Shown: positions 1 through 49,657 of the stretch, in pieces | How positions within the stretch are numbered: position 1 is the first letter of the stretch | How the letters are laid out: each line of letters starts with the position of its first letter | Assembly: GCF_008933605.1 (NCBI RefSeq) | Contig: NZ_WBUS01000008.1 | Location: 1-49,657, forward strand | Length of the DNA stretch: 49,657 nucleotides | From: Albidovulum sp. | GTDB lineage: Bacteria; Pseudomonadota; Alphaproteobacteria; Rhodobacterales; Rhodobacteraceae | Direction of reading: 5' to 3' | The notes under the pieces: generated by a model | What the model saw: only the letters and a program-made list of their open reading frames with translations | The model's database searches: none | Told to the model about the DNA's origin: nothing | Program-made: the position numbers and the translations under genes

Positions 1-328
1 TCCTCGTGGCGCGGGGCGAGCGGCCGGGCGCGGGCCTTGTTGCCACGGGCGCCGGAGCGGGGTGACGGGGCGCCGGCCCGCCCCCGCCATCTAGGTGATG
101 TCCGGGCAGCCGACACGCCCTTGGCGACGCATGTGTCTTCGTCCTGCCGGCGCAGCCGGCAACCGGGGATCAGGACGTCAGGCCGGGTCTGCACCCCGAC
201 TGCGACAGGAGCCCGCGAGAAGCAATGCGGCCGTCAGGGCGGAGCCTGCCGCCAGGCTCCACCAGATGCCCAGGGCGGGGTTCCGGCCCGCGACCGGCTG
301 CACACCCCTCGCTTACGTACCGCCGCTG
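1..328. other. No recognisable gene
   Basis: I see no open frame here with a plausible protein, ribosome site or family motif. The frames that stay open are rich in Arg, Pro and Gly, as expected for non-coding frames in GC-rich DNA. The stretch leads directly into the AraC/GlxA-like remnant and may be the eroded front part of that gene. Confidence 0.5.
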
Positions 329-478
329 AGGCCCGAGGAGGCAAAGCAGATGCCCGAGACGGCTGACCTGCCCATCGATCTCGTTGCCGAGAAAGTCGGA
401 TACCGGGAACCTGCCGCCTTGCGGCGCATCTTCAAGTGCGCGACGGGCATATCGCCGCTGCAACGCACAAGGGCGCGC
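329..478 (+). pseudogene. Remnant of AraC/GlxA-family regulator, C-terminal HTH
   Basis: In the reading frame of this stretch the peptide LPIDLVAEKVGYREPAALR, followed by RIFKCATGISPLQ, closely resembles the second helix-turn-helix of AraC-type regulators, especially the GlxA-like subgroup. The preceding EEAKQMPETADL resembles the linker helix usually written as RARxLLExTDLP. No first HTH, no N-terminal domain and no credible start codon are visible upstream. The family's usual tail (roughly AYRRRF) is replaced by unrelated sequence ending at a stop at 518-520. I therefore read it as the 3' relic of a decayed regulator gene. It could instead be a chance resemblance, but the match over about 35 residues makes that unlikely. 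Confidence 0.6.
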
Positions 479-556
479 GGGTTCGAGAGCATCGCGGCGA
501 TCCTCGCCCTCGCAAGATAGTGCCGTGCCGTTCCGGGTCGGAACGTCGATGAACGA

Positions 557-1225
557 TCAGACCGCCGCCTTAGTGCGCGGTTCCCGCGCCTGCCAGTCGG
601 ACAGCGACATGGTCGGAAGATCGAAGGTCTGGTTCGAGCGGCAGTATCCGTGCCCCCCCATGCGGCCGAGCGCGTCGAGCGCATCGGGATCGACATGGAA
701 GCGTTCGTTCACCAGTCCCGGCCGCGCGTGCATGGCGAGAACCTCGCCCAGAACGATCTCCCGCGACCTGCCGATGTTCAGCGTGACATAGCGGCGGCAT
801 TCGAACCGCACCGGCGCCTCGGCGATCTGCGGACAGGAGACGAATTCCCCCGGCAGCATCGTCAATCCCGCCATCTCGAACTCGTTGACCTCCGGGCCGA
901 ACGGCACGGCCGTCACGTTCATGGCGTGAAGATTGGAGTATCCGACGATATTCACCGTGAACTCCTCGGTGACGCGGATGTTGTGGCCGGTGTCCTTGAA
1001 GCGCATGTCGGAGTGATTTTCCACGCCGATGGCGAGGATTGCGGGGTCCGCCGACAGGCAGTTGAAGAAACTGTAGGGCGCGGCATTGGGCACGCCGTTC
1101 TCGTCCACGGTCGTGACCCAGGCGATCGGCCGCGGGACGACGGCGCCGATCAGCAACTTGTAGCGGTCGCGCGGCGCGAGCTGGGCGAATTCGAATCTCT
1201 GGCTGCGCGTATCGGTATCGGCCAT
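557..1225 (-). CDS. Flavin reductase family protein (FMN-binding split barrel)
   Basis: The 222-residue product has the flavin-reductase-like split-barrel pattern. PRPIAWVTTVDENGVPNAAP near residues 31-50 is followed by YSFFNCLSADPAILAIGVE, the region that typically binds FMN. Family members reduce FMN or FAD with NAD(P)H, often feeding a partner monooxygenase, while others simply bind flavin. An AGAGG-like ribosome site (AAAGAGG) precedes the ATG. The gene lies 18 bases downstream of the GntR regulator on the same strand and is probably co-transcribed with it. It is divergent from the peptide-type importer operon, whose substrate it may help process. No obvious partner oxygenase is present in the window, so its electron acceptor is unknown. 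Confidence 0.85.
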   Translation of the reverse strand: MADTDTRSQRFEFAQLAPRDRYKLLIGAVVPRPIAWVTTVDENGVPNAAPYSFFNCLSADPAILAIGVENHSDMRFKDTGHNIRVTEEFTVNIVGYSNLHAMNVTAVPFGPEVNEFEMAGLTMLPGEFVSCPQIAEAPVRFECRRYVTLNIGRSREIVLGEVLAMHARPGLVNERFHVDPDALDALGRMGGHGYCRSNQTFDLPTMSLSDWQAREPRTKAAV

Positions 1226-1243
1226 CTGTGCCTCTTTGGAAAA

Positions 1244-1942
1244 TCAGGTCTTGGCGACCTTGGGCCTGTAGCGTGACAGGATGTCGGCCACATTTTCGGA
1301 CCGGTCGCTTTCCGGTTTAAGCAAGGCACGATCCTGCACCCCATGAAGGTGGTGGTGCATTCGGGCTATCGCCCGATCGGCATCGCCGTCGCTGATCGCG
1401 TCGATGATCTCGGCATGTTCCTGCACACCGCATTCGGCTGAATGCACCTGCGCAAACCGCGCCATGATGAGCGAGCAGCGAGAAACGATCTCGTTCACAT
1501 AGGTGGCAAGGACGCGCGATCCGGTCAGTTCGGCGAGGAGGATGTGAAACTCGCCCGCGAGCCGGATCGACCTGGCGACGTCGTTGCCGAGCGCCTTCGA
1601 CTCCTCGGCCAGGTGCGCCTTGAGCGTCTTGACCACGGGCCGGGGATCCAGGCGGCCGAGCCGCTGCATCACCTCGCGTTCGAGGCATTGGCGCATGTCG
1701 AAGATGTCGTAGGCCTCCTCGATTGTCGGCTCGGCCACGGAGGCGCCGCGATTGGGCTGGATTTCGACCAGGCCCTCGGCGTCGAGTCTCACCAGCGCAT
1801 TGCGCACGATCGTCCGGCTGACGCCGAAGGCTTCGCCGATCGAGTCCTCGGGCAACTTCACGCCGGGCTTCAGGGCTTGCTCGATGATGGCCTGCCGCAG
1901 GGAGTCATATACCGGAAAGCTGCGGTTGGAGGATTTGTACAT
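1244..1942 (-). CDS. GntR family transcriptional regulator, FCD (FadR) subfamily
   Basis: A 232-residue regulator. Residues about 8-70 form the winged HTH, with DSLRQAIIEQALKPGVKL then IGEAFGVSRTIVRNALVRL, the standard GntR recognition helix. The rest is an all-helical FCD effector domain with the expected acidic and His positions (EFHILLAEL, EHAEIIDAI, MHHHLHGV), which in this family often bind a metal and a carboxylate ligand. The open frame extends upstream to 2185, but the added sequence is low-quality and covers the control region, so I chose ATG at 1942, where the GntR domain begins. It is divergent from the ABC importer and precedes the flavin reductase. Palindromes at 2026-2040 and 2211-2225 are candidate operators, suggesting local ligand-relieved repression. 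Confidence 0.9.
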   Translation of the reverse strand: MYKSSNRSFPVYDSLRQAIIEQALKPGVKLPEDSIGEAFGVSRTIVRNALVRLDAEGLVEIQPNRGASVAEPTIEEAYDIFDMRQCLEREVMQRLGRLDPRPVVKTLKAHLAEESKALGNDVARSIRLAGEFHILLAELTGSRVLATYVNEIVSRCSLIMARFAQVHSAECGVQEHAEIIDAISDGDADRAIARMHHHLHGVQDRALLKPESDRSENVADILSRYRPKVAKT

Positions 1943-2025
1943 GATCCCAGCGGTTCCACTGTTCCTGTCTCGTGCCGGCGGAGATGCCGTTCGTGGTGCG
2001 CTCAACATAGCGACGTTCATCCGGA

Positions 2026-2040
2026 ATGTATCGTATACAT
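2026..2040. promoter_or_regulatory. Candidate GntR operator: perfect 6+3+6 inverted repeat
   Basis: The sequence ATGTAT-CGT-ATACAT is a perfect inverted repeat in the intergenic region upstream of the GntR gene. AT-rich palindromes of the GTAT/ATAC type are characteristic of GntR/FCD operators. A further GTGTATGCA half-site-like element follows at about 2044. Binding by the neighbouring regulator is inferred from position and symmetry only. Confidence 0.5.
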
Positions 2041-2210
2041 AAAGTGTATGCAATAGAGAACGTTTTTGTAGACAAGGTCGCCGTGCTGCCGTAGCGTCCT
2101 GAGAGGAGGGCATCGGCTGATTCTCGCGAGAGTGTCTCTGCGCAGGGCATATTTGCAGGGAGATTCGGAGGAACCGAAATGCCATGTGTGGATACGAAAA
2201 CGCATATTAA

Positions 2211-2225
2211 CGTATCCAATATACG
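2211..2225. promoter_or_regulatory. Candidate GntR operator: CGTAT-N5-ATACG overlapping the leader
   Basis: A perfect 5+5+5 inverted repeat ends one base before the GGAGGA ribosome site of the substrate-binding protein gene. Its GTAT/ATAC arms match those of the palindrome at 2026-2040. Bound there, a repressor would block transcription into the transporter operon. The function is inferred. Confidence 0.45.
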
Positions 2226-2236
2226 GGAGGAAAGAG

Positions 2237-3808
2237 ATGGAATCTGCACTTCGGAAACGCGCGTTGCTGGCTGGCGCACTGGCGGTAACGCTCGTCGGCA
2301 CAGGGGCGGCGGCGGAAACCCTGCGCTGGGGCGCGCAGCGCGATATCGTGTCGCTGGACCCCTATTCCTACGGGGACAGCTACACGATCAGTTTCCTCAA
2401 TCACGTCTATGAGGGCCTGGTCCGCTACAATCGCGACCTTTCGATCGAGCCCGCGCTGGCCGCCTCCTGGGAGGTCGTCTCGCCGACCGTCTGGCGGTTC
2501 AAGCTGCGCGAGGGCGTGACCTTCCACAACGGCAATGCCTTCACTGCGGAAGACGTCCTGGCGTCGCTGACCCGGGTGAGCGATCCCTCCTCGCCGCTCA
2601 AGGGCAACCTGCCCTCCTACAAGAGCGCGACCGTCATCGATGACCACACGATCGAGATCGAACTGGTCGGCGCCTATTCGCTGCTGCTCAACGACCTCAC
2701 CAACATCCATATCTTCGACAAGGACTGGCTGGTCGAGAACAACGCCGAAAAGCCCACCGATGTCAGCGCCGGGGTGGAAGGCTACGCCACCTTCAATGCC
2801 AACGGCACCGGCCCGTTCAAGCTCGAATCCCGCACGCCCGAAGCGCAGACCATCCTGGTCGCGAACGAGAACTGGTGGGACAAGCCGCAACACAACCTGA
2901 CCCGCATCGAATTCCAGCCGATCTCGTCGGCGGCGACCCGCGTCGCGGCGCTGCTGTCGGGCGAGGTGGATTTCGTCGACAGCGCCCCGGTGCAGGATAT
3001 CGACCGGCTTCTGGCGGCGGAAAACGTCAAGGTGCTTGAGCGCACCGACCTGCGGACCGTCATGCTCGGCTTCAACCGGCGCGAAACGCTCGTTGCCGGC
3101 GGTCCGAACCCGATGAATGACCTGCGTGTCCGTCAAGCCATGCAGATGGCCGTCGACATGGACCTGATCCACGAAAAGGTGATGCGCGGCAGGTCGCGCA
3201 ACGCCGGTGTGCTCGTGGCGCCGCCGATTCCGGGCTACTCGGCCGATCTCGACACCGTTGTTCCGGCCGACCCCGAGAAGGCAAAGGCGCTGCTGGCAGA
3301 GGCCGGCTACCCCGACGGGTTCGAGTTCGACTTTGTCTGTACGAACGAGAGCTATGTGAACGAAGAGCAGTTCTGCCAGGCGATCGCATCGATGTGGTCG
3401 CGCATCGGGCTGAAGCCGCGCCTGGATATCGGGCCGACCGCAAAGCAGACACCGAAGCGCTCGAACGGCCAGGCCGATATCTACACGATCGGCTGGGCAA
3501 ACGAGCCGATGCTCGACTCCTATTCCATCCTCATCCAGATGCTGCACAGCAAGGGTGGAAATGCCGGCGTCTTCAACTGGGGCGGCTGGAGCTATCCGGA
3601 GATTGACCGGCTCACCGATGCGGCCGCCGTCGAGCTGGACCGCGAAAAGCGGCTGTCGATGCAGACCGAGGCGCTGAAGATCGCCAAGGACGAAATCGTG
3701 ATGCTGCCGCTGCACCAGCAGCCCATGGCCTGGGCCGTCGGGGCCGGCTTCAAGGATTTCCCCCAGTTCCCGGACAACAAGCCGCGGCTCTGGTACGTCA
3801 CGAAATAA
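2237..3808 (+). CDS. ABC importer substrate-binding protein, family 5 (DppA/OppA type)
   Basis: A 523-residue extracytoplasmic solute-binding protein. The N-terminus has a basic start, a hydrophobic stretch and a probable cleavage site after GTGAAA, followed by ETLRWGAQRD, the usual first strand of family 5 proteins. Family hallmarks include YEGLVRYN, PALAASWEVV, WRFKLREGVTFHNG and the C-terminal MLPLHQQPMAWAV. The start at 2237 follows a strong GGAGGA. An in-frame start at 2132 would place extra residues before the signal peptide. This family delivers peptides, nickel, opines, glycosides or other small solutes to DppBC-type permeases. The neighbouring amidohydrolases suggest a non-peptide N-containing substrate. 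A hairpin after the stop may boost its mRNA level relative to the permeases. Confidence 0.92.
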   Translation: MESALRKRALLAGALAVTLVGTGAAAETLRWGAQRDIVSLDPYSYGDSYTISFLNHVYEGLVRYNRDLSIEPALAASWEVVSPTVWRFKLREGVTFHNGNAFTAEDVLASLTRVSDPSSPLKGNLPSYKSATVIDDHTIEIELVGAYSLLLNDLTNIHIFDKDWLVENNAEKPTDVSAGVEGYATFNANGTGPFKLESRTPEAQTILVANENWWDKPQHNLTRIEFQPISSAATRVAALLSGEVDFVDSAPVQDIDRLLAAENVKVLERTDLRTVMLGFNRRETLVAGGPNPMNDLRVRQAMQMAVDMDLIHEKVMRGRSRNAGVLVAPPIPGYSADLDTVVPADPEKAKALLAEAGYPDGFEFDFVCTNESYVNEEQFCQAIASMWSRIGLKPRLDIGPTAKQTPKRSNGQADIYTIGWANEPMLDSYSILIQMLHSKGGNAGVFNWGGWSYPEIDRLTDAAAVELDREKRLSMQTEALKIAKDEIVMLPLHQQPMAWAVGAGFKDFPQFPDNKPRLWYVTK

Positions 3809-3825
3809 CCCTCCCTGAAGAACTG

Positions 3826-3847
3826 GGGCAGCGCCATCGCGCTGCCC
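3826..3847 (+). terminator. Stem-loop between binding protein and permease genes
   Basis: GGGCAGCGC and GCGCTGCCC form a perfect 9-bp stem with a 4-base loop, followed by GTCTTTCC. The weak T-tract suggests a partial terminator or RNA stabiliser. This is a common arrangement after solute-binding-protein genes, where the binding protein is needed in excess over the membrane subunits. Confidence 0.6.
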
Positions 3848-3869
3848 GTCTTTCCATCCGGGGGCCCTG

Positions 3870-4841
3870 ATGCTCGCATTTCTGATCAAACGCGCCGCAA
3901 ACGCCATCTTCGTGATGCTGTCCGTCAGCTTCATCGCCTTCATGATCTTTCGCTTCGTCGGCGATCCGGTCGAACTGATGCTGAACGAACAGGCGACCCA
4001 GTCGCAGCGTGACGAACTGCGTTCCCGTCTTGGCCTTGACCAGTCATTCATCGCGCAGTTTGCGACCTTCGTCGGCAATGCGGCCAAGGGTGATTTCGGC
4101 ATTTCGTTCCGCAATCAGCAGGATGTGATGGCGATGATCGCGGAGCGCTTCCCGGCGACGTTCGAACTTGTGCTCGTCGCCACGTTCATCTCCCTCGTGG
4201 TGGGCATCCCGATGGGCGTCATCACCGCAATACGAAGACAGACCTGGTACGCCGAGACGATGCAGTTCGTGTCGATCATCGGCATATCGCTGCCAAGCTT
4301 CGTCGTCGGCATCGGCCTGATCCTTGTCTTTTCGGTCCTCCTGGGCTGGTTCCCCGCCTTCGGGCGCGGTGAGACCGTGCAGATCGGCTGGTGGTCCACC
4401 GGGCTTCTCACCCATACGGGAAGGATGTCGATCATCCTACCGGCGCTGTCGCTGTCGCTCTTCCAGATCACCCTGGTGATGCGTCTCGTCCGGGCCGAAA
4501 TGCTTGAGGTGCTGCGTTCCGACTTCATCAAGTTCGCGCGTGCCCGCGGCATTCCGGCCCGCGCGATCCATTTCCGTCACGCGCTGCGCAACTGCCTGAT
4601 GCCGGTCGTCACCCTGACCGCGATGCAGATCGGCGGCCTCATCGCCTTCGCGCTCGTGACCGAGACGGTGTTCCAGTGGCCCGGCATGGGGCTCCTGTTC
4701 ATCCAGGCCGTGACCTTCGTCGATGTGCCGATCATGGCGGCCTATCTCTGCATCGTGGCGCTGATCTTCGTGGTGCTGAACGCGATTGTCGATGTCACCT
4801 ACGCGATCATCGATCCCCGCCTTCGTGGAGCCGACAAATGA
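3870..4841 (+). CDS. ABC importer permease, DppB type
   Basis: A 323-residue inner-membrane protein with about six membrane spans. The DppB-type N-terminus (FLIKRAANAIFVMLSVSFIAF) is followed by the soluble segment around GDPVELMLNEQAT. The cytoplasmic EAA-type loop that docks on the ATPase is HALRNCLMPVVTLTAMQIGG near residues 233-252. It forms the translocation channel together with the DppC-type subunit, whose ATG overlaps this gene's TGA. It belongs to the operon running from 2237 to 10467. Confidence 0.92.
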   Translation: MLAFLIKRAANAIFVMLSVSFIAFMIFRFVGDPVELMLNEQATQSQRDELRSRLGLDQSFIAQFATFVGNAAKGDFGISFRNQQDVMAMIAERFPATFELVLVATFISLVVGIPMGVITAIRRQTWYAETMQFVSIIGISLPSFVVGIGLILVFSVLLGWFPAFGRGETVQIGWWSTGLLTHTGRMSIILPALSLSLFQITLVMRLVRAEMLEVLRSDFIKFARARGIPARAIHFRHALRNCLMPVVTLTAMQIGGLIAFALVTETVFQWPGMGLLFIQAVTFVDVPIMAAYLCIVALIFVVLNAIVDVTYAIIDPRLRGADK

Positions 4842-5794
4842 CCGATATCCATGCCAGCGTCACAGCCCGACGCGACAAGCCCAAGGGCCGTCTGGAGCGG
4901 CTGCGCGACAGCGACCTCTGGTGGAGTTTCAGCCGCTCCAGATCGGCTGTCGGCGCCGCCATCGCGCTCGGCCTGGTGATCCTGACCGCGCTCTTCGCGC
5001 CGCTGCTTTCGCCGCAGAACCCGTATGACCTCGCCGCGCTTGAACTGTGGAATGCCGAACTGCCTCCGGTCTGGATGGAGGGCGGGCAGATGCCCTACGT
5101 GCTCGGGACCGACGTGCAGGGCCGCGACATCCTCTCGGGCATCCTCTACGGCACGCGCGTTTCGGTCTTCATCGGCATCGCCTCGGTCCTCGTCTCACTG
5201 GGAGTCGGCGTCCTCGCCGGCCTCACCGCCGGATTCTTCGGCGGCTGGGTGGACAATGTCCTGATGCGCGTGGGCGACGTTCTGCTGTCGATTCCGATCA
5301 TCCTCGTGGCGATCCTCGTCAGCTCGGTCGCGCAGGCTCTCCTGCCTCCTCACCTGCGCGAGGCCGGGATCTCGGTCGTTCTCGTCCTCGCGATCGCGAT
5401 GTATTCGTGGGTGCAATATGCCCGCGTCGTCCGGGCCCAGACCATGGTGGAGCGCCGGAAGGAATACGTTCAGGCGTCACGCCTTGTCGGAACGCCCGCG
5501 CGGCGGCTGATGCTCAAGCACATCCTGCCCAACACGCTCACCCCGGTTTTCGTCACCGCGACGCTGAACTTCGGCCTCGCCATCCTGATCGAGGCAACGC
5601 TGTCGTTCCTCGGCGTCGGCATGCCGCCAAACCAGCCCTCGCTCGGAACGCTGATCCGGGTCGGCAACCAGTACCTCTTCTCAGGTTCGTGGTGGATCGT
5701 GCTCTTCCCCTCCATCCAGCTCTGCATCCTCGTCGTCGCGGTCAACATGTTGGGTGACTGGCTGCGCGACGCACTCAACCCGAAACTCCGCTGA
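4838..5794 (+). CDS. ABC importer permease, DppC type
   Basis: A 318-residue permease partner of the preceding gene. The start at 4838 gives an ATGA overlap. Upstream in-frame starts would overlap the previous gene by more than 150 bases and add non-family sequence. The DppC pattern is clear: a cytoplasmic N-terminal tail, a first membrane span (AVGAAIALGLVILTALFAPL), LGTDVQGRDILSGILYGTR and LKHILPNTLTPVFVTATLNFG as the coupling loop. About six membrane spans are expected. Confidence 0.92.
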   Translation: MTDIHASVTARRDKPKGRLERLRDSDLWWSFSRSRSAVGAAIALGLVILTALFAPLLSPQNPYDLAALELWNAELPPVWMEGGQMPYVLGTDVQGRDILSGILYGTRVSVFIGIASVLVSLGVGVLAGLTAGFFGGWVDNVLMRVGDVLLSIPIILVAILVSSVAQALLPPHLREAGISVVLVLAIAMYSWVQYARVVRAQTMVERRKEYVQASRLVGTPARRLMLKHILPNTLTPVFVTATLNFGLAILIEATLSFLGVGMPPNQPSLGTLIRVGNQYLFSGSWWIVLFPSIQLCILVVAVNMLGDWLRDALNPKLR

Positions 5795-5808
5795 GGACCG
5801 ACGACCCG

Positions 5809-7005
5809 ATGAGCAATCTCCTGATCAAGAACGCGCGTATCCTGGATGGCGATGCCGCCGACATCCTGATCCGAAACGGCGCGATCGCCAAGATCGCGCC
5901 CGGGATCGCCGCGCCGGATGTCGCGACGGAAGATGCGGGCGGGTCGATCGCCATTCCCGGCCTCGTCGACGCGCATACCCATCTCGACAAGTCGCTGCTG
6001 GGCTGGCCCTGGTACAAGAACGACGTCGGCGGGGCGAGCCTCACGGCGATGATCGAGAACGAGCGCAACATGAAGACGCGGCTCGGCCTCGATCCGCATG
6101 TGCAGTCGATGCGGCACGCCCTCAAGAGCGTGGCCTTCGGCGCGACGCTGATCCGCAGCCACGTCGACATCGACACCGAGGGCCGGCTCAGGGCGTTGGA
6201 GGGCGTTCTGGAGACGGCGGAACGGCTCGCCGACGTGGTCGAGATCGAGACGGTGGCCTTCCCCCAGTCCGGCCTGATGATCCGCGAGGGCACGGTCGAA
6301 CTCATGGATCAGGCGCTGGCGATGGGGGCCGACCTCGTCGGCGGGCTCGATCCCTGCGGCGTCGACCGCGACCCCAAGGGGCATCTCGACGCGATCTTCG
6401 GCCTGGCCGAGAAGCACGGCAAGGGCATCGACATCCACCTGCACGAACGCGGCGAGCTGGGCATGTTCTCGATGGAGATGATCCTCGACCGGGCTGAGGC
6501 CCTTGGGATGAAGGGGCTGGTGACGATCTCGCACGCCTTCTGCCTCGGCATGCCGGATCATCTGAGGGTTGAGGCCATGCTTGCGCGGCTCGCGGCACTT
6601 GACGTGCGGATCATGACGACGGCACCGACGTCCTCGCCCGCGCCGATGGTCAAGCAGCTTGACGCGCATGGCATCAAGATCGGCGCCGGCAATGACGGGA
6701 TCCAGGACACCTGGGGACCCTATGGCAACGGCGACATGCTGGAACGGGCGAAGTTCGTCGGCCTGCGCAACAACCTGCGGATGGACGTGGAGGTGAAGCG
6801 CGCCCTCGACATCTGCACGGGTGGCGGGGCCGAGGCGATGGCGAAACCCCGTCGTGCGCTTGAGGTCGGCGCGCCCGGCGATCTGGTGCTGGTCGACGGC
6901 GAGACGGTCGTGCAGGCGGTCGTCACCCACGCCCCGCGGCGGCTCGTCGTGAAGGGCGGCCACGTCACGGCCCGCGACGGCCGCACGCTGGTCGGGGCGC
7001 CTTGA
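5809..7005 (+). CDS. Cytosine-deaminase-like amidohydrolase
   Basis: A 398-residue metal-dependent hydrolase of the amidohydrolase superfamily, closest in motif layout to cytosine deaminase (CodA). Seen residues are DAHTHLDK (H56, H58), the second-barrel HLHE (H210 and E213, equivalent to CodA H214 and E217), SHAF (H242) and NDGIQDTW (D296). All metal and catalytic positions are therefore present. The family hydrolyses C-N bonds of cytosine, isocytosine, creatinine or N-alkyl ammelides. Placement inside a peptide-type importer operon suggests that the imported solute, or an early intermediate, is the substrate. The start lies 14 bases after the permease stop. The exact substrate cannot be read from sequence. 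Confidence 0.85.
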   Translation: MSNLLIKNARILDGDAADILIRNGAIAKIAPGIAAPDVATEDAGGSIAIPGLVDAHTHLDKSLLGWPWYKNDVGGASLTAMIENERNMKTRLGLDPHVQSMRHALKSVAFGATLIRSHVDIDTEGRLRALEGVLETAERLADVVEIETVAFPQSGLMIREGTVELMDQALAMGADLVGGLDPCGVDRDPKGHLDAIFGLAEKHGKGIDIHLHERGELGMFSMEMILDRAEALGMKGLVTISHAFCLGMPDHLRVEAMLARLAALDVRIMTTAPTSSPAPMVKQLDAHGIKIGAGNDGIQDTWGPYGNGDMLERAKFVGLRNNLRMDVEVKRALDICTGGGAEAMAKPRRALEVGAPGDLVLVDGETVVQAVVTHAPRRLVVKGGHVTARDGRTLVGAP

Positions 7006-8501
7006 CCGCCTTCGCCGACATCCCCCTGGGCAGTCGCCCCAGGGGCCGGTGGGCGCTGACCGCCCAGTGGGTGATTGCCGACACGCCGGCCGGCCGGCGG
7101 CTGGTCCGGAACGGTGAGGTCGTGGTCGACGGCGATACGGTCCTCTACGTCGGCCCGGGATTCGAAGGCGAGGTCGCGGCGCGTCACGACCTCGGCGCCG
7201 CCCTGATCGCCCCTGGCTTCGTGGATCTGGATGCGCTGTCCGACCTCGATACGACGCTTCTTGCCCACGACAACTGGCCGGCCGCGAGGAAGGGCCGGGT
7301 GTGGCCCCGCTCTTACGTGGAGCGGGGGCCCTACGAAATGTATTCGCCCGAGGAGCTGGCGTTCCAGAAGCGCTTCGCCTTCGCGCAACTCCTGCTGAAC
7401 GGCATCACCTCTGCCGCACCGATCGCCTCGCTCTTCTATCGCGAGTGGGGCGAGACCGTCGCGGAGTTCGATGCCGCCGCCGATGCGGCACAAGACCTCG
7501 GCCTGCGGGTCTGGCTCGGCCCGGCCTACCGCTCGGGTGGCATGGTGGTCGAACCTGACGGCCGCATGGTCGCCGATTTCGACGAGGCGCGCGGCTTGCG
7601 CGGCCTCGCCCAGGCGATCGCCTTTGCGCGGAAGTGGCAGGGGAACAGCCTGATCAGTCCGATGCTGGCGCCCGACCGTGTCGAGACCTGCACCGAGGCG
7701 CTTCTGGCCCGGACGATGGCCGCCGCCGGGGACCTCGGCTGCCCGGTCCGCCTGCACATGGCGCAGGGAATGATGGAACTGGACACCGTGCGGGCGCTGC
7801 ACGGCAAGACCGCGCCGGAATGGCTCGACGACCTCGGCCTGCTGAATGATCGCCTGCTGGCGCCACATGCGACCGTAGCGACGGCCGAAGACCTGCGCCG
7901 CTACGCCGACAACGGCGTCACCGTCGTGCATTGCCCGCTGGTCAGCATCCGCCACGGCGGCGCGCTCCGGTCGTTCCGCAAGCTGCGGGACCGGGGCATC
8001 CGCGTGGCGATGGGCACGGATACCGCGCCCCCCGACATGGTGCTGAACCTGGCGGTGGGAATCATGATGTGCCGGATGGCCGAGGGCGACATTGCCGCCT
8101 GCACCTCGTCCGAGTACTTCGATGCCGCGACGATCTCCGGGGCGGCTGCGCTCGGGCGTTCCGACATCGGCGTGCTGCGCGCAGGCGGAAAGGCAGACAT
8201 CGCGGTCTTCGACCTGGCGGACGCGGCGATGGCGCCGACAATCGACCCGGTGCAGACCCTGATCCTCGGCGCAAGCGGGCGTGTCACACGTGCCACGATT
8301 GTCGACGGACGCCTTTCGATGCGCGACGGAGAGGTCGCCGGGATCGACATGTCGGCGGCCCGCGCGCGTGCGCAGGTCCAATTCGACGGACTCCTCGCGA
8401 AATACCCGGAACGTACCGCGGGTCATCCCGATGTGGCCGATATCTTCCCGCCCACCTACCCCCTCTTCGACGTAACCCCCACGCGAAGGAGTCGCGAATG
8501 A
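7002..8501 (+). CDS. Amidohydrolase/chlorohydrolase-family protein lacking HxH
   Basis: A 499-residue amidohydrolase-superfamily protein of the chlorohydrolase/SsnA-like branch. The composite beta-sandwich plus TIM barrel is recognisable, with LHMAQ (H252), APHATV (H289), VVHCPL and GTDTAPP (D340) in the right order. The first-strand motif, normally DAHTH, reads DLDALSDLD, so both His ligands are replaced. This may mean a mononuclear site with different ligands, an altered reaction, or lost hydrolase activity. The TTG start at 7002 overlaps the previous gene's TGA, implying translational coupling. The length is typical. It presumably acts after or beside the cytosine-deaminase-like enzyme on the imported compound. 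Confidence 0.8.
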   Translation: MTAFADIPLGSRPRGRWALTAQWVIADTPAGRRLVRNGEVVVDGDTVLYVGPGFEGEVAARHDLGAALIAPGFVDLDALSDLDTTLLAHDNWPAARKGRVWPRSYVERGPYEMYSPEELAFQKRFAFAQLLLNGITSAAPIASLFYREWGETVAEFDAAADAAQDLGLRVWLGPAYRSGGMVVEPDGRMVADFDEARGLRGLAQAIAFARKWQGNSLISPMLAPDRVETCTEALLARTMAAAGDLGCPVRLHMAQGMMELDTVRALHGKTAPEWLDDLGLLNDRLLAPHATVATAEDLRRYADNGVTVVHCPLVSIRHGGALRSFRKLRDRGIRVAMGTDTAPPDMVLNLAVGIMMCRMAEGDIAACTSSEYFDAATISGAAALGRSDIGVLRAGGKADIAVFDLADAAMAPTIDPVQTLILGASGRVTRATIVDGRLSMRDGEVAGIDMSAARARAQVQFDGLLAKYPERTAGHPDVADIFPPTYPLFDVTPTRRSRE

Positions 8502-9514
8502 TGATGCAACCCGCACCCGCGCCCGCGGCGGTGGCCAAGCCGGCGGCGCCGGCGCTCGAAGTGTCGCGCCTTACCGTCGAGTTTCCGACCCGGCGCGGCG
8601 TGCTCACCGCCATAGACGATGTCTCGCTGCGGATCGAGCCGGGCGAAATCCTCGGCGTCGTCGGAGAATCCGGTGCCGGCAAGTCGATCACCGGCCTCGC
8701 GGTCCTCGGCCTCCTGGAAGCGCCCGGCCGCATCGCCGGCGGCGAGATCCGGGTGGGCGGACGGCGCATCGACACGCTGGGCGAGGTCGAGCTGACCAAG
8801 GTGCGCGGCCGCGAGATGGGTGCGATCTTCCAGGACCCGATGACCGCGCTCAATCCCCTCTTCACGATCGGCGCCCAGCTTGTCGAGACGATCCGTCTGC
8901 ACAGCTGCCTGTCAAGGGAGGGCGCGCGGGAGCGGGCGTTGCAACTCCTGCGCGAGGTCGGCATTCCCGCCGCCTCCGAACGCCTCGATCAGTATCCGCA
9001 CCAGTTTTCCGGCGGCATGCGGCAGCGCGTGGTGATCGCGCTCGCCCTTGCGGCCGAGCCGGGGCTGATCATCGCGGACGAGCCGACGACTGCGCTCGAC
9101 GTGTCGATCCAGGCCCAGATCACCGCGCTTCTGCGCCGGCTTTGCGACACTCGCAACACCGGCATCATGCTGGTCACGCACGACATGGGCGTCATTGCCG
9201 AGACCGCCGACCGCGTCGCCGTCATGTATTCCGGCCGCGTGATCGAGACCGGCCGCGTCGAGGACGTGATTCACGACGCCCGCCACCCCTACACCAAGGG
9301 CCTGATGGCCGCGATCCCCAGCCTGCACGAGCGCGTCGACAGGCTGGCCCAGATCGACGGTGCCATGCCGCGCCTGAATGCGCGGCCCGATGGCTGCGCC
9401 TTCAATCCGCGCTGTCCGATGGCCGGTCCGCGCTGCCGCCGGGAGAAACCCGCGTTGACCCCGGCGGGCCGCAATGCGGCCGCCTGCTTCCTGCACCAGG
9501 GAGGAACCGAATGA
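8498..9514 (+). CDS. ABC importer ATPase, DppD/OppD type
   Basis: A 338-residue nucleotide-binding subunit. Walker A is GESGAGKS, the signature is FSGGMRQR and Walker B leads into IIADEPTTALD. The C-terminus carries the oligopeptide-ATPase extension with GCAFNPRCPMAGPRC, a cysteine pattern typical of DppD/OppD proteins. The start at 8498 overlaps the upstream stop (ATGA); two further ATG codons follow in frame. Longer upstream frames run antiparallel to family sequence and were rejected. It energises the DppBC-type channel with the next gene's product. Confidence 0.92.
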   Translation: MMMQPAPAPAAVAKPAAPALEVSRLTVEFPTRRGVLTAIDDVSLRIEPGEILGVVGESGAGKSITGLAVLGLLEAPGRIAGGEIRVGGRRIDTLGEVELTKVRGREMGAIFQDPMTALNPLFTIGAQLVETIRLHSCLSREGARERALQLLREVGIPAASERLDQYPHQFSGGMRQRVVIALALAAEPGLIIADEPTTALDVSIQAQITALLRRLCDTRNTGIMLVTHDMGVIAETADRVAVMYSGRVIETGRVEDVIHDARHPYTKGLMAAIPSLHERVDRLAQIDGAMPRLNARPDGCAFNPRCPMAGPRCRREKPALTPAGRNAAACFLHQGGTE

Positions 9515-10467
9515 TCTCCGCCGAGCCGATCCTGTCCGTCACCCATGTCTCCAAGCAGTTCGATGTCTCCGCCCCCTGGCTGAACCGGGTGCTGGAGCGC
9601 AAGCCGAAGCTGTTCGTCAATGCGGTCAACGACATCAGCTTCTCCATCCCGCGGGGCAGTTGCCTCAGCATCGTCGGCGAATCCGGCTGCGGCAAGTCGA
9701 CCGTCGCCCGCCTTGTGACCGGGCTCAATTCCGCCAGTTCGGGCGAGATCCGCTTCGGCCGGGGGAGTGGCGGCCGCCCGGTTCGGGTGCAGATGATCTT
9801 CCAGGACCCGCATTCAAGTCTCAACCCGCGCTGGCGTGTTGGTGACATCATTGCAGAACCGATCCGCGAGATGAAACTGCGCGCGACCGAGGCCGAGACG
9901 CATCAGCGGGTCGAGGAACTGCTGCATACCGTCGGCCTCGCGGCGGACGACATGCGCAAGTATGCGCACGAGTTTTCGGGCGGCCAGCGCCAGCGAATCT
10001 CCATTGCCCGGGCGCTTGCCTCGGAGCCGGAGCTTCTGGTCTGCGATGAACCGACCTCGGCGCTCGATGTCTCGGTGCAGGCGCAGATCCTGAACCTGAT
10101 GCGGCGGCTCCAGGAGGAGTTCGGGCTGACCTACCTCTTCATCAGTCACGACCTGAGTGTGGTGCGCCACATGTCAGACACGATCGCGGTGATGTATCTC
10201 GGCCGCATCGTCGAGATGGCGCCGGCCGAGGCGCTGTTCCGCGCGCCGCAGCACCCCTACTCGCGCCTTCTCCTCGGCACGATCCCGGACATTCACGCAC
10301 CGAGGCGCGACCGCGCGCTCCAAGCCGGAGAGCCGCCGAGCCCGCTGAACCCGCCGACCGGCTGCACCTTCCACCCCCGCTGTCCGATCGCGACCGAGCA
10401 CTGCAAGCGGATCGTTCCGGACCTGCAGACGAGAGCCGGGGCTCAGGTCGCGTGTTTGAACCTCTAG
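9511..10467 (+). CDS. ABC importer ATPase, DppF/OppF type
   Basis: A 318-residue second ATPase with Walker A GESGCGKST, signature FSGGQRQR, Walker B leading to CDEPTSALD, and the C-terminal GCTFHPRCPIATEHC cluster. The ATG overlaps the upstream TGA, and the GGAGG ribosome site lies inside the previous gene. It is the last gene of the importer operon. The 191 bases that follow, up to the convergent EamA gene, show no clear intrinsic terminator. Confidence 0.92.
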   Translation: MISAEPILSVTHVSKQFDVSAPWLNRVLERKPKLFVNAVNDISFSIPRGSCLSIVGESGCGKSTVARLVTGLNSASSGEIRFGRGSGGRPVRVQMIFQDPHSSLNPRWRVGDIIAEPIREMKLRATEAETHQRVEELLHTVGLAADDMRKYAHEFSGGQRQRISIARALASEPELLVCDEPTSALDVSVQAQILNLMRRLQEEFGLTYLFISHDLSVVRHMSDTIAVMYLGRIVEMAPAEALFRAPQHPYSRLLLGTIPDIHAPRRDRALQAGEPPSPLNPPTGCTFHPRCPIATEHCKRIVPDLQTRAGAQVACLNL

Positions 10468-10658
10468 ACCGGAGTCGCGCGGCCCGGTCGCGGGGTCGCC
10501 GCAGAGACCGGACCTGGCCCGGTCGGCAGGGGTGCGCGCCACCCTGACGGCAGGCGGTTCGGCACGCGCCGTTCTGCGCCATGCTCCGCGCCGACCTGCA
10601 CTGGCCTACCGATGCCGGCGAAGGCCGGTCACGTGATCAGGGCCGCACAACCGGCCCG

Positions 10659-11567
10659 TCACCTGGAGATCAGATAGAAGATGCTACTGCTTGCCACTAT
10701 GGCAGCGCCTATCAGGGTCCAGGTGCCCGGTATGGCGCCCCAGACGATCCACGTGACGCCGGTGGACCACAGCAGACCGGTATAACCGAACGGAGCGAGA
10801 TCGGACGCGGGCGCGGAGCGATAGGCAAGTGAACCCAGGCCGATCCCGAAGCTGGAGCAGAGGGCAGCGGCGGAAAACAGCAGCAGGTCGTTCAGGTTCA
10901 GCGCGGTCCAGTGCCCGGCGGTGAACGGGGCGATGTAGGCAGCCGCAAATGCTGCGCCGAAGATGCTCACCGTCCAGAGGTTGTCCTCGCCCGGAAGCCG
11001 CCGGGATGTCAGGGAGATCGCGGCATAGAGGAAGGCACAGGCGAGGATCAGCAAGGAGGCAGGCTGAAATGTCGACGCGCCGGGTTGGATGGCGATGACA
11101 ACGCCCGCGAAGCTTACCAGGACGGCGGCCCAGGTCCGCCATCCGGGGCGCTCCTTGAACACGATGACCGAACCCAGCGTCACGAGGAACGGGGACGCAA
11201 AGACGATCACCGTCGCCTCGGCGACGCTCAGATATTCCAGGGCGCGGATGTACATATATGCGGCCAGCAACCCAAGCGCGCCGCGGAGAGCGTAGAGCCA
11301 GAAGGCGGACGACCAGCGAACCCGGTCGCGGCCGAGCACGATCGCCATGACCGCAAGCAGCGGCATTGCCAGAACGCTGCGCACGAAGATGATGATCGTG
11401 ACGTCGTAGCTCTCGATCAGGAACTTGGTGACCGTGTCGTTCAGCGTGAAGCACAGCGAACTGAGGCAGATCATGATGATTGCGGTGATTGACCGGGACA
11501 GTCTCGGCGACGGCTGTCCGCCGGTTTCGGTCGCCGATGCGCGCGTGTGAGACGTTTCGGTCATCAT
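10659..11567 (-). CDS. EamA/DMT-family transporter
   Basis: A 302-residue inner-membrane protein with two EamA repeats and about ten membrane spans. The first repeat begins AIIMICLSSLCFTLNDTVTKF and includes ARALEYLSVAEATVI-like sequence (IRALEYLSVAEATVIVF). The second repeat ends with the short basic tail ISR. DMT-family members usually export amino acids, metabolites or drugs by proton exchange. Its ATG at 11567 overlaps the TGA of the upstream MFS gene, and a second ATG lies at 11564. Its substrate is unknown. Confidence 0.88.
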   Translation of the reverse strand: MMTETSHTRASATETGGQPSPRLSRSITAIIMICLSSLCFTLNDTVTKFLIESYDVTIIIFVRSVLAMPLLAVMAIVLGRDRVRWSSAFWLYALRGALGLLAAYMYIRALEYLSVAEATVIVFASPFLVTLGSVIVFKERPGWRTWAAVLVSFAGVVIAIQPGASTFQPASLLILACAFLYAAISLTSRRLPGEDNLWTVSIFGAAFAAAYIAPFTAGHWTALNLNDLLLFSAAALCSSFGIGLGSLAYRSAPASDLAPFGYTGLLWSTGVTWIVWGAIPGTWTLIGAAIVASSSIFYLISR

Positions 11568-12804
11568 TCCACCAGCGGCCAGGCGCCGGGACGGCCGACC
11601 CTCCGAAGGCGCCGAAAGACGACGCCAATGAGGAGCAGGTTGAGCAGGCTCGATGCAATTCCGTTCAGGAATGCAAGGAAATAGGAATGGCTATGGTCGT
11701 AAATCCATCCCGCCAGCCAGCCGCCGAAGGCCATCCCGAAGAGTGTCGCCATCGAGACCGCGCCACTTGCGGCGCCCGCGGCACGGACTGGCAGGTAGTC
11801 ACGGACAAGGATTGGGTAAGCGGGGAGGATGCCCCCCTGCGCGAGCCCGAAGACGAGACTGACGAAGGCAAGGGAAGCCAGTCCGCCCGGGGGCGTGTGG
11901 AGCGCCAAGGCCAGCATCTGGAGCGCCGACGCCGCAAGCAGGACGCGCATTGCCCCGATCCCGTCGATCAGCATCCGGGAGGCGAGGCGTGACGCGATCC
12001 CGCCCGCGAGGATCATGGAAAGCAACGAGGTTCCCTCTGCCAGCGTGAAGCCGAGGTCGGTGCAAGGTGCCGCCAAGCGGACCTGCGACATCGCATTGGC
12101 AATGCAGCAGCCCAGGCCGGCCAAGCCCGGCATCCACGTGAGCCTGCGCGGCCTGAGTGCCAGATCCTGCGCCCGTGTCGCGGAAAGCCGGTCGGCCAGG
12201 TTAACGGCCTGCTCGGCTACGCCGCGCCGCAACAGGAACGCGATGGGCACGGCGACTGTTCCGGCGGCGGCGAGCACGAACTGGAGGAGGCGCCAGTCAC
12301 CGAAGTGCTGGGTCGTCGGGATGGTGGTGCTCCATACCGCACCCGAAGGATACGTGGAGCCGGACACCATGGCCACCGCGGGCCCCCGGCGCCGCACGAA
12401 CCAGTGCGATTTGTCGGCCGTCAGCGGACCAAGTGCCGCCGCCGTGCCGATGCCGATCGCCACTTGCGCGACAATCGGGATGCCGGGGCATGCGGCCGTT
12501 CCCGCAGCGATGTAGCCCAGGCTGTCGATGACGCTTGCCGCGATGAGGACCGGGGCGATGCCCGCCCGGTCGCCAAATCGCCTGAGCGGCGGGTTTCCGA
12601 TCAGCAGATCCAGCATGGTCGCAACATAGGGATACGCAGGCTCCGTGCCTGTCAGGTCGAACTCGGCCTGGATCGCCGGCATCAGCGCCACCATGGTCCG
12701 GTTGCTGGAGTGCAAACGGTTCCGATCACCATCGCCCGGAAGAGCCGCATCCAGGCGGATGCGCCGTCGGGCTGCAAGGGCGCGGCCGAGGTCCGCGGGG
12801 TCAA
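11564..12804 (-). pseudogene. MFS transporter with an apparent frameshift near its 5' end
   Basis: From about 12715 downward the frame encodes an MFS transporter: MVALMPAIQAEFDLTG, RRFGDRAG, KSHWFVRRRGPAVAM and then helices 7-12, ending in RRVGRPGAWPLVE. The sequence expected for the first helix is not in that frame. It lies in the neighbouring frame, which starts at a TTG at 12804 behind a good GGGAGG (12811-12816) and reads WMRLFRAMVIGTVC before hitting a stop. Joining the two frames within about 12700-12720 restores a normal N-terminus. Either the gene is broken by a one-base indel or the assembly has an error there. An in-frame start upstream at 12883 exists, but its first 60 residues do not look like MFS sequence. 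It overlaps the EamA gene by ATGA. Confidence 0.7.
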
Positions 12805-12936
12805 GATGCCCTCCCGGCAATGCAACGCGACGTGATTTCACGGAGCAAGACGACGGTCCGGCGCCGCCGGTCCCCGACTGCAAGCGCGGCTTCCATAGGA
12901 ATCCCTCTTCTGTCCGGTCTGACGCTACTGGCGAAT

Positions 12937-12993
12937 TGGACGCACGTCCAGCATTTCCGCTTTGGCCAGAAAATTGATTGGACGTCCGGCCAA
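12937..12993. promoter_or_regulatory. Paired palindromes upstream of the NADH:quinone reductase gene
   Basis: TGGACG-CA-CGTCCA (12937-12950) is a perfect inverted repeat. About 40 bases on, TTGGACGTCCGGCCAA (12978-12993) contains the 8-base palindrome GGACGTCC. Both share the TTGGACG core, so a dimeric regulator could bind two spaced sites between the MFS gene and the reductase gene. No regulator gene adjoins, so the binder is unknown. Confidence 0.4.
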
Positions 12994-13060
12994 ATTGTGA
13001 TTGCGTTCGGTGCCCTCGTGGCTATCCTCGGGTTCGACGGACGATTCTTCGGGGGGTGGA

Positions 13061-14035
13061 ATGCGGACTCGGGTGACGGAGCTTTTGGCTATCCGCTATC
13101 CGATCATCCAGGGCGGCATGCAGTGGGTCGGCCGCGCGGAGCTTGCCTCGGCCGTATCGAACGCCGGCGGACTGGGCATCCTCACCGCACTGACCCAGCC
13201 CGATCCGGAGGCGCTCCGCGGCGAAATCGCGCGATGCCGCGCCATGACGGACAGGCCATTCGGTGTGAACCTGACAATCCTTCCCACGACGAAACCGCCA
13301 CCCTACGAGGAGTTCATGGATGCCGCGCTCGACAGCGGTGTAAGGGTGATCGAAACCGCGGGGCGCAGTCCGAAGGAATTCATCGCCAAGGCGAAAGCTG
13401 CTGGCGCGGTGATCGTGCACAAGTGTACCGCCGTGCGCCATGCCCTGTCGGCCGAGCGGGCAGGGGTCGACGCGATTTCCATAGATGGGTTCGAGGCTGC
13501 GGGCCATCCCGGCGAAGACGATGTCGGCGGCCTCGTGCTCTTCGCCGCTGCGGCACGGGCGGTGAAGATCCCATTGATCGCATCCGGCGGCATCGGCAGC
13601 GGCCGCGGCATGGCGGCGGCCATGATGCTCGGCGCCGAAGGCGTGAACATGGGCACGCGGTTCTGCGCGACCCGTGAGGCGCCGATCCACGACAACATCA
13701 AGCGCGCGCTCATCACGGCGACGGAACTCGACACGAACCTGATTTTCCGCACCCTTCGCAATACCGGCCGCGTGATGAAGAACAGCGTCTCCGACGATGT
13801 CGTGGCGATCGAGAACCGCCCGGGGGGCGCCACGTTCGAGGATATCAGGCCCTTGGTTGCGGGCGCACGCGGAAAGGCTGCGCTCGAAAGTGGAGATGTC
13901 GATGCGGGCCTCGTCTGGGCAAGTCAGGTGATGGGCCTCGTGGACGACATTCCCACCTGCGCCGAACTCCTGGAGCGCATGGTCGCGGAGTGCCGGGAGG
14001 CGATGCAGGCAGGCATGAGGGCATTCAACGCCTGA
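13061..14035 (+). CDS. NADH:quinone reductase, PA1024-type (nitronate monooxygenase-like fold)
   Basis: A 324-residue FMN TIM-barrel protein. Motifs include IIQGGMQWVGRAELASAVSN, LGILTALTQP, TDRPFGVNLTILPT, KCTAVRHALSAERAGVDAIS, DGFEAAGHPGEDD and SGGIGSGRG. From memory these match Pseudomonas aeruginosa PA1024 very closely; that protein was first called a nitronate monooxygenase and later shown to be a non-pumping NADH:quinone reductase. I prefer the quinone reductase call, with nitronate monooxygenase as the alternative. The start at 13061 follows GGGGGGTGGA; a start at 13001 would add unrelated residues. It sits just upstream of the PotABCD-like importer and CoA genes, but a stem-loop and 150 bases separate them. 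Confidence 0.8.
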   Translation: MRTRVTELLAIRYPIIQGGMQWVGRAELASAVSNAGGLGILTALTQPDPEALRGEIARCRAMTDRPFGVNLTILPTTKPPPYEEFMDAALDSGVRVIETAGRSPKEFIAKAKAAGAVIVHKCTAVRHALSAERAGVDAISIDGFEAAGHPGEDDVGGLVLFAAAARAVKIPLIASGGIGSGRGMAAAMMLGAEGVNMGTRFCATREAPIHDNIKRALITATELDTNLIFRTLRNTGRVMKNSVSDDVVAIENRPGGATFEDIRPLVAGARGKAALESGDVDAGLVWASQVMGLVDDIPTCAELLERMVAECREAMQAGMRAFNA

Positions 14036-14060
14036 TCACAGGCGAAACGGAAAGCCGCAA

Positions 14061-14083
14061 GGCGGCGCGGAGGGGGCGCCGCC
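14061..14083 (+). terminator. GC-rich stem-loop after the quinone reductase gene
   Basis: GGCGGCGC and GCGCCGCC form a perfect 8-bp stem around a 7-base loop, 26 bases after the stop codon. It lacks a T-tract, so it may be a weak or factor-assisted terminator, or only an RNA-stabilising hairpin. Confidence 0.4.
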
Positions 14084-14187
14084 CTGCGAGGCGGGACGAA
14101 CCAGGCAGGGCCGGACGGGGCGTCCAGAAGGCATATCCGGCGGAACGTTACGGCAAGCGCGATTTGCCACAAAATGGGAGGAGAGAA

Positions 14188-15222
14188 ATGAAGCTGCGTG
14201 CCATCTTTTCTTTGACGACCTGTGCCCTGGCCTTCCCGGCCATGGCGGAGGAAACCGTGAGCTATGCGTCCTACGGCGGCGCCTATCAGGAGGGGGTGCG
14301 CAAGGCCATCCTCGATTACCTGCCGGCCGATCACGGCATGACCGTGGTCGACTTTGTCCTGTCGGGCGGCATTCGTGACGTGCGCACGAAGGTCAAGGCC
14401 AATGCGAACGATCTGGACGTGGTCGAGCTCTATGGCGGTTATTGCGACACGGCTGCGAAGGAAGGCCTGCTGGAGCCGCTCGACTATTCGAAGATTCCGA
14501 ACGCTGCCGGCATACCGGAGAACCTGCGCAACGAGTACTGGATCGGCTTCACCGCCTATTCGACGGTTCTGGCCTACAACACCAACGTCTACGGCGACAA
14601 CCCGCCGCAGAACTGGGCGGATTTCTTCGATGTCGAGAAGTTTCCCGGCACCCGCGCCATCGGTGGCGGCTATCCATCGACGAACATGGAAATCGCCCTG
14701 ATGGCCGACGGCGTGCCAAAGGATCAGGTCTATCCCATCGACATGGACCGTTCGATGAAGAAATGGGCCGAGTTCAAGCCCAATATAACGGTGAGCTGGT
14801 CGTCGGGCGCGCAGGCGACCCAACTAGCCACCGCCGAAGAGGTCGACATGCTCACGATCTGGGCGGCCCGGATCCAGGCAGCGATCAAGGAAGGCGCGCC
14901 CTACGCCTACACTCTGAACGACGCCGTCCTCGACGTCGAATGCCTCGTTGTGCCGAAGGGCTCGCCCAACCCGGAAGGAGCGATGCGGCTCGTCAACCAT
15001 CTGCTCGATCCGAAATACCAGGCCAATCTTCCTGACTTTATCCCCTACGGCCCGATGAACCAGGACGCCTTCAAGCTTGGACTGATCTCTCCCGAGAAGG
15101 CAGCGAAGGTCGTCACCAGCACCGACAACCTCGCCATGCAACTGGTGACCGACATGGCCTATTGGGCCGAGCATGTGACCGACGCGCAGACCAAGTGGGA
15201 TGCGGTGATGCTGCAGCAGTGA
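14188..15222 (+). CDS. PotD/PotF-like ABC substrate-binding protein
   Basis: A 344-residue periplasmic binding protein. The signal peptide is MKLRAIFSLTTCALAFPAMA with probable cleavage before EETVSYASYGG. The fold is that of the spermidine/putrescine-type binding proteins (SBP_bac_8): VSYASYGGAYQEGVRKAI, a hinge around AYNTNVYG, PQNWADFFD and GTRAIGGGYP. The start follows a strong GGGAGGAGAG. It heads a cluster encoding a PotA-like ATPase, two permeases and CoA-pathway enzymes, so the ligand is probably the carbon source those enzymes degrade rather than a polyamine. A stem-loop after the stop may raise its expression over the downstream genes. Confidence 0.88.
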   Translation: MKLRAIFSLTTCALAFPAMAEETVSYASYGGAYQEGVRKAILDYLPADHGMTVVDFVLSGGIRDVRTKVKANANDLDVVELYGGYCDTAAKEGLLEPLDYSKIPNAAGIPENLRNEYWIGFTAYSTVLAYNTNVYGDNPPQNWADFFDVEKFPGTRAIGGGYPSTNMEIALMADGVPKDQVYPIDMDRSMKKWAEFKPNITVSWSSGAQATQLATAEEVDMLTIWAARIQAAIKEGAPYAYTLNDAVLDVECLVVPKGSPNPEGAMRLVNHLLDPKYQANLPDFIPYGPMNQDAFKLGLISPEKAAKVVTSTDNLAMQLVTDMAYWAEHVTDAQTKWDAVMLQQ

Positions 15223-15238
15223 CCGACTGCCGATCACA

Positions 15239-15267
15239 GGGATGCGCGACGTGATGTCGGGCATCCC
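15239..15267 (+). terminator. Stem-loop between binding protein and ATPase genes
   Basis: GGGATGC and GCATCCC form the outer stem, extended inward by near-complementary GCGAC and GTCGG around a GTGAT loop. There is no T-tract. As in the operon at 2237-10467, a hairpin directly follows the solute-binding-protein gene, consistent with mRNA stabilisation or partial read-through. Confidence 0.5.
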
Positions 15268-15362
15268 GCCACGACCCTCCCCCTCTCGGTGACGCTCAGG
15301 CCGACCCTCCGGCCCGCACGCCGAAGCCCGCGAGCCAGATCGCGCAACAACGGACTGTTCCG

Positions 15363-16463
15363 ATGACAGAACGAAAGACTTCAGCCCTGCCTGTCCAGGT
15401 GCAGATGCTCTCGAAGCACTTCGGTACTGTGCGCGCTGTCGAAGATGTCAGCTTTGATATCCGTGCGGGCGAGCTTCTGACTTTGCTCGGGCCGTCGGGG
15501 TCCGGAAAGACCACCCTTCTGATGATGATCGCGGGCTTCAGCCGGCCGACGCGGGGCTCGATCCGCATTGCCGACCAGGAGATCGTCCACCTGCCGCCGC
15601 ACAAGCGCAACATCGGGATGGTCTTCCAGAATTATGCTCTGTTTCCCCACATGACCGTCGGGGAAAACGTGGCCTATCCGCTGCGTCTGCGGCGGTTCGG
15701 CCGCTCGGAGATCGAGGATCGCACCCGCAGGGCGCTCGACATGGTGCAGCTTGGCGGCTACGGGGCGCGCCGGATCAACGAGTTGTCCGGCGGGCAGAGG
15801 CAGCGGATCGCGCTCGCTCGCGCGATCGTCTTCGAGCCGCGGATCCTGTTGATGGACGAGCCGCTCTCGGCGCTCGACAAGCACCTGCGCGAAGCGATGC
15901 AGATCGAAATCCGCCAGCTGCACGACCGTCTTGGCATGACGACGATTTCCGTCACCCATGATCAGCGCGAGGCGCTGACGATGTCTGACCGGATCGCAGT
16001 GTTCTCAAGCGGCCGTCTGGCCCAGATCGGAGCGCCGGCGGAGCTCTACGAAAAGCCCGAAAGCCGCTTCATCGCCGAGTTCATAGGTGAATCGACGTTC
16101 CTCCCGCTCCGGCATACTCCGGCAGGCCCCGCCTATGGCGAGCAGGTCATCCACTTTGCGGATGAGGTGAAGCCGGCCGCGGGCGAAATGCTCTTGATGC
16201 TGCGGCCCGAACGCCTGCGCCTCGTCCCGGCTAACGGCACGGCCGGGGGCGGCAAGGATGCGAACGTCTTCACGGGGCAGGTGCAGACAATCGTCTTTCA
16301 GGGTGAGAGCCTGCTTTTCGAGGTGATGCTGGATGGCGGACACAAGGTCTCGGTCCGCATGGCGAACCGTTCCGAAAACCTGCGCCAGCTTCCGCAGGCG
16401 GGCGATCGCGTGGCCCTGAAACTCGAACGGGCCGACGCTCGTGTCGTGCGAGCGGAGGGTTGA
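15363..16463 (+). CDS. PotA-like ABC importer ATPase
   Basis: A 366-residue ATPase with Walker A GPSGSGKTT, Q-loop VFQNYALFPHMTVGEN, signature LSGGQRQR, Walker B LLMDEPLSALD and a switch His in SVTHDQREAL. The C-terminal third is a TOBE-type regulatory domain (LMLRPERLRLVP). It energises the following two permeases. Its TGA (16461-16463) lies three bases from the next ATG. The ribosome site at its own start is weak, so coupling to the upstream transcript is likely. Confidence 0.9.
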   Translation: MTERKTSALPVQVQMLSKHFGTVRAVEDVSFDIRAGELLTLLGPSGSGKTTLLMMIAGFSRPTRGSIRIADQEIVHLPPHKRNIGMVFQNYALFPHMTVGENVAYPLRLRRFGRSEIEDRTRRALDMVQLGGYGARRINELSGGQRQRIALARAIVFEPRILLMDEPLSALDKHLREAMQIEIRQLHDRLGMTTISVTHDQREALTMSDRIAVFSSGRLAQIGAPAELYEKPESRFIAEFIGESTFLPLRHTPAGPAYGEQVIHFADEVKPAAGEMLLMLRPERLRLVPANGTAGGGKDANVFTGQVQTIVFQGESLLFEVMLDGGHKVSVRMANRSENLRQLPQAGDRVALKLERADARVVRAEG

Positions 16464-16465
16464 GC

Positions 16466-17383
16466 ATGGCCAACGTCAGCATCTTCCCCGCGCCAGGTCC
16501 GATCGGGCAGGCCGAATTCGAAGCGAACCGGCGCGCGCTGGAGCGTGACCGCCGCGCCGAGACCCGGATGCGGATCAACCTGACGCTGCCGGCGCTCCTC
16601 GTGGTCTTCGTGCTGATGGTCTGTCCGATCCTCTGGCTCCTGTCGCTTTCGGTGGTCGCGGGCGATGGCCGTCTGAGCCTGGAGAACTATGCGCTCTTTT
16701 TCTCCGAGCAGGTCTATGTCGAGATGTTCCTCAAGACCTTCATGATCGCCTTCGTCGTGACGGTCATCTGCGTGTTTCTCGGCTACCCCGTCGCCTATCT
16801 GCTGGCGATCCTGCCACCTGCCTGGTCGGGCGTCCTCATGCTCGCCGTGCTGGTCCCGTTCTGGACCTCGGGCCTCGTGCGGACGTTCTCGTGGCTCATC
16901 ATCCTTCAACGCAACGGGATCGTGAATAAATCCCTGGTCTGGCTCGGCGTCATCGACAAGCCGATCTCGCTCGTCCACAACATGACGGGGACGGTGATCG
17001 GGATGGTGCACATCATGGTGCCGTTCCTGATTCTTCCGCTCTACGCCTCGATGAAGGCGATCGACGGCAACCTCATGCGTGCCGGTGCGAACCTCGGGTC
17101 GTCGCCCACTCATGCGTTCTTCCGGATATTCCTGCCGCTGTCGATGCCCGGCCTCGTCGCCGGAATGATCATGGTCTTCGTGATGTGCCTGGGCTTCTAC
17201 ATCACGCCGGCGATCCTCGGTGGCGGAAAGATCAAGATGATCGCGCAGCGTATCGAGGAATCGATCTCGCTCTATCCGACCTGGGGGCCGGCGGCGGCAC
17301 TCGCGGTGCTGCTGCTTCTGATGACGGCGGTCTGCCTCTTCGTCAGCCTGAAGCTCGTTCGCTGGCTGGCGGCAGGCAGGTAG
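16466..17383 (+). CDS. PotB-like ABC permease
   Basis: A 305-residue inner-membrane permease with about six spans. The first is INLTLPALLVVFVLMVCPIL, and the coupling EAA-like segment is GANLGSSPTHAFFRIFLPLS. I chose ATG at 16466 because a GGAGGG site lies about 7 bases before it; a TTG at 16460 would add two residues and sit on the ribosome site. It pairs with the next gene to form the channel. Confidence 0.9.
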   Translation: MANVSIFPAPGPIGQAEFEANRRALERDRRAETRMRINLTLPALLVVFVLMVCPILWLLSLSVVAGDGRLSLENYALFFSEQVYVEMFLKTFMIAFVVTVICVFLGYPVAYLLAILPPAWSGVLMLAVLVPFWTSGLVRTFSWLIILQRNGIVNKSLVWLGVIDKPISLVHNMTGTVIGMVHIMVPFLILPLYASMKAIDGNLMRAGANLGSSPTHAFFRIFLPLSMPGLVAGMIMVFVMCLGFYITPAILGGGKIKMIAQRIEESISLYPTWGPAAALAVLLLLMTAVCLFVSLKLVRWLAAGR

Positions 17384-17393
17384 GGAGGGGCAG

Positions 17394-18212
17394 ATGGAAT
17401 CCTACGTGTCCCACCGCGACCGGCTCTGGCTCTACATCTTCGTCGGGCTCGTCATCTTCTATCTGGTGGTGCCGATGCTGATCGTCATTCCGGTGTCGTT
17501 CAGTTCCACCACGGCGATGACCTTCCCGCCTCGCGGCTGGTCGCTGCGTTGGTACGAGGCGTTCTTCGGCGAACAGAAATGGATCGGGTCACTCTGGGTA
17601 TCGTTGCGCGTGGCTACGCTCACGATGATCGTGACGACTCTTGCAGGCGTTGCGGCATCCTACGCGCTCCATCAGTCCAGCTTCCGCCTTTCCGAAACGA
17701 TCCGCGCCACGCTGATCTCGCCACTCGCGGTTCCGTCGATCCTCATCGGGGTGGGGATCTTCTTCGTCTATGCGAGGATCGGCGGGCTCTTGAACACGAC
17801 CGCCGGTCTTGTCCTCGGCCATTCGGTCGTGGCCTTGCCGTTCGTCATGCTGACGATGAGCGCCGGGTTCAGTTCCTTCGACATGAGCCAGGAAATGGTC
17901 GCGCGCAGCCTCGGAGCCAACCGCTTCAAGGCTTTCGTGACGGTGACACTGCCGCAGGTAAAGTTCTCGGTGGCAACGTCGATGCTGCTGTCGTTCCTCG
18001 TCTCCTTTGACGAACTCATCATCTCGCTGATGGTCGCCTCGGGGCCGATGTCCACGCTTTCGCGCGTGACCTTCGCCACGTTGCGCGACGACGTCGACCC
18101 GACGTTGGCGGCAGTCTCGACGCTGATGCTCATCGTTACCTCGGTGCCACCGCTCCTGCTGCATCTCTATGCCAGCCGTGTCCGGGCGAGGAATGGTCGC
18201 AATGCTGGCTGA
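17394..18212 (+). CDS. PotC-like ABC permease
   Basis: A 272-residue permease with about six membrane spans. Features include VPMLIVIPVSFSS in the first span, FPPRGWSLRWYEAFFG, and the coupling loop ARSLGANRFKAFVTVTLPQV. The ATG is preceded by GGGAGGGG. The 3' end overlaps the start of the CaiD-like gene by about ten bases, tying the importer to the catabolic genes. Confidence 0.9.
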   Translation: MESYVSHRDRLWLYIFVGLVIFYLVVPMLIVIPVSFSSTTAMTFPPRGWSLRWYEAFFGEQKWIGSLWVSLRVATLTMIVTTLAGVAASYALHQSSFRLSETIRATLISPLAVPSILIGVGIFFVYARIGGLLNTTAGLVLGHSVVALPFVMLTMSAGFSSFDMSQEMVARSLGANRFKAFVTVTLPQVKFSVATSMLLSFLVSFDELIISLMVASGPMSTLSRVTFATLRDDVDPTLAAVSTLMLIVTSVPPLLLHLYASRVRARNGRNAG

Positions 18213-19020
18213 ACTGAACCGCGATCTTGCCGGTCTCGTGGAGCTTCGCCGCGATGGCGCCACGCTGGAGATCCGCATGGTCAAGCCAAAGGTCAACGCC
18301 ATCTGCCGGAGGCTCAGCCGAGCGCTGGAACGGTCTGCGCTCTTTCTCCAGAACGACCCCGGCCTGCGCGTGGGCATCCTCTCGAGCGGCAGCGAAAGGG
18401 CGTTCTCTGCGGGGCTCGATTTCAATGAATCGACGTCTGGCCCCGCGGAAACCGGCACCGGCGCCGAGACGGGCGGATTCGGCGGCATCACCACGCTCTG
18501 GGCGCTGAAGAAACCGCTGATCGCGGCGATCGGCGCCCCCGCGATTGGCGGCGGGCTGGAACTGGCGCTGGCCTGCGACGTCCTCGTGATGGCGGAGGAG
18601 ACGTTCCTGCAATTGCCGGAACTGGAACGGGGTCTGCTGCCCGACGGTGGAGGGCTGCAACGCCTGCCGCGCCGCGTTCCCTACAATGTTGCCACCGCGA
18701 TGATGTGGACGGGCGAGCCGATGACCGCGGCCGAGGCGCTGCGCTGGGGGCTGGTCTATCGCACGGCCCCGCGGGACCGTCTCATGGACCTTGCGCTCGA
18801 AACGGCCCGTCACATGGCGAAGGGCGCGCCCCTGGCGCTGCAGGCGCTGAAGGAGACGCTGCGCGTCGTCGACGGAATGCCCGACCGGGAGGCGATGGCG
18901 CTCAGGGCCGACACCGAGGGCGATCTGGACCAATACCGCCGGATGCTGGCCTCGGACGACATGATCGAGGGGCAGCGTGCCTTTCTCGAAAAGCGCGCGC
19001 CGCGCTGGAGCGGACGCTAG
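18202..19020 (+). CDS. CaiD-like enoyl-CoA hydratase (crotonobetainyl-CoA hydratase type)
   Basis: A 272-residue crotonase-family enzyme whose motifs follow Escherichia coli CaiD from end to end: GATLEIRMVKPKVNAI, RAFSAGLDFNE, GGFGGITTLWALKKPLIAA, GGGLELALACD, LPELERGLLPDGGG and EALRWGLVYR, ending AFLEKRAPRWSGR. The two acidic residues expected in the active site (GGGLE and LPELE) are present. CaiD hydrates crotonobetainyl-CoA to carnitinyl-CoA. Other family members act on different unsaturated CoA thioesters, so the substrate is inferred. ATG at 18202 has GCGAGGA at a fitting distance; ATG 18193 and an earlier one at 18169 are alternatives. Confidence 0.82.
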   Translation: MLAELNRDLAGLVELRRDGATLEIRMVKPKVNAICRRLSRALERSALFLQNDPGLRVGILSSGSERAFSAGLDFNESTSGPAETGTGAETGGFGGITTLWALKKPLIAAIGAPAIGGGLELALACDVLVMAEETFLQLPELERGLLPDGGGLQRLPRRVPYNVATAMMWTGEPMTAAEALRWGLVYRTAPRDRLMDLALETARHMAKGAPLALQALKETLRVVDGMPDREAMALRADTEGDLDQYRRMLASDDMIEGQRAFLEKRAPRWSGR

Positions 19021-19063
19021 CGAACAGAGCTGCCGGTGGCGGGACAGGAAACGGGAGGACTGC

Positions 19064-19852
19064 ATGTACAAATACCTAGAGCTGGAGCGTCACGGCGCCG
19101 TTGGCGTCATCGCCCTGAACCGCCCCGAAGTGCGCAATGCCTTGGGCATGGGCATGACCATCGAGTTGCGCCGCGCCCTGCGCGAGGCGGCCGCCGACGC
19201 GGCCATGCGTGCGCTGGTCATGACCGGACGCGGCGGCGCCTTTTCCGCAGGGGCGGACGTCAAGGAATGGGCGGGCAAGGGGCAGGGCGACAATCCCTGG
19301 CCCGACATGAACTGGGTGGAGGAATCGCTGAAGCTCGTCCAGCAGGTGCATGACATGCCGAAGCCGACCATCGCCATGATCGACGGCGCGGCTGTGGGCG
19401 CGGGGCTCGACATGGCGCTCGCCTGCGACTTCCGCTACGCCTCGGACAAGGCGAAATTCATCTGCTCCTACACGAACGTCGGATACAATCCCGACTGCGG
19501 CGGCACCTGGCTGATGCCGCGGGTCATGGGGCTCGAGGCGGCAAAGCGCTTCGCCTTCACCGGTGACCTCTGGCTTGCCGAAGAGGCATTGGCCAACCGG
19601 CTGGTGAGCCACGTTTCCCCGCGCGAGCGCCTTTGGGAGGACACGCTGGCCTTCGCGCAGAAGCTGGCTTCCGGGCCGACTGTCGCCATCGCCCAGGCCA
19701 AGCGGCTTCTCAACAGCGCCCACGGCCGCAGCCTGTCCGACCAGCAACTCGAGGAACTTGCGGCGGGTAAGATCTGCGCTGTCACCAAGGATCATGCCGA
19801 AGGTCTCGCCGCCGCAAACGAACGGCGGGCGCCCCGCTTCGTCGGCGCCTGA
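19064..19852 (+). CDS. Enoyl-CoA hydratase/isomerase family protein
   Basis: A 262-residue crotonase-family enzyme. Seen features are VGVIALNRPEVRNALG, the oxyanion-hole segment GGAFSAGADVKEW, GAAVGAGLDMALACDFRYA and YTNVGYNPDCGGTWLMPRVMG, then FTGDLWLAEEAL. An Asp (NPDCGG), rather than the second catalytic Glu of classical hydratases, resembles PaaG-type isomerases, so isomerase or hydrolase activity is possible. The start at 19064 follows GGGAGG. It lies between the CaiD-like and acyl-CoA dehydrogenase genes in the same operon. Confidence 0.85.
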   Translation: MYKYLELERHGAVGVIALNRPEVRNALGMGMTIELRRALREAAADAAMRALVMTGRGGAFSAGADVKEWAGKGQGDNPWPDMNWVEESLKLVQQVHDMPKPTIAMIDGAAVGAGLDMALACDFRYASDKAKFICSYTNVGYNPDCGGTWLMPRVMGLEAAKRFAFTGDLWLAEEALANRLVSHVSPRERLWEDTLAFAQKLASGPTVAIAQAKRLLNSAHGRSLSDQQLEELAAGKICAVTKDHAEGLAAANERRAPRFVGA

Positions 19853-19863
19853 AGGAGAAGACG

Positions 19864-21024
19864 ATGGATTTCGCACTCAGTTTCGAACAGCAGGCTCTTG
19901 TCGATTCGCTCGAGGAGTTCTGCAAGCGCGAGCTTTACCCCCACGAGGCGCTGGTCGAGGAATTGCGCCGCGTTCCCGACGAGATCCGCCAGGAGATTCA
20001 CCGCAAGTCGGTCGCGGCGGGGTTCGACAACATGTACCTCCCCGAAGAATGGGGCGGCGCCGGGCTCGACAAGCAGACCAAGATGCAGGTGGAGCGGGTG
20101 ATGGGCAAGCCGCACTCGCCCTTGGGCATGTGCATGCACCGCGGCGTTACCGGCATCCTCTTCAAGTGCCGCGACGAGCAGATCGAGGAATACCTTGAGC
20201 CCTGCATCCGCGGCGAGCGCAAGGACGCTTTCGCGCTGACCGAGCCGGGCGCCGGGTCGGATGCCCGGGCGATCACGACCCGCGCGGTGCGCGACGGCGA
20301 CGACTGGGTGATCAACGGAGTGAAGCAGTTCATCTCGGCCGCCGACATCGCCGACTTCATCATCCTTATCGCCGTGACAGGCGTCGACCAGACCGACCGC
20401 GGGCCGAGGAAGCGCTTCACCGCGTTTCTCCTGGACAAGGACACGCCCGGCGTCCGGGTGGAGCCGATGAAGTCCATCGTCACCCGCGGCTACAACCCGA
20501 ACATGATCTACCTCGACAACGTCCGCGTTCCCGACCGCAAGATCCTCGGCGAGGAGGGCAGGGGCTTCGACACCGCGAACGAATGGCTTTACGATGGCCG
20601 CGTGGCGCTGGCCGCCCATTGCGTCGGCCGTGCCGAACGCATCTTCGAGATGACCAAGGAATGGGCTGGCACGCGCCGCGCCTTCGGCAAGACCATCGGC
20701 GAATTCCAGGGCGTCGGCTTCAAGATCGCCAACATGGCGGTGGACATCAAGCTCGGCGACCTGATGGTGAAGGAAGCCGCCTGGAAGATGGACAACGACC
20801 TGATGAACCGGACCGAAGCCTCGATGGCCAACTATTACTGTTCGGAAATGGTCTTCCGCGTGGCCGACGAGGCCGTGCAGATCTTCGGCGGCATGGGGCT
20901 GATGGAGGATTTCCCGATCCAGCGGTTCTGGCGCGATGCCAGGATCGAGCGGATCTGGGAAGGCACGTCGGAAATCCATCAGGACCTGATTGCGAAAGAT
21001 CTGCTGCGCCCTTACCGGCAGTGA
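19864..21024 (+). CDS. Acyl-CoA dehydrogenase
   Basis: A 386-residue FAD enzyme of the acyl-CoA dehydrogenase family. The N-terminal helical domain starts DFALSFEQQALVDSLEEFCKRE. FAD and substrate contacts include AFALTEPGAGSDARAITTRA and WVINGVKQFIS. The C-terminal domain has TRRAFGKTIGEFQGV, EAVQIFGGMGLMEDFPIQRF and IWEGTSEIHQDL, where the Glu of WEGTSE is the expected catalytic base. Beside CaiD-like and acyl-CoA ligase genes it could be a crotonobetainyl/butyrobetainyl-CoA dehydrogenase equivalent, though this cannot be told from generic branched-acyl enzymes by eye. AAGGAGAAG precedes the ATG. Confidence 0.88.
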   Translation: MDFALSFEQQALVDSLEEFCKRELYPHEALVEELRRVPDEIRQEIHRKSVAAGFDNMYLPEEWGGAGLDKQTKMQVERVMGKPHSPLGMCMHRGVTGILFKCRDEQIEEYLEPCIRGERKDAFALTEPGAGSDARAITTRAVRDGDDWVINGVKQFISAADIADFIILIAVTGVDQTDRGPRKRFTAFLLDKDTPGVRVEPMKSIVTRGYNPNMIYLDNVRVPDRKILGEEGRGFDTANEWLYDGRVALAAHCVGRAERIFEMTKEWAGTRRAFGKTIGEFQGVGFKIANMAVDIKLGDLMVKEAAWKMDNDLMNRTEASMANYYCSEMVFRVADEAVQIFGGMGLMEDFPIQRFWRDARIERIWEGTSEIHQDLIAKDLLRPYRQ

Positions 21025-21067
21025 AGGGCCGGCGGCGGGCGGCCGGTGGCCGAGTGAAAGGAAGAGC

Positions 21068-21742
21068 ATGAGGCGCGCCACGAAAATGCGGGAGACGAGC
21101 GAGGCCCGGCGGTCAGAACTGATCGTCGCGACCCTCAAGTCCCTGCGCAAGCACGGCTACATCAACTCGACGATCAACACGATCAGCGAGGAGAGCGGCC
21201 TGTCACGGGGGCTCATCAGCCACTACTTCGCCAACAAGGACGATCTCCTGATCGTGGCGCACAAGTACTACCTACAGAACGTCGACGACTTCTTCCGCCA
21301 CGTCGTCTGGTCGACCAAGAGCGGGCACTTCGGCAAGCTGTTCTATTCGGTCAGCGTGCCCTTTCTGCGCGACACCGGGTTCGAGCAGATGCTGGTCCAC
21401 TACTTCAGCGCCGCCTGGATGCTGCCAGAGGTGCTGAGGATGCACCGCGACCTCTGGGGCCGCTACCGCACCAATATCCAGCACCGCATTTCCGCGGCCG
21501 CGCGCGAACGCGGGCTGGTGATGGACACGCGGCTGGCGGCGATCACGCTGACCCAGCTCGTCGACGGGCTCTGGCTCGGCTGGGTGATGGAGGAAAGCTA
21601 CACGCAGGAGGATTGCCGCATGATCCTGCGCAAGTGGCTCTGCGAACAGTTCCACGAGGATCCGGAGATGTATCCCCTGACGCCGGATATCGACCTGACG
21701 CATTTCGAGACCGCCGCGCCCCTTCCCCATATCGACGACTGA
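21068..21742 (+). CDS. TetR-family regulator, BetI-like
   Basis: A 224-residue regulator. The N-terminal HTH reads RRSELIVATLKSLRKHGYINS then ISEESGLSRGLISHYFANKDDLL, where the SRGLISHYF recognition helix is typical of BetI and its relatives. The C-terminus keeps the BetI-like LTQLVDGLWLGWVM. BetI represses choline/glycine-betaine genes, and this relative sits inside a transport and CoA-catabolism cluster, so a role as a local repressor sensing the pathway substrate is a reasonable inference. The start at 21068 follows AAAGGAAGAGC. No operator could be picked out. Confidence 0.85.
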   Translation: MRRATKMRETSEARRSELIVATLKSLRKHGYINSTINTISEESGLSRGLISHYFANKDDLLIVAHKYYLQNVDDFFRHVVWSTKSGHFGKLFYSVSVPFLRDTGFEQMLVHYFSAAWMLPEVLRMHRDLWGRYRTNIQHRISAAARERGLVMDTRLAAITLTQLVDGLWLGWVMEESYTQEDCRMILRKWLCEQFHEDPEMYPLTPDIDLTHFETAAPLPHIDD

Positions 21743-21817
21743 CCCCGGACGATGCCGGAGCAGGTTGACCTGACGGCGCCCTTGCGCGTCGACCTTTCCA
21801 GAGGACCCCGAGCGATC

Positions 21818-23944
21818 ATGACGACCAATTGCCCCGACCTGTCCCATTCGCGGCTTCGTCCGGCCGTGCGGCGCAACCTTCAGCGCCTCCTCGCGCCGCG
21901 GCGAATGGCCTTCATCGGCGGCGCGCAGGCCGAGCGGACGCTGGCAACCCTGCGTCAACAGGCCTTCGAGGGCACCGTCGATGTCGTCCACCCGCGCCGT
22001 GACAAGATGGAGGGCTATCCGTGTGTGCAGAGGATTGCCGATCTGCCGGCGCCGCCCGACGCGGTTTTCCTCGCCGTCAACGCCGACGCCACGATCGACG
22101 CGCTGAACGAGTTGCGCGAGATGGGGGCAGGCGGCGCGGTCTGCTACGCCTCAGGCTTCTCGGAAATCGGCGCGGCAGGGGCGGAGCGCAACCGTGCCTT
22201 CATCGCCGCTTCGGGCGACATGGCCGTGGTCGGGCCGAACTGCTACGGGCTTGTCAACTACGTCAACCACGGCAGCATCTGGCCCGCTCCGTACCCGCGA
22301 CTGTCCGGCACCCGCGGCGCGGCCGTGATCTCTCAAAGCGGCAATGTCACCAGCCATTTCGTTTCCAACGACCGCTCGGTCCCGTTCTCCTATCTGGTCA
22401 GTGCCGGCAACCAGGCGGTGCTCGGCTTCGAGGACTACATCGAGTTCCTGATCGACGATCCGAACGTCACCTGTATCGGGCTCTTCATGGAGGGCATCCG
22501 CGACGTTCCCGCGTTCGCGCAGGCCTGCCTGCGCGCGCGCGAAAAAGGGGTTCCGGTGATCGCCTGCCGTTCCGGCCGGTCGGACCTCGGCGCGGCCATG
22601 GCGGCCAGCCACACGAGCTCGCTCGCCGGGCAGAACGAATACTACGACGCACTCTTCGACCGGCTCGGCGTGATCGACACCGAAACCGTGCCGCAGTTCC
22701 TCGAGATGCTGAAGCTCGCCTCGCTGGCCGCTCCGGTGACGGGGCCGAGGATAGCCATATTCTCCAGTTCCGGCGGTGACAACGGACTGGCGGCGGACTA
22801 CTGCTCCTTCGCGGGGCTGGACCTGCCGCAACCGGGCAAGGCGGTGGTGGACGTGATCAAGCCGATGTTGCCATCCTATGGCCACGTCTCGAACCCACTC
22901 GATTTCACTGCGGGTTACTGGGGGAACGAGAAGCTCCTGACGCCGATGTTCACGGCAATGCTCGCGGACGATGTCGACGCGGGGTTGCTGGTGATCGAGT
23001 ACCCGCCCGCCAGCAGGGATGCGTCCGCGCAGGAAGCGATGGACCGGGCGCTGGCTTCGGCGGGCACAACCAGCAGGAAGCCCGTGTTCCACGCCTCGGT
23101 GAACTCGGGTGGGATAACACCCGAGGCCAGCCAGGCGATGATCGCGCAGGGGATAGTTCCGCTTCAGGGCCTGCACGACGCGGCCCAGGTCATTGCGAAA
23201 TGGGTCCGTAATGGCGCACGCTCGCAGGGCGGGGGAAACACCGTCCCGCCCTATGCGGTCGCGCCTCTTGTCGATGCGCCCCGCAGCGTAAACGAGGCCG
23301 AGTCGAAGCGCCGACTGGCCGCCCACGGGCTTCCCGTGCCGGCCGGCCGGGTGCTGACGCTGGAGGGCCTCCGCGCACTGCCGGAAACGCTCGACGGACC
23401 GATGGCGCTCAAGGTCTTGCATGACGACCTGCCTCACAAGACCGATGTCGGCGGCGTGGCGCTTGGATTGAAGACACGGGCAGATGCCCTGGCCGCCGCC
23501 CAACGGATGAAGGACGCTCTAGCGCGCCACAAACCAGGACTGGTGCTGGAAACCTTCCTGATGGAGCCGATGCAGACCGCGTCGCTCGCCGAGTTGATCG
23601 TGGGGGTGAAGCGCGATCCCCTGTTCGGCCTCGTTCTCGTCATCGGCGCGGGCGGCATTTTCGTGGAACTCCTGAAGGACGCGCGGACGCTGCTGCTGCC
23701 CGCGACGCGGGATGAGGTGGAGGCGGCGATCAGGAGCCTGCAGACATTCCCGCTCCTCGACGGCTTCCGGGGGCGCCCGAAGGCGCGCCTTGGCGCGGTC
23801 GTCGACGCGATCATGGCGGTGGCCGACTACGCGGGGGCGCACATCGACACGCTTAGCGAGCTCGACGTCAACCCGTTGATGGTCACAGAAACCGGTGCGA
23901 TCGCTGTCGACGCCCTGATCGTCGAAGCGCCGCGGGCGAACTAG
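21818..23944 (+). CDS. NDP-forming acyl-CoA synthetase (fused alpha-beta type)
   Basis: A protein of about 708 residues with the succinyl-CoA-synthetase-like domain order of ADP-forming acetyl-CoA synthetases. It has a CoA-binding domain (MAFIGGAQAERTLATLRQQ), a ligase domain (AAVISQSGNV, SYLVSAGNQAVLGFEDYIEF), ASHTSSLAG with the phosphorylatable His at about residue 265, then an ATP-grasp C-terminus (PMALKVLHDDLPHKTDVGGV, LVIGAGGIFVELLKD, ELDVNPL). It would link an acid to CoA, or recover ATP from a CoA thioester. In this cluster it probably activates the imported acid. ATG 21818 is preferred over 21752 because the extra 22 residues are not family-like, but neither ribosome site is strong. 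Confidence 0.82.
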   Translation: MTTNCPDLSHSRLRPAVRRNLQRLLAPRRMAFIGGAQAERTLATLRQQAFEGTVDVVHPRRDKMEGYPCVQRIADLPAPPDAVFLAVNADATIDALNELREMGAGGAVCYASGFSEIGAAGAERNRAFIAASGDMAVVGPNCYGLVNYVNHGSIWPAPYPRLSGTRGAAVISQSGNVTSHFVSNDRSVPFSYLVSAGNQAVLGFEDYIEFLIDDPNVTCIGLFMEGIRDVPAFAQACLRAREKGVPVIACRSGRSDLGAAMAASHTSSLAGQNEYYDALFDRLGVIDTETVPQFLEMLKLASLAAPVTGPRIAIFSSSGGDNGLAADYCSFAGLDLPQPGKAVVDVIKPMLPSYGHVSNPLDFTAGYWGNEKLLTPMFTAMLADDVDAGLLVIEYPPASRDASAQEAMDRALASAGTTSRKPVFHASVNSGGITPEASQAMIAQGIVPLQGLHDAAQVIAKWVRNGARSQGGGNTVPPYAVAPLVDAPRSVNEAESKRRLAAHGLPVPAGRVLTLEGLRALPETLDGPMALKVLHDDLPHKTDVGGVALGLKTRADALAAAQRMKDALARHKPGLVLETFLMEPMQTASLAELIVGVKRDPLFGLVLVIGAGGIFVELLKDARTLLLPATRDEVEAAIRSLQTFPLLDGFRGRPKARLGAVVDAIMAVADYAGAHIDTLSELDVNPLMVTETGAIAVDALIVEAPRAN

Positions 23945-23964
23945 CACGAAACGGGGGATGAAGG

Positions 23965-25554
23965 ATGTCCGAACCGGAACCGCTTGCTGCCGAGACCGGA
24001 GCCGAGGCCCTGGTGCGCACCCTGATCGGTGCCGGAGTGGACACCTGCTTTGCCAACCCCGGCACGAGCGAGATGCATTTCGTTGCTGCACTCGACCGCA
24101 TTCCGGGCATCCGCTGCGTGCTCGGGCTGCAGGAAAACGTCGTGACCGGCATGGCGGACGGTTACTTTCGGGTCACGCGGCGACCGGCCGCGACGCTCCT
24201 CCATTGCGGGCCCGGCTATGCGAACGGCATCGCGAACCTGCATAATGCCCGCCGCGCGGGCAGCGGCATTCTCAACATCGTCGGCGACCATGCGATTCCC
24301 CATGTGGCCCACGACAGCCCGTTGACGGCGGACGTAGACGCGCTCGTCGGCGCGACCTCGGACTGGCACGCCTTCGGAACCGACCCGTCGCGGATCGGCA
24401 GCGATGCAGCGCGCGGCCTGGCGGCGGCCGGCTCCGGCAACGGCCGTATCGCCAGCCTGGTGCTGCCGGCCGATGTGTCCTGGGGCAGGGGCGGCGCGGC
24501 GGCCCTTCCCGTCGCCCCAGACGCACCCCGTCCGCCCGACCCACTTGCCATCGGGAGGGCCGCGCAGGCGCTCCGGTCGGGCCACCGGGCGATGATCCTT
24601 CTCGGCACCGCGGCAGTCACCGAGAATCTCCACCCGCTGCTTGCGGGGCTTGCCCGCGCGACGGGCGCGGAGCTGATTGGCAGTCCGATGATCTCCTTCC
24701 TGCCGCGCGGAAGGGGCAGGCTTGCCCTTCCCACCGTGGCCTATCCCGTGGATGACGCGATCCGGCAACTTGCGCCTTTCGACATCGTGATCCTCGTCGG
24801 CTGCCAACCACCAGTGGGGTTCTTCCTCTATCCGGGCCGCCCGAGCCTGATGCATCGGGCCGACGCAGAGGTGATCACGCTTTCACGCGGCGACCAGGAC
24901 GCTGCCGCCGCCCTGCGCGCGCTGGCCGAAGAACTCGGCGCCGCCCCTGCCGCTATCCCTGAGCTTGCCGGCGACGTCCCGTCGGTCTCCGGGTCGATTA
25001 CCCCGGAAGGTTTCGCCGCCACGGTCGCGCGTCTCCTTCCCGAGAACGCGATTGTTGTTAACGAGGCGCTGACCCTCGGCAGCGGATTCGGAGCCGTGAT
25101 GCCACGGGCCGCGCCTGTCGACTGGCTCACCGTGACCGGCGGTGCGATCGGCGGCGGTATACCGCTTGCCACCGGCGCGGCCGTCGGAGCGCGATCCATG
25201 GGCCGTCCCGACCGGCGCGTCGTGACGCTCCAGGCCGACGGTTCGGCGGCCTACACGGTCCAGGCGCTCTGGACGCAGGCGCGTGAACGTCTGCCGGTGA
25301 CGACGCTGCTTCTCAACAACCGTGCCTATGCCATCCTGTTGGGTGAGTACACCAGGGTCGGTGCCCAGCCGGGCCAGACGGCACGCGACATGATGAGCCT
25401 CGATCGCCCGCCGATCGACTGGGTCGCGCTCGCACAAGGATTCGGCGTGGAGGCCGAGCCGGCCACAACAATCGAGGATCTGGAATCCGCGCTGACAAAG
25501 TCGTTGGCACGTGACGGCCCGACCCTCATCGATGTGCGTTTTGCGCAAGGATGA
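23965..25554 (+). CDS. ThDP-dependent enzyme, acetolactate synthase/benzoylformate decarboxylase family
   Basis: A 529-residue protein with the three-domain ThDP layout. The N-terminal Pyr domain has NPGTSEMHFVAAL and LQENVVTGMADGYFR, whose Glu is the expected cofactor-activating residue. The ThDP motif is ADGSAAYTVQALWTQARE leading to LLLNNRAY, with Ala in place of the first Gly of GDG, a variant I recall from benzoylformate-decarboxylase-like relatives. The family decarboxylates 2-oxo acids or forms acyloins. It lies 20 bases after the acyl-CoA synthetase gene and is probably the last gene of the cluster; its substrate is unknown. The 233 bases to the next, convergent gene hold GC-rich inverted repeats but no clear terminator. 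Confidence 0.8.
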   Translation: MSEPEPLAAETGAEALVRTLIGAGVDTCFANPGTSEMHFVAALDRIPGIRCVLGLQENVVTGMADGYFRVTRRPAATLLHCGPGYANGIANLHNARRAGSGILNIVGDHAIPHVAHDSPLTADVDALVGATSDWHAFGTDPSRIGSDAARGLAAAGSGNGRIASLVLPADVSWGRGGAAALPVAPDAPRPPDPLAIGRAAQALRSGHRAMILLGTAAVTENLHPLLAGLARATGAELIGSPMISFLPRGRGRLALPTVAYPVDDAIRQLAPFDIVILVGCQPPVGFFLYPGRPSLMHRADAEVITLSRGDQDAAAALRALAEELGAAPAAIPELAGDVPSVSGSITPEGFAATVARLLPENAIVVNEALTLGSGFGAVMPRAAPVDWLTVTGGAIGGGIPLATGAAVGARSMGRPDRRVVTLQADGSAAYTVQALWTQARERLPVTTLLLNNRAYAILLGEYTRVGAQPGQTARDMMSLDRPPIDWVALAQGFGVEAEPATTIEDLESALTKSLARDGPTLIDVRFAQG

Positions 25555-25787
25555 GCCTCCGATGGTGTGATCAACACGATTGGGGACCCTCGCAAGCCAG
25601 CTTGGGAATCCGCCCCCCTCGTCAAGCGGTGACGGCATCAGCGCCGGTTACGCTGAGTGCTGTTTCACTTGCCCGAACGACGACTTCGCGCCGGAACGGA
25701 AGCGCCGTCCACGGGGCCTCGGCGGGCGGAAAGGACACCCCGGGGGGACACGCCGCCCCGGGACAGCGCAACAGGCCGACATGCCAG

Positions 25788-26858
25788 TCAGCGCCTCGAT
25801 AGATAGCCCATGACCTCCCGTGCCTCTTTCACAAGTCGTGCGACGAGGTCGCCGGCGGCCATTTCCTTTGAGAGTGCAGCAGCCTGCCCGTAAAGGAAGA
25901 AAGAGGCTTCGCTGTCGCCCGCAGCATTACGGATCGGACCGCTGAGCGCGTACATCTGTGGAAAAGGCGGAAGAGCCTCTCGGGCGCGTTCCATCTCTTC
26001 CGCGTAGCGTGACCGCATCGCCCGTGCCGACCGGCCGGAAAACGCATCGGTCACCATTGTGTCGCGGTCCGTGGCCTGCCGCAGTCTCTCCCGCCGCGCG
26101 GGCTCGGTTGCGGCCTCCGGGCAACTCAGGAACGCCGTGCCCATCTGGACTCCGGATGCGCCAAGGGCCATCGCGGCGGCGATGCCACGTCCGTCACCGA
26201 TGCCGCCGGCGGCAATGACGGGAACGGACACGGCATCGACGATTTGCGGAACCAGCGCCATCGTTCCGACGCCGTCCCCCGGAGCCGTCGGCTTGTGCGA
26301 GCCTCGATGCCCCCCTGCTTCCCATCCCTGTGCGATGACTGCATCCATTCCCGCCGCTTCGAGCACGCGCGCTTCCGCAACGCTGGTGGCTGAGCTGACA
26401 AGCACGATGCCGGCGGCCTTCATCGCTTCCACATGGCTGGCCTCGGGGTGTCCGAAGTGAAAGCTCACGACCCTCGGCCTCACGGACAGGACGACTTCCA
26501 GCCGTTCTTCGTCAAAACCGCGCCCCGGCGGAGGGAGTTCAGACGGCGGGTCGCCCAGTCCCAGGTCATCGTACCAGGGCTGCAAACGTTTCCTTGCTGC
26601 CTCCAGTACCCGGGGATCGGTCTTCTCTTGTTGAATGATAAAGAAGTTCAGATTGAAGGAGCGGTTCGTCCGTGCGCGAATGGCGGCGGCCTCTGCCCTG
26701 ATGGTGGTCGCGGGCTTCTCTCCGCATCCAAGTGATCCCAGGCCGCCGGCATTCGAGACCGCACCGGCGAGTTCGGGCGTGCAACTGCCCATCATCGGCG
26801 CTTGAATGATTGGGTGCTCAACCCTGAAAAGGTCGCAGAGTCTTTGGTCCGGCCACAT
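25788..26858 (-). CDS. NAD(P)H-dependent flavin oxidoreductase, nitronate monooxygenase family
   Basis: A 356-residue FMN TIM-barrel protein. It has HPIIQAPMMGSCTPELAGAV, SNAGGLGSLGCGE, NLNFFI, SFHFGHPEASHVEAMKAAG, AQGWEAGGHRGSH and AAGGIGDGRGIAAAMALGA with VQMGTAFL. These fit the 2-nitropropane dioxygenase/nitronate monooxygenase superfamily, distinct from the PA1024-type protein at 13061. It may detoxify nitronates or act as a reductase. Only ATG 26858 gives the canonical N-terminus; the open frame to 27062 adds unrelated residues. The ribosome site is poor. It is convergent with the ThDP-enzyme gene. Confidence 0.82.
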   Translation of the reverse strand: MWPDQRLCDLFRVEHPIIQAPMMGSCTPELAGAVSNAGGLGSLGCGEKPATTIRAEAAAIRARTNRSFNLNFFIIQQEKTDPRVLEAARKRLQPWYDDLGLGDPPSELPPPGRGFDEERLEVVLSVRPRVVSFHFGHPEASHVEAMKAAGIVLVSSATSVAEARVLEAAGMDAVIAQGWEAGGHRGSHKPTAPGDGVGTMALVPQIVDAVSVPVIAAGGIGDGRGIAAAMALGASGVQMGTAFLSCPEAATEPARRERLRQATDRDTMVTDAFSGRSARAMRSRYAEEMERAREALPPFPQMYALSGPIRNAAGDSEASFFLYGQAAALSKEMAAGDLVARLVKEAREVMGYLSRR

Positions 26859-27100
26859 GGCTGATCCAATTCCCCGATCCGGCAAGATGAGCGTAGCATT
26901 TGAATGCCGCGCTGTCTGCCTGGTCCGAATGGCGGACGCGGCCATCGGTCCGGTTCGATCCCGGTCGCGGCAGGCTGGCTGGGCGGACGGGATCGAAATC
27001 GGACGGTCTCCGCCGTCCTCATGCGGCCCTTCGGCCGTTTGATTGCGCAAGCCATTCATCAAGGCGGGTCAAGGGGTGCGGGCGTGCGCCCTGCGTCCTT

Positions 27101-27724
27101 TCAGGCGCTCGCTGGCGATTCACCGTCACTGGGCGCCGCGCGCACGACGGCCGCCTCGATCATGGCGACGAGGATTTCCCGCCGTTTCAGACGGCAGAGG
27201 CCCGTTGCCGACAGCGCGCGCCAGACGGCGAAGTCGGCGATTGCCGACGCGACTCTGACGCGATCCGACTCCCGCTCCTCTCGCAAGGCCTCGGCGACGA
27301 AAGCGCCGACGCCCTTGCCGACCTCGGCGAGGAACCGGGAGAGCGAGGCAACCCGGTCCTGATCCCTGACCGCACTCCAGAGCGGGGCCTCGGCCCGCTC
27401 GTAAAAGGCATCGAGTTCCTCAACGAGCCGCGTCAGCCGCTCGGTGCCTGGGCCGAGCCCTGCGAAGACCTCGGCTCCGCCGTCCGGGGTCGGCGGGTCT
27501 ATGGCGTTCCAGAAGTGCTCCCCGCAGGCCTCGACGAGCGCATCCATCGTGGGGAAGTGGCGGTAGACGGTGGCCGCCCCCACGCCCGCCCGCGCCGCCA
27601 CGTCCGGATACGAGGTCGTGGCAACACCCTTCTCGACATGAAGCTCGGTCGTCGCGCGCACGATCCGCGCGCGCGTTTCGTCCTGCGCTTCGGCGCGGCG
27701 CGACTTCCGGTACGTTCGGGTCAT
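27101..27724 (-). CDS. TetR-family transcriptional regulator
   Basis: A 207-residue regulator with the HTH at residues about 17-62: ARIVRATTELHVEKGVATT then VAARAGVGAATVYRHFPTMDALVEA, a standard TetR recognition region. The C-terminal helical ligand domain is not assignable to a class. It is divergent from the cupin gene with 92 bases between the two start codons. A near-perfect palindrome at 27741-27756 probably serves as its operator, so it likely represses itself and the cupin. Confidence 0.88.
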   Translation of the reverse strand: MTRTYRKSRRAEAQDETRARIVRATTELHVEKGVATTSYPDVAARAGVGAATVYRHFPTMDALVEACGEHFWNAIDPPTPDGGAEVFAGLGPGTERLTRLVEELDAFYERAEAPLWSAVRDQDRVASLSRFLAEVGKGVGAFVAEALREERESDRVRVASAIADFAVWRALSATGLCRLKRREILVAMIEAAVVRAAPSDGESPASA

Positions 27725-27740
27725 GTGATCTCCATATTGA

Positions 27741-27756
27741 CGACATTATAATTTCG
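27741..27756. promoter_or_regulatory. Candidate TetR operator between divergent genes
   Basis: The 16-base sequence CGACATTATAATTTCG is palindromic at 14 of 16 positions around the fully symmetric ATTATAAT. It lies in the TetR-cupin intergenic region, and its TATAAT could also serve as a -10 element on either strand. Assignment to the adjacent TetR protein is by location and symmetry. Confidence 0.45.
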
Positions 27757-27816
27757 TGAAAAAGTATTACCATCAAGTTAGGCGATCGGGTCCTTGGTGT
27801 AAAGACGGAGACTGAC

Positions 27817-28314
27817 ATGACCATCCAAGAGACGATCCCGGCGAAGTCGGCTTCAACGCTTGCCTACGCGCCGGTTGCACAGCCGAGGCGCTTCCTGTCG
27901 TTTACGGCACGAATCCTCGGGAACGGCACGGACACCGGCGGTCTTCATGCCGTCGAACTGCACCTGCCCTCGGGCGAAAGCTCGCCCTGGCACGTTCACC
28001 ACAAGGAGGACGAGTGGTTCCACGTTATCGAAGGTGAACTCGAGGTGATCGTGGGAGCCACCCGGATCAGGCTCGGCACGGGCGGCTTCGCGTTTGGCCC
28101 GCGCGACGTTCCGCATGGCTTCCGCGTCACGAGCCCCACGCCCGCCCGCGTGGTGCTGCTCACCGTGGGTGGCCGTTTCTCGGATTTCATCACCGAGAAC
28201 AGCGTGCCGGCCGCGAATGGCGGCGCACTCGACGACGCCAAGCCCGACATGGCGAAACTCGCCGCCTCGGCGGCGCGCTACGGGCAGGAGGTCTTCGGAC
28301 CTTTGCCGGATTGA
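27817..28314 (+). CDS. Cupin-domain protein
   Basis: A 165-residue small cupin. Motif 1 is WHVHHKEDEWFHVIEGELEV (residues about 51-70) with the metal-binding His, His and Glu. Motif 2 is AFGPRDVPHGFRV with a further His. Such proteins range from quercetin-dioxygenase-like enzymes to sugar isomerases and sensors. No substrate can be inferred. It is divergently paired with the TetR gene and probably controlled by it. Confidence 0.8.
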   Translation: MTIQETIPAKSASTLAYAPVAQPRRFLSFTARILGNGTDTGGLHAVELHLPSGESSPWHVHHKEDEWFHVIEGELEVIVGATRIRLGTGGFAFGPRDVPHGFRVTSPTPARVVLLTVGGRFSDFITENSVPAANGGALDDAKPDMAKLAASAARYGQEVFGPLPD

Positions 28315-28528
28315 TTGCGATACCGGACCGAGCGGTGGCGACACTGGCCGCCACCACCCCGGCGGAGCGGGCAGGAGCACGATGGCGCATCGCGGTTCAC
28401 TGGGGGCACGGTTCCGGTCGTCTTGCCGGACGGAGTGGGCCCGATTTCAGACCTTCTTCAGGCGCGCGAGCGAACCGGCCCATGCGGAAATGCGGTTTGA
28501 CAATCCTCGGTCGCTTTCGCGGCCCAAG

Positions 28529-28558
28529 TGATCCGGGGCGGGAATGCCGGCGTATCAA
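28529..28558 (+). promoter_or_regulatory. Possible RpoE-type promoter upstream of DUF2177 gene
   Basis: TGATCC, an 18-base spacer and TATCAA match the spacing and -35 hexamer of the two promoter candidates in the rpoE/flavoprotein intergenic region. It is about 310 bases before the DUF2177 start, so it would give a long leader. The -10 match is weak, and the element may be coincidental. Confidence 0.3.
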
Positions 28559-28680
28559 TTGGACGTTCGGGCAGTAATGCCGGGGCCGAGACGGACTGAT
28601 GGTGCTGCGGACCGGCCCGGGCGCGCGGAGAGATGATTGCAGATCGGAATTGAGTTCCGGAACCGAGAGCGAGAGAGACG

Positions 28681-28854
28681 ATGCTGGATCGACCCCTTGC
28701 GGCTACCGCCGCTTCGGCGGACGCGACTGCCGGACTGCCGGTTTCCGCCCGCATCCGTGCGCGGGCAACAGATGCGGGGATCCGCGGAGCCCTTCTGGAC
28801 AACGCCGAACCTTGGCGCGACTGCCTCGGCGCGCGATGCCGCCCACGTGACTGA
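28681..28854 (+). CDS. Possible 57-residue hypothetical protein
   Basis: ATG at 28681 follows a purine-rich GAGAGAGACG. The frame reads MLDRPLAATAASADATAG, then a basic middle (ARIRARATDAG) and LLDNAEPWRDC, ending 16 bases before the DUF2177 start. Codon choice is GC-rich and not implausible, but I recognise no family. It may be a degraded fragment or chance frame. Confidence 0.2.
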   Translation: MLDRPLAATAASADATAGLPVSARIRARATDAGIRGALLDNAEPWRDCLGARCRPRD

Positions 28855-28870
28855 CTGCGAAAGGCGCACA

Positions 28871-29275
28871 ATGCTGCAAGCAACATTCCTCTATCTCGTC
28901 ACGGCCGGGGTCTTCCTCAGCCTCGATTTCATCGGCATCCGGCATCTGATCAGGCCGGTGTTCGAGCGCCATGTCGGCGATCTCCTGGCCGAGCCCTTGC
29001 GGCTCGGGCCTGCGGCGCTCTTTTATCTGGCCTATGTCGCGGGCCTCTTGTGGATGGTGTCCTGGCCCGCGCTCAAGGCCGGCGATCCGGTGCAGGCGCT
29101 GATCGGCGGCATGGTCCTGGGCTTTCTCTGCTACGGCACCTACGAAATGACGAACTATGCCACCCTTGCCGCCTGGTCGTTGGAACAGGTTATCTTCGAT
29201 GTCATCTGGGGTACCCTCCTGACCGGGTTCGCCGCCTGGGTTGGGGTGGCGGTACTGGCCGGGAAGATTGCGTGA
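28871..29275 (+). CDS. DUF2177-family membrane protein
   Basis: A 134-residue protein with about four membrane spans: ATFLYLVTAGVFLSLDFIGI, ALFYLAYVAGLLWMVSW, ALIGGMVLGFLCYGTYEMTNYAT and IWGTLLTGFAAWVGVAVLAG. The GTYEMTNYATL-containing segment is typical of DUF2177. The in-frame extension upstream to 28637 is not family-like, so I chose 28871, which has AAGGCG before it. It ends three bases from the convergent SDR gene's stop. The biochemical role is unknown; adjacency suggests but does not prove RpoE control. Confidence 0.8.
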   Translation: MLQATFLYLVTAGVFLSLDFIGIRHLIRPVFERHVGDLLAEPLRLGPAALFYLAYVAGLLWMVSWPALKAGDPVQALIGGMVLGFLCYGTYEMTNYATLAAWSLEQVIFDVIWGTLLTGFAAWVGVAVLAGKIA

Positions 29276-29278
29276 GGT

Positions 29279-30013
29279 TCAGGCAAGGCGCCGGGTCAGG
29301 CGCAGCGATAGGGCATAGGGCAACAGTCGGAGGAGTTTCATCGCCAAGGTGAAGCGGCGCGGGAAGTGGATCTCGAACCCGCGCCGCCCCATGCCGCTGA
29401 GGACGGCGTCTGCTGCCTCTGCCGGTGTGATGATTGCCGGCATGGCGAAGCGGTTCTTCGCCGTAAGGCGGGTCTGCACGAAGCCAGGGCAGACCAGCCG
29501 CACGGCGACGCGCGGCGCCAGTTCGACCGCCAGGCTTTCGGCCAGATTGTTCACCGCCGCCTTGGTTGCCGAGTAGGGCTGTCCGCCCGGCAGGCCGAGC
29601 CAGCCCGCCACCGATCCGAACAGCACCAGCTGCCCGCCATCGCGCAGAAGCGGCGGGCAGAGGCGCGCGACCTCGAGCATGCCGAGGATGTTGACCCGCA
29701 CCATCGCCTCGGCCCGTGCGGGGTCGAGATCGGCCACCCGCCCGGGATCATAGAGCGCCGCCGTGCAGACCACCGCGTCGAGCGGACCTTCGGTCGCGAG
29801 CCGCGCCACCACCGCGGCGAGTGTGTCGGGATCTGCGAGGTCGAGCGGCTCGGGCCGTGCGTCGGGGCATTCGGCGGCTAGGGCTGCCAGCGCATCAGCA
29901 TCGCGGGCGGAGAGAACGAGCCGGGCCCCGCGCTCGGATAGCGCGCGGGCGAGCGCCGCACCGATCCCCGCGCTGGCGCCGATGATCCAGATGCGACTGC
30001 CGGCGAACTCCAC
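29279..30013 (-). CDS. Short-chain dehydrogenase/reductase of the rpoE-chrR operon
   Basis: A 244-residue Rossmann-fold oxidoreductase. The cofactor motif is GASAGIG (residues 12-18). The catalytic set is S134 in FGSVAG, then Y147 and K151 in YSATKAAVNNL. Acidic or basic specificity residues after strand 2 (SARDAD) fit NADP(H). It starts three bases after the chrR stop and probably shares its transcript. In Rhodobacter sphaeroides an SDR gene also lies in the RpoE-controlled neighbourhood. The substrate is unknown. Confidence 0.85.
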   Translation of the reverse strand: MEFAGSRIWIIGASAGIGAALARALSERGARLVLSARDADALAALAAECPDARPEPLDLADPDTLAAVVARLATEGPLDAVVCTAALYDPGRVADLDPARAEAMVRVNILGMLEVARLCPPLLRDGGQLVLFGSVAGWLGLPGGQPYSATKAAVNNLAESLAVELAPRVAVRLVCPGFVQTRLTAKNRFAMPAIITPAEAADAVLSGMGRRGFEIHFPRRFTLAMKLLRLLPYALSLRLTRRLA

Positions 30014-30016
30014 CGG

Positions 30017-30649
30017 TCAGATCCGGAAGATCGGCTGCAACAGCCGCGGCACCAGCGCGTTGAACCGTAGCGGCGCGTCGGTCGCCGCCAGACAGATGCA
30101 GGGTGCGCCGGGTCCGGCGACCGGTTGGTGGTCGATCGCATCATGGGCTGTCTCGACATCGCCCCGGTGGAAGGCGCCCTCGCTGTCAGAGAAGCTGCCC
30201 TGGAGCACCAGCGTCAGTTCCAGCCCGCGATGGCCGTGTTCGGGCACCGCCTTGCCCGGCGGGATGTAGAGCAGCCGCAGCGAGCCTTCGCGGTCCGCCG
30301 ACAGGATCTGCTGGCGAATGCCGCCGCCCAGCATCCGCCAGCGCGGCGGCCTTCCGCCAAGCTCCGCCATCACCGGGGCGGGAAACACGCCAGAACCACG
30401 GATCGGCGGCGGAGGGGGCGGCGCGTCGAGCGCGGCCATGATCCGGTCGCGCGCGTCGGGGCGCAGGGCTGCCCCTTCGGCGCGGCTCAGAAGTGCGCCG
30501 CCGATCATGTCGCCGGCCTCCTGCCGGGCGCGGCATTCGTCGCACAACGACAGATGCGCTGCCACGACCACGCCGAAGGCATGGGGCAGGGTCCCGGCGC
30601 GATAGGTGTCGAGGATGTCTTCGGGGATGTGGTGGCTGATCTCGGTCAT
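30017..30649 (-). CDS. chrR: ChrR anti-sigma factor (zinc-binding ASD plus cupin domain)
   Basis: A 210-residue two-domain anti-sigma factor. The N-terminal anti-sigma domain carries the zinc set H6 (or H7), H32, C36 and C39 (AAHLSLCDEC). The C-terminal cupin has H138, H140, E144 and H174, each offset by three from the residues I recall in R. sphaeroides ChrR. In the cytoplasm it holds RpoE inactive and releases it when singlet oxygen is sensed through the cupin domain. Its ATG overlaps the rpoE stop (ATGA), as expected for a stoichiometric partner. All known ligands are intact, so it should be functional. Confidence 0.93.
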   Translation of the reverse strand: MTEISHHIPEDILDTYRAGTLPHAFGVVVAAHLSLCDECRARQEAGDMIGGALLSRAEGAALRPDARDRIMAALDAPPPPPPIRGSGVFPAPVMAELGGRPPRWRMLGGGIRQQILSADREGSLRLLYIPPGKAVPEHGHRGLELTLVLQGSFSDSEGAFHRGDVETAHDAIDHQPVAGPGAPCICLAATDAPLRFNALVPRLLQPIFRI

Positions 30650-31197
30650 GGTGCAATCTTCCTCAGCTCGTGCCTGAGGCGGTCAAGGCCGAGGCGGATG
30701 CGGGACTTGATCGTGCCAAGCGGCAGGCCGGTCATCTCGCTGATGCGGCTGTGGGGGATATCGTCGAAATAGGCGGCGCGCAGCGCATCGGCCTGTTCGG
30801 GTGCAAGGCGCGAAAGCGCTGCGCCCAGCTGCGCCGCCTCCTGCTGGAGCGCGAGTATCTGCGCCGCGTCGGGTTCAAGGCTTTCGATCTCGGGCATTTC
30901 TTCGGGCTGGGCGAGCGGGCGGCGGCGGGCCATGTCGATGCGCCTGTTCCGGGCAATGCCATAGATCCAAGCTGCGGCGTCGGCCCGATGCGGGTCGAAC
31001 TGCGCGGCCTTGTGCCAGACCGCCAGCATCACATCCTGAACCACATCCTCGGCGGAGCCGTCGCGAAGGCCGCCGCGCAGCAGCATAGCCTTGAGCCGTG
31101 GTGCGAAATGGTCGAACAGCCGGCCGAAGGCCGCACGGTCGCGGGCGTCGCGCACGGCAATCAGGTCGCGGGCCAGATCGGAAAGCTCGTTCTTCAC
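30646..31197 (-). CDS. rpoE: RNA polymerase sigma factor RpoE (ECF, ChrR-controlled)
   Basis: A 183-residue ECF sigma factor. Region 2 includes FGRLFDHFAPRLKAML, EDVVQDVMLAVWHKA and AAWIYGIARNRRIDMAR. Region 4 ends in SEMTGLPLGTIKSRIRLGLD, near-identical in pattern to R. sphaeroides RpoE. I chose GTG at 31197 (GGGGGCGG upstream) since the promoter at 31313-31342 would place the transcript start close to 31307, making an ATG at 31308 essentially leaderless and adding proline-rich sequence. It directs the singlet-oxygen response, probably autoactivating its own operon and the divergent flavoprotein-DUF1365-methylase operon. Confidence 0.92.
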   Translation of the reverse strand: MKNELSDLARDLIAVRDARDRAAFGRLFDHFAPRLKAMLLRGGLRDGSAEDVVQDVMLAVWHKAAQFDPHRADAAAWIYGIARNRRIDMARRRPLAQPEEMPEIESLEPDAAQILALQQEAAQLGAALSRLAPEQADALRAAYFDDIPHSRISEMTGLPLGTIKSRIRLGLDRLRHELRKIAP

Positions 31198-31312
31198 CGG
31201 CTGATCCGCCCCCTGCGGCTTGCGCGCACCGCACCCATAGGCCGGAGCGGCCGACGGTATCGGGACTTTATGGGGCCATCGTCCGGCAGGCGCAATCGCA
31301 GTGTTCATACAG

Positions 31313-31342
31313 GGCTTACGATGCAAACCGCGTGGCGGATCA
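31313..31342 (-). promoter_or_regulatory. Candidate RpoE-dependent promoter of rpoE-chrR
   Basis: On the minus strand TGATCC (31342-31337), an 18-base spacer and TAAGCC (31318-31313) match the TGATC-type -35 and TA-rich -10 described for Rhodobacter RpoE promoters. It faces rpoE with a leader of about 110 bases to the GTG start and explains autoregulation. Confidence 0.7.
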
Positions 31343-31370
31343 CCGAGGGCGCAAATATTCTTCGCGCGAG

Positions 31371-31400
31371 TGATCCGCAGACTGCGCCCCCGCGTAGCAG
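31371..31400 (+). promoter_or_regulatory. Candidate RpoE-dependent promoter of the flavoprotein operon
   Basis: TGATCC, an 18-base spacer and TAGCAG face the flavoprotein gene, whose ATG is about 25 bases further on with a GCAGGA ribosome site between. Only 28 bases separate its -35 from that of the opposite promoter, so RpoE would turn on both divergent operons from one small region. Confidence 0.65.
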
Positions 31401-31424
31401 ACACATTGCAGGAATGGTGATCCG

Positions 31425-32708
31425 ATGCCCTTCGACGTTTCCAAAGGCGCCCCTCAGCGCATCGCCATCGTGGGCGGCGGCATTTCCGGCCTTGCCGCGG
31501 CGTGGATCTTGTCGCGCCATCACCGGGTAACGCTTTACGAGGGCGCGTCGAGACTCGGCGGCCATGCCCGCACGGTCATTGCCGGCATGAACGGCGATCA
31601 GCCGGTCGATACCGGCTTCATCGTCTTCAATCACGTGAACTATCCGCATCTCACGGCGATGTTTCGCGACCTCGACGTGCCGATCGCCAAGAGCGACATG
31701 AGCTATGGTGTTTCGCTCGACGGAGGGCGCGTGGAATATGCGCTGCGGACGGCCAATTCGCTCTTTGGCCAGCGGCGGAACATCGTCGACCCGCGCTTTC
31801 ACCTCATGATCCGCGACATCCTTCGCTTCAATTCCGGCGCCGAGGCTGCGCTCGCGGCCGCACCGGACCTGACGGTTGCCGGGTTGATGGAGACGATGCG
31901 GCTGGGGATGCGCTTCCGCGAGCATTACCTTTACCCTTTCTGCGGCGCGATCTGGTCGACGCCGCATCACGACATCGGGGCCTTTCCAGCCCGGGCTCTC
32001 TTGCGCTTCATGCGCAACCACGGGCTAATGTCGAGGACGCAGCATCATCAGTGGTGGACCGTGCAGGGTGGCTCGCTCGCCTATGTCGAGCGCCTGGCAA
32101 CGGCGCTTCTGCGGGCTGGGGTCGATCTGCGGCCGGGCACGCCGGTCCGGTCGATCGCGCGCACGGGCGGCACCGCCACGCTGCGCGCGGAGGGGTCCGA
32201 GGCCGAGGTGTACGACCACGTCATCCTTGCCACCCATGCAGACCAGGCGCTGGCGCTCTTGTGCGATGCCGATGCCGGGGAACGCGCGGCACTGTCGTCG
32301 ATCCGCTTTCGTCCCAACCATGCCATCCTGCACGCCGATCAGAGCGTCATGCCCCGCCGCCGCATCTGCTGGAGTTCCTGGGTCAGCCGCAGCGATGCGA
32401 GGACCGCGGGCGTGAGCGTGAGCTACTGGATGAACCGGCTCCAGAACATCCCCGAGGACGATCCGCTGTTCGTCACTCTGAACGCCGGCGATGGCATCGA
32501 CCCGCGGCTGATATACGACGAGGTGACATTCCGCCATCCGGTGTTCGATCACGCGGCACTGGATGCGCAGGCGCGGATCGCGGCGATGCAGGGCAACCGC
32601 AATACCTGGTTTGCCGGCGCCTGGTTGCGGAACGGTTTCCACGAGGACGGTTTTGCCAGCGCCATGCGCATCGCGCGGCGCCTCATGCCGACCGAGGTGT
32701 TGCAATGA
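31425..32708 (+). CDS. FAD-dependent amine-oxidase-fold protein (UfaD-like, RpoE regulon)
   Basis: A 427-residue flavoprotein. The dinucleotide-binding motif is IAIVGGGISGLAAAWIL near residues 14-30, followed by VTLYEGASRLGGHARTV, the usual FAD ribose and phosphate contacts. The rest fits the NAD/FAD-dependent amine-oxidase fold seen in proteins encoded beside Cfa-like methylases. In R. sphaeroides the equivalent gene (RSP_1090 type) is RpoE-controlled and, from memory, its product works with the Cfa-like methylase in furan-containing fatty acid synthesis. I infer a membrane-lipid desaturase or oxidoreductase role. Its stop overlaps the next ATG. Confidence 0.82.
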   Translation: MPFDVSKGAPQRIAIVGGGISGLAAAWILSRHHRVTLYEGASRLGGHARTVIAGMNGDQPVDTGFIVFNHVNYPHLTAMFRDLDVPIAKSDMSYGVSLDGGRVEYALRTANSLFGQRRNIVDPRFHLMIRDILRFNSGAEAALAAAPDLTVAGLMETMRLGMRFREHYLYPFCGAIWSTPHHDIGAFPARALLRFMRNHGLMSRTQHHQWWTVQGGSLAYVERLATALLRAGVDLRPGTPVRSIARTGGTATLRAEGSEAEVYDHVILATHADQALALLCDADAGERAALSSIRFRPNHAILHADQSVMPRRRICWSSWVSRSDARTAGVSVSYWMNRLQNIPEDDPLFVTLNAGDGIDPRLIYDEVTFRHPVFDHAALDAQARIAAMQGNRNTWFAGAWLRNGFHEDGFASAMRIARRLMPTEVLQ

Positions 32709-33484
32709 CGCTGGCCTCACGGCTGGCGTCGGGCGAAGTGCTGGCAATGCGGGCACGCATCACCCATGCCCGCCGCGGGCCTCTGCGCCACGCCTTTCGC
32801 ACCCATGCCGATCACGTGCTGCTGGCGCCCGAAAGCGTCCGCCCGCCGCCACTGATGGGGCACAACCGTTTCAATCTGATAGCCCTGCACGACGCCGACC
32901 ACGGGGGCCCGCGCGGCGCGGGTGCAGGCGCCCCCTGGGCCTGGTCGCAGTTCGCCGCCGCAGGCATCGAGCGCCGGCCGGGGCGGGTCGTCGCCCTGCT
33001 GACGCAGCCGCGGTTCCTCGGCTACTGGTTCAACCCGGTCAGCTTCTGGCTGATGATCGAAGGCGATGCGCTCATCGCCGTGATCGCCGAGGTGAACAAC
33101 ACCTTCGGCCAGCGCCACAGCTATCTGCTCGCCTCCCCGGATCTGGCGCCGATCACCGCCGACACAAGGCTCGGCGCACGCAAGGTCTTTCACGTCTCGC
33201 CGTTTCAGGAAGTGGCGGGCCAGTATCGCTTCTCCTTTGCCCTGCATCCCGACCGCCTCGCCATCCGCGTCGGCCAGACCCACGGCACGGGCGGCATCGA
33301 CACCAGCATGAGCGGGCCGCTGGTGCGCCTGACGACCCGCATGGTTCTCTCGGCCGCCCTCAGCCGCCCCGGCGGCGCGCTGCGGGTGATCGCGCAGATT
33401 TACTGGCATGCCCTGCAACTGAAGCTGAAGGGCGCCGCCTACCGCCGCGTGCCTGACCCGCCAAATGAGGAAATCAGCCTTTGA
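32705..33484 (+). CDS. DUF1365 family protein
   Basis: A 259-residue protein matching the DUF1365 pattern: ARITHARRGPLRHAFRTHADHVLL near the start, FLGYWFNPVSFWLMI around residue 110, VIAEVNNTFGQRHSYLL, and FHVSPFQEVAGQYRFSF. The start at 32705 gives an ATGA overlap. An open frame from 31502 in the same phase is antisense-like filler across the flavoprotein gene and was rejected. DUF1365 genes commonly sit between flavoprotein and Cfa-like genes in RpoE regulons. No enzymatic role is established that I can name. Confidence 0.85.
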   Translation: MTLASRLASGEVLAMRARITHARRGPLRHAFRTHADHVLLAPESVRPPPLMGHNRFNLIALHDADHGGPRGAGAGAPWAWSQFAAAGIERRPGRVVALLTQPRFLGYWFNPVSFWLMIEGDALIAVIAEVNNTFGQRHSYLLASPDLAPITADTRLGARKVFHVSPFQEVAGQYRFSFALHPDRLAIRVGQTHGTGGIDTSMSGPLVRLTTRMVLSAALSRPGGALRVIAQIYWHALQLKLKGAAYRRVPDPPNEEISL

Positions 33485-34647
33485 GCCCTGTGACAAACGC
33501 CCTCCGGAAGCGCTTCCTTGCCTCTCTCGATGGAATCGGCGAGGGGCGGCTGACCCTGATCACCCCCGAAGGCACACGCCACCGCTTCGGTCACGCGGGC
33601 ACCGAGGCCGAATTGCATATCCGCGACTGGAGCCTGCTGCCGCGGCTTGCCTCGCGTGGCGATGTTGGGCTGGGGGAAGGCTGGATCGCGGGCGAATGGC
33701 AGAGCCAGACGCTGGAAGGCGTGCTGACGCTGGCGCTGCGCAACCTCGGCAACCTCGCGGGCTGGGGCGAACCCGGGCGCCTTCAGGCATGGCGGATGCG
33801 ATTTGTGGACCGGCTGATGCGCATGAACAGCCGGCGCGGATCGGAGCGCAACATCCGCGCCCATTACGATGTCGGAAACGAGTTCTACCAGCTCTGGCTC
33901 GACCCCGGCCTGACCTATTCCTCGGCGCTGTTCGGGCCCGGCGACGATCTGGAGCGTGCGCAGGCGCGCAAGAACCACCGCATCCTGTCGCGGCTCGCAC
34001 GGGGTGAAAGCCTTCTGGAAATCGGCTGCGGCTGGGGCGGTTTCGCCGAAGCTGCGGCAGACCGTGGCCACCGTGTGACGGCAATCACCGTCTCGCCATC
34101 GCAGAAGGGATACGCCGATGCCCGCCTCGATGGCCGCGCCGACATACGGCTGCAGGACTACCGCCAGGTCACCGGCCGGTTCGACAACATCGTGTCGATC
34201 GAGATGATCGAGGCGGTTGGGGAGCGCTACTGGCCTGCCTATTTCGCCACGCTGAAGGCGCGACTGGCCCCGGGCGGGCGAGCAGTTTTGCAGGCGATCA
34301 CCGTGCCCGATGCCGAATTCTCGATCTACCGCCGCCGGTCGGATTTCATCCGCCAGCATGTGTTTCCGGGCGGCATGCTGCCCTGCGACGCTGCCATAGC
34401 GCATGAGGCAGGCAAGGCAGGGTTGCGGGTGTTGAACAGTCACGCCTTCGGTCAGGATTACGCCCGCACCTGCCGGATCTGGTCCGAACGGATGCAGGCG
34501 GAACGCCCGCGAATTGCGCGGCTCGGGTACGGTGACGACTTTCTTCGGTGCTGGCAGTTCTATCTCGAAGGCTGCGCCGCTGCCTTTGCCACCGGGCGAT
34601 GCGATGTCGTCCAGGTGGAACTGGGCCGGGCAGTGGAGGCGGACTGA
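33481..34647 (+). CDS. Cyclopropane-fatty-acid-synthase-like methyltransferase (CfaA/UfaM type)
   Basis: A 388-residue SAM-dependent methylase. The lipid-methylase entry motif is IRAHYDVGNEFYQLWLD and the SAM site is LLEIGCGWGGFAEAA. Next come VTAITVSPSQKGYADARL, IEMIEAVGERYWPAYF and the C-terminal QFYLEGCAAAF. YSSALF replaces the YSC segment that holds E. coli Cfa's active-site Cys, as I recall for many alphaproteobacterial homologues. In Rhodobacter the RpoE-regulated homologue methylates unsaturated acyl chains on the way to methylated furan fatty acids, which scavenge singlet oxygen. The TTG start at 33481 overlaps the DUF1365 stop (TTGA) behind AGGAAA; a GTG at 33490 is an alternative. 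Confidence 0.87.
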   Translation: MSPVTNALRKRFLASLDGIGEGRLTLITPEGTRHRFGHAGTEAELHIRDWSLLPRLASRGDVGLGEGWIAGEWQSQTLEGVLTLALRNLGNLAGWGEPGRLQAWRMRFVDRLMRMNSRRGSERNIRAHYDVGNEFYQLWLDPGLTYSSALFGPGDDLERAQARKNHRILSRLARGESLLEIGCGWGGFAEAAADRGHRVTAITVSPSQKGYADARLDGRADIRLQDYRQVTGRFDNIVSIEMIEAVGERYWPAYFATLKARLAPGGRAVLQAITVPDAEFSIYRRRSDFIRQHVFPGGMLPCDAAIAHEAGKAGLRVLNSHAFGQDYARTCRIWSERMQAERPRIARLGYGDDFLRCWQFYLEGCAAAFATGRCDVVQVELGRAVEAD

Positions 34648-34723
34648 AAGGCCGGACACTTCATGCAGTGTGCGGCGCAGGCCGTCACGAAAAGTCCGCC
34701 CGAGCATGCTGCATCATTGCCTT

Positions 34724-34748
34724 TCTCAGGAGTTCAAACACCCTGAGA
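34724..34748. terminator. Weak stem-loop between convergent genes
   Basis: TCTCAGG and CCTGAGA form a 7-bp stem with an 11-base loop in the gap between the methylase gene and the convergent MerR gene. There is no T-tract on either side, so terminator function is only a possibility. Confidence 0.25.
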
Positions 34749-34797
34749 CTGCCTCTGACGCGAAGGCGAGATCGCTGCGCCGATCAGGCAGGTGCGG

Positions 34798-35238
34798 TCA
34801 TGGCGCCGCCTCGCTCTCGGCATGGCGGTGGTCGGTTGAGCAGAGGGAATGGTCGCCCAGAACCTCGATGACGCGGCAGTCGGCTATCGTGCCATGCGCG
34901 CACTGGACCAGCATGCGCTGGAGTTCGACCTTGAGCGCCGTCAGCCGTGCGATGCGGCTTTCGATCTCGGCCAGTTGGGTGCGTGCGATGGCATCGGCGG
35001 CGGCGCAGGGCTGGTCAGGATCGTCCGACAGGCTGAGCAGGTCGCGGATGGCGCCGAGCGAGAAGCCGAGGTCGCGGGCATGCCGGATGAAGGCCAGCCG
35101 TTCCAGCGCCCTGCGGCCATAAAGCCGCTGGTTGCCCGCGCTGCGTTCCGCCTCGGGCAGAAGGCCGATCTGCTCGTAATAGCGGATCGTCGGGACCTTC
35201 ACGCCCGCCTGCGTGCCGAGTTTTCCGATTGTCAGCAT
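34798..35238 (-). CDS. MerR-family heavy-metal regulator (ZntR/CadR/PbrR type)
   Basis: A 146-residue metalloregulator. The HTH is LTIGKLGTQAGVKVPTIRYYE followed by GLLPEAERSAGNQRLY, diagnostic of metal-sensing MerR proteins. Potential thiol ligands are C in DQPCAAAD, then C and H in VQCAHG, C in ADCRVI and a C near the tail, a pattern closer to Zn/Cd/Pb sensors than to the two-Cys CueR pattern. It is divergent from the P-type ATPase gene and should activate it by untwisting the 19-bp-spacer promoter at 35249-35279. ATG 35238 follows AAGGGAT; the upstream extension to 35298 would cover the promoter. Confidence 0.88.
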   Translation of the reverse strand: MLTIGKLGTQAGVKVPTIRYYEQIGLLPEAERSAGNQRLYGRRALERLAFIRHARDLGFSLGAIRDLLSLSDDPDQPCAAADAIARTQLAEIESRIARLTALKVELQRMLVQCAHGTIADCRVIEVLGDHSLCSTDHRHAESEAAP

Positions 35239-35248
35239 CGGATATCCC

Positions 35249-35279
35249 TTGAAGCTATGGTCGCTAGAGAGATTAGGTT
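35249..35279 (+). promoter_or_regulatory. MerR-type promoter with 19-bp spacer
   Basis: TTGAAG (35249-35254), a 19-base spacer containing an imperfect CTATGG-TCG-CTAGAG dyad, and TAGGTT (35274-35279) form the over-long promoter that MerR proteins activate by DNA distortion. It points toward the P-type ATPase gene and lies 10 bases from that gene's first ATG. Confidence 0.65.
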
Positions 35280-35324
35280 TTCGAATCGATGAAGACAACA
35301 GGCCCTCGGGGCCGGGACGAAACG

Positions 35325-37565
35325 ATGCGTGAAGCGACGGATGAGATCGCCTGCGACTGGACCGTGTCCGGCATGGACTGCGGATCCTGCGCGACCAAGA
35401 TCAAGGATGCGGTGGCACGCCTGCCGGGGGTGAGCGGTGTCGAGGTCGCCATCATGTCGGAACGCCTGCGTCTGACGCTGGACGAGGCGCAGACCGGCCG
35501 GGAGAGGATAGAAAGCACCGTGCGCGCGCTCGGCTACGGGATCGCGCCGCGCACCGCATCGGCGAAGAGGGACTTCGTCTTGCCCGGCACGGATCCGGTG
35601 AAGGCGAGCGGCGACGGTCACGCACACGCTCCGCAGGACGATTCCGGTCACGGCAGCCCCGGCCATGTGCACGACGACCCCGCCGACCGCGGCAAGCGCT
35701 GGCATCAGACGGCCAAGGGGCGGCTGGTGATCTTCACCGGCCTGCTTCTGGGCGCGGCATGGATCGTCGGGTCCCTGGTGCCAGAGGCCGGTCGCTGGAC
35801 CTTCGTCGCCGCCTGTCTGATCGGGGTCGCCCCGGTGGCGCGGCGCGCGCTTGCCGCCTTGAGGGTGGGGCAGCCCTTCACCATCGAAAGCCTGATGACC
35901 ATTGCCGCCATCGGCGCGCTCTTCATCGACGCGGCGGAGGAAGCTGCGCTGGTCGTCTTCCTCTTCGCCGTGGGCGAGGTGCTGGAGGGCGTGGCGGCGG
36001 GCAAGGCGCGCGACGGCATCCGCGCGCTCGCGAACCTCGTGCCCAAGACCGCGCTCGTCGAGGCCGACGGTACGGCGCGCGAGGTGCCGGCGGCGAGCCT
36101 TGGCATCGGTCAGATCGTCCTCGTCCGTCCGGGCGACCGCGTCCCGGCGGATGGCGAGATCGTCGAGGGTACATCGGGCGTCGACGAAAGCCCGGTCACC
36201 GGCGAAAGCGTGCCGAAGACGCGGGGCGTGGGCGATGCCGTCATTGCCGGGGCGATCAACACCGAGGCCGCGCTGCGCGTGCGCGTCACCAAGGGGGCCG
36301 AGGACAACACCATCGCCCGGATCATCCGGCTGGTGGAGGAGGCCGAGGAGGCGCGCGCTCCGACCGAACGCTTCATCGACCGCTTCAGCCGCTGGTACAT
36401 GCCCGCCATCGTCGCCGTCGCGGCGCTGGTGATGCTGGTGCCGCCCATGGGCTTCGGCCAGCCGTGGGAGACCTGGGTCTATCGCGGCCTTGCGCTCCTG
36501 CTGATCGGCTGTCCCTGCGCGCTGGTGATCTCGGTCCCGGCGTCGATCGCCTCGGCCCTCTCGACGGGCGCGCGGCGGGGGCTTCTGATGAAGGGCGGGG
36601 CGGTGGTCGAGGCTGCGGCCAGGGTGAACTGGATCGCCTTCGACAAGACCGGCACGTTGACCCTCGGCCGCCCGCAGGTGACGGATGTCGTCCCCTTCGG
36701 CACCACGGCCGAGGCCGGCCTGCTGGCCGTGGCGGCTGGTGTGGAAGCCGGGTCGAGCCATCCGCTCGCGCTGGCCATCCTGGCGAAGGCCAAGGCGGCG
36801 GGGATCGCGCCCTTGCCGGCCACCGACGCGAAGGCGCTGATGGGCAAGGGCGTGGTCGCGACCGTGGGCGGTGCGCCCGCCTGGGTTGCCTCGCCCCGGA
36901 CGGCAATGGACCTGGGTGGAATTGACGGGTCCGGCCTGCGCCGGGCGACGGCATTCGAGGAGGAGGGAAAGACGGCCGTCGCGGTATTCCGCGACAAGAC
37001 CCCGCTTGGACTGATCGCGATGCGGGACGAGCCGAGGGGGGATGCGCAGGAGGCGGTGCGGCAACTCAAGGCCATGGGCCTGACCCCCGTGATCCTGACC
37101 GGCGACAATCCCCGGACGGCGGCGGCGATTGCCGGGTCCCTCGGCCTGGCATTCGAGGCTGACATGCTGCCCGAGGACAAGCTCGCCTTCATCCGCAGGA
37201 ACGGTGCGCAGGGGGACGTGATGATGATCGGCGACGGCATCAACGACGCCCCGGCGCTGAAGCAGGCGAGCGTCGGTGTCGCCATGGGCTCGGGCACCGA
37301 TGTGGCGCTGGAAACCGCCGACGCGGCGATCCTGCGCGACCGGGTGACGGACATTCCAGCCAAGATCCGCCTTGCCCGTGCCGCCATGGCCAACATCCGC
37401 CAGAACGTGGCAATGGCGCTCGGGCTCAAGACCGTGTTTCTTGTGACTTCGGTGGTCGGGCTGACGGGCCTCTGGATCGCGATCCTCGCCGACACCGGGG
37501 CAACGGTGCTCGTCACGCTGAACGCGCTGCGCCTGCTGCGGTTCAACCCGGAGCGGGAGGCGTGA
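35325..37565 (+). CDS. zntA: Heavy-metal (Zn/Cd/Pb) P1B-type ATPase
   Basis: About 746 residues. Domain order is an N-terminal HMA domain with GMDCGSCA, a His-rich linker (GHAHAPQDDSGHG), membrane helices, SPVTGESVPKT (actuator), GCPCALV (transmembrane CPC), DKTGTLTLG with the phosphorylated Asp, SSHPLALAIL, LTGDNPRTA and MIGDGINDAP. It pumps soft divalent metals out of the cytoplasm using ATP. The CPC motif and the partner MerR fit Zn/Cd/Pb rather than Cu. ATG 35325 has GGGACG at a normal distance. ATG 35289 would be almost leaderless from the MerR-type promoter, so it is less likely. Confidence 0.9.
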   Translation: MREATDEIACDWTVSGMDCGSCATKIKDAVARLPGVSGVEVAIMSERLRLTLDEAQTGRERIESTVRALGYGIAPRTASAKRDFVLPGTDPVKASGDGHAHAPQDDSGHGSPGHVHDDPADRGKRWHQTAKGRLVIFTGLLLGAAWIVGSLVPEAGRWTFVAACLIGVAPVARRALAALRVGQPFTIESLMTIAAIGALFIDAAEEAALVVFLFAVGEVLEGVAAGKARDGIRALANLVPKTALVEADGTAREVPAASLGIGQIVLVRPGDRVPADGEIVEGTSGVDESPVTGESVPKTRGVGDAVIAGAINTEAALRVRVTKGAEDNTIARIIRLVEEAEEARAPTERFIDRFSRWYMPAIVAVAALVMLVPPMGFGQPWETWVYRGLALLLIGCPCALVISVPASIASALSTGARRGLLMKGGAVVEAAARVNWIAFDKTGTLTLGRPQVTDVVPFGTTAEAGLLAVAAGVEAGSSHPLALAILAKAKAAGIAPLPATDAKALMGKGVVATVGGAPAWVASPRTAMDLGGIDGSGLRRATAFEEEGKTAVAVFRDKTPLGLIAMRDEPRGDAQEAVRQLKAMGLTPVILTGDNPRTAAAIAGSLGLAFEADMLPEDKLAFIRRNGAQGDVMMIGDGINDAPALKQASVGVAMGSGTDVALETADAAILRDRVTDIPAKIRLARAAMANIRQNVAMALGLKTVFLVTSVVGLTGLWIAILADTGATVLVTLNALRLLRFNPEREA

Positions 37566-37568
37566 GAC

Positions 37569-38084
37569 ATGATCTCGGGGTTCGGCTGGGCCGCGCTGGC
37601 CCTTCTATTCGGGTATCTGGCGCTGTTCTTCTGTGGCAGCGCCCTCGCGGCGTAGGCGGCAGGTCGGCCAATCTGGCTCTTCGCGCCCGCCCGGGGGCGC
37701 GACCGGCTTGCCGCCGCATGCTTCCGCGCGGCCTTTGTCCTCGCCTTCTTCGGGTCGCTTCTCTGGCCGGCCCTGCCGGGCCTGCACAAGGTCGATCCGC
37801 TCTGGACCGAAGGTTCTGCCGTGGTTCCCGGCCTGATCGGGGTCTTCGTCGCCGGTCTCGGCGCGATGTTTGCCTTCGCCGCCCAGATGTCGATGGGAAC
37901 GTCCTGGCGGGGTGGCGTGGCGGGCGGCGCGGCAGGCAACGCCGTCGACCGCGCGCGGCATGGCGCCGTCACCGATTTCGTCGACCTCTACAGGGGCGAT
38001 CGACGACGTTGCGATGCGGGATCGGGCATGGTCATGATCGGACCCTGTCCAGCGTCATCCCCGCCTCAAGCCGGATTGCCCTGA
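37569..38084 (+). pseudogene. Broken isoprenylcysteine carboxyl methyltransferase-like gene
   Basis: ATG 37569 starts MISGFGWAALALLFGYLALF, but a TAG at 37653-37655 stops it after 28 codons. The same frame continues with AGRPIWLFAPARGRDRLAA, PGLHKVDPLWTEGSAVVPG and AAQMSMGTSWRGGV, which are typical of the integral-membrane ICMT-like methyltransferases often found beside metal-efflux genes. After GTSWR the expected RNPTFLG catalytic segment is missing and the frame degenerates to an unrelated stop at 38084. Both the early stop and the lost 3' part indicate decay. It lies four bases after the metal ATPase gene, so it was once probably part of that operon. Confidence 0.7.
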
Positions 38085-38872
38085 CAGGTCCTCCGCCAGA
38101 GATCGACGGTAGCCTCCACGTCGCAGTGCTTGATAGCTGCGACCAGGAGGTTGCCGCGCCGACCTGCAACCAGGAGGTGTCGACCGGACCTCTCGGGCAA
38201 GGCGAAGACCAGAAGCCCATTCGTCTCGAGCGTTCCAAGCAGCGGAAAGCCGGGCGACAGCAATTCCTTGAGCGAACTCTCGACCCAGTCGACGACAAAC
38301 GCCGCTTCGTCGCCCTCGCCGAGGACCAGCGACGAGTCCGCGCCCTGGATCAAAACCACGGCCTGCAACAAAGGTCGGAGTCCCTCAAGGAGCGCCTCGT
38401 GCCCCGTGCCCTCGCCCCTCCCGGGACTTGCCTCGCCGGGCAGGCCCGCCGCCTCGGAGATGGCGGTCGGATCGACGCCGCCCCGCACCGGACCGCCCCC
38501 TTCGCCGAGCGGTTCCGCCGTCATGGCGAACCCGGCGCCTCTCTCGCAGAGCCCACGGAAGAGGACGGAAACCGCGCGAACGTCGTCGAAGGCCAATTCA
38601 TCGCGGTCGAACAGCGCCATCTGCTCAGCCGTCAGCCCGGGTGGTGGCGGGGTCAGCAGCCGCACCAGCCGGCGGCCTGACGCCTCGCAGGCGAGCCGCG
38701 ACCCATCGTCGAACTCGAAGCTCAGGCGCCGGCCAAGAACCGCGACATCGACCTGTTCGAGGATGCGGGCAAGGCCCTCCGACCAGGAGGCATATCGAAC
38801 CGGCCCCGGTCGCGCCATACCGTCCCGCGCCGAACGCCGAAGCATCGCCTTCAATCGCTCGAAGTCGTTCAT
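38066..38872 (-). CDS. Hypothetical protein, possible Roadblock/LC7-like C-terminus
   Basis: A 268-residue protein, last gene of the kinase/GTPase operon. I recognise no firm family. The N-terminal half (residues 1-130) contains RRLSFEFDDGSRLACEASG and ELAFDDVRAVSVLFRGL. The C-terminal half, about residues 165-260, has a beta-beta-alpha-beta-beta-beta pattern: LLQAVVLIQGADSSLVLGEG, VDWVESSLKELL, then GTLETNGLLVFALP and HLLVAGRRGNLLVAAI. That layout recalls Roadblock/LC7 proteins, which in bacteria (MglB) regulate GTPases; this is a fold guess, not a sequence match. Its ATG overlaps the upstream TGA. Its 3' end overlaps the ICMT-like relic by about 19 bases. Confidence 0.6.
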   Translation of the reverse strand: MNDFERLKAMLRRSARDGMARPGPVRYASWSEGLARILEQVDVAVLGRRLSFEFDDGSRLACEASGRRLVRLLTPPPPGLTAEQMALFDRDELAFDDVRAVSVLFRGLCERGAGFAMTAEPLGEGGGPVRGGVDPTAISEAAGLPGEASPGRGEGTGHEALLEGLRPLLQAVVLIQGADSSLVLGEGDEAAFVVDWVESSLKELLSPGFPLLGTLETNGLLVFALPERSGRHLLVAGRRGNLLVAAIKHCDVEATVDLWRRTCQGNPA

Positions 38873-39222
38873 TCGGCGGGATCCTCACCGGCAAGGGCTG
38901 CGCGGGCCGTGTCGATCAGCGTCCCGACGGCGACCTCGGCTGCGCAGATGCAGCACAGGGCTTCGTTCGGCTCTGCAAGGTTCCTGAAGAACATGCGACT
39001 TCCCGTCGGCGACAGGAACAGCACGTGTTCGACCGGCCCCTCCCGTTTCGGGCCTGAAGCGAGCAGGTCGGCGGCACAGGCGCAAAGCGCGTCGAGGTAT
39101 TCCTGCGGGAAATGCAGGGCGCCGTCCGAACTGAGAACGGTCCGCGACTCAAGGTCCACATAGACCGCGAGCTCGCAGTCGGTGAGCTTGCGGCGAAAGG
39201 CGTTGAGCGCACTTGGGGTCAT
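38869..39222 (-). CDS. Small Roadblock/LC7-like protein
   Basis: A 117-residue cytosolic protein. CELAVYVDLESRTVLSSDG, then a helix (QEYLDALCACAADLL) and EHVLFLSPTGSRMFFRNL with EALCCICAAEVAVGTLIDTA follows the Roadblock/LC7 order of strands and helices. Family members such as MglB act as GTPase-activating or scaffolding partners of small GTPases, and here the neighbours are two GTPases. The fold call is by pattern only. ATG 39222 is preferred over a TTG at 39270, though neither has a clear ribosome site. Cysteine content is unusually high for a cytosolic protein of this size (5 or 6 Cys). Confidence 0.6.
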   Translation of the reverse strand: MTPSALNAFRRKLTDCELAVYVDLESRTVLSSDGALHFPQEYLDALCACAADLLASGPKREGPVEHVLFLSPTGSRMFFRNLAEPNEALCCICAAEVAVGTLIDTARAALAGEDPAE

Positions 39223-39303
39223 CGGCTGGCCGCTTCGATCTTCGGTATGGAGAACGCGATCTTGCGCCAACCCGGCCGGCGCGACAACCCAAAGCGGGCG
39301 CTG

Positions 39304-40299
39304 CTAGATCAACGACGCGGAGGCAGGAAGTCGCGGACGTCGGCTCGGCCCCTGCTCCTCCGGGCGCAACACGACGCGCCGCGGGACGATCCTGCCGACC
39401 GGCGCTTGCCCGCCTGTCGCCGGTGGCGCGGCTTCGTCCGGCCGGGTCTCGGCGGTGACCGGCCATTCTTGTGCAGCCTCATCCGGTGCGGGGCGGAGTC
39501 GCACGGGAGTCGTCGCCTCGATGTGTGCGTCAACGTCATCGGCTTCCGCTGGCGCCAAGGCAAAGATGTCGGACGCGTCGGCCTGCGGTTCGTCGGCAAG
39601 CGTCTCTTCGAGGTCGATGATGATCTTCTCCAGCCCGACCAGGACCGCCTCAAGGCCCGATGATCGCCAGGCGTCGGGATCGCCGTCGGCGTCCTGGGCC
39701 TCGATGAGAGAAACCGGAATGACCTCGCGGAACATCGGCCCCGCTTCACGTTGCACCCGACCCAGCACGCGCCGCCGGTCGTCCCCCGACAGGACCTTGT
39801 CGATGCGGGTGACCAGAAGCAGGCTGCGCGGGAAGAGGCGCTCCGGCGCGTCTTCCCACAACGCCGCCTCGGACTGGCGCCAGGCCTGTGTTGCGGGCGT
39901 GCACCAGATTACCGCGTCGGCCAGCGGCAACATGCGTTGCCAGATGTCTTCGGTGATGTGCGGATCCGAACTGCCCGGCATGTCGATGAGGTCGCAGGCT
40001 TCGAGAATGTCTGCCTGCACGAATTTCCGGATGGCGCGAGTGCTGCGGACCGAGACCGTGTCAGCCCCCGCGGAGTCGAGCGGCTCTTCCGACCCGTCCA
40101 TCGCGATACGGATCGCGGGCGCGTCGCCCAGCGAATACCAGATCGGCGGCATCTGCGTTGCCGTCACCTGCACGGGCGAAAACGTCTCGTTCAGCAGCAG
40201 GTTCGCCAGCGTGCTCTTGCCAGCGCTGAATTCGCCCATCAGGACGACCCGGGGTTTCCGCGGCACCACCGGAGTTTCCGACTTCAGTTCGGCCGTCAT
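39304..40299 (-). CDS. Dynamin-like/TRAFAC GTPase, 331 residues
   Basis: The G-domain is intact: G1 GEFSAGKST (residues 22-30), a G2 Thr in VTATQMPPI, G3 DMPG (106-109) and G4 TRID (164-167). GEFSAGKST followed by LANLLLNE is typical of dynamin-related and YeeP/LeoA-like bacterial GTPases. The C-terminus from about 230 is a long acidic/Pro-rich disordered tail ending RRVVLRPEEQGPSRRPRLPA, with no helical stalk. This makes it much shorter than a true dynamin, so it may work as a regulatory partner of the large GTPase upstream. ATG 40299 overlaps the upstream TGA and has GGAGGG before it. Confidence 0.85.
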   Translation of the reverse strand: MTAELKSETPVVPRKPRVVLMGEFSAGKSTLANLLLNETFSPVQVTATQMPPIWYSLGDAPAIRIAMDGSEEPLDSAGADTVSVRSTRAIRKFVQADILEACDLIDMPGSSDPHITEDIWQRMLPLADAVIWCTPATQAWRQSEAALWEDAPERLFPRSLLLVTRIDKVLSGDDRRRVLGRVQREAGPMFREVIPVSLIEAQDADGDPDAWRSSGLEAVLVGLEKIIIDLEETLADEPQADASDIFALAPAEADDVDAHIEATTPVRLRPAPDEAAQEWPVTAETRPDEAAPPATGGQAPVGRIVPRRVVLRPEEQGPSRRPRLPASASLI

Positions 40300-42380
40300 T
40301 CCGCAGCCCTCCATTCGCTTCGTGGTTTCAGTTCGGACAGGAACACGACAGTCTCGCTCAGCGCATCCCGCCGACCCGTGGCGACGGCTTCGGCGCGTTC
40401 CCGAAGTGTGTCGACCCCGATCTCGGTCTGGTTCGCGAGATCGAGCAGGTGCGCCCGTTGGGCGTCGATGAAGTCCTTGAGGACTTGCCGTGCGGATTGG
40501 GCATAGACCTCCGCGTGATCGGCGCGAAGCGAGACGAGGAACGGTTCGATCTCGGCGTCGATCAGCGCCGAGTATTCCTCGGCGTAACTCTGGTAGCTTC
40601 GGCGGCGGCGCCACCAGTTCGTCCACCAGTTTCCCTTCACGTCGAGCGCGATCGTGCTGCCGAGGATGACCGGCGGAGGCGGGTTCTGCACCACCGGCGC
40701 CTCGATCGTTGCGGCGTCTTCGCTAAGCTGGAACGCTCCGACATAGAGTGTCCGGATATCGGCGGCGGCGGCCGCGAAGATCTTCTCGCTCGTGTTCATC
40801 GCCTTAGCGGTGAAGACCCGGTAGGCCGAACTCAAGAGCAGCCGCAGACCCGCCGGATCGTAGGTCCAGATCTCGTGATCGCCAAAGTCTTCGAGGTGGC
40901 GGATCAGCGAGGCCGTGGCGCGGCCGAGGAAGGATCGCCGCGCGCCCGTGAGCCGGCCGTCGAGCCCCGAGATCAGCTTCTCCATCTCGGCGTCGAGAAG
41001 ATCGAGGCTGCGCCGCGCGATGGCGTCGACTTCGCGGCCGATATCGGCGGGTGCCACGGGCGTGACCGCGTCGCCTTCCATCCGCTTCGACATGACCTGC
41101 CGCGAGGCCTCGATGCTGGTCGCGATGTTCCGCGCCGAGCGGACGATGCGTTCCTCAAACTCGGCACCTTCGCCGGAGTCGATCCGGGAGGAGATCGCCT
41201 CGCAGAGCGCCGGAATGCCGGATATCTTCCAGATCGTCTCGTGCACCGTTCCGGGCACCTCGCCGGAGCGCAACTTGTGCTCGGCCCATTCGAGCAACGC
41301 CTTCGAACTCGCCTTTCCAAGATCCCTGTAGACCTGGGACAGAGCGTGAACCGCCCAGAACGCGCTGCCGAAAATGATCTCGGCATCGGTCGGACCGTTC
41401 AGGGCCTTGAGGGTGGCAACGATGCTCGTGCGGATTTCTTCGGTCTCGCGGACGGGATCGTTCAGTTCGTCGATCCGGTTGACAAAGATGATGACCTCGC
41501 GCGACCGGATGTTGGAGATCAGGCGGATCAGTGCCATGTCGACAGTTGACAGGGTCTGATGCGCCGAAAGCACCACGACGCAGAGCCGGCTCTCGCGGAT
41601 GGCGTTGACGGTGATCTGCTCGCGGATCATGAACGTGTCGTTCACGCCGGGCGTGTCGCGGATGCAGAGCCGGTGCGGCAGGTCCGGCTGCCCGAGATAG
41701 AGATCGGCCGACTTCGTGATGTCGGCGAACCGCCCCTGCTTCTGGTCGGCGGAGGTGTTGCCGCCGAGATCGTCGCCGAGGCAGACATATCGCTGCACCA
41801 GTTCCTGATCGACGTAGCCGTATTCGTGCTCCTGCCCCATCAGCAACTCGAACTTCTTGCCAAGCCGCTGGCGCGACTTCTCGCGCATTTCCTCAAGCTG
41901 GCGCCGCACCTTTTCGAGTTCCTTGTGCGCGCCCGCGCGGGCTGCAAGCTCGCCGACGCGCCCCCCGCGGTTGAGCAGGCGGTCCCATTCATCCTCGTCG
42001 AAGAAGCGGAACTTCGCCTTCCCCGAGCCGCTGCGTGTCGCGGGATCGAGGTGAAGCGACGTCACCACCGAGGTCCAGGGGTTGATGTCGGCGGGCAGGA
42101 GGCCCGGCCAGCCCGCCAACGCATTCACCAGGGTGGTCTTGCCCGCCTTCACCTGGCCGATCATCGTCACCGATGGCTCAAAGCTGCGGATCTGGCGCTT
42201 GAGCTTTCGTGTGGCTGCCTGCGCTGTGTCCCCGCCGGCATCGGCGATCGCGTCCACCGCGGTTTCGAGCTTGCGGATGCGCTCGGCGAACGCCTGCAAC
42301 CCGGAAAACGCCGATCGGATCAGGTCGCCCTCGGCCGACGTGGCGTCGTCCTGCCCTGTGTTTCTTGGTTCGGCGTTCAT
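40296..42380 (-). CDS. Large dynamin-like GTPase, 694 residues
   Basis: Residues 1-70 are helical. G1 is GQVKAGKTT (75-83), G2 PWTSVVT (T103), G3 DTPG (242-245) and G4 NRID (301-304). The insertion at about 125-200 is charged and helical (ELEKVRRQLEEMREKSRQRL), and residues 400-694 form a long helical stalk-like part. A Trp/Arg segment, NWWTNWWRRRR at 584-594, preceded by hydrophobic VILGSTIALDV, looks like a membrane-insertion tip. These features fit bacterial dynamin-like proteins, which remodel membranes using GTP. The start follows AAGGAG. It lies in an operon with a kinase, FHA protein and phosphatase, so phosphorylation may control its assembly. Confidence 0.85.
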   Translation of the reverse strand: MNAEPRNTGQDDATSAEGDLIRSAFSGLQAFAERIRKLETAVDAIADAGGDTAQAATRKLKRQIRSFEPSVTMIGQVKAGKTTLVNALAGWPGLLPADINPWTSVVTSLHLDPATRSGSGKAKFRFFDEDEWDRLLNRGGRVGELAARAGAHKELEKVRRQLEEMREKSRQRLGKKFELLMGQEHEYGYVDQELVQRYVCLGDDLGGNTSADQKQGRFADITKSADLYLGQPDLPHRLCIRDTPGVNDTFMIREQITVNAIRESRLCVVVLSAHQTLSTVDMALIRLISNIRSREVIIFVNRIDELNDPVRETEEIRTSIVATLKALNGPTDAEIIFGSAFWAVHALSQVYRDLGKASSKALLEWAEHKLRSGEVPGTVHETIWKISGIPALCEAISSRIDSGEGAEFEERIVRSARNIATSIEASRQVMSKRMEGDAVTPVAPADIGREVDAIARRSLDLLDAEMEKLISGLDGRLTGARRSFLGRATASLIRHLEDFGDHEIWTYDPAGLRLLLSSAYRVFTAKAMNTSEKIFAAAAADIRTLYVGAFQLSEDAATIEAPVVQNPPPPVILGSTIALDVKGNWWTNWWRRRRSYQSYAEEYSALIDAEIEPFLVSLRADHAEVYAQSARQVLKDFIDAQRAHLLDLANQTEIGVDTLRERAEAVATGRRDALSETVVFLSELKPRSEWRAAE

Positions 42381-42391
42381 CGTCGATCTCC

Positions 42392-43618
42392 TTAGTTCAG
42401 GGGCGTTGCCGGCCGGACCAGACGTGCCTCGAATGCGGAACGAAGTTGGAGCAGCAATGCGGCGGCATCGGCTGCCTGCGCGGGACCGCCCTCGATCTGC
42501 AGCAGCGTCGCCATGTCGGCGGCATCGTCGACGAGCCCCCGGAGCGCCCTGGCCGCGCCCTCGTCCTCCGGCCAATCCGCCGCACGGTCTCGAAGGCCGT
42601 CGGTCACCTGACAGCAACGCTCCAGGACTTCGTCGGCCCAGTCGGCGGAGTCCGCGTCGTGCCATTCCATCGCCTCGAAGAGGTCGCGCGCGTTGCGCTT
42701 GAGAAAGATGAGCGGCTCGGACAGGAGATCGACCATGCAGGCCATTTCCGCGCTCTCCGGCCGATCGGCCTGCCCCGGGGTCGGGTGAACGGGCGTTTCG
42801 GCCGATGGTTCCGGTTGCGGTTCCGGCTTGGGCGCGGCGATCTCCTGACCACACCGATGAAGGAGAAGCCGCGCCGCATCGAGGTCTTCGGCAAGCCCCT
42901 CGTCGATGTCGGCGGCGAGTTGCCCGAGCAGCCGTTGCGCCCCCGCCTGCAAGTCGCTGGCGGCGCTCCCCTGCGCGGCATGGGCGAGCGGCAGGACAAT
43001 CGCGCGCTCGAAATCCGGCGGCATCCGATCGCGCAGGCCGCCCATCGCGGGTTGAGGACCGAAGACAAGCAGATAGGCGTGGTTTTTCAACTCAAGTGCG
43101 GCCGAACTCCAGATCCGGGCCTCAAGAGGCGCGAAGTCCCGTGTGCACCAGAGGGCGAAATCCATACGGCCTGCGGCCCAGCGGAGTGCCGCCGACTGCT
43201 CCGCCGCGTCCTCGCCGGCTGAGAGATAGAGGAACGTCATGCGCCGCAACGGCTCAAGCGGGGCTCCGATCTTCAGGAAGACCGCACCGCGCTCAAGCAG
43301 GTCGCCCATCGGCATTCCATCCGCGGCGAGTGTGCTCGCGTCCGCCAGCGTTGCCCGCGTGTGCGCGCGCTCTGCGAAGCCGATTTCCATGGTGGGCCAG
43401 GCCGTCCGTGCCGGCAGGACTTCGGTCCCGATGAGGGCGGTCAGCAGGTGCTTGCGCTGTTCGGCCTCGAACCCGATCAGCCCGACGCGGATCGGTCGGC
43501 GCAGTCGTTCGACGAGACGCTCGCAGCTTTGGGCAATTCGCGGGGGGATCGCGGCGGAGGCGAGTACGGCCTCGAGGTCTTCCAGAGTCTTCCGGGTGCT
43601 GGGCGCAAGCGATGCCAC
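42392..43618 (-). CDS. Degenerate GTPase-like protein (probable pseudo-GTPase)
   Basis: A 408-residue protein. RPIRVGLIGFEAEQRKHLLTALIGTEVLP (residues 41-69 region) lines up with a dynamin-type G1 strand-loop-helix, but the loop GFEAEQRKH lacks the GK[ST] core: the Gly is Arg and the Ser/Thr is His. The G3 place reads YLSAGED rather than DxxG, and the G4 place YLLVFGPQ rather than [NT]KxD. It therefore probably cannot bind GTP normally. The helical C-terminus (ERCCQVTDGLRDRAADW onward) is about 150 residues. Such inactive relatives often heterodimerise with active GTPases, and the active large GTPase is encoded 11 bases downstream. Confidence 0.7.
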   Translation of the reverse strand: MASLAPSTRKTLEDLEAVLASAAIPPRIAQSCERLVERLRRPIRVGLIGFEAEQRKHLLTALIGTEVLPARTAWPTMEIGFAERAHTRATLADASTLAADGMPMGDLLERGAVFLKIGAPLEPLRRMTFLYLSAGEDAAEQSAALRWAAGRMDFALWCTRDFAPLEARIWSSAALELKNHAYLLVFGPQPAMGGLRDRMPPDFERAIVLPLAHAAQGSAASDLQAGAQRLLGQLAADIDEGLAEDLDAARLLLHRCGQEIAAPKPEPQPEPSAETPVHPTPGQADRPESAEMACMVDLLSEPLIFLKRNARDLFEAMEWHDADSADWADEVLERCCQVTDGLRDRAADWPEDEGAARALRGLVDDAADMATLLQIEGGPAQAADAAALLLQLRSAFEARLVRPATPLN

Positions 43619-43622
43619 GGGG

Positions 43623-44513
43623 TCAGCTCCTTGTCCTCAGGTGCCGCGTCGATGAGAACGCGCCGCTCCACGCCCGCAGCATCGTCGACGGCGACAGCCA
43701 CCCCGCCGGACGCACTTCGGCCGTCGGGTTGGAGACCTTCAGGACGACCACCGAGATATTGTCCTGTTCCGGATCGCCAAGCGCCGCGACCTCTGCGATC
43801 AAGGCGTTGGCGATCGAGGCGCTGCGCACGCCGGCCGCACGCGACAGAACCAGCTCTATCCTTTCGTCCGGAAGGAACTGGAGCCCGTCGCTGGCGACCA
43901 GCACCAGATCGCCGTCTTGCAGCGCAAACGGTTCATCCGGGCAATCGATCACGCTGATTTCATCGCCGGTCAGAGCGGAGGTCAGGCAATTTCTCTGCGG
44001 GTGGTTGCGGCCGATTTCCGGGTCGATCAGGCCCTTCCTGACCATCAGGTCGATCTGCGGCGCCATCGAATGATCGTCGTTGAGGCGTGACAGCCTGCCG
44101 TCACGATAGAGATAGAGCGGCGAGTCCCCGACCGATATCCAGTAGAGACGGCCCGCCAGAATCACGGCCACGATCACCGTGCCGCCCATGCCGGCAGTTT
44201 CGGGTGCCGCCTTGATCCGCGCGCGGATGCGGTGGTTGGCGACATTCGCGGCACTGCGCAGCAACTTCGGTATGTTCGTCTCGGACAAATCCGGATCCGC
44301 AATCCGCAGGGTGAGGTCGGCGAAGATCTCGGCGACGATGATCCGGCTCGCCACGTCGCCCGCGGCATGCCCGCCCATGCCGTCGGACAGCACCGCGAAG
44401 CCGATCTCGGCACCCTGTGCAAACGAGGTCGCGAGCGCGTCCTCCTGGCGCGACCGTGCGCCACGGTCGAGCGCGGAGGCTGCGTCGATCTCGATCTCAG
44501 CTTTCGGGGCCAT
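43623..44513 (-). CDS. PP2C-family Ser/Thr protein phosphatase
   Basis: A 296-residue PPM-type phosphatase. Metal-site motifs are all present: RSRQED (D25), SDGMGGHAAGD (D45), VGDSPLYLYRDG, VASDG (D209) and DPEQDN (D251). It removes phosphate from Ser/Thr, presumably reversing the kinase encoded two genes upstream. ATG 44513 fits the family N-terminus and overlaps the FHA gene by 17 bases; the extension to 44561 lies wholly inside the FHA gene. The C-terminal 30 residues after ISVVVLKV are basic and Ser-rich, with no recognised domain. Confidence 0.92.
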   Translation of the reverse strand: MAPKAEIEIDAASALDRGARSRQEDALATSFAQGAEIGFAVLSDGMGGHAAGDVASRIIVAEIFADLTLRIADPDLSETNIPKLLRSAANVANHRIRARIKAAPETAGMGGTVIVAVILAGRLYWISVGDSPLYLYRDGRLSRLNDDHSMAPQIDLMVRKGLIDPEIGRNHPQRNCLTSALTGDEISVIDCPDEPFALQDGDLVLVASDGLQFLPDERIELVLSRAAGVRSASIANALIAEVAALGDPEQDNISVVVLKVSNPTAEVRPAGWLSPSTMLRAWSGAFSSTRHLRTRS

Positions 44514-45369
44514 CGGTGTCCTGCCTGTCTTCCGTCGAGCCCCAGGTGAAATCCGGACCACAGAGGGCGACGAAACGAAGCGTCGTCTTGCCGATCCGGA
44601 TCAGGTCGGCATCAGCGAGTTCCTCGGTGGCCAGAACGGGACTGCCGTTCCTGCGAACGATGTTCGACTTGCCGCCGTGGCCGACGAAGAACCTGTTCTG
44701 CTCGTCGTCGTAGGCGATCGAGGCATGGTTCTCGCGCGAGATGCTGGTGTCGCCGAAATCCAGGCAGACCGTCTGGTCGGCACCTCGGCCGATGGTCGAG
44801 ACGCCTGCACCGATCGTGAACGACGTGCCCCGTCCGGGGCCGTCGACAATCACGAGCCAGCCGGCGGGAAACCGCCCCTTCGTTGCCGGCGCCGCCCGTT
44901 CCGCGGCGAACACGTCGTCTTTCACCCCGCCCGCGTGGAATCCGATGATCCGGGTCTTCACCCGCGCCGCGGCTATGGCTGCGGGGCCCTTGGTCAGGTC
45001 TTGATCCGACCCGGTGCGAACTCGCGCAATCTGCGCTGCTTCCGAAGGCTCGTCAGCGGCGGCGCGCCGTGTCTGCCCTTGTGTCGGCAGCGCGGCGCCG
45101 TCGTCGCGGTCGGCTTCTTCTATGTCCCATATCTGCTTCTTCGGGGGGGGATCGGCTGTCGCGCCGACCGGGCCGTATCTCTCCACTTGCGGCAGAGCGG
45201 CAGGTGTTTCAGGCACTGGTTCCACGGCGCCTTCGAGTTCCTGGAGTCTCTCGCGCACGGCATCGAGATCGAAAAAGTCTGAAACCTGCTCCGATCCATC
45301 GGCGTCGCTTCGGGGCGCGGACGAAGGCAGCGGCCGCTTGCGTACAATCACGTCTCTCAGATATCTCAC
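44497..45369 (-). CDS. FHA-domain protein
   Basis: A 290-residue protein. Residues 1-165 are low-complexity, charged and probably disordered. The FHA domain spans about 170-262, with GRG at 194-196, the phosphothreonine-binding SRENH (211-215) and N236 in GKSNIV. FHA domains bind phosphothreonine peptides, so this is the likely reader of the neighbouring kinase's marks, and its long tail could itself be the phosphorylated, self-inhibitory part. The start is a GTG at 45369 overlapping the kinase stop (GTGA). Confidence 0.9.
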   Translation of the reverse strand: MRYLRDVIVRKRPLPSSAPRSDADGSEQVSDFFDLDAVRERLQELEGAVEPVPETPAALPQVERYGPVGATADPPPKKQIWDIEEADRDDGAALPTQGQTRRAAADEPSEAAQIARVRTGSDQDLTKGPAAIAAARVKTRIIGFHAGGVKDDVFAAERAAPATKGRFPAGWLVIVDGPGRGTSFTIGAGVSTIGRGADQTVCLDFGDTSISRENHASIAYDDEQNRFFVGHGGKSNIVRRNGSPVLATEELADADLIRIGKTTLRFVALCGPDFTWGSTEDRQDTDGPES

Positions 45370-46748
45370 CTGCTCACCTCTTTCAGCTTCGGGCCGAGGG
45401 TGGCCCCGAAAACGCGGAAGATGTACGAACCGGCGAAGAACCGGCCGAGCACGGTCTCTTGCCGTTCGGGAACTTCGGCCTCGTCGGTTTCAAGGTCGTC
45501 GGCGGGCTCATCCAGCGGAACGACATTCCACATCGCGGAAACGGGAATCTCCGTGACGGTTTCTGGATCCGGCTCGGCCAGATCAGGTGCGGCTTCGTCG
45601 GGCGGCGCACCGGCGCTGACGCGGCCCGCAGCCGAGTAAGCGCTCCGGGTTGCCACGGTCTGAGCAGGTGGCGGGGCAGGGGATTCCGGCAGCGGCGCGG
45701 ACGGCTCGGCAGGCGACTCGATCGGCGACTGGCGCTGCGAATCCTGGACGAGCTGAGCAATGCGCCTCTCCATTTCGAGGTCGTTCCGGGCCTCTTCCAG
45801 CAGCCGCAGCTGGCGCCGCTCGGTATCGATCAGGTCGCGCCATTCCGCTGCATTCTGGAGCCTCTCGGACGGGAATATGCTGAGGCAGCGGTTGATGGCG
45901 TCGAGGAAATAGTTGTCGTAACCCCTGATCTTCACGGGGGTCAGCGGGTCCAGCGGGTCCTTCAGGTTCTTCGCCACAGCCGCCAGCCGCATCTGGCTGC
46001 TGGGCGGCGCGTGTCCCGACACCAGATGGTAGAACGTCGCGGCTAGCGCATAGAGATCGCTGGAAAACGCCTGCTCGCTCCCTGCGAGGTAGAGTTCCTG
46101 GGGCGAATAGCCGTCCTTGACGGTCAGAACCTTCGAGAGAACCCGACTCACCCGCGTCGCGCTTTCCCGCGCCGCGCCGAAATCGATGAGGACCGGCGAA
46201 TTGTCGGCTTCAAGGAGGATGTTGTCGGGGGAAATGTCGCGGTGAAGGATGTCGTGGTCGTGCATGTAGGCAACGGCATCGAGCACCTTGATCAGCAGTT
46301 GTTTGATCTCTTTGGGGTCGAGCCGGCCCGGTTCCGTCTCGATCACCTGGAGCAGGTCGCGTCCGTCAACGAAGTCTAGCGCCATGTAGGCGGTGTCGTT
46401 GTCCTTGAAGATCTGGTGAACGCCAACGATGTAGGGATGCTGCAGTTCCGATAGGGCGCGGGCTTCCTTTTCGAACAGGTCGAGAATCTTGCTGAATTCC
46501 GGCGCACTGCTTTTGGAGCGGAGCCGTACCGTCCTGCGCGTGCGGCAGCATATCGCTCCGGGAAAGCACTCCTTGATGACGATCTTGCGGCCAAGGCTGT
46601 CGCGCGCGAGGTATGTGATCCCGAACCCGCCGGAATTCAGATAGGATTCGATCGTGTATTGCCCCCCGCACAATACCGTCCCGGGTGACAATTCGTCCCC
46701 GAAGGAATCGAGTTGACCGACAACCCCTATGTTCGCCGACTCGTCCAA
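45366..46748 (-). CDS. Hanks-type Ser/Thr protein kinase
   Basis: A 460-residue kinase and the first gene of the operon. The G-loop is LNSGGFGITYLA (37-48), with K59 in IVIKE, E95 in the C-helix, HRDISPDN (D171, N176), IDFGAAR (D189) and the GYSPQE segment near 213-218. All catalytic residues are intact. Residues about 320-345 are probably coiled coil, followed by a Pro/Ala/acidic linker (345-440). The last 20 residues (FFAGSYIFRVFGATLGPKL) are mildly hydrophobic and might touch a membrane, but no clear transmembrane helix or PASTA domain is present. It probably phosphorylates the FHA protein and one or more GTPases of the same operon. Confidence 0.92.
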   Translation of the reverse strand: MDESANIGVVGQLDSFGDELSPGTVLCGGQYTIESYLNSGGFGITYLARDSLGRKIVIKECFPGAICCRTRRTVRLRSKSSAPEFSKILDLFEKEARALSELQHPYIVGVHQIFKDNDTAYMALDFVDGRDLLQVIETEPGRLDPKEIKQLLIKVLDAVAYMHDHDILHRDISPDNILLEADNSPVLIDFGAARESATRVSRVLSKVLTVKDGYSPQELYLAGSEQAFSSDLYALAATFYHLVSGHAPPSSQMRLAAVAKNLKDPLDPLTPVKIRGYDNYFLDAINRCLSIFPSERLQNAAEWRDLIDTERRQLRLLEEARNDLEMERRIAQLVQDSQRQSPIESPAEPSAPLPESPAPPPAQTVATRSAYSAAGRVSAGAPPDEAAPDLAEPDPETVTEIPVSAMWNVVPLDEPADDLETDEAEVPERQETVLGRFFAGSYIFRVFGATLGPKLKEVSR

Positions 46749-47262
46749 TTCTGTTCCCTGGGTGAATGGTGACAGAAATGCACAGCCCGAAGGCCGTCAA
46801 CTATCCGACACAGTCGTGAGAAAATGCGCCCGAAAGATGGCAACAAACTGGTGGATGTTGGCCACGCAGGAACAAGATCGATATAAGTCTGCCGATTGAT
46901 GCCTCTTGCAGCGCGCCGCTTTTGCCGGATGCGCACAATCTTGAGCGGGATTGAGCACCACGAGCGAGACCGCGAACAAGCTTTCGCCTGGTGCCGTGCC
47001 CCTCGACGCAATCCGGCTGAGGCTCCATGGGGCTCGGTTCCGAAAATCCCCTGAGGGACACATCTTGTGAATCCAGCGCGGCAATTGGGCGGCGGCGTTA
47101 CCCCCGGGATTGCCCGCCGGAGTGATCACCGGGCGGCCAGGCAGCCGTTGCCGCAGGGCGCGGGCTGAGCGGCGGGCCGCCTCCCTGGCACCCCGCCGAA
47201 CCTCTCCGCGCCTCGGCCTGCGCGCCCCGCCCCGGTTCAGGGCACGGCGCGCCTGACCGCGG
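46749..47262. other. 514-base gap upstream of the kinase operon
   Basis: No credible gene is seen. The part near 46800-46930 is noticeably less GC-rich and is the likely promoter region of the kinase/GTPase operon, although no convincing -35/-10 pair stands out. At the other end, just after the dnrN stop, GGTCAGG and CCTGAACC (about 47235-47259) could form an imperfect hairpin without a T-tract. Confidence 0.5.
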
Positions 47263-47916
47263 TCACTCGAACCGCGGGAACAGCACGTCGTTTTCCAGGT
47301 GGATGTGGCGGACCACGTCTTCCGACAGCTTGGCCAGCCCGGCATAGAGTGCGGTCCAGGACCGGCACGCCCCCTCGGGCAGGTGCAGGCCGTAAGTCGC
47401 ATGCTCGATCCCGCGCAGAAGGTCGGTCGTCGTGTCATGCTCGTGCCGCATCGCCCCGATCGGATGCGTGATCATCGGGTGGCCGCCGTTCTTCATCATC
47501 GGGAACAGCACCTGTTCCTCCTTGGCCATGTGGCTCGCAAGGTCGTCGCGCAGCGCGATCAGCGCCTCGGTGATGCCAAGAGGGGCCTCGTCATGGTCGC
47601 CGTGCACGGTTTCCACCTTCTGCGCCAGCGGGATCAGCCAGTCGAACTCGGCCCGGTGCACCTCGTGGTAGCGGGTGAGGATGTGGTCGATCAGGGCGCC
47701 CGTCTCCTCGGGCGCATCAGTGGCGGCGCCGTCGATAAGGGCCTGCAGCTCTCCGGTCAGGTCGGCGACCGGCATGTGGGCCGCATTCGCCGCCTCGACA
47801 AGCGAGGACTTGCCGCCGCAGCAGAAGCTGATGCCATGGCGACGGAAGACCTCGGCGGCACCGGGCAGGCGGTCGGCGATGTCGCCGACGCAGGCGTCGG
47901 GAGAGAGGGTAATCAT
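47263..47916 (-). CDS. dnrN: Iron-sulfur cluster repair di-iron protein (DnrN/YtfE/ScdA)
   Basis: A 217-residue hemerythrin-like protein. The N-terminal ScdA domain carries VFRRHGISFCCGGKSSL. The C-terminal helical bundle supplies conserved His and Glu residues of the di-iron site (YHEVHRAEF, ASHMAKEEQVLFP, MRHEHD, HIHLENDVLFPRF). These cytosolic proteins protect or repair Fe-S centres under nitric oxide or oxidative stress and are commonly controlled by FNR or Nnr-type regulators. Its ATG overlaps the ubiX stop (ATGA). Confidence 0.92.
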   Translation of the reverse strand: MITLSPDACVGDIADRLPGAAEVFRRHGISFCCGGKSSLVEAANAAHMPVADLTGELQALIDGAATDAPEETGALIDHILTRYHEVHRAEFDWLIPLAQKVETVHGDHDEAPLGITEALIALRDDLASHMAKEEQVLFPMMKNGGHPMITHPIGAMRHEHDTTTDLLRGIEHATYGLHLPEGACRSWTALYAGLAKLSEDVVRHIHLENDVLFPRFE

Positions 47917-48491
47917 GGCAGGGTTCCTTCGTTTGGGTTCCAGGCGCGCGCGCCGGGAGGGGCGATATGCAGAAGATCCACCGCGCGGGCAGCGATCTGG
48001 GCGGTGATCTGCGCCGTCGTCTCGGGGCGCAGGTAGAAGGCGGGAACCGGCGGCAGGACGATGGCGCCCATCTCGGTCGCAAGGGTCATGTTGCGCAGAT
48101 GGGCGAGCGTCAGCGGCGCCTCGCGCGCCAGAAGCACCAACGGGCGGCGTTCCTTGAGCTGGACGCTGGCCGCGCGGGTCAGCAGATTGTCGTCCAGGCC
48201 CTGCGCGATCGCGGCCAGGCTGCGCATCGAACAGGGCGCGACGATCATGCCGGCGACAGGATACGACCCCGAGGCGATGGCGGCGCCCAGGTCGATCACC
48301 GGGTGCAGCCGGTGGACCAGCGAAACCAGCTCATCCCGCGCATCGGGGCCGATCTCCAGCGCCAGGGTGCGTTCGGCCATGGGCGATAGGACCAGATCGA
48401 CCACGGCCCCCGAGCGGCGCAGCGCCCGCGCGCAATCCAGCGCCAGCGCCGCGCCGGAGGCGCCCGAGACGCCCAGCACGACCCGGCTCAT
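47913..48491 (-). CDS. ubiX: UbiX-type flavin prenyltransferase
   Basis: A 192-residue protein with the UbiX/Pad1 pattern: VLGVSGASGAALALD at the N-terminus, IVAPCSMRSLAAIAQGLDDN, LTRAASVQLKERRPLVLLARE and LRNMTLATEMGAIVLPPVPAFY. It makes prenylated FMN, the cofactor of UbiD decarboxylases, and is encoded directly after ubiD with an ATGA overlap, so the pair forms a functional unit. Confidence 0.93.
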   Translation of the reverse strand: MSRVVLGVSGASGAALALDCARALRRSGAVVDLVLSPMAERTLALEIGPDARDELVSLVHRLHPVIDLGAAIASGSYPVAGMIVAPCSMRSLAAIAQGLDDNLLTRAASVQLKERRPLVLLAREAPLTLAHLRNMTLATEMGAIVLPPVPAFYLRPETTAQITAQIAARAVDLLHIAPPGARAWNPNEGTLP

Positions 48492-49657
48492 TGCAGCACC
48501 CCGCGCAGCAATTCGGCCGCCCGCGCCTCATGGGCTGGGTCGAGCGCCATCACCCGGCCCCAGTCGCGCGTGGTCTCGGCCCCGATCTTGGTGGTGGCGT
48601 CGATGCCCAGCTTGCCGGCAAGCCCCTCGCGCGGGGAGGCGAAGTCGAGGTAGTCCATCGGCGTGCCGTCTATCGTCATGAGGTCACGCGCCGGGTCCAT
48701 CCGGGTGGAAATGGCCCAGAGCACATCGTCCCAGTTGCGCGCGTCGATGTCGTCGTCCACTACGACGATCAGCTTGGTATAGCTGAACTGCGGCAGCATC
48801 CCCCAAAGCGCCATCATCACCCGCCGCGCCTGGCCGGGATAGCGCTTGGCGATCCTCACCACGGCCATGCGGTAGGAACAGGCGGCCGGCGGCAGCCAGA
48901 GGTCCTGCACCTCGGGGATCTGGGCGCGGACGACAGGCAGCGCGAGGTCGTTGAACACCTCCCCGATGACCGAGGGCTCGTCCGGCGGCCGCCCGGTGAC
49001 GGTGGACAGGTAGAGCGGGTCGCGGCGGCAGGTGATGCGGCTCACGCGCACGACGGGGAAGGGCTCCGCCGCGTTGTAGTAGCCGGTGTGGTCGCCAAAG
49101 GGGCCTTCGGGTGCCGTCTCGCCGGGATGGACCCAGCCCTCCACGACGATCTCGGCGTGGGCGGGCACCATCAGCGGCACCGTCCGCGCCGCGGCGATCT
49201 CGGCCCGGGCGCCGCGCAGGACCCCCGAAAAGGTCAGTTCCGACACGCTTTCCGGCAGCGGCAGGGCGGCGGACAAGAGGAACGCCGGGTCGCAGCCAAG
49301 CGCCACGGCGACCGGCATCGGCTCTCCCGCCCGTTCCCAGCCGCGGTGATGCGCCGCGCCGCCGCGATGCGCCAGCCAGCGCAGGATCAGCCGGTCGGGC
49401 CCGATCACCTGCGCGCGGTAGATGCCGAGATTGTAGCGCCCGACCTGACCGGCCTCCGATCCGTGCGGGCGGGTAATGACCACCGGCCAGGTGATCAGCG
49501 GCCCGGCGTCGCCCGGCCAGGGCGTCTGCACCGGCAGGTCGGCGAGGTCGGGCAGGATCGCTTCCTGCGCCGGCGGGCGCGACAGCACCTTGGCGCGGGC
49601 CGACAGCGCCGCCTTGAGCATCGGCCAGCGCGACAGGGCATCGCGCAGGCCGTCGGG
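48488..49657 (-). CDS. ubiD: UbiD-family decarboxylase (5' end beyond the window)
   Basis: Partial. The frame stays open to the window's last base, so 389 residues of the C-terminal part are visible, and the family is usually about 450-500. Motifs include GRYNLGIYRAQVIGPDR, GGAAHHRGWERAG, VALGCDPAFLLSAALPLP, EGPFGDHTGYY and KLIVVVDDDIDARNWDDV. With prenylated FMN it decarboxylates aromatic acids, here probably the octaprenyl-hydroxybenzoate step of ubiquinone synthesis. An internal ATG at 49621 is not the likely start because upstream residues (GLRDALSRWP) continue in frame. It is co-transcribed with ubiX and dnrN. Confidence 0.9.
   Translation of the reverse strand, partial: PDGLRDALSRWPMLKAALSARAKVLSRPPAQEAILPDLADLPVQTPWPGDAGPLITWPVVITRPHGSEAGQVGRYNLGIYRAQVIGPDRLILRWLAHRGGAAHHRGWERAGEPMPVAVALGCDPAFLLSAALPLPESVSELTFSGVLRGARAEIAAARTVPLMVPAHAEIVVEGWVHPGETAPEGPFGDHTGYYNAAEPFPVVRVSRITCRRDPLYLSTVTGRPPDEPSVIGEVFNDLALPVVRAQIPEVQDLWLPPAACSYRMAVVRIAKRYPGQARRVMMALWGMLPQFSYTKLIVVVDDDIDARNWDDVLWAISTRMDPARDLMTIDGTPMDYLDFASPREGLAGKLGIDATTKIGAETTRDWGRVMALDPAHEARAAELLRGVLQ

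Follow-up and report, generated by a model that had tools for sequence, protein, structure and literature searches.

An eight-gene cassette joining a kinase–FHA–PP2C trio to dynamin-type GTPases in a mostly marine bacterial family

Why should a complete Ser/Thr phosphorylation circuit lie in one operon with a set of dynamin-type GTPases? This question is raised by a locus in the window, the whole 49,657-nucleotide stretch of Albidovulum sp. contig NZ_WBUS01000008.1 that was analyzed here. A first-pass annotation had proposed a single minus-strand operon, with overlaps or gaps of at most about 80 bases, in a combination outside the named systems.

Gene content of the locus

All eight reading frames (K1 to K8) were confirmed as co-directional on the minus strand, at positions 38066-46748 of the window:

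45366..46748 (-): K1, Hanks-type Ser/Thr kinase, 460 aa, short form, TTG start (Pkinase, 6.6e-32, Pfam)
44497..45369 (-): K2, FHA-domain protein, 290 aa (FHA, 1.9e-6, Pfam)
43623..44561 (-): K3, PP2C phosphatase, start uncertain (ATG at 44513) (PP2C_2, 1.9e-11, Pfam)
42392..43618 (-): K4, degenerate dynamin-type GTPase (alignment and profile match to 5owv chain C)
40296..42380 (-): K5, large dynamin-like GTPase, 694 aa, ATG at 42380 (Dynamin_N, 9.5e-12, Pfam)
39304..40299 (-): K6, second dynamin-type GTPase, 331 aa (Dynamin_N, 6.9e-10, Pfam)
38869..39270 (-): K7, Roadblock/LC7-fold protein, conserved start ATG at 39222 (predicted fold, Foldseek)
38066..38872 (-): K8, fast-evolving protein, 268 aa, possibly with a Roadblock/longin-like domain (predicted fold, Foldseek)

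The junctions agreed with the proposed operon: K1/K2, K5/K6 and K7/K8 each overlap by 4 bp and K2/K3 by 65 bp (17 bp when the ATG at 44513 is taken as the K3 start), while the gaps are 4 bp for K3/K4, 11 bp for K4/K5 and 33 bp for K6/K7 (81 bp when K7 is read from the ATG at 39222). No sigma-70-like site was found in 37500-47300, and terminator-like sites in this interval were at chance level (6 vs 6.2). Among the alphaproteobacterial stress motifs sought 5′ of K1, none was common: EcfG occurred in 4 of 93 cases compared to 1 of 118 controls, and six other named motifs occurred 0-3 times each, on the K1 side and in the controls alike. As controls served 20 stretches of carrier genomes at a distance from the cassette, chosen by hand and not by a formal random draw.

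The description of K1, K2 and K3 as writer (Hanks kinase), reader (FHA) and eraser (PP2C) was borne out by the Pfam matches and by intact residues. K1 provides the only Pkinase match in the window genome, and 90% or more of 68 aligned rows retain its catalytic lysine, HRD..N and DFG residues. For K2, the conservation alignment comprised 45 rows drawn from 96; the FHA residues G-R, S-R-x-x-H and N are invariant in 45/45 aligned rows, as are T, R, G and F of the segment VKTRIIGF (containing Thr139), located ∼50 residues N-terminal of the FHA domain. K3 matches an Stp1-type NCBIfam model at 7.7e-44, under the cut-off of the model, and its rows carry DGMGG (76/76), QED (76/76), SDGL (73/76) and QDN (72/76). 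These residues support a putative writer-reader-eraser logic of the trio.

The large dynamin-like GTPase and the second GTPase of the first-pass annotation both contain Dynamin_N, so that the second one is also of the dynamin type. The G1, G3 and G4 motifs are present in 81/81, 81/81 and 80/81 rows of K5 and in 78/81, 81/81 and 73/81 rows of K6. In profile comparisons K5 matched 5owv chain A (3.6e-9) and 2j68 (2.7e-8), and chain C of 5owv was matched by K6 (2.7e-7) and K4 (2.6e-10). K5 also carries WW before an arginine-rich stretch, invariant in 29 rows, and its length would suffice for a helical trunk with a lipid-binding tip. K6 consists of a GTPase head and a variable tail; with 331 aa compared to 614 in 5owv chain C, it looks too short for a trunk. 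The protein labelled pseudo-GTPase-like, K4, had no Pfam match, nor had K8. Judging from its alignment, K4 is a lapsed GTPase: the GxxxxGK[ST] loop is kept in 47/80 rows, and the window is among the 33 without it.

Two small proteins had been suggested as possible Roadblock proteins, and here the outcome was divided. A PDB sequence search gave nothing useful for K7 or K8. K7 gave two weak Pfam matches under the cut-offs (E 0.031 and 0.078), and Robl_LC7 was matched, at E 1 or better, by 0/48 K7 rows. Its AlphaFold model (pLDDT 89) has a Roadblock/LC7 fold, the best Foldseek match being 3kye (TM 0.75, E 1.2e-5); the underlying alignment excludes L119, whose row contains an unknown residue. The model of K8 (pLDDT 88) only weakly resembles Roadblock/longin scaffolds: the Foldseek list was headed by MON1A and Ragulator chains, with a best E of 1.1e-3 and none at 0.001. 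Mean pairwise identity among K8 proteins is 21%.

Linkage and transfer of the cassette

The named loci used for comparison were the best-kept 80 of 504 relatives. All eight genes are present in 67/80, and each of the other 13 loci reaches a contig end. Silicimonas algicola DSM 103371 and Marivita hallyeonensis DSM 29431 are among the carriers of the complete set. The eight distance matrices correlate pairwise at r 0.75-0.91, while the K1-K5 correlation was at most 0.12 after 500 permutations. K6 adjoins K5 throughout the 80 named loci, as it does in those loci of the layout comparison that contain a strong K5 (the weak L246 excepted), and the K families remain neighbours in rearranged loci. 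The linkage of the eight genes is far beyond chance. The carriers are bacteria of one mostly marine family.

Within the family of the window, presence is patchy: K5 was found in 38/149 genomes (three weak), including all 30 of the 30 K4-positive ones. K2 was matched at 1e-15 in 29/149 genomes, 27 of them with K5; for the Fisher test a stricter cut was set afterwards, which left 28 strong genomes, 27 with K5, and dropped G011 (1e-25). Some cassettes are plasmid-borne, as in Leisingera caerulea S141 and L. aquaemixtae R2C4. This plasmid carriage, the position of the cassettes and their disagreement with RpoB together point to horizontal movement of the cassette between species as one unit.

Sixty named loci were scanned for tRNA genes. 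A tRNA was present in the stretch in 10/60, lay within 60 bp of the K8 end in one (L148), and was called inside the cassette span in another (L109). These counts do not support a tRNA-targeted island as a rule. The gene caller recovered most annotated genes in L173, the one locus for which its output was compared by eye.

Kinase variants and the proposed mechanism

Kinase length was compared over 91 distinct K1 proteins, with 560 aa or more taken as the long form (21/91). A hydrophobic stretch beyond residue 310 is present in 19/21 long K1 compared to 4/70 short ones. LysM/SBP genes occur in seven loci, and in six of these the kinase is long (Fisher p 4.8e-4; since even distinct loci are related to one another, such p values do not describe independent cases). 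Many cassettes of the genus of the window contain two or three LysM/solute-binding genes, which in L184, L185 and L187 sit between K1 and K2. The far part of the long K1 may be read, by eye, as periplasmic and PDZ-like; PDZ_6 gave a weak match (0.0073) in 1/5 long kinases scanned.

We propose, at about even chances, that the cassette is a self-contained, horizontally transferred unit in which an envelope-sensing threonine-phosphorylation switch gates an inner-membrane dynamin pair. K1 would work at this membrane and respond to the state of the envelope, and in about a quarter of distinct K1 the sensor would be the long form, usually with its membrane stretch and sometimes with LysM/SBP3 partners. 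The window locus lacks LysM/SBP genes and its K1 lacks a strong hydrophobic stretch (best 19-residue hydropathy 1.17 only, near the C-terminus); envelope sensing is therefore carried over from relatives, and membrane docking of the window kinase is putative.

The kinase would phosphorylate threonines, with K2 (at Thr139) and at least one of the GTPases as its most likely substrates. The FHA domain of K2 would read the phosphothreonine and either unite the GTPases or keep them separate, and K3 would erase the mark. The output would be the pair formed by K5 (membrane-binding) and K6 (head only), with the third, often dead, head K4 beside it, and the pair would be regulated by the Roadblock-type K7 and its partner K8. 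Once released, K5 and K6 may assemble on the inner membrane and tether, seal or remodel it.

The earlier idea of a membrane-remodelling machine fits the match of K5 and K6 to Cj-DLP1/Cj-DLP2 of Campylobacter jejuni (5OWV), by analogy with a pair for which membrane tethering is shown (PMC6104087). The damage response raised alongside it is a putative role. As in K5/K6, a large and a small dynamin-type gene are adjacent there (same source), with K5 matching chain A, and K6 and K4 matching chain C. Unlike that pair, the cassette has in K6 a head without the Cj-DLP2 trunk, includes the third, lapsed head K4, and adds a dedicated kinase/FHA/PP2C/Roadblock set.

Alternative functions and known relatives

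The first-pass annotation had also considered a defence system. In such a system the kinase would sense infection and the dynamin pair would delay or alter lysis, like DynA of Bacillus subtilis, a dynamin acting in membrane surveillance that delays phage lysis (PMC8844932). Patchy presence, horizontal mobility and carriage on plasmids agree with this, as do the fast evolution of K8, the matches of K5 (5.6e-12) and K6 (2.6e-7) to PADLOC LeoA, and those of K1 to defence kinases such as PD-T4-6, although the latter are expected for any Hanks kinase. The neighbourhoods gave no support: PADLOC family members (1e-10) gave 18 matches among 138 flank proteins compared to 17 among 140 from other regions, so that the flanks are no richer in defence genes than the controls and a defence island is unsupported. 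Both sets were restricted to 80-700 aa (140 of 266 neighbours; 140 of 321 genes from 20 hand-picked stretches in carrier genomes other than those of the named flanks); two LysM/SBP proteins of L120 were removed from the flanks, leaving 138, because they are part of a variant system. In the flanks 147 Pfam families were seen, and the 25 most frequent serve mainly metabolism, transport, regulation and cell shape, though AAA_21, labelled putative AbiEii toxin, occurs in four members. Phage carriage was likewise unsupported, with no match in 50,697 phage records and none confirmed among 41 pattern matches in viral contigs. We consider anti-phage defence unlikely.

The PADLOC 2023 gene sets contained no listed system that matched the cassette; there were partial LeoA/LeoBC and kinase matches, and 5/8 proteins had none. 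LeoABC are also bacterial dynamins, partially matched by K5 and K6 through the PADLOC LeoA models, while the NCBIfam LeoA model matched K5 at 0.092 only. To our knowledge, LeoABC includes neither a phospho-trio nor a Roadblock protein. DynA is a fused protein, for which we know of no dedicated regulators within one operon.

A role in cell organisation, in which the GTPase-Roadblock part would govern polarity, cell division or the budding of vesicles, with the trio linking it to growth, has a precedent in Myxococcus, where the Roadblock protein MglB and the GTPase MglA reportedly set polarity. An MreB-family gene lies directly downstream of the cassette in five loci, but these five rows are 90-98% identical and form one clade. 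The patchy presence in the family also speaks against such a role, as does the Cj-DLP knockout, which shows no obvious defect in division (PMC6104087). This role, too, appears doubtful.

A further reading is that two independent operons merely touch here. The K5/K6 pair does occur without the trio, including in G167, a carrier of the genus of the window, within the stretch read, and related trios without GTPases occur in other Alphaproteobacteria and once in the family of the window (G011). Both halves are thus portable: the dynamin pair stands by itself in places, and related trios are found beside other partners. This part of what the first-pass annotation named as grounds for doubt was found; within the family, however, 27/29 K2 genomes have K5, and of the two others one (G146) has a contig that ends 2.1 kb after K3 and one (G011) has a trio of another kind. 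Chance adjacency was rejected on the 67/80 complete loci and the correlated divergence (r 0.75-0.91), and re-association after rearrangement also argues against independent operons, which we hold to be very improbable.

Scarcely credible is a threonine-phosphorylation regulator of type VI secretion beside unrelated GTPases: a kinase/FHA/PP2C trio, here with conserved residues, reportedly controls that system, but VipA was not found in the window genome (98% complete), for which T6SS control is unsupported as far as VipA marks T6SS, and there was no association over the 149 genomes (VipA in 10/30 K4-positive vs 24/119 K4-negative ones, p 0.15). The T6SS pathway (PpkA, PppA, Fha) shares with the cassette a kinase, an FHA reader and a PP2C eraser side by side; the cassette differs in its putative dynamin-pair output. 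Actinobacterial conservons/AGPS (CvnA-D) likewise unite a sensor kinase, a Roadblock protein and a GTPase in one operon, with accessory proteins in some members (PMC13343842). The cassette has a Hanks kinase (Pkinase) instead of a histidine kinase and dynamin-type GTPases (Dynamin_N) instead of Ras-like ones, and adds FHA and PP2C; neither the sensor histidine kinase nor the Ras-like GTPase of conservons was found in it.

The eight genes occur together, diverge in a correlated way, move as a unit and stay associated when rearranged, which supports them as one system that matches no named one, as first suggested. No paper describing the set was recognised in the open-access PMC literature (subscription journals lie mostly outside this scope).

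Returning to the envelope-sensing switch, we suggest tentatively, at somewhat less than even chances, that it represents a new class of signalling machine, in which a membrane-spanning or membrane-docked kinase reads the periplasm and uses a phosphothreonine switch, together with a Ragulator-like pair of Roadblock proteins, to turn on a dynamin heteromer. In our judgement, the signals to which bacterial dynamin pairs respond, and the means of their activation, are largely an open question. The cassette would present such a pair connected to a full write-read-erase circuit in which Thr139 of K2 is a candidate phosphosite, together with sensor variants and a regulator of the type that controls GTPases elsewhere. 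If the proposal is true, the cassette would parallel, in bacteria, the membrane traffic by GTPases under kinase and Roadblock control, and would be an exchangeable unit, in which the sensor is swapped (short or long receptor-like kinase, LysM/SBP3) and the dynamin core stays constant. Dynamin control would thereby become testable with eight genes, plasmid-borne in some strains, in marine bacteria.

Gene content and conservation of the cassette

Eight frames in the same direction, numbered K1 to K8 along the direction of transcription, lie on the minus strand at 38066-46748, joined by short overlaps or gaps of at most 81 bp; the one-strand, eight-gene operon proposed in the first-pass annotation is present as placed. 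Pfam identified K1 as a protein kinase (the only Pkinase match in the genome, which is 98% complete), K2 as an FHA protein, K3 as a PP2C (together, the trio), and K5 and K6 as dynamin-family proteins (the pair); K4 and K8 gave no Pfam match and K7 weak matches below the cut-offs.

A K5 profile scan of 84,980 species genomes returned 504 relatives, the best 80 of which are all titled Rhodobacterales or genera belonging there. Among these best 80, the complete one-strand set of eight families was found at 67 loci, and each of the remaining 13 hits a contig end, which bears out the synteny of all eight families. L107 shows K6 ahead of K5, caused by an over-long frame, and three loci (L119, L120 and L163) show one additional family member. 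The K1-K8 distance matrices correlate at 0.75-0.91 over 68 complete loci, the window among them, compared to at most 0.12 for K1 vs K5 after 500 permutations. In 149 Rhodobacteraceae genomes, spread over 148 genera, K4 is present in 30, all carrying K5, compared to 8 of the 119 K4-negative genomes (three of the eight weak). At 1e-15, 29 genomes have a K2 match, and K5 is present in 27 of these. In one exception (G146, 83% complete) the contig stops ∼2 kb past K3, and in the other (G011) a weaker K2 (1e-25) is part of a trio adjoining trypsin-like frames. The eight-gene set is a real system that combines familiar components in a new way; no description of it was found in the open PMC literature searched.

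Phosphorylation and GTPase proteins

K1 keeps the kinase lysine, HRD..N and DFG. In K2, all 45 aligned rows share the FHA residues G-R, S-R-x-x-H and N as well as the T, R, G and F of the segment (K/R)TRxxGF, a pattern detected in 72/76 K2 rows, within which Thr139 sits. FHA domains prefer Ile or Leu at +3 of the phosphothreonine, and OdhI/GarA provide an example of a fold-back switch. Because this threonine is conserved, has Ile/Leu at +3 and lies near the FHA domain, Thr139 is, on sequence grounds, a candidate phosphosite.

The G motifs of K5 and K6 are retained in nearly all rows; the P-loop of K4, a lapsed dynamin-type GTPase, is kept in 47/80 rows and lost in the window. The K5 profile matches 5owv_A (3.6e-9) and the dynamin-like 2j68 (2.7e-8), while 5owv_C is matched by K6 (2.7e-7) and by the K4 profile (2.6e-10). 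5OWV is the Cj-DLP1/2 tetramer of Campylobacter jejuni, which tethers liposomes (PMC6104087). K5 resembles its chain A, and K6 and K4 chain C; which chain is which Cj-DLP we infer from length. The K7 model has a Roadblock/LC7 fold (TM 0.75 to 3kye; 77 PDB matches at 0.001 or better), as K7 itself is predicted to have. The model of the fast-evolving K8 is good (pLDDT 88), with no match to PDB structures at 0.001 and a match list headed by MON1A and Ragulator chains and also containing some bacteriophytochromes.

Possible input and functions

K1 is at least 560 aa long in 21 of 91 distinct uncut kinases, and a hydrophobic stretch past residue 310 occurs in 19 of these 21 compared to 4 of the 70 short ones. 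Judged by eye, the long C-termini are PDZ-repeat-like (Pfam on five gave a PDZ_6 match in L051 only, 0.0073), and many of 40 short-K1 tails are basic, with Leu and Phe; the best hydropathy of the window's K1 tail is 1.17. Variant cassettes contain extra genes. Four of their proteins were scanned, giving LysM in two (2.7e-7 and 1.7e-4) and SBP_bac_3 under the cut-off in the other two (2.1e-3 and 1.7e-4); their N-termini appear signal-peptide-like by eye. Relatives of these LysM/SBP-type genes occur at 7/106 loci, with a long kinase in 6/7 (p 4.8e-4, distinct K1); of the 14 Albidovulum carriers, 8 have them. LysM binds peptidoglycan. Given this property, the long membrane-stretch kinases and the LysM/SBP genes, envelope sensing is the best reading of the cassette's input, the window copy itself having neither long kinase nor extra genes.

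The cassette would work like a threonine-phosphorylation pathway driving the dynamin pair as a machine, with a presumptive molecular act. It is a member of neither the T6SS threonine-phosphorylation pathway nor the conservons. A role in polarity, division or vesicles is a less probable alternative, and so is anti-phage defence: the comparison with phage-defence islands suggested earlier revealed flanks no richer in PADLOC family-member matches (18/138 proteins) than other regions (17/140). The type VI control known for such trios is unsupported here, since the T6SS marker VipA is absent from the window genome and is not associated with the cassette among the 149 family genomes (10/30 K4-positive vs 24/119 K4-negative, p 0.15).

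Mobility, rearrangement and modularity

Neighbours of the cassette include the following row.

Window 47263-49621, upstream of the cassette: Ric-type hemerythrin protein, UbiX-like flavoprotein and UbiD

Four Albidovulum genomes have Ric-UbiX-UbiD without any cassette gene in the surrounding sequence that was read; two (G010, G157) have no K5, and in two (G168, G156) the cassette sits on a different contig. Also near the cassette in the window are a sigma-70-family factor (30646-31404) and a cyclopropane-synthase-like gene (33481-34647), which we take to be reminiscent of the RpoE/ChrR singlet-oxygen response, and, close to its 3' end, a MerR regulator with a divergent heavy-metal P-type ATPase (34798-37565). 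Five MreB-family genes, 90-98% identical, lie straight downstream of the cassette in L110, L114, L118, L123 and L144.

The cassette's position, its presence on plasmids and its disagreement with RpoB suggest horizontal transfer as one unit. K5 distances follow those of RpoB only loosely (r 0.44, Spearman 0.21; 27 genomes), with the same nearest neighbour by both in 10/27 genomes; the window's genome and G149 share 94% in RpoB and 43% in K5. K5 matches were found in 20 of 72,556 plasmid records, covering at least 80% of K5 in 18 (Leisingera 12, Ruegeria 5, Rhodobacter 1); two in Pseudomonas are partial and weak. Six plasmid regions were opened: three hold all eight genes in order, two are extra-gene variants and one has pairs only. 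Labelling the K5 tree (81 rows) by whether the trio stands in the same stretch, with second pairs inside trio loci counted as positive, takes six changes, at least five via starred branches, compared to ∼19 for shuffled labels.

In Albidovulum, where 14/22 genomes have K5, the cassette families are rearranged yet kept together. The window's gene order without additions occurs in its own genome (G000), G150 and G168; three genomes (G149, G151, G152) have K1, three extra genes and then K2-K8. Four (G153-G156) have one block of the trio with extra genes and another of K5-K6-K7-K8-K4, a layout also present, fragmented, in G165 and, with extra genes absent, in G162. In G166 the cassette is cut past K3. 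In the K5-positive G167 no trio was found in the sequence read, an argument against trio and GTPases being inseparable. G003 has K1-K4 at one locus and K5-K6, in two copies, at another (L051, L254).

Pairs with no trio in view are frequent (e.g., L247-L255 in the family and, from a different family of the same class, L245), and some have small or PAS proteins beside them.

L249, 6125-6475: Roadblock-like small protein adjoining a trio-less pair
L252, 12861-13214: Roadblock-like small protein adjoining a trio-less pair
L055, 4480-4836: Roadblock-like small protein adjoining a trio-less pair
L247, 7851-8390: PAS protein with a GRNCRFLQG stretch beside a dynamin pair
L055, 4897-5442: PAS protein with a GRNCRFLQG stretch beside a dynamin pair

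Robl_LC7 matched the L252 protein under the cut-off (0.0037) and gave no match for L249 and L055; dynamin pairs outside the eight-gene cassette may also be under Roadblock control. The GRNCRFLQG stretch is presumably LOV-like, and light or redox input through the PAS proteins is possible. Loci L056/L256 and L060 hold a variant cluster of K7-K8-ABC-type ATPase with K5/K6, followed in L060 by an Fe-S/FAD/globin protein and a GFA-domain protein; the downstream genes of L056 resemble these by eye.

K2 homologues with no K5 at 1e-15 were found in five genomes from other alphaproteobacterial families, where they neighbour K1- or K3-like genes together with genes for other membrane proteins. Homologues of kinase, FHA protein and PP2C in other Alphaproteobacteria and in G011 lie at L266-L271, several adjoining, by eye, 'FSLSALDLFASAMGAF' membrane proteins or trypsin-like frames; these trios are perhaps another undescribed trio-controlled system. 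Pairs without the trio and trios without K5 exist, and therefore both modules are portable. The concern that the trio belongs elsewhere and merely touches the GTPases here holds to that extent, but not for the association itself, given K5 in 27/29 K2 genomes. The novelty lies in the lasting union of trio and pair with K4, K7 and K8.
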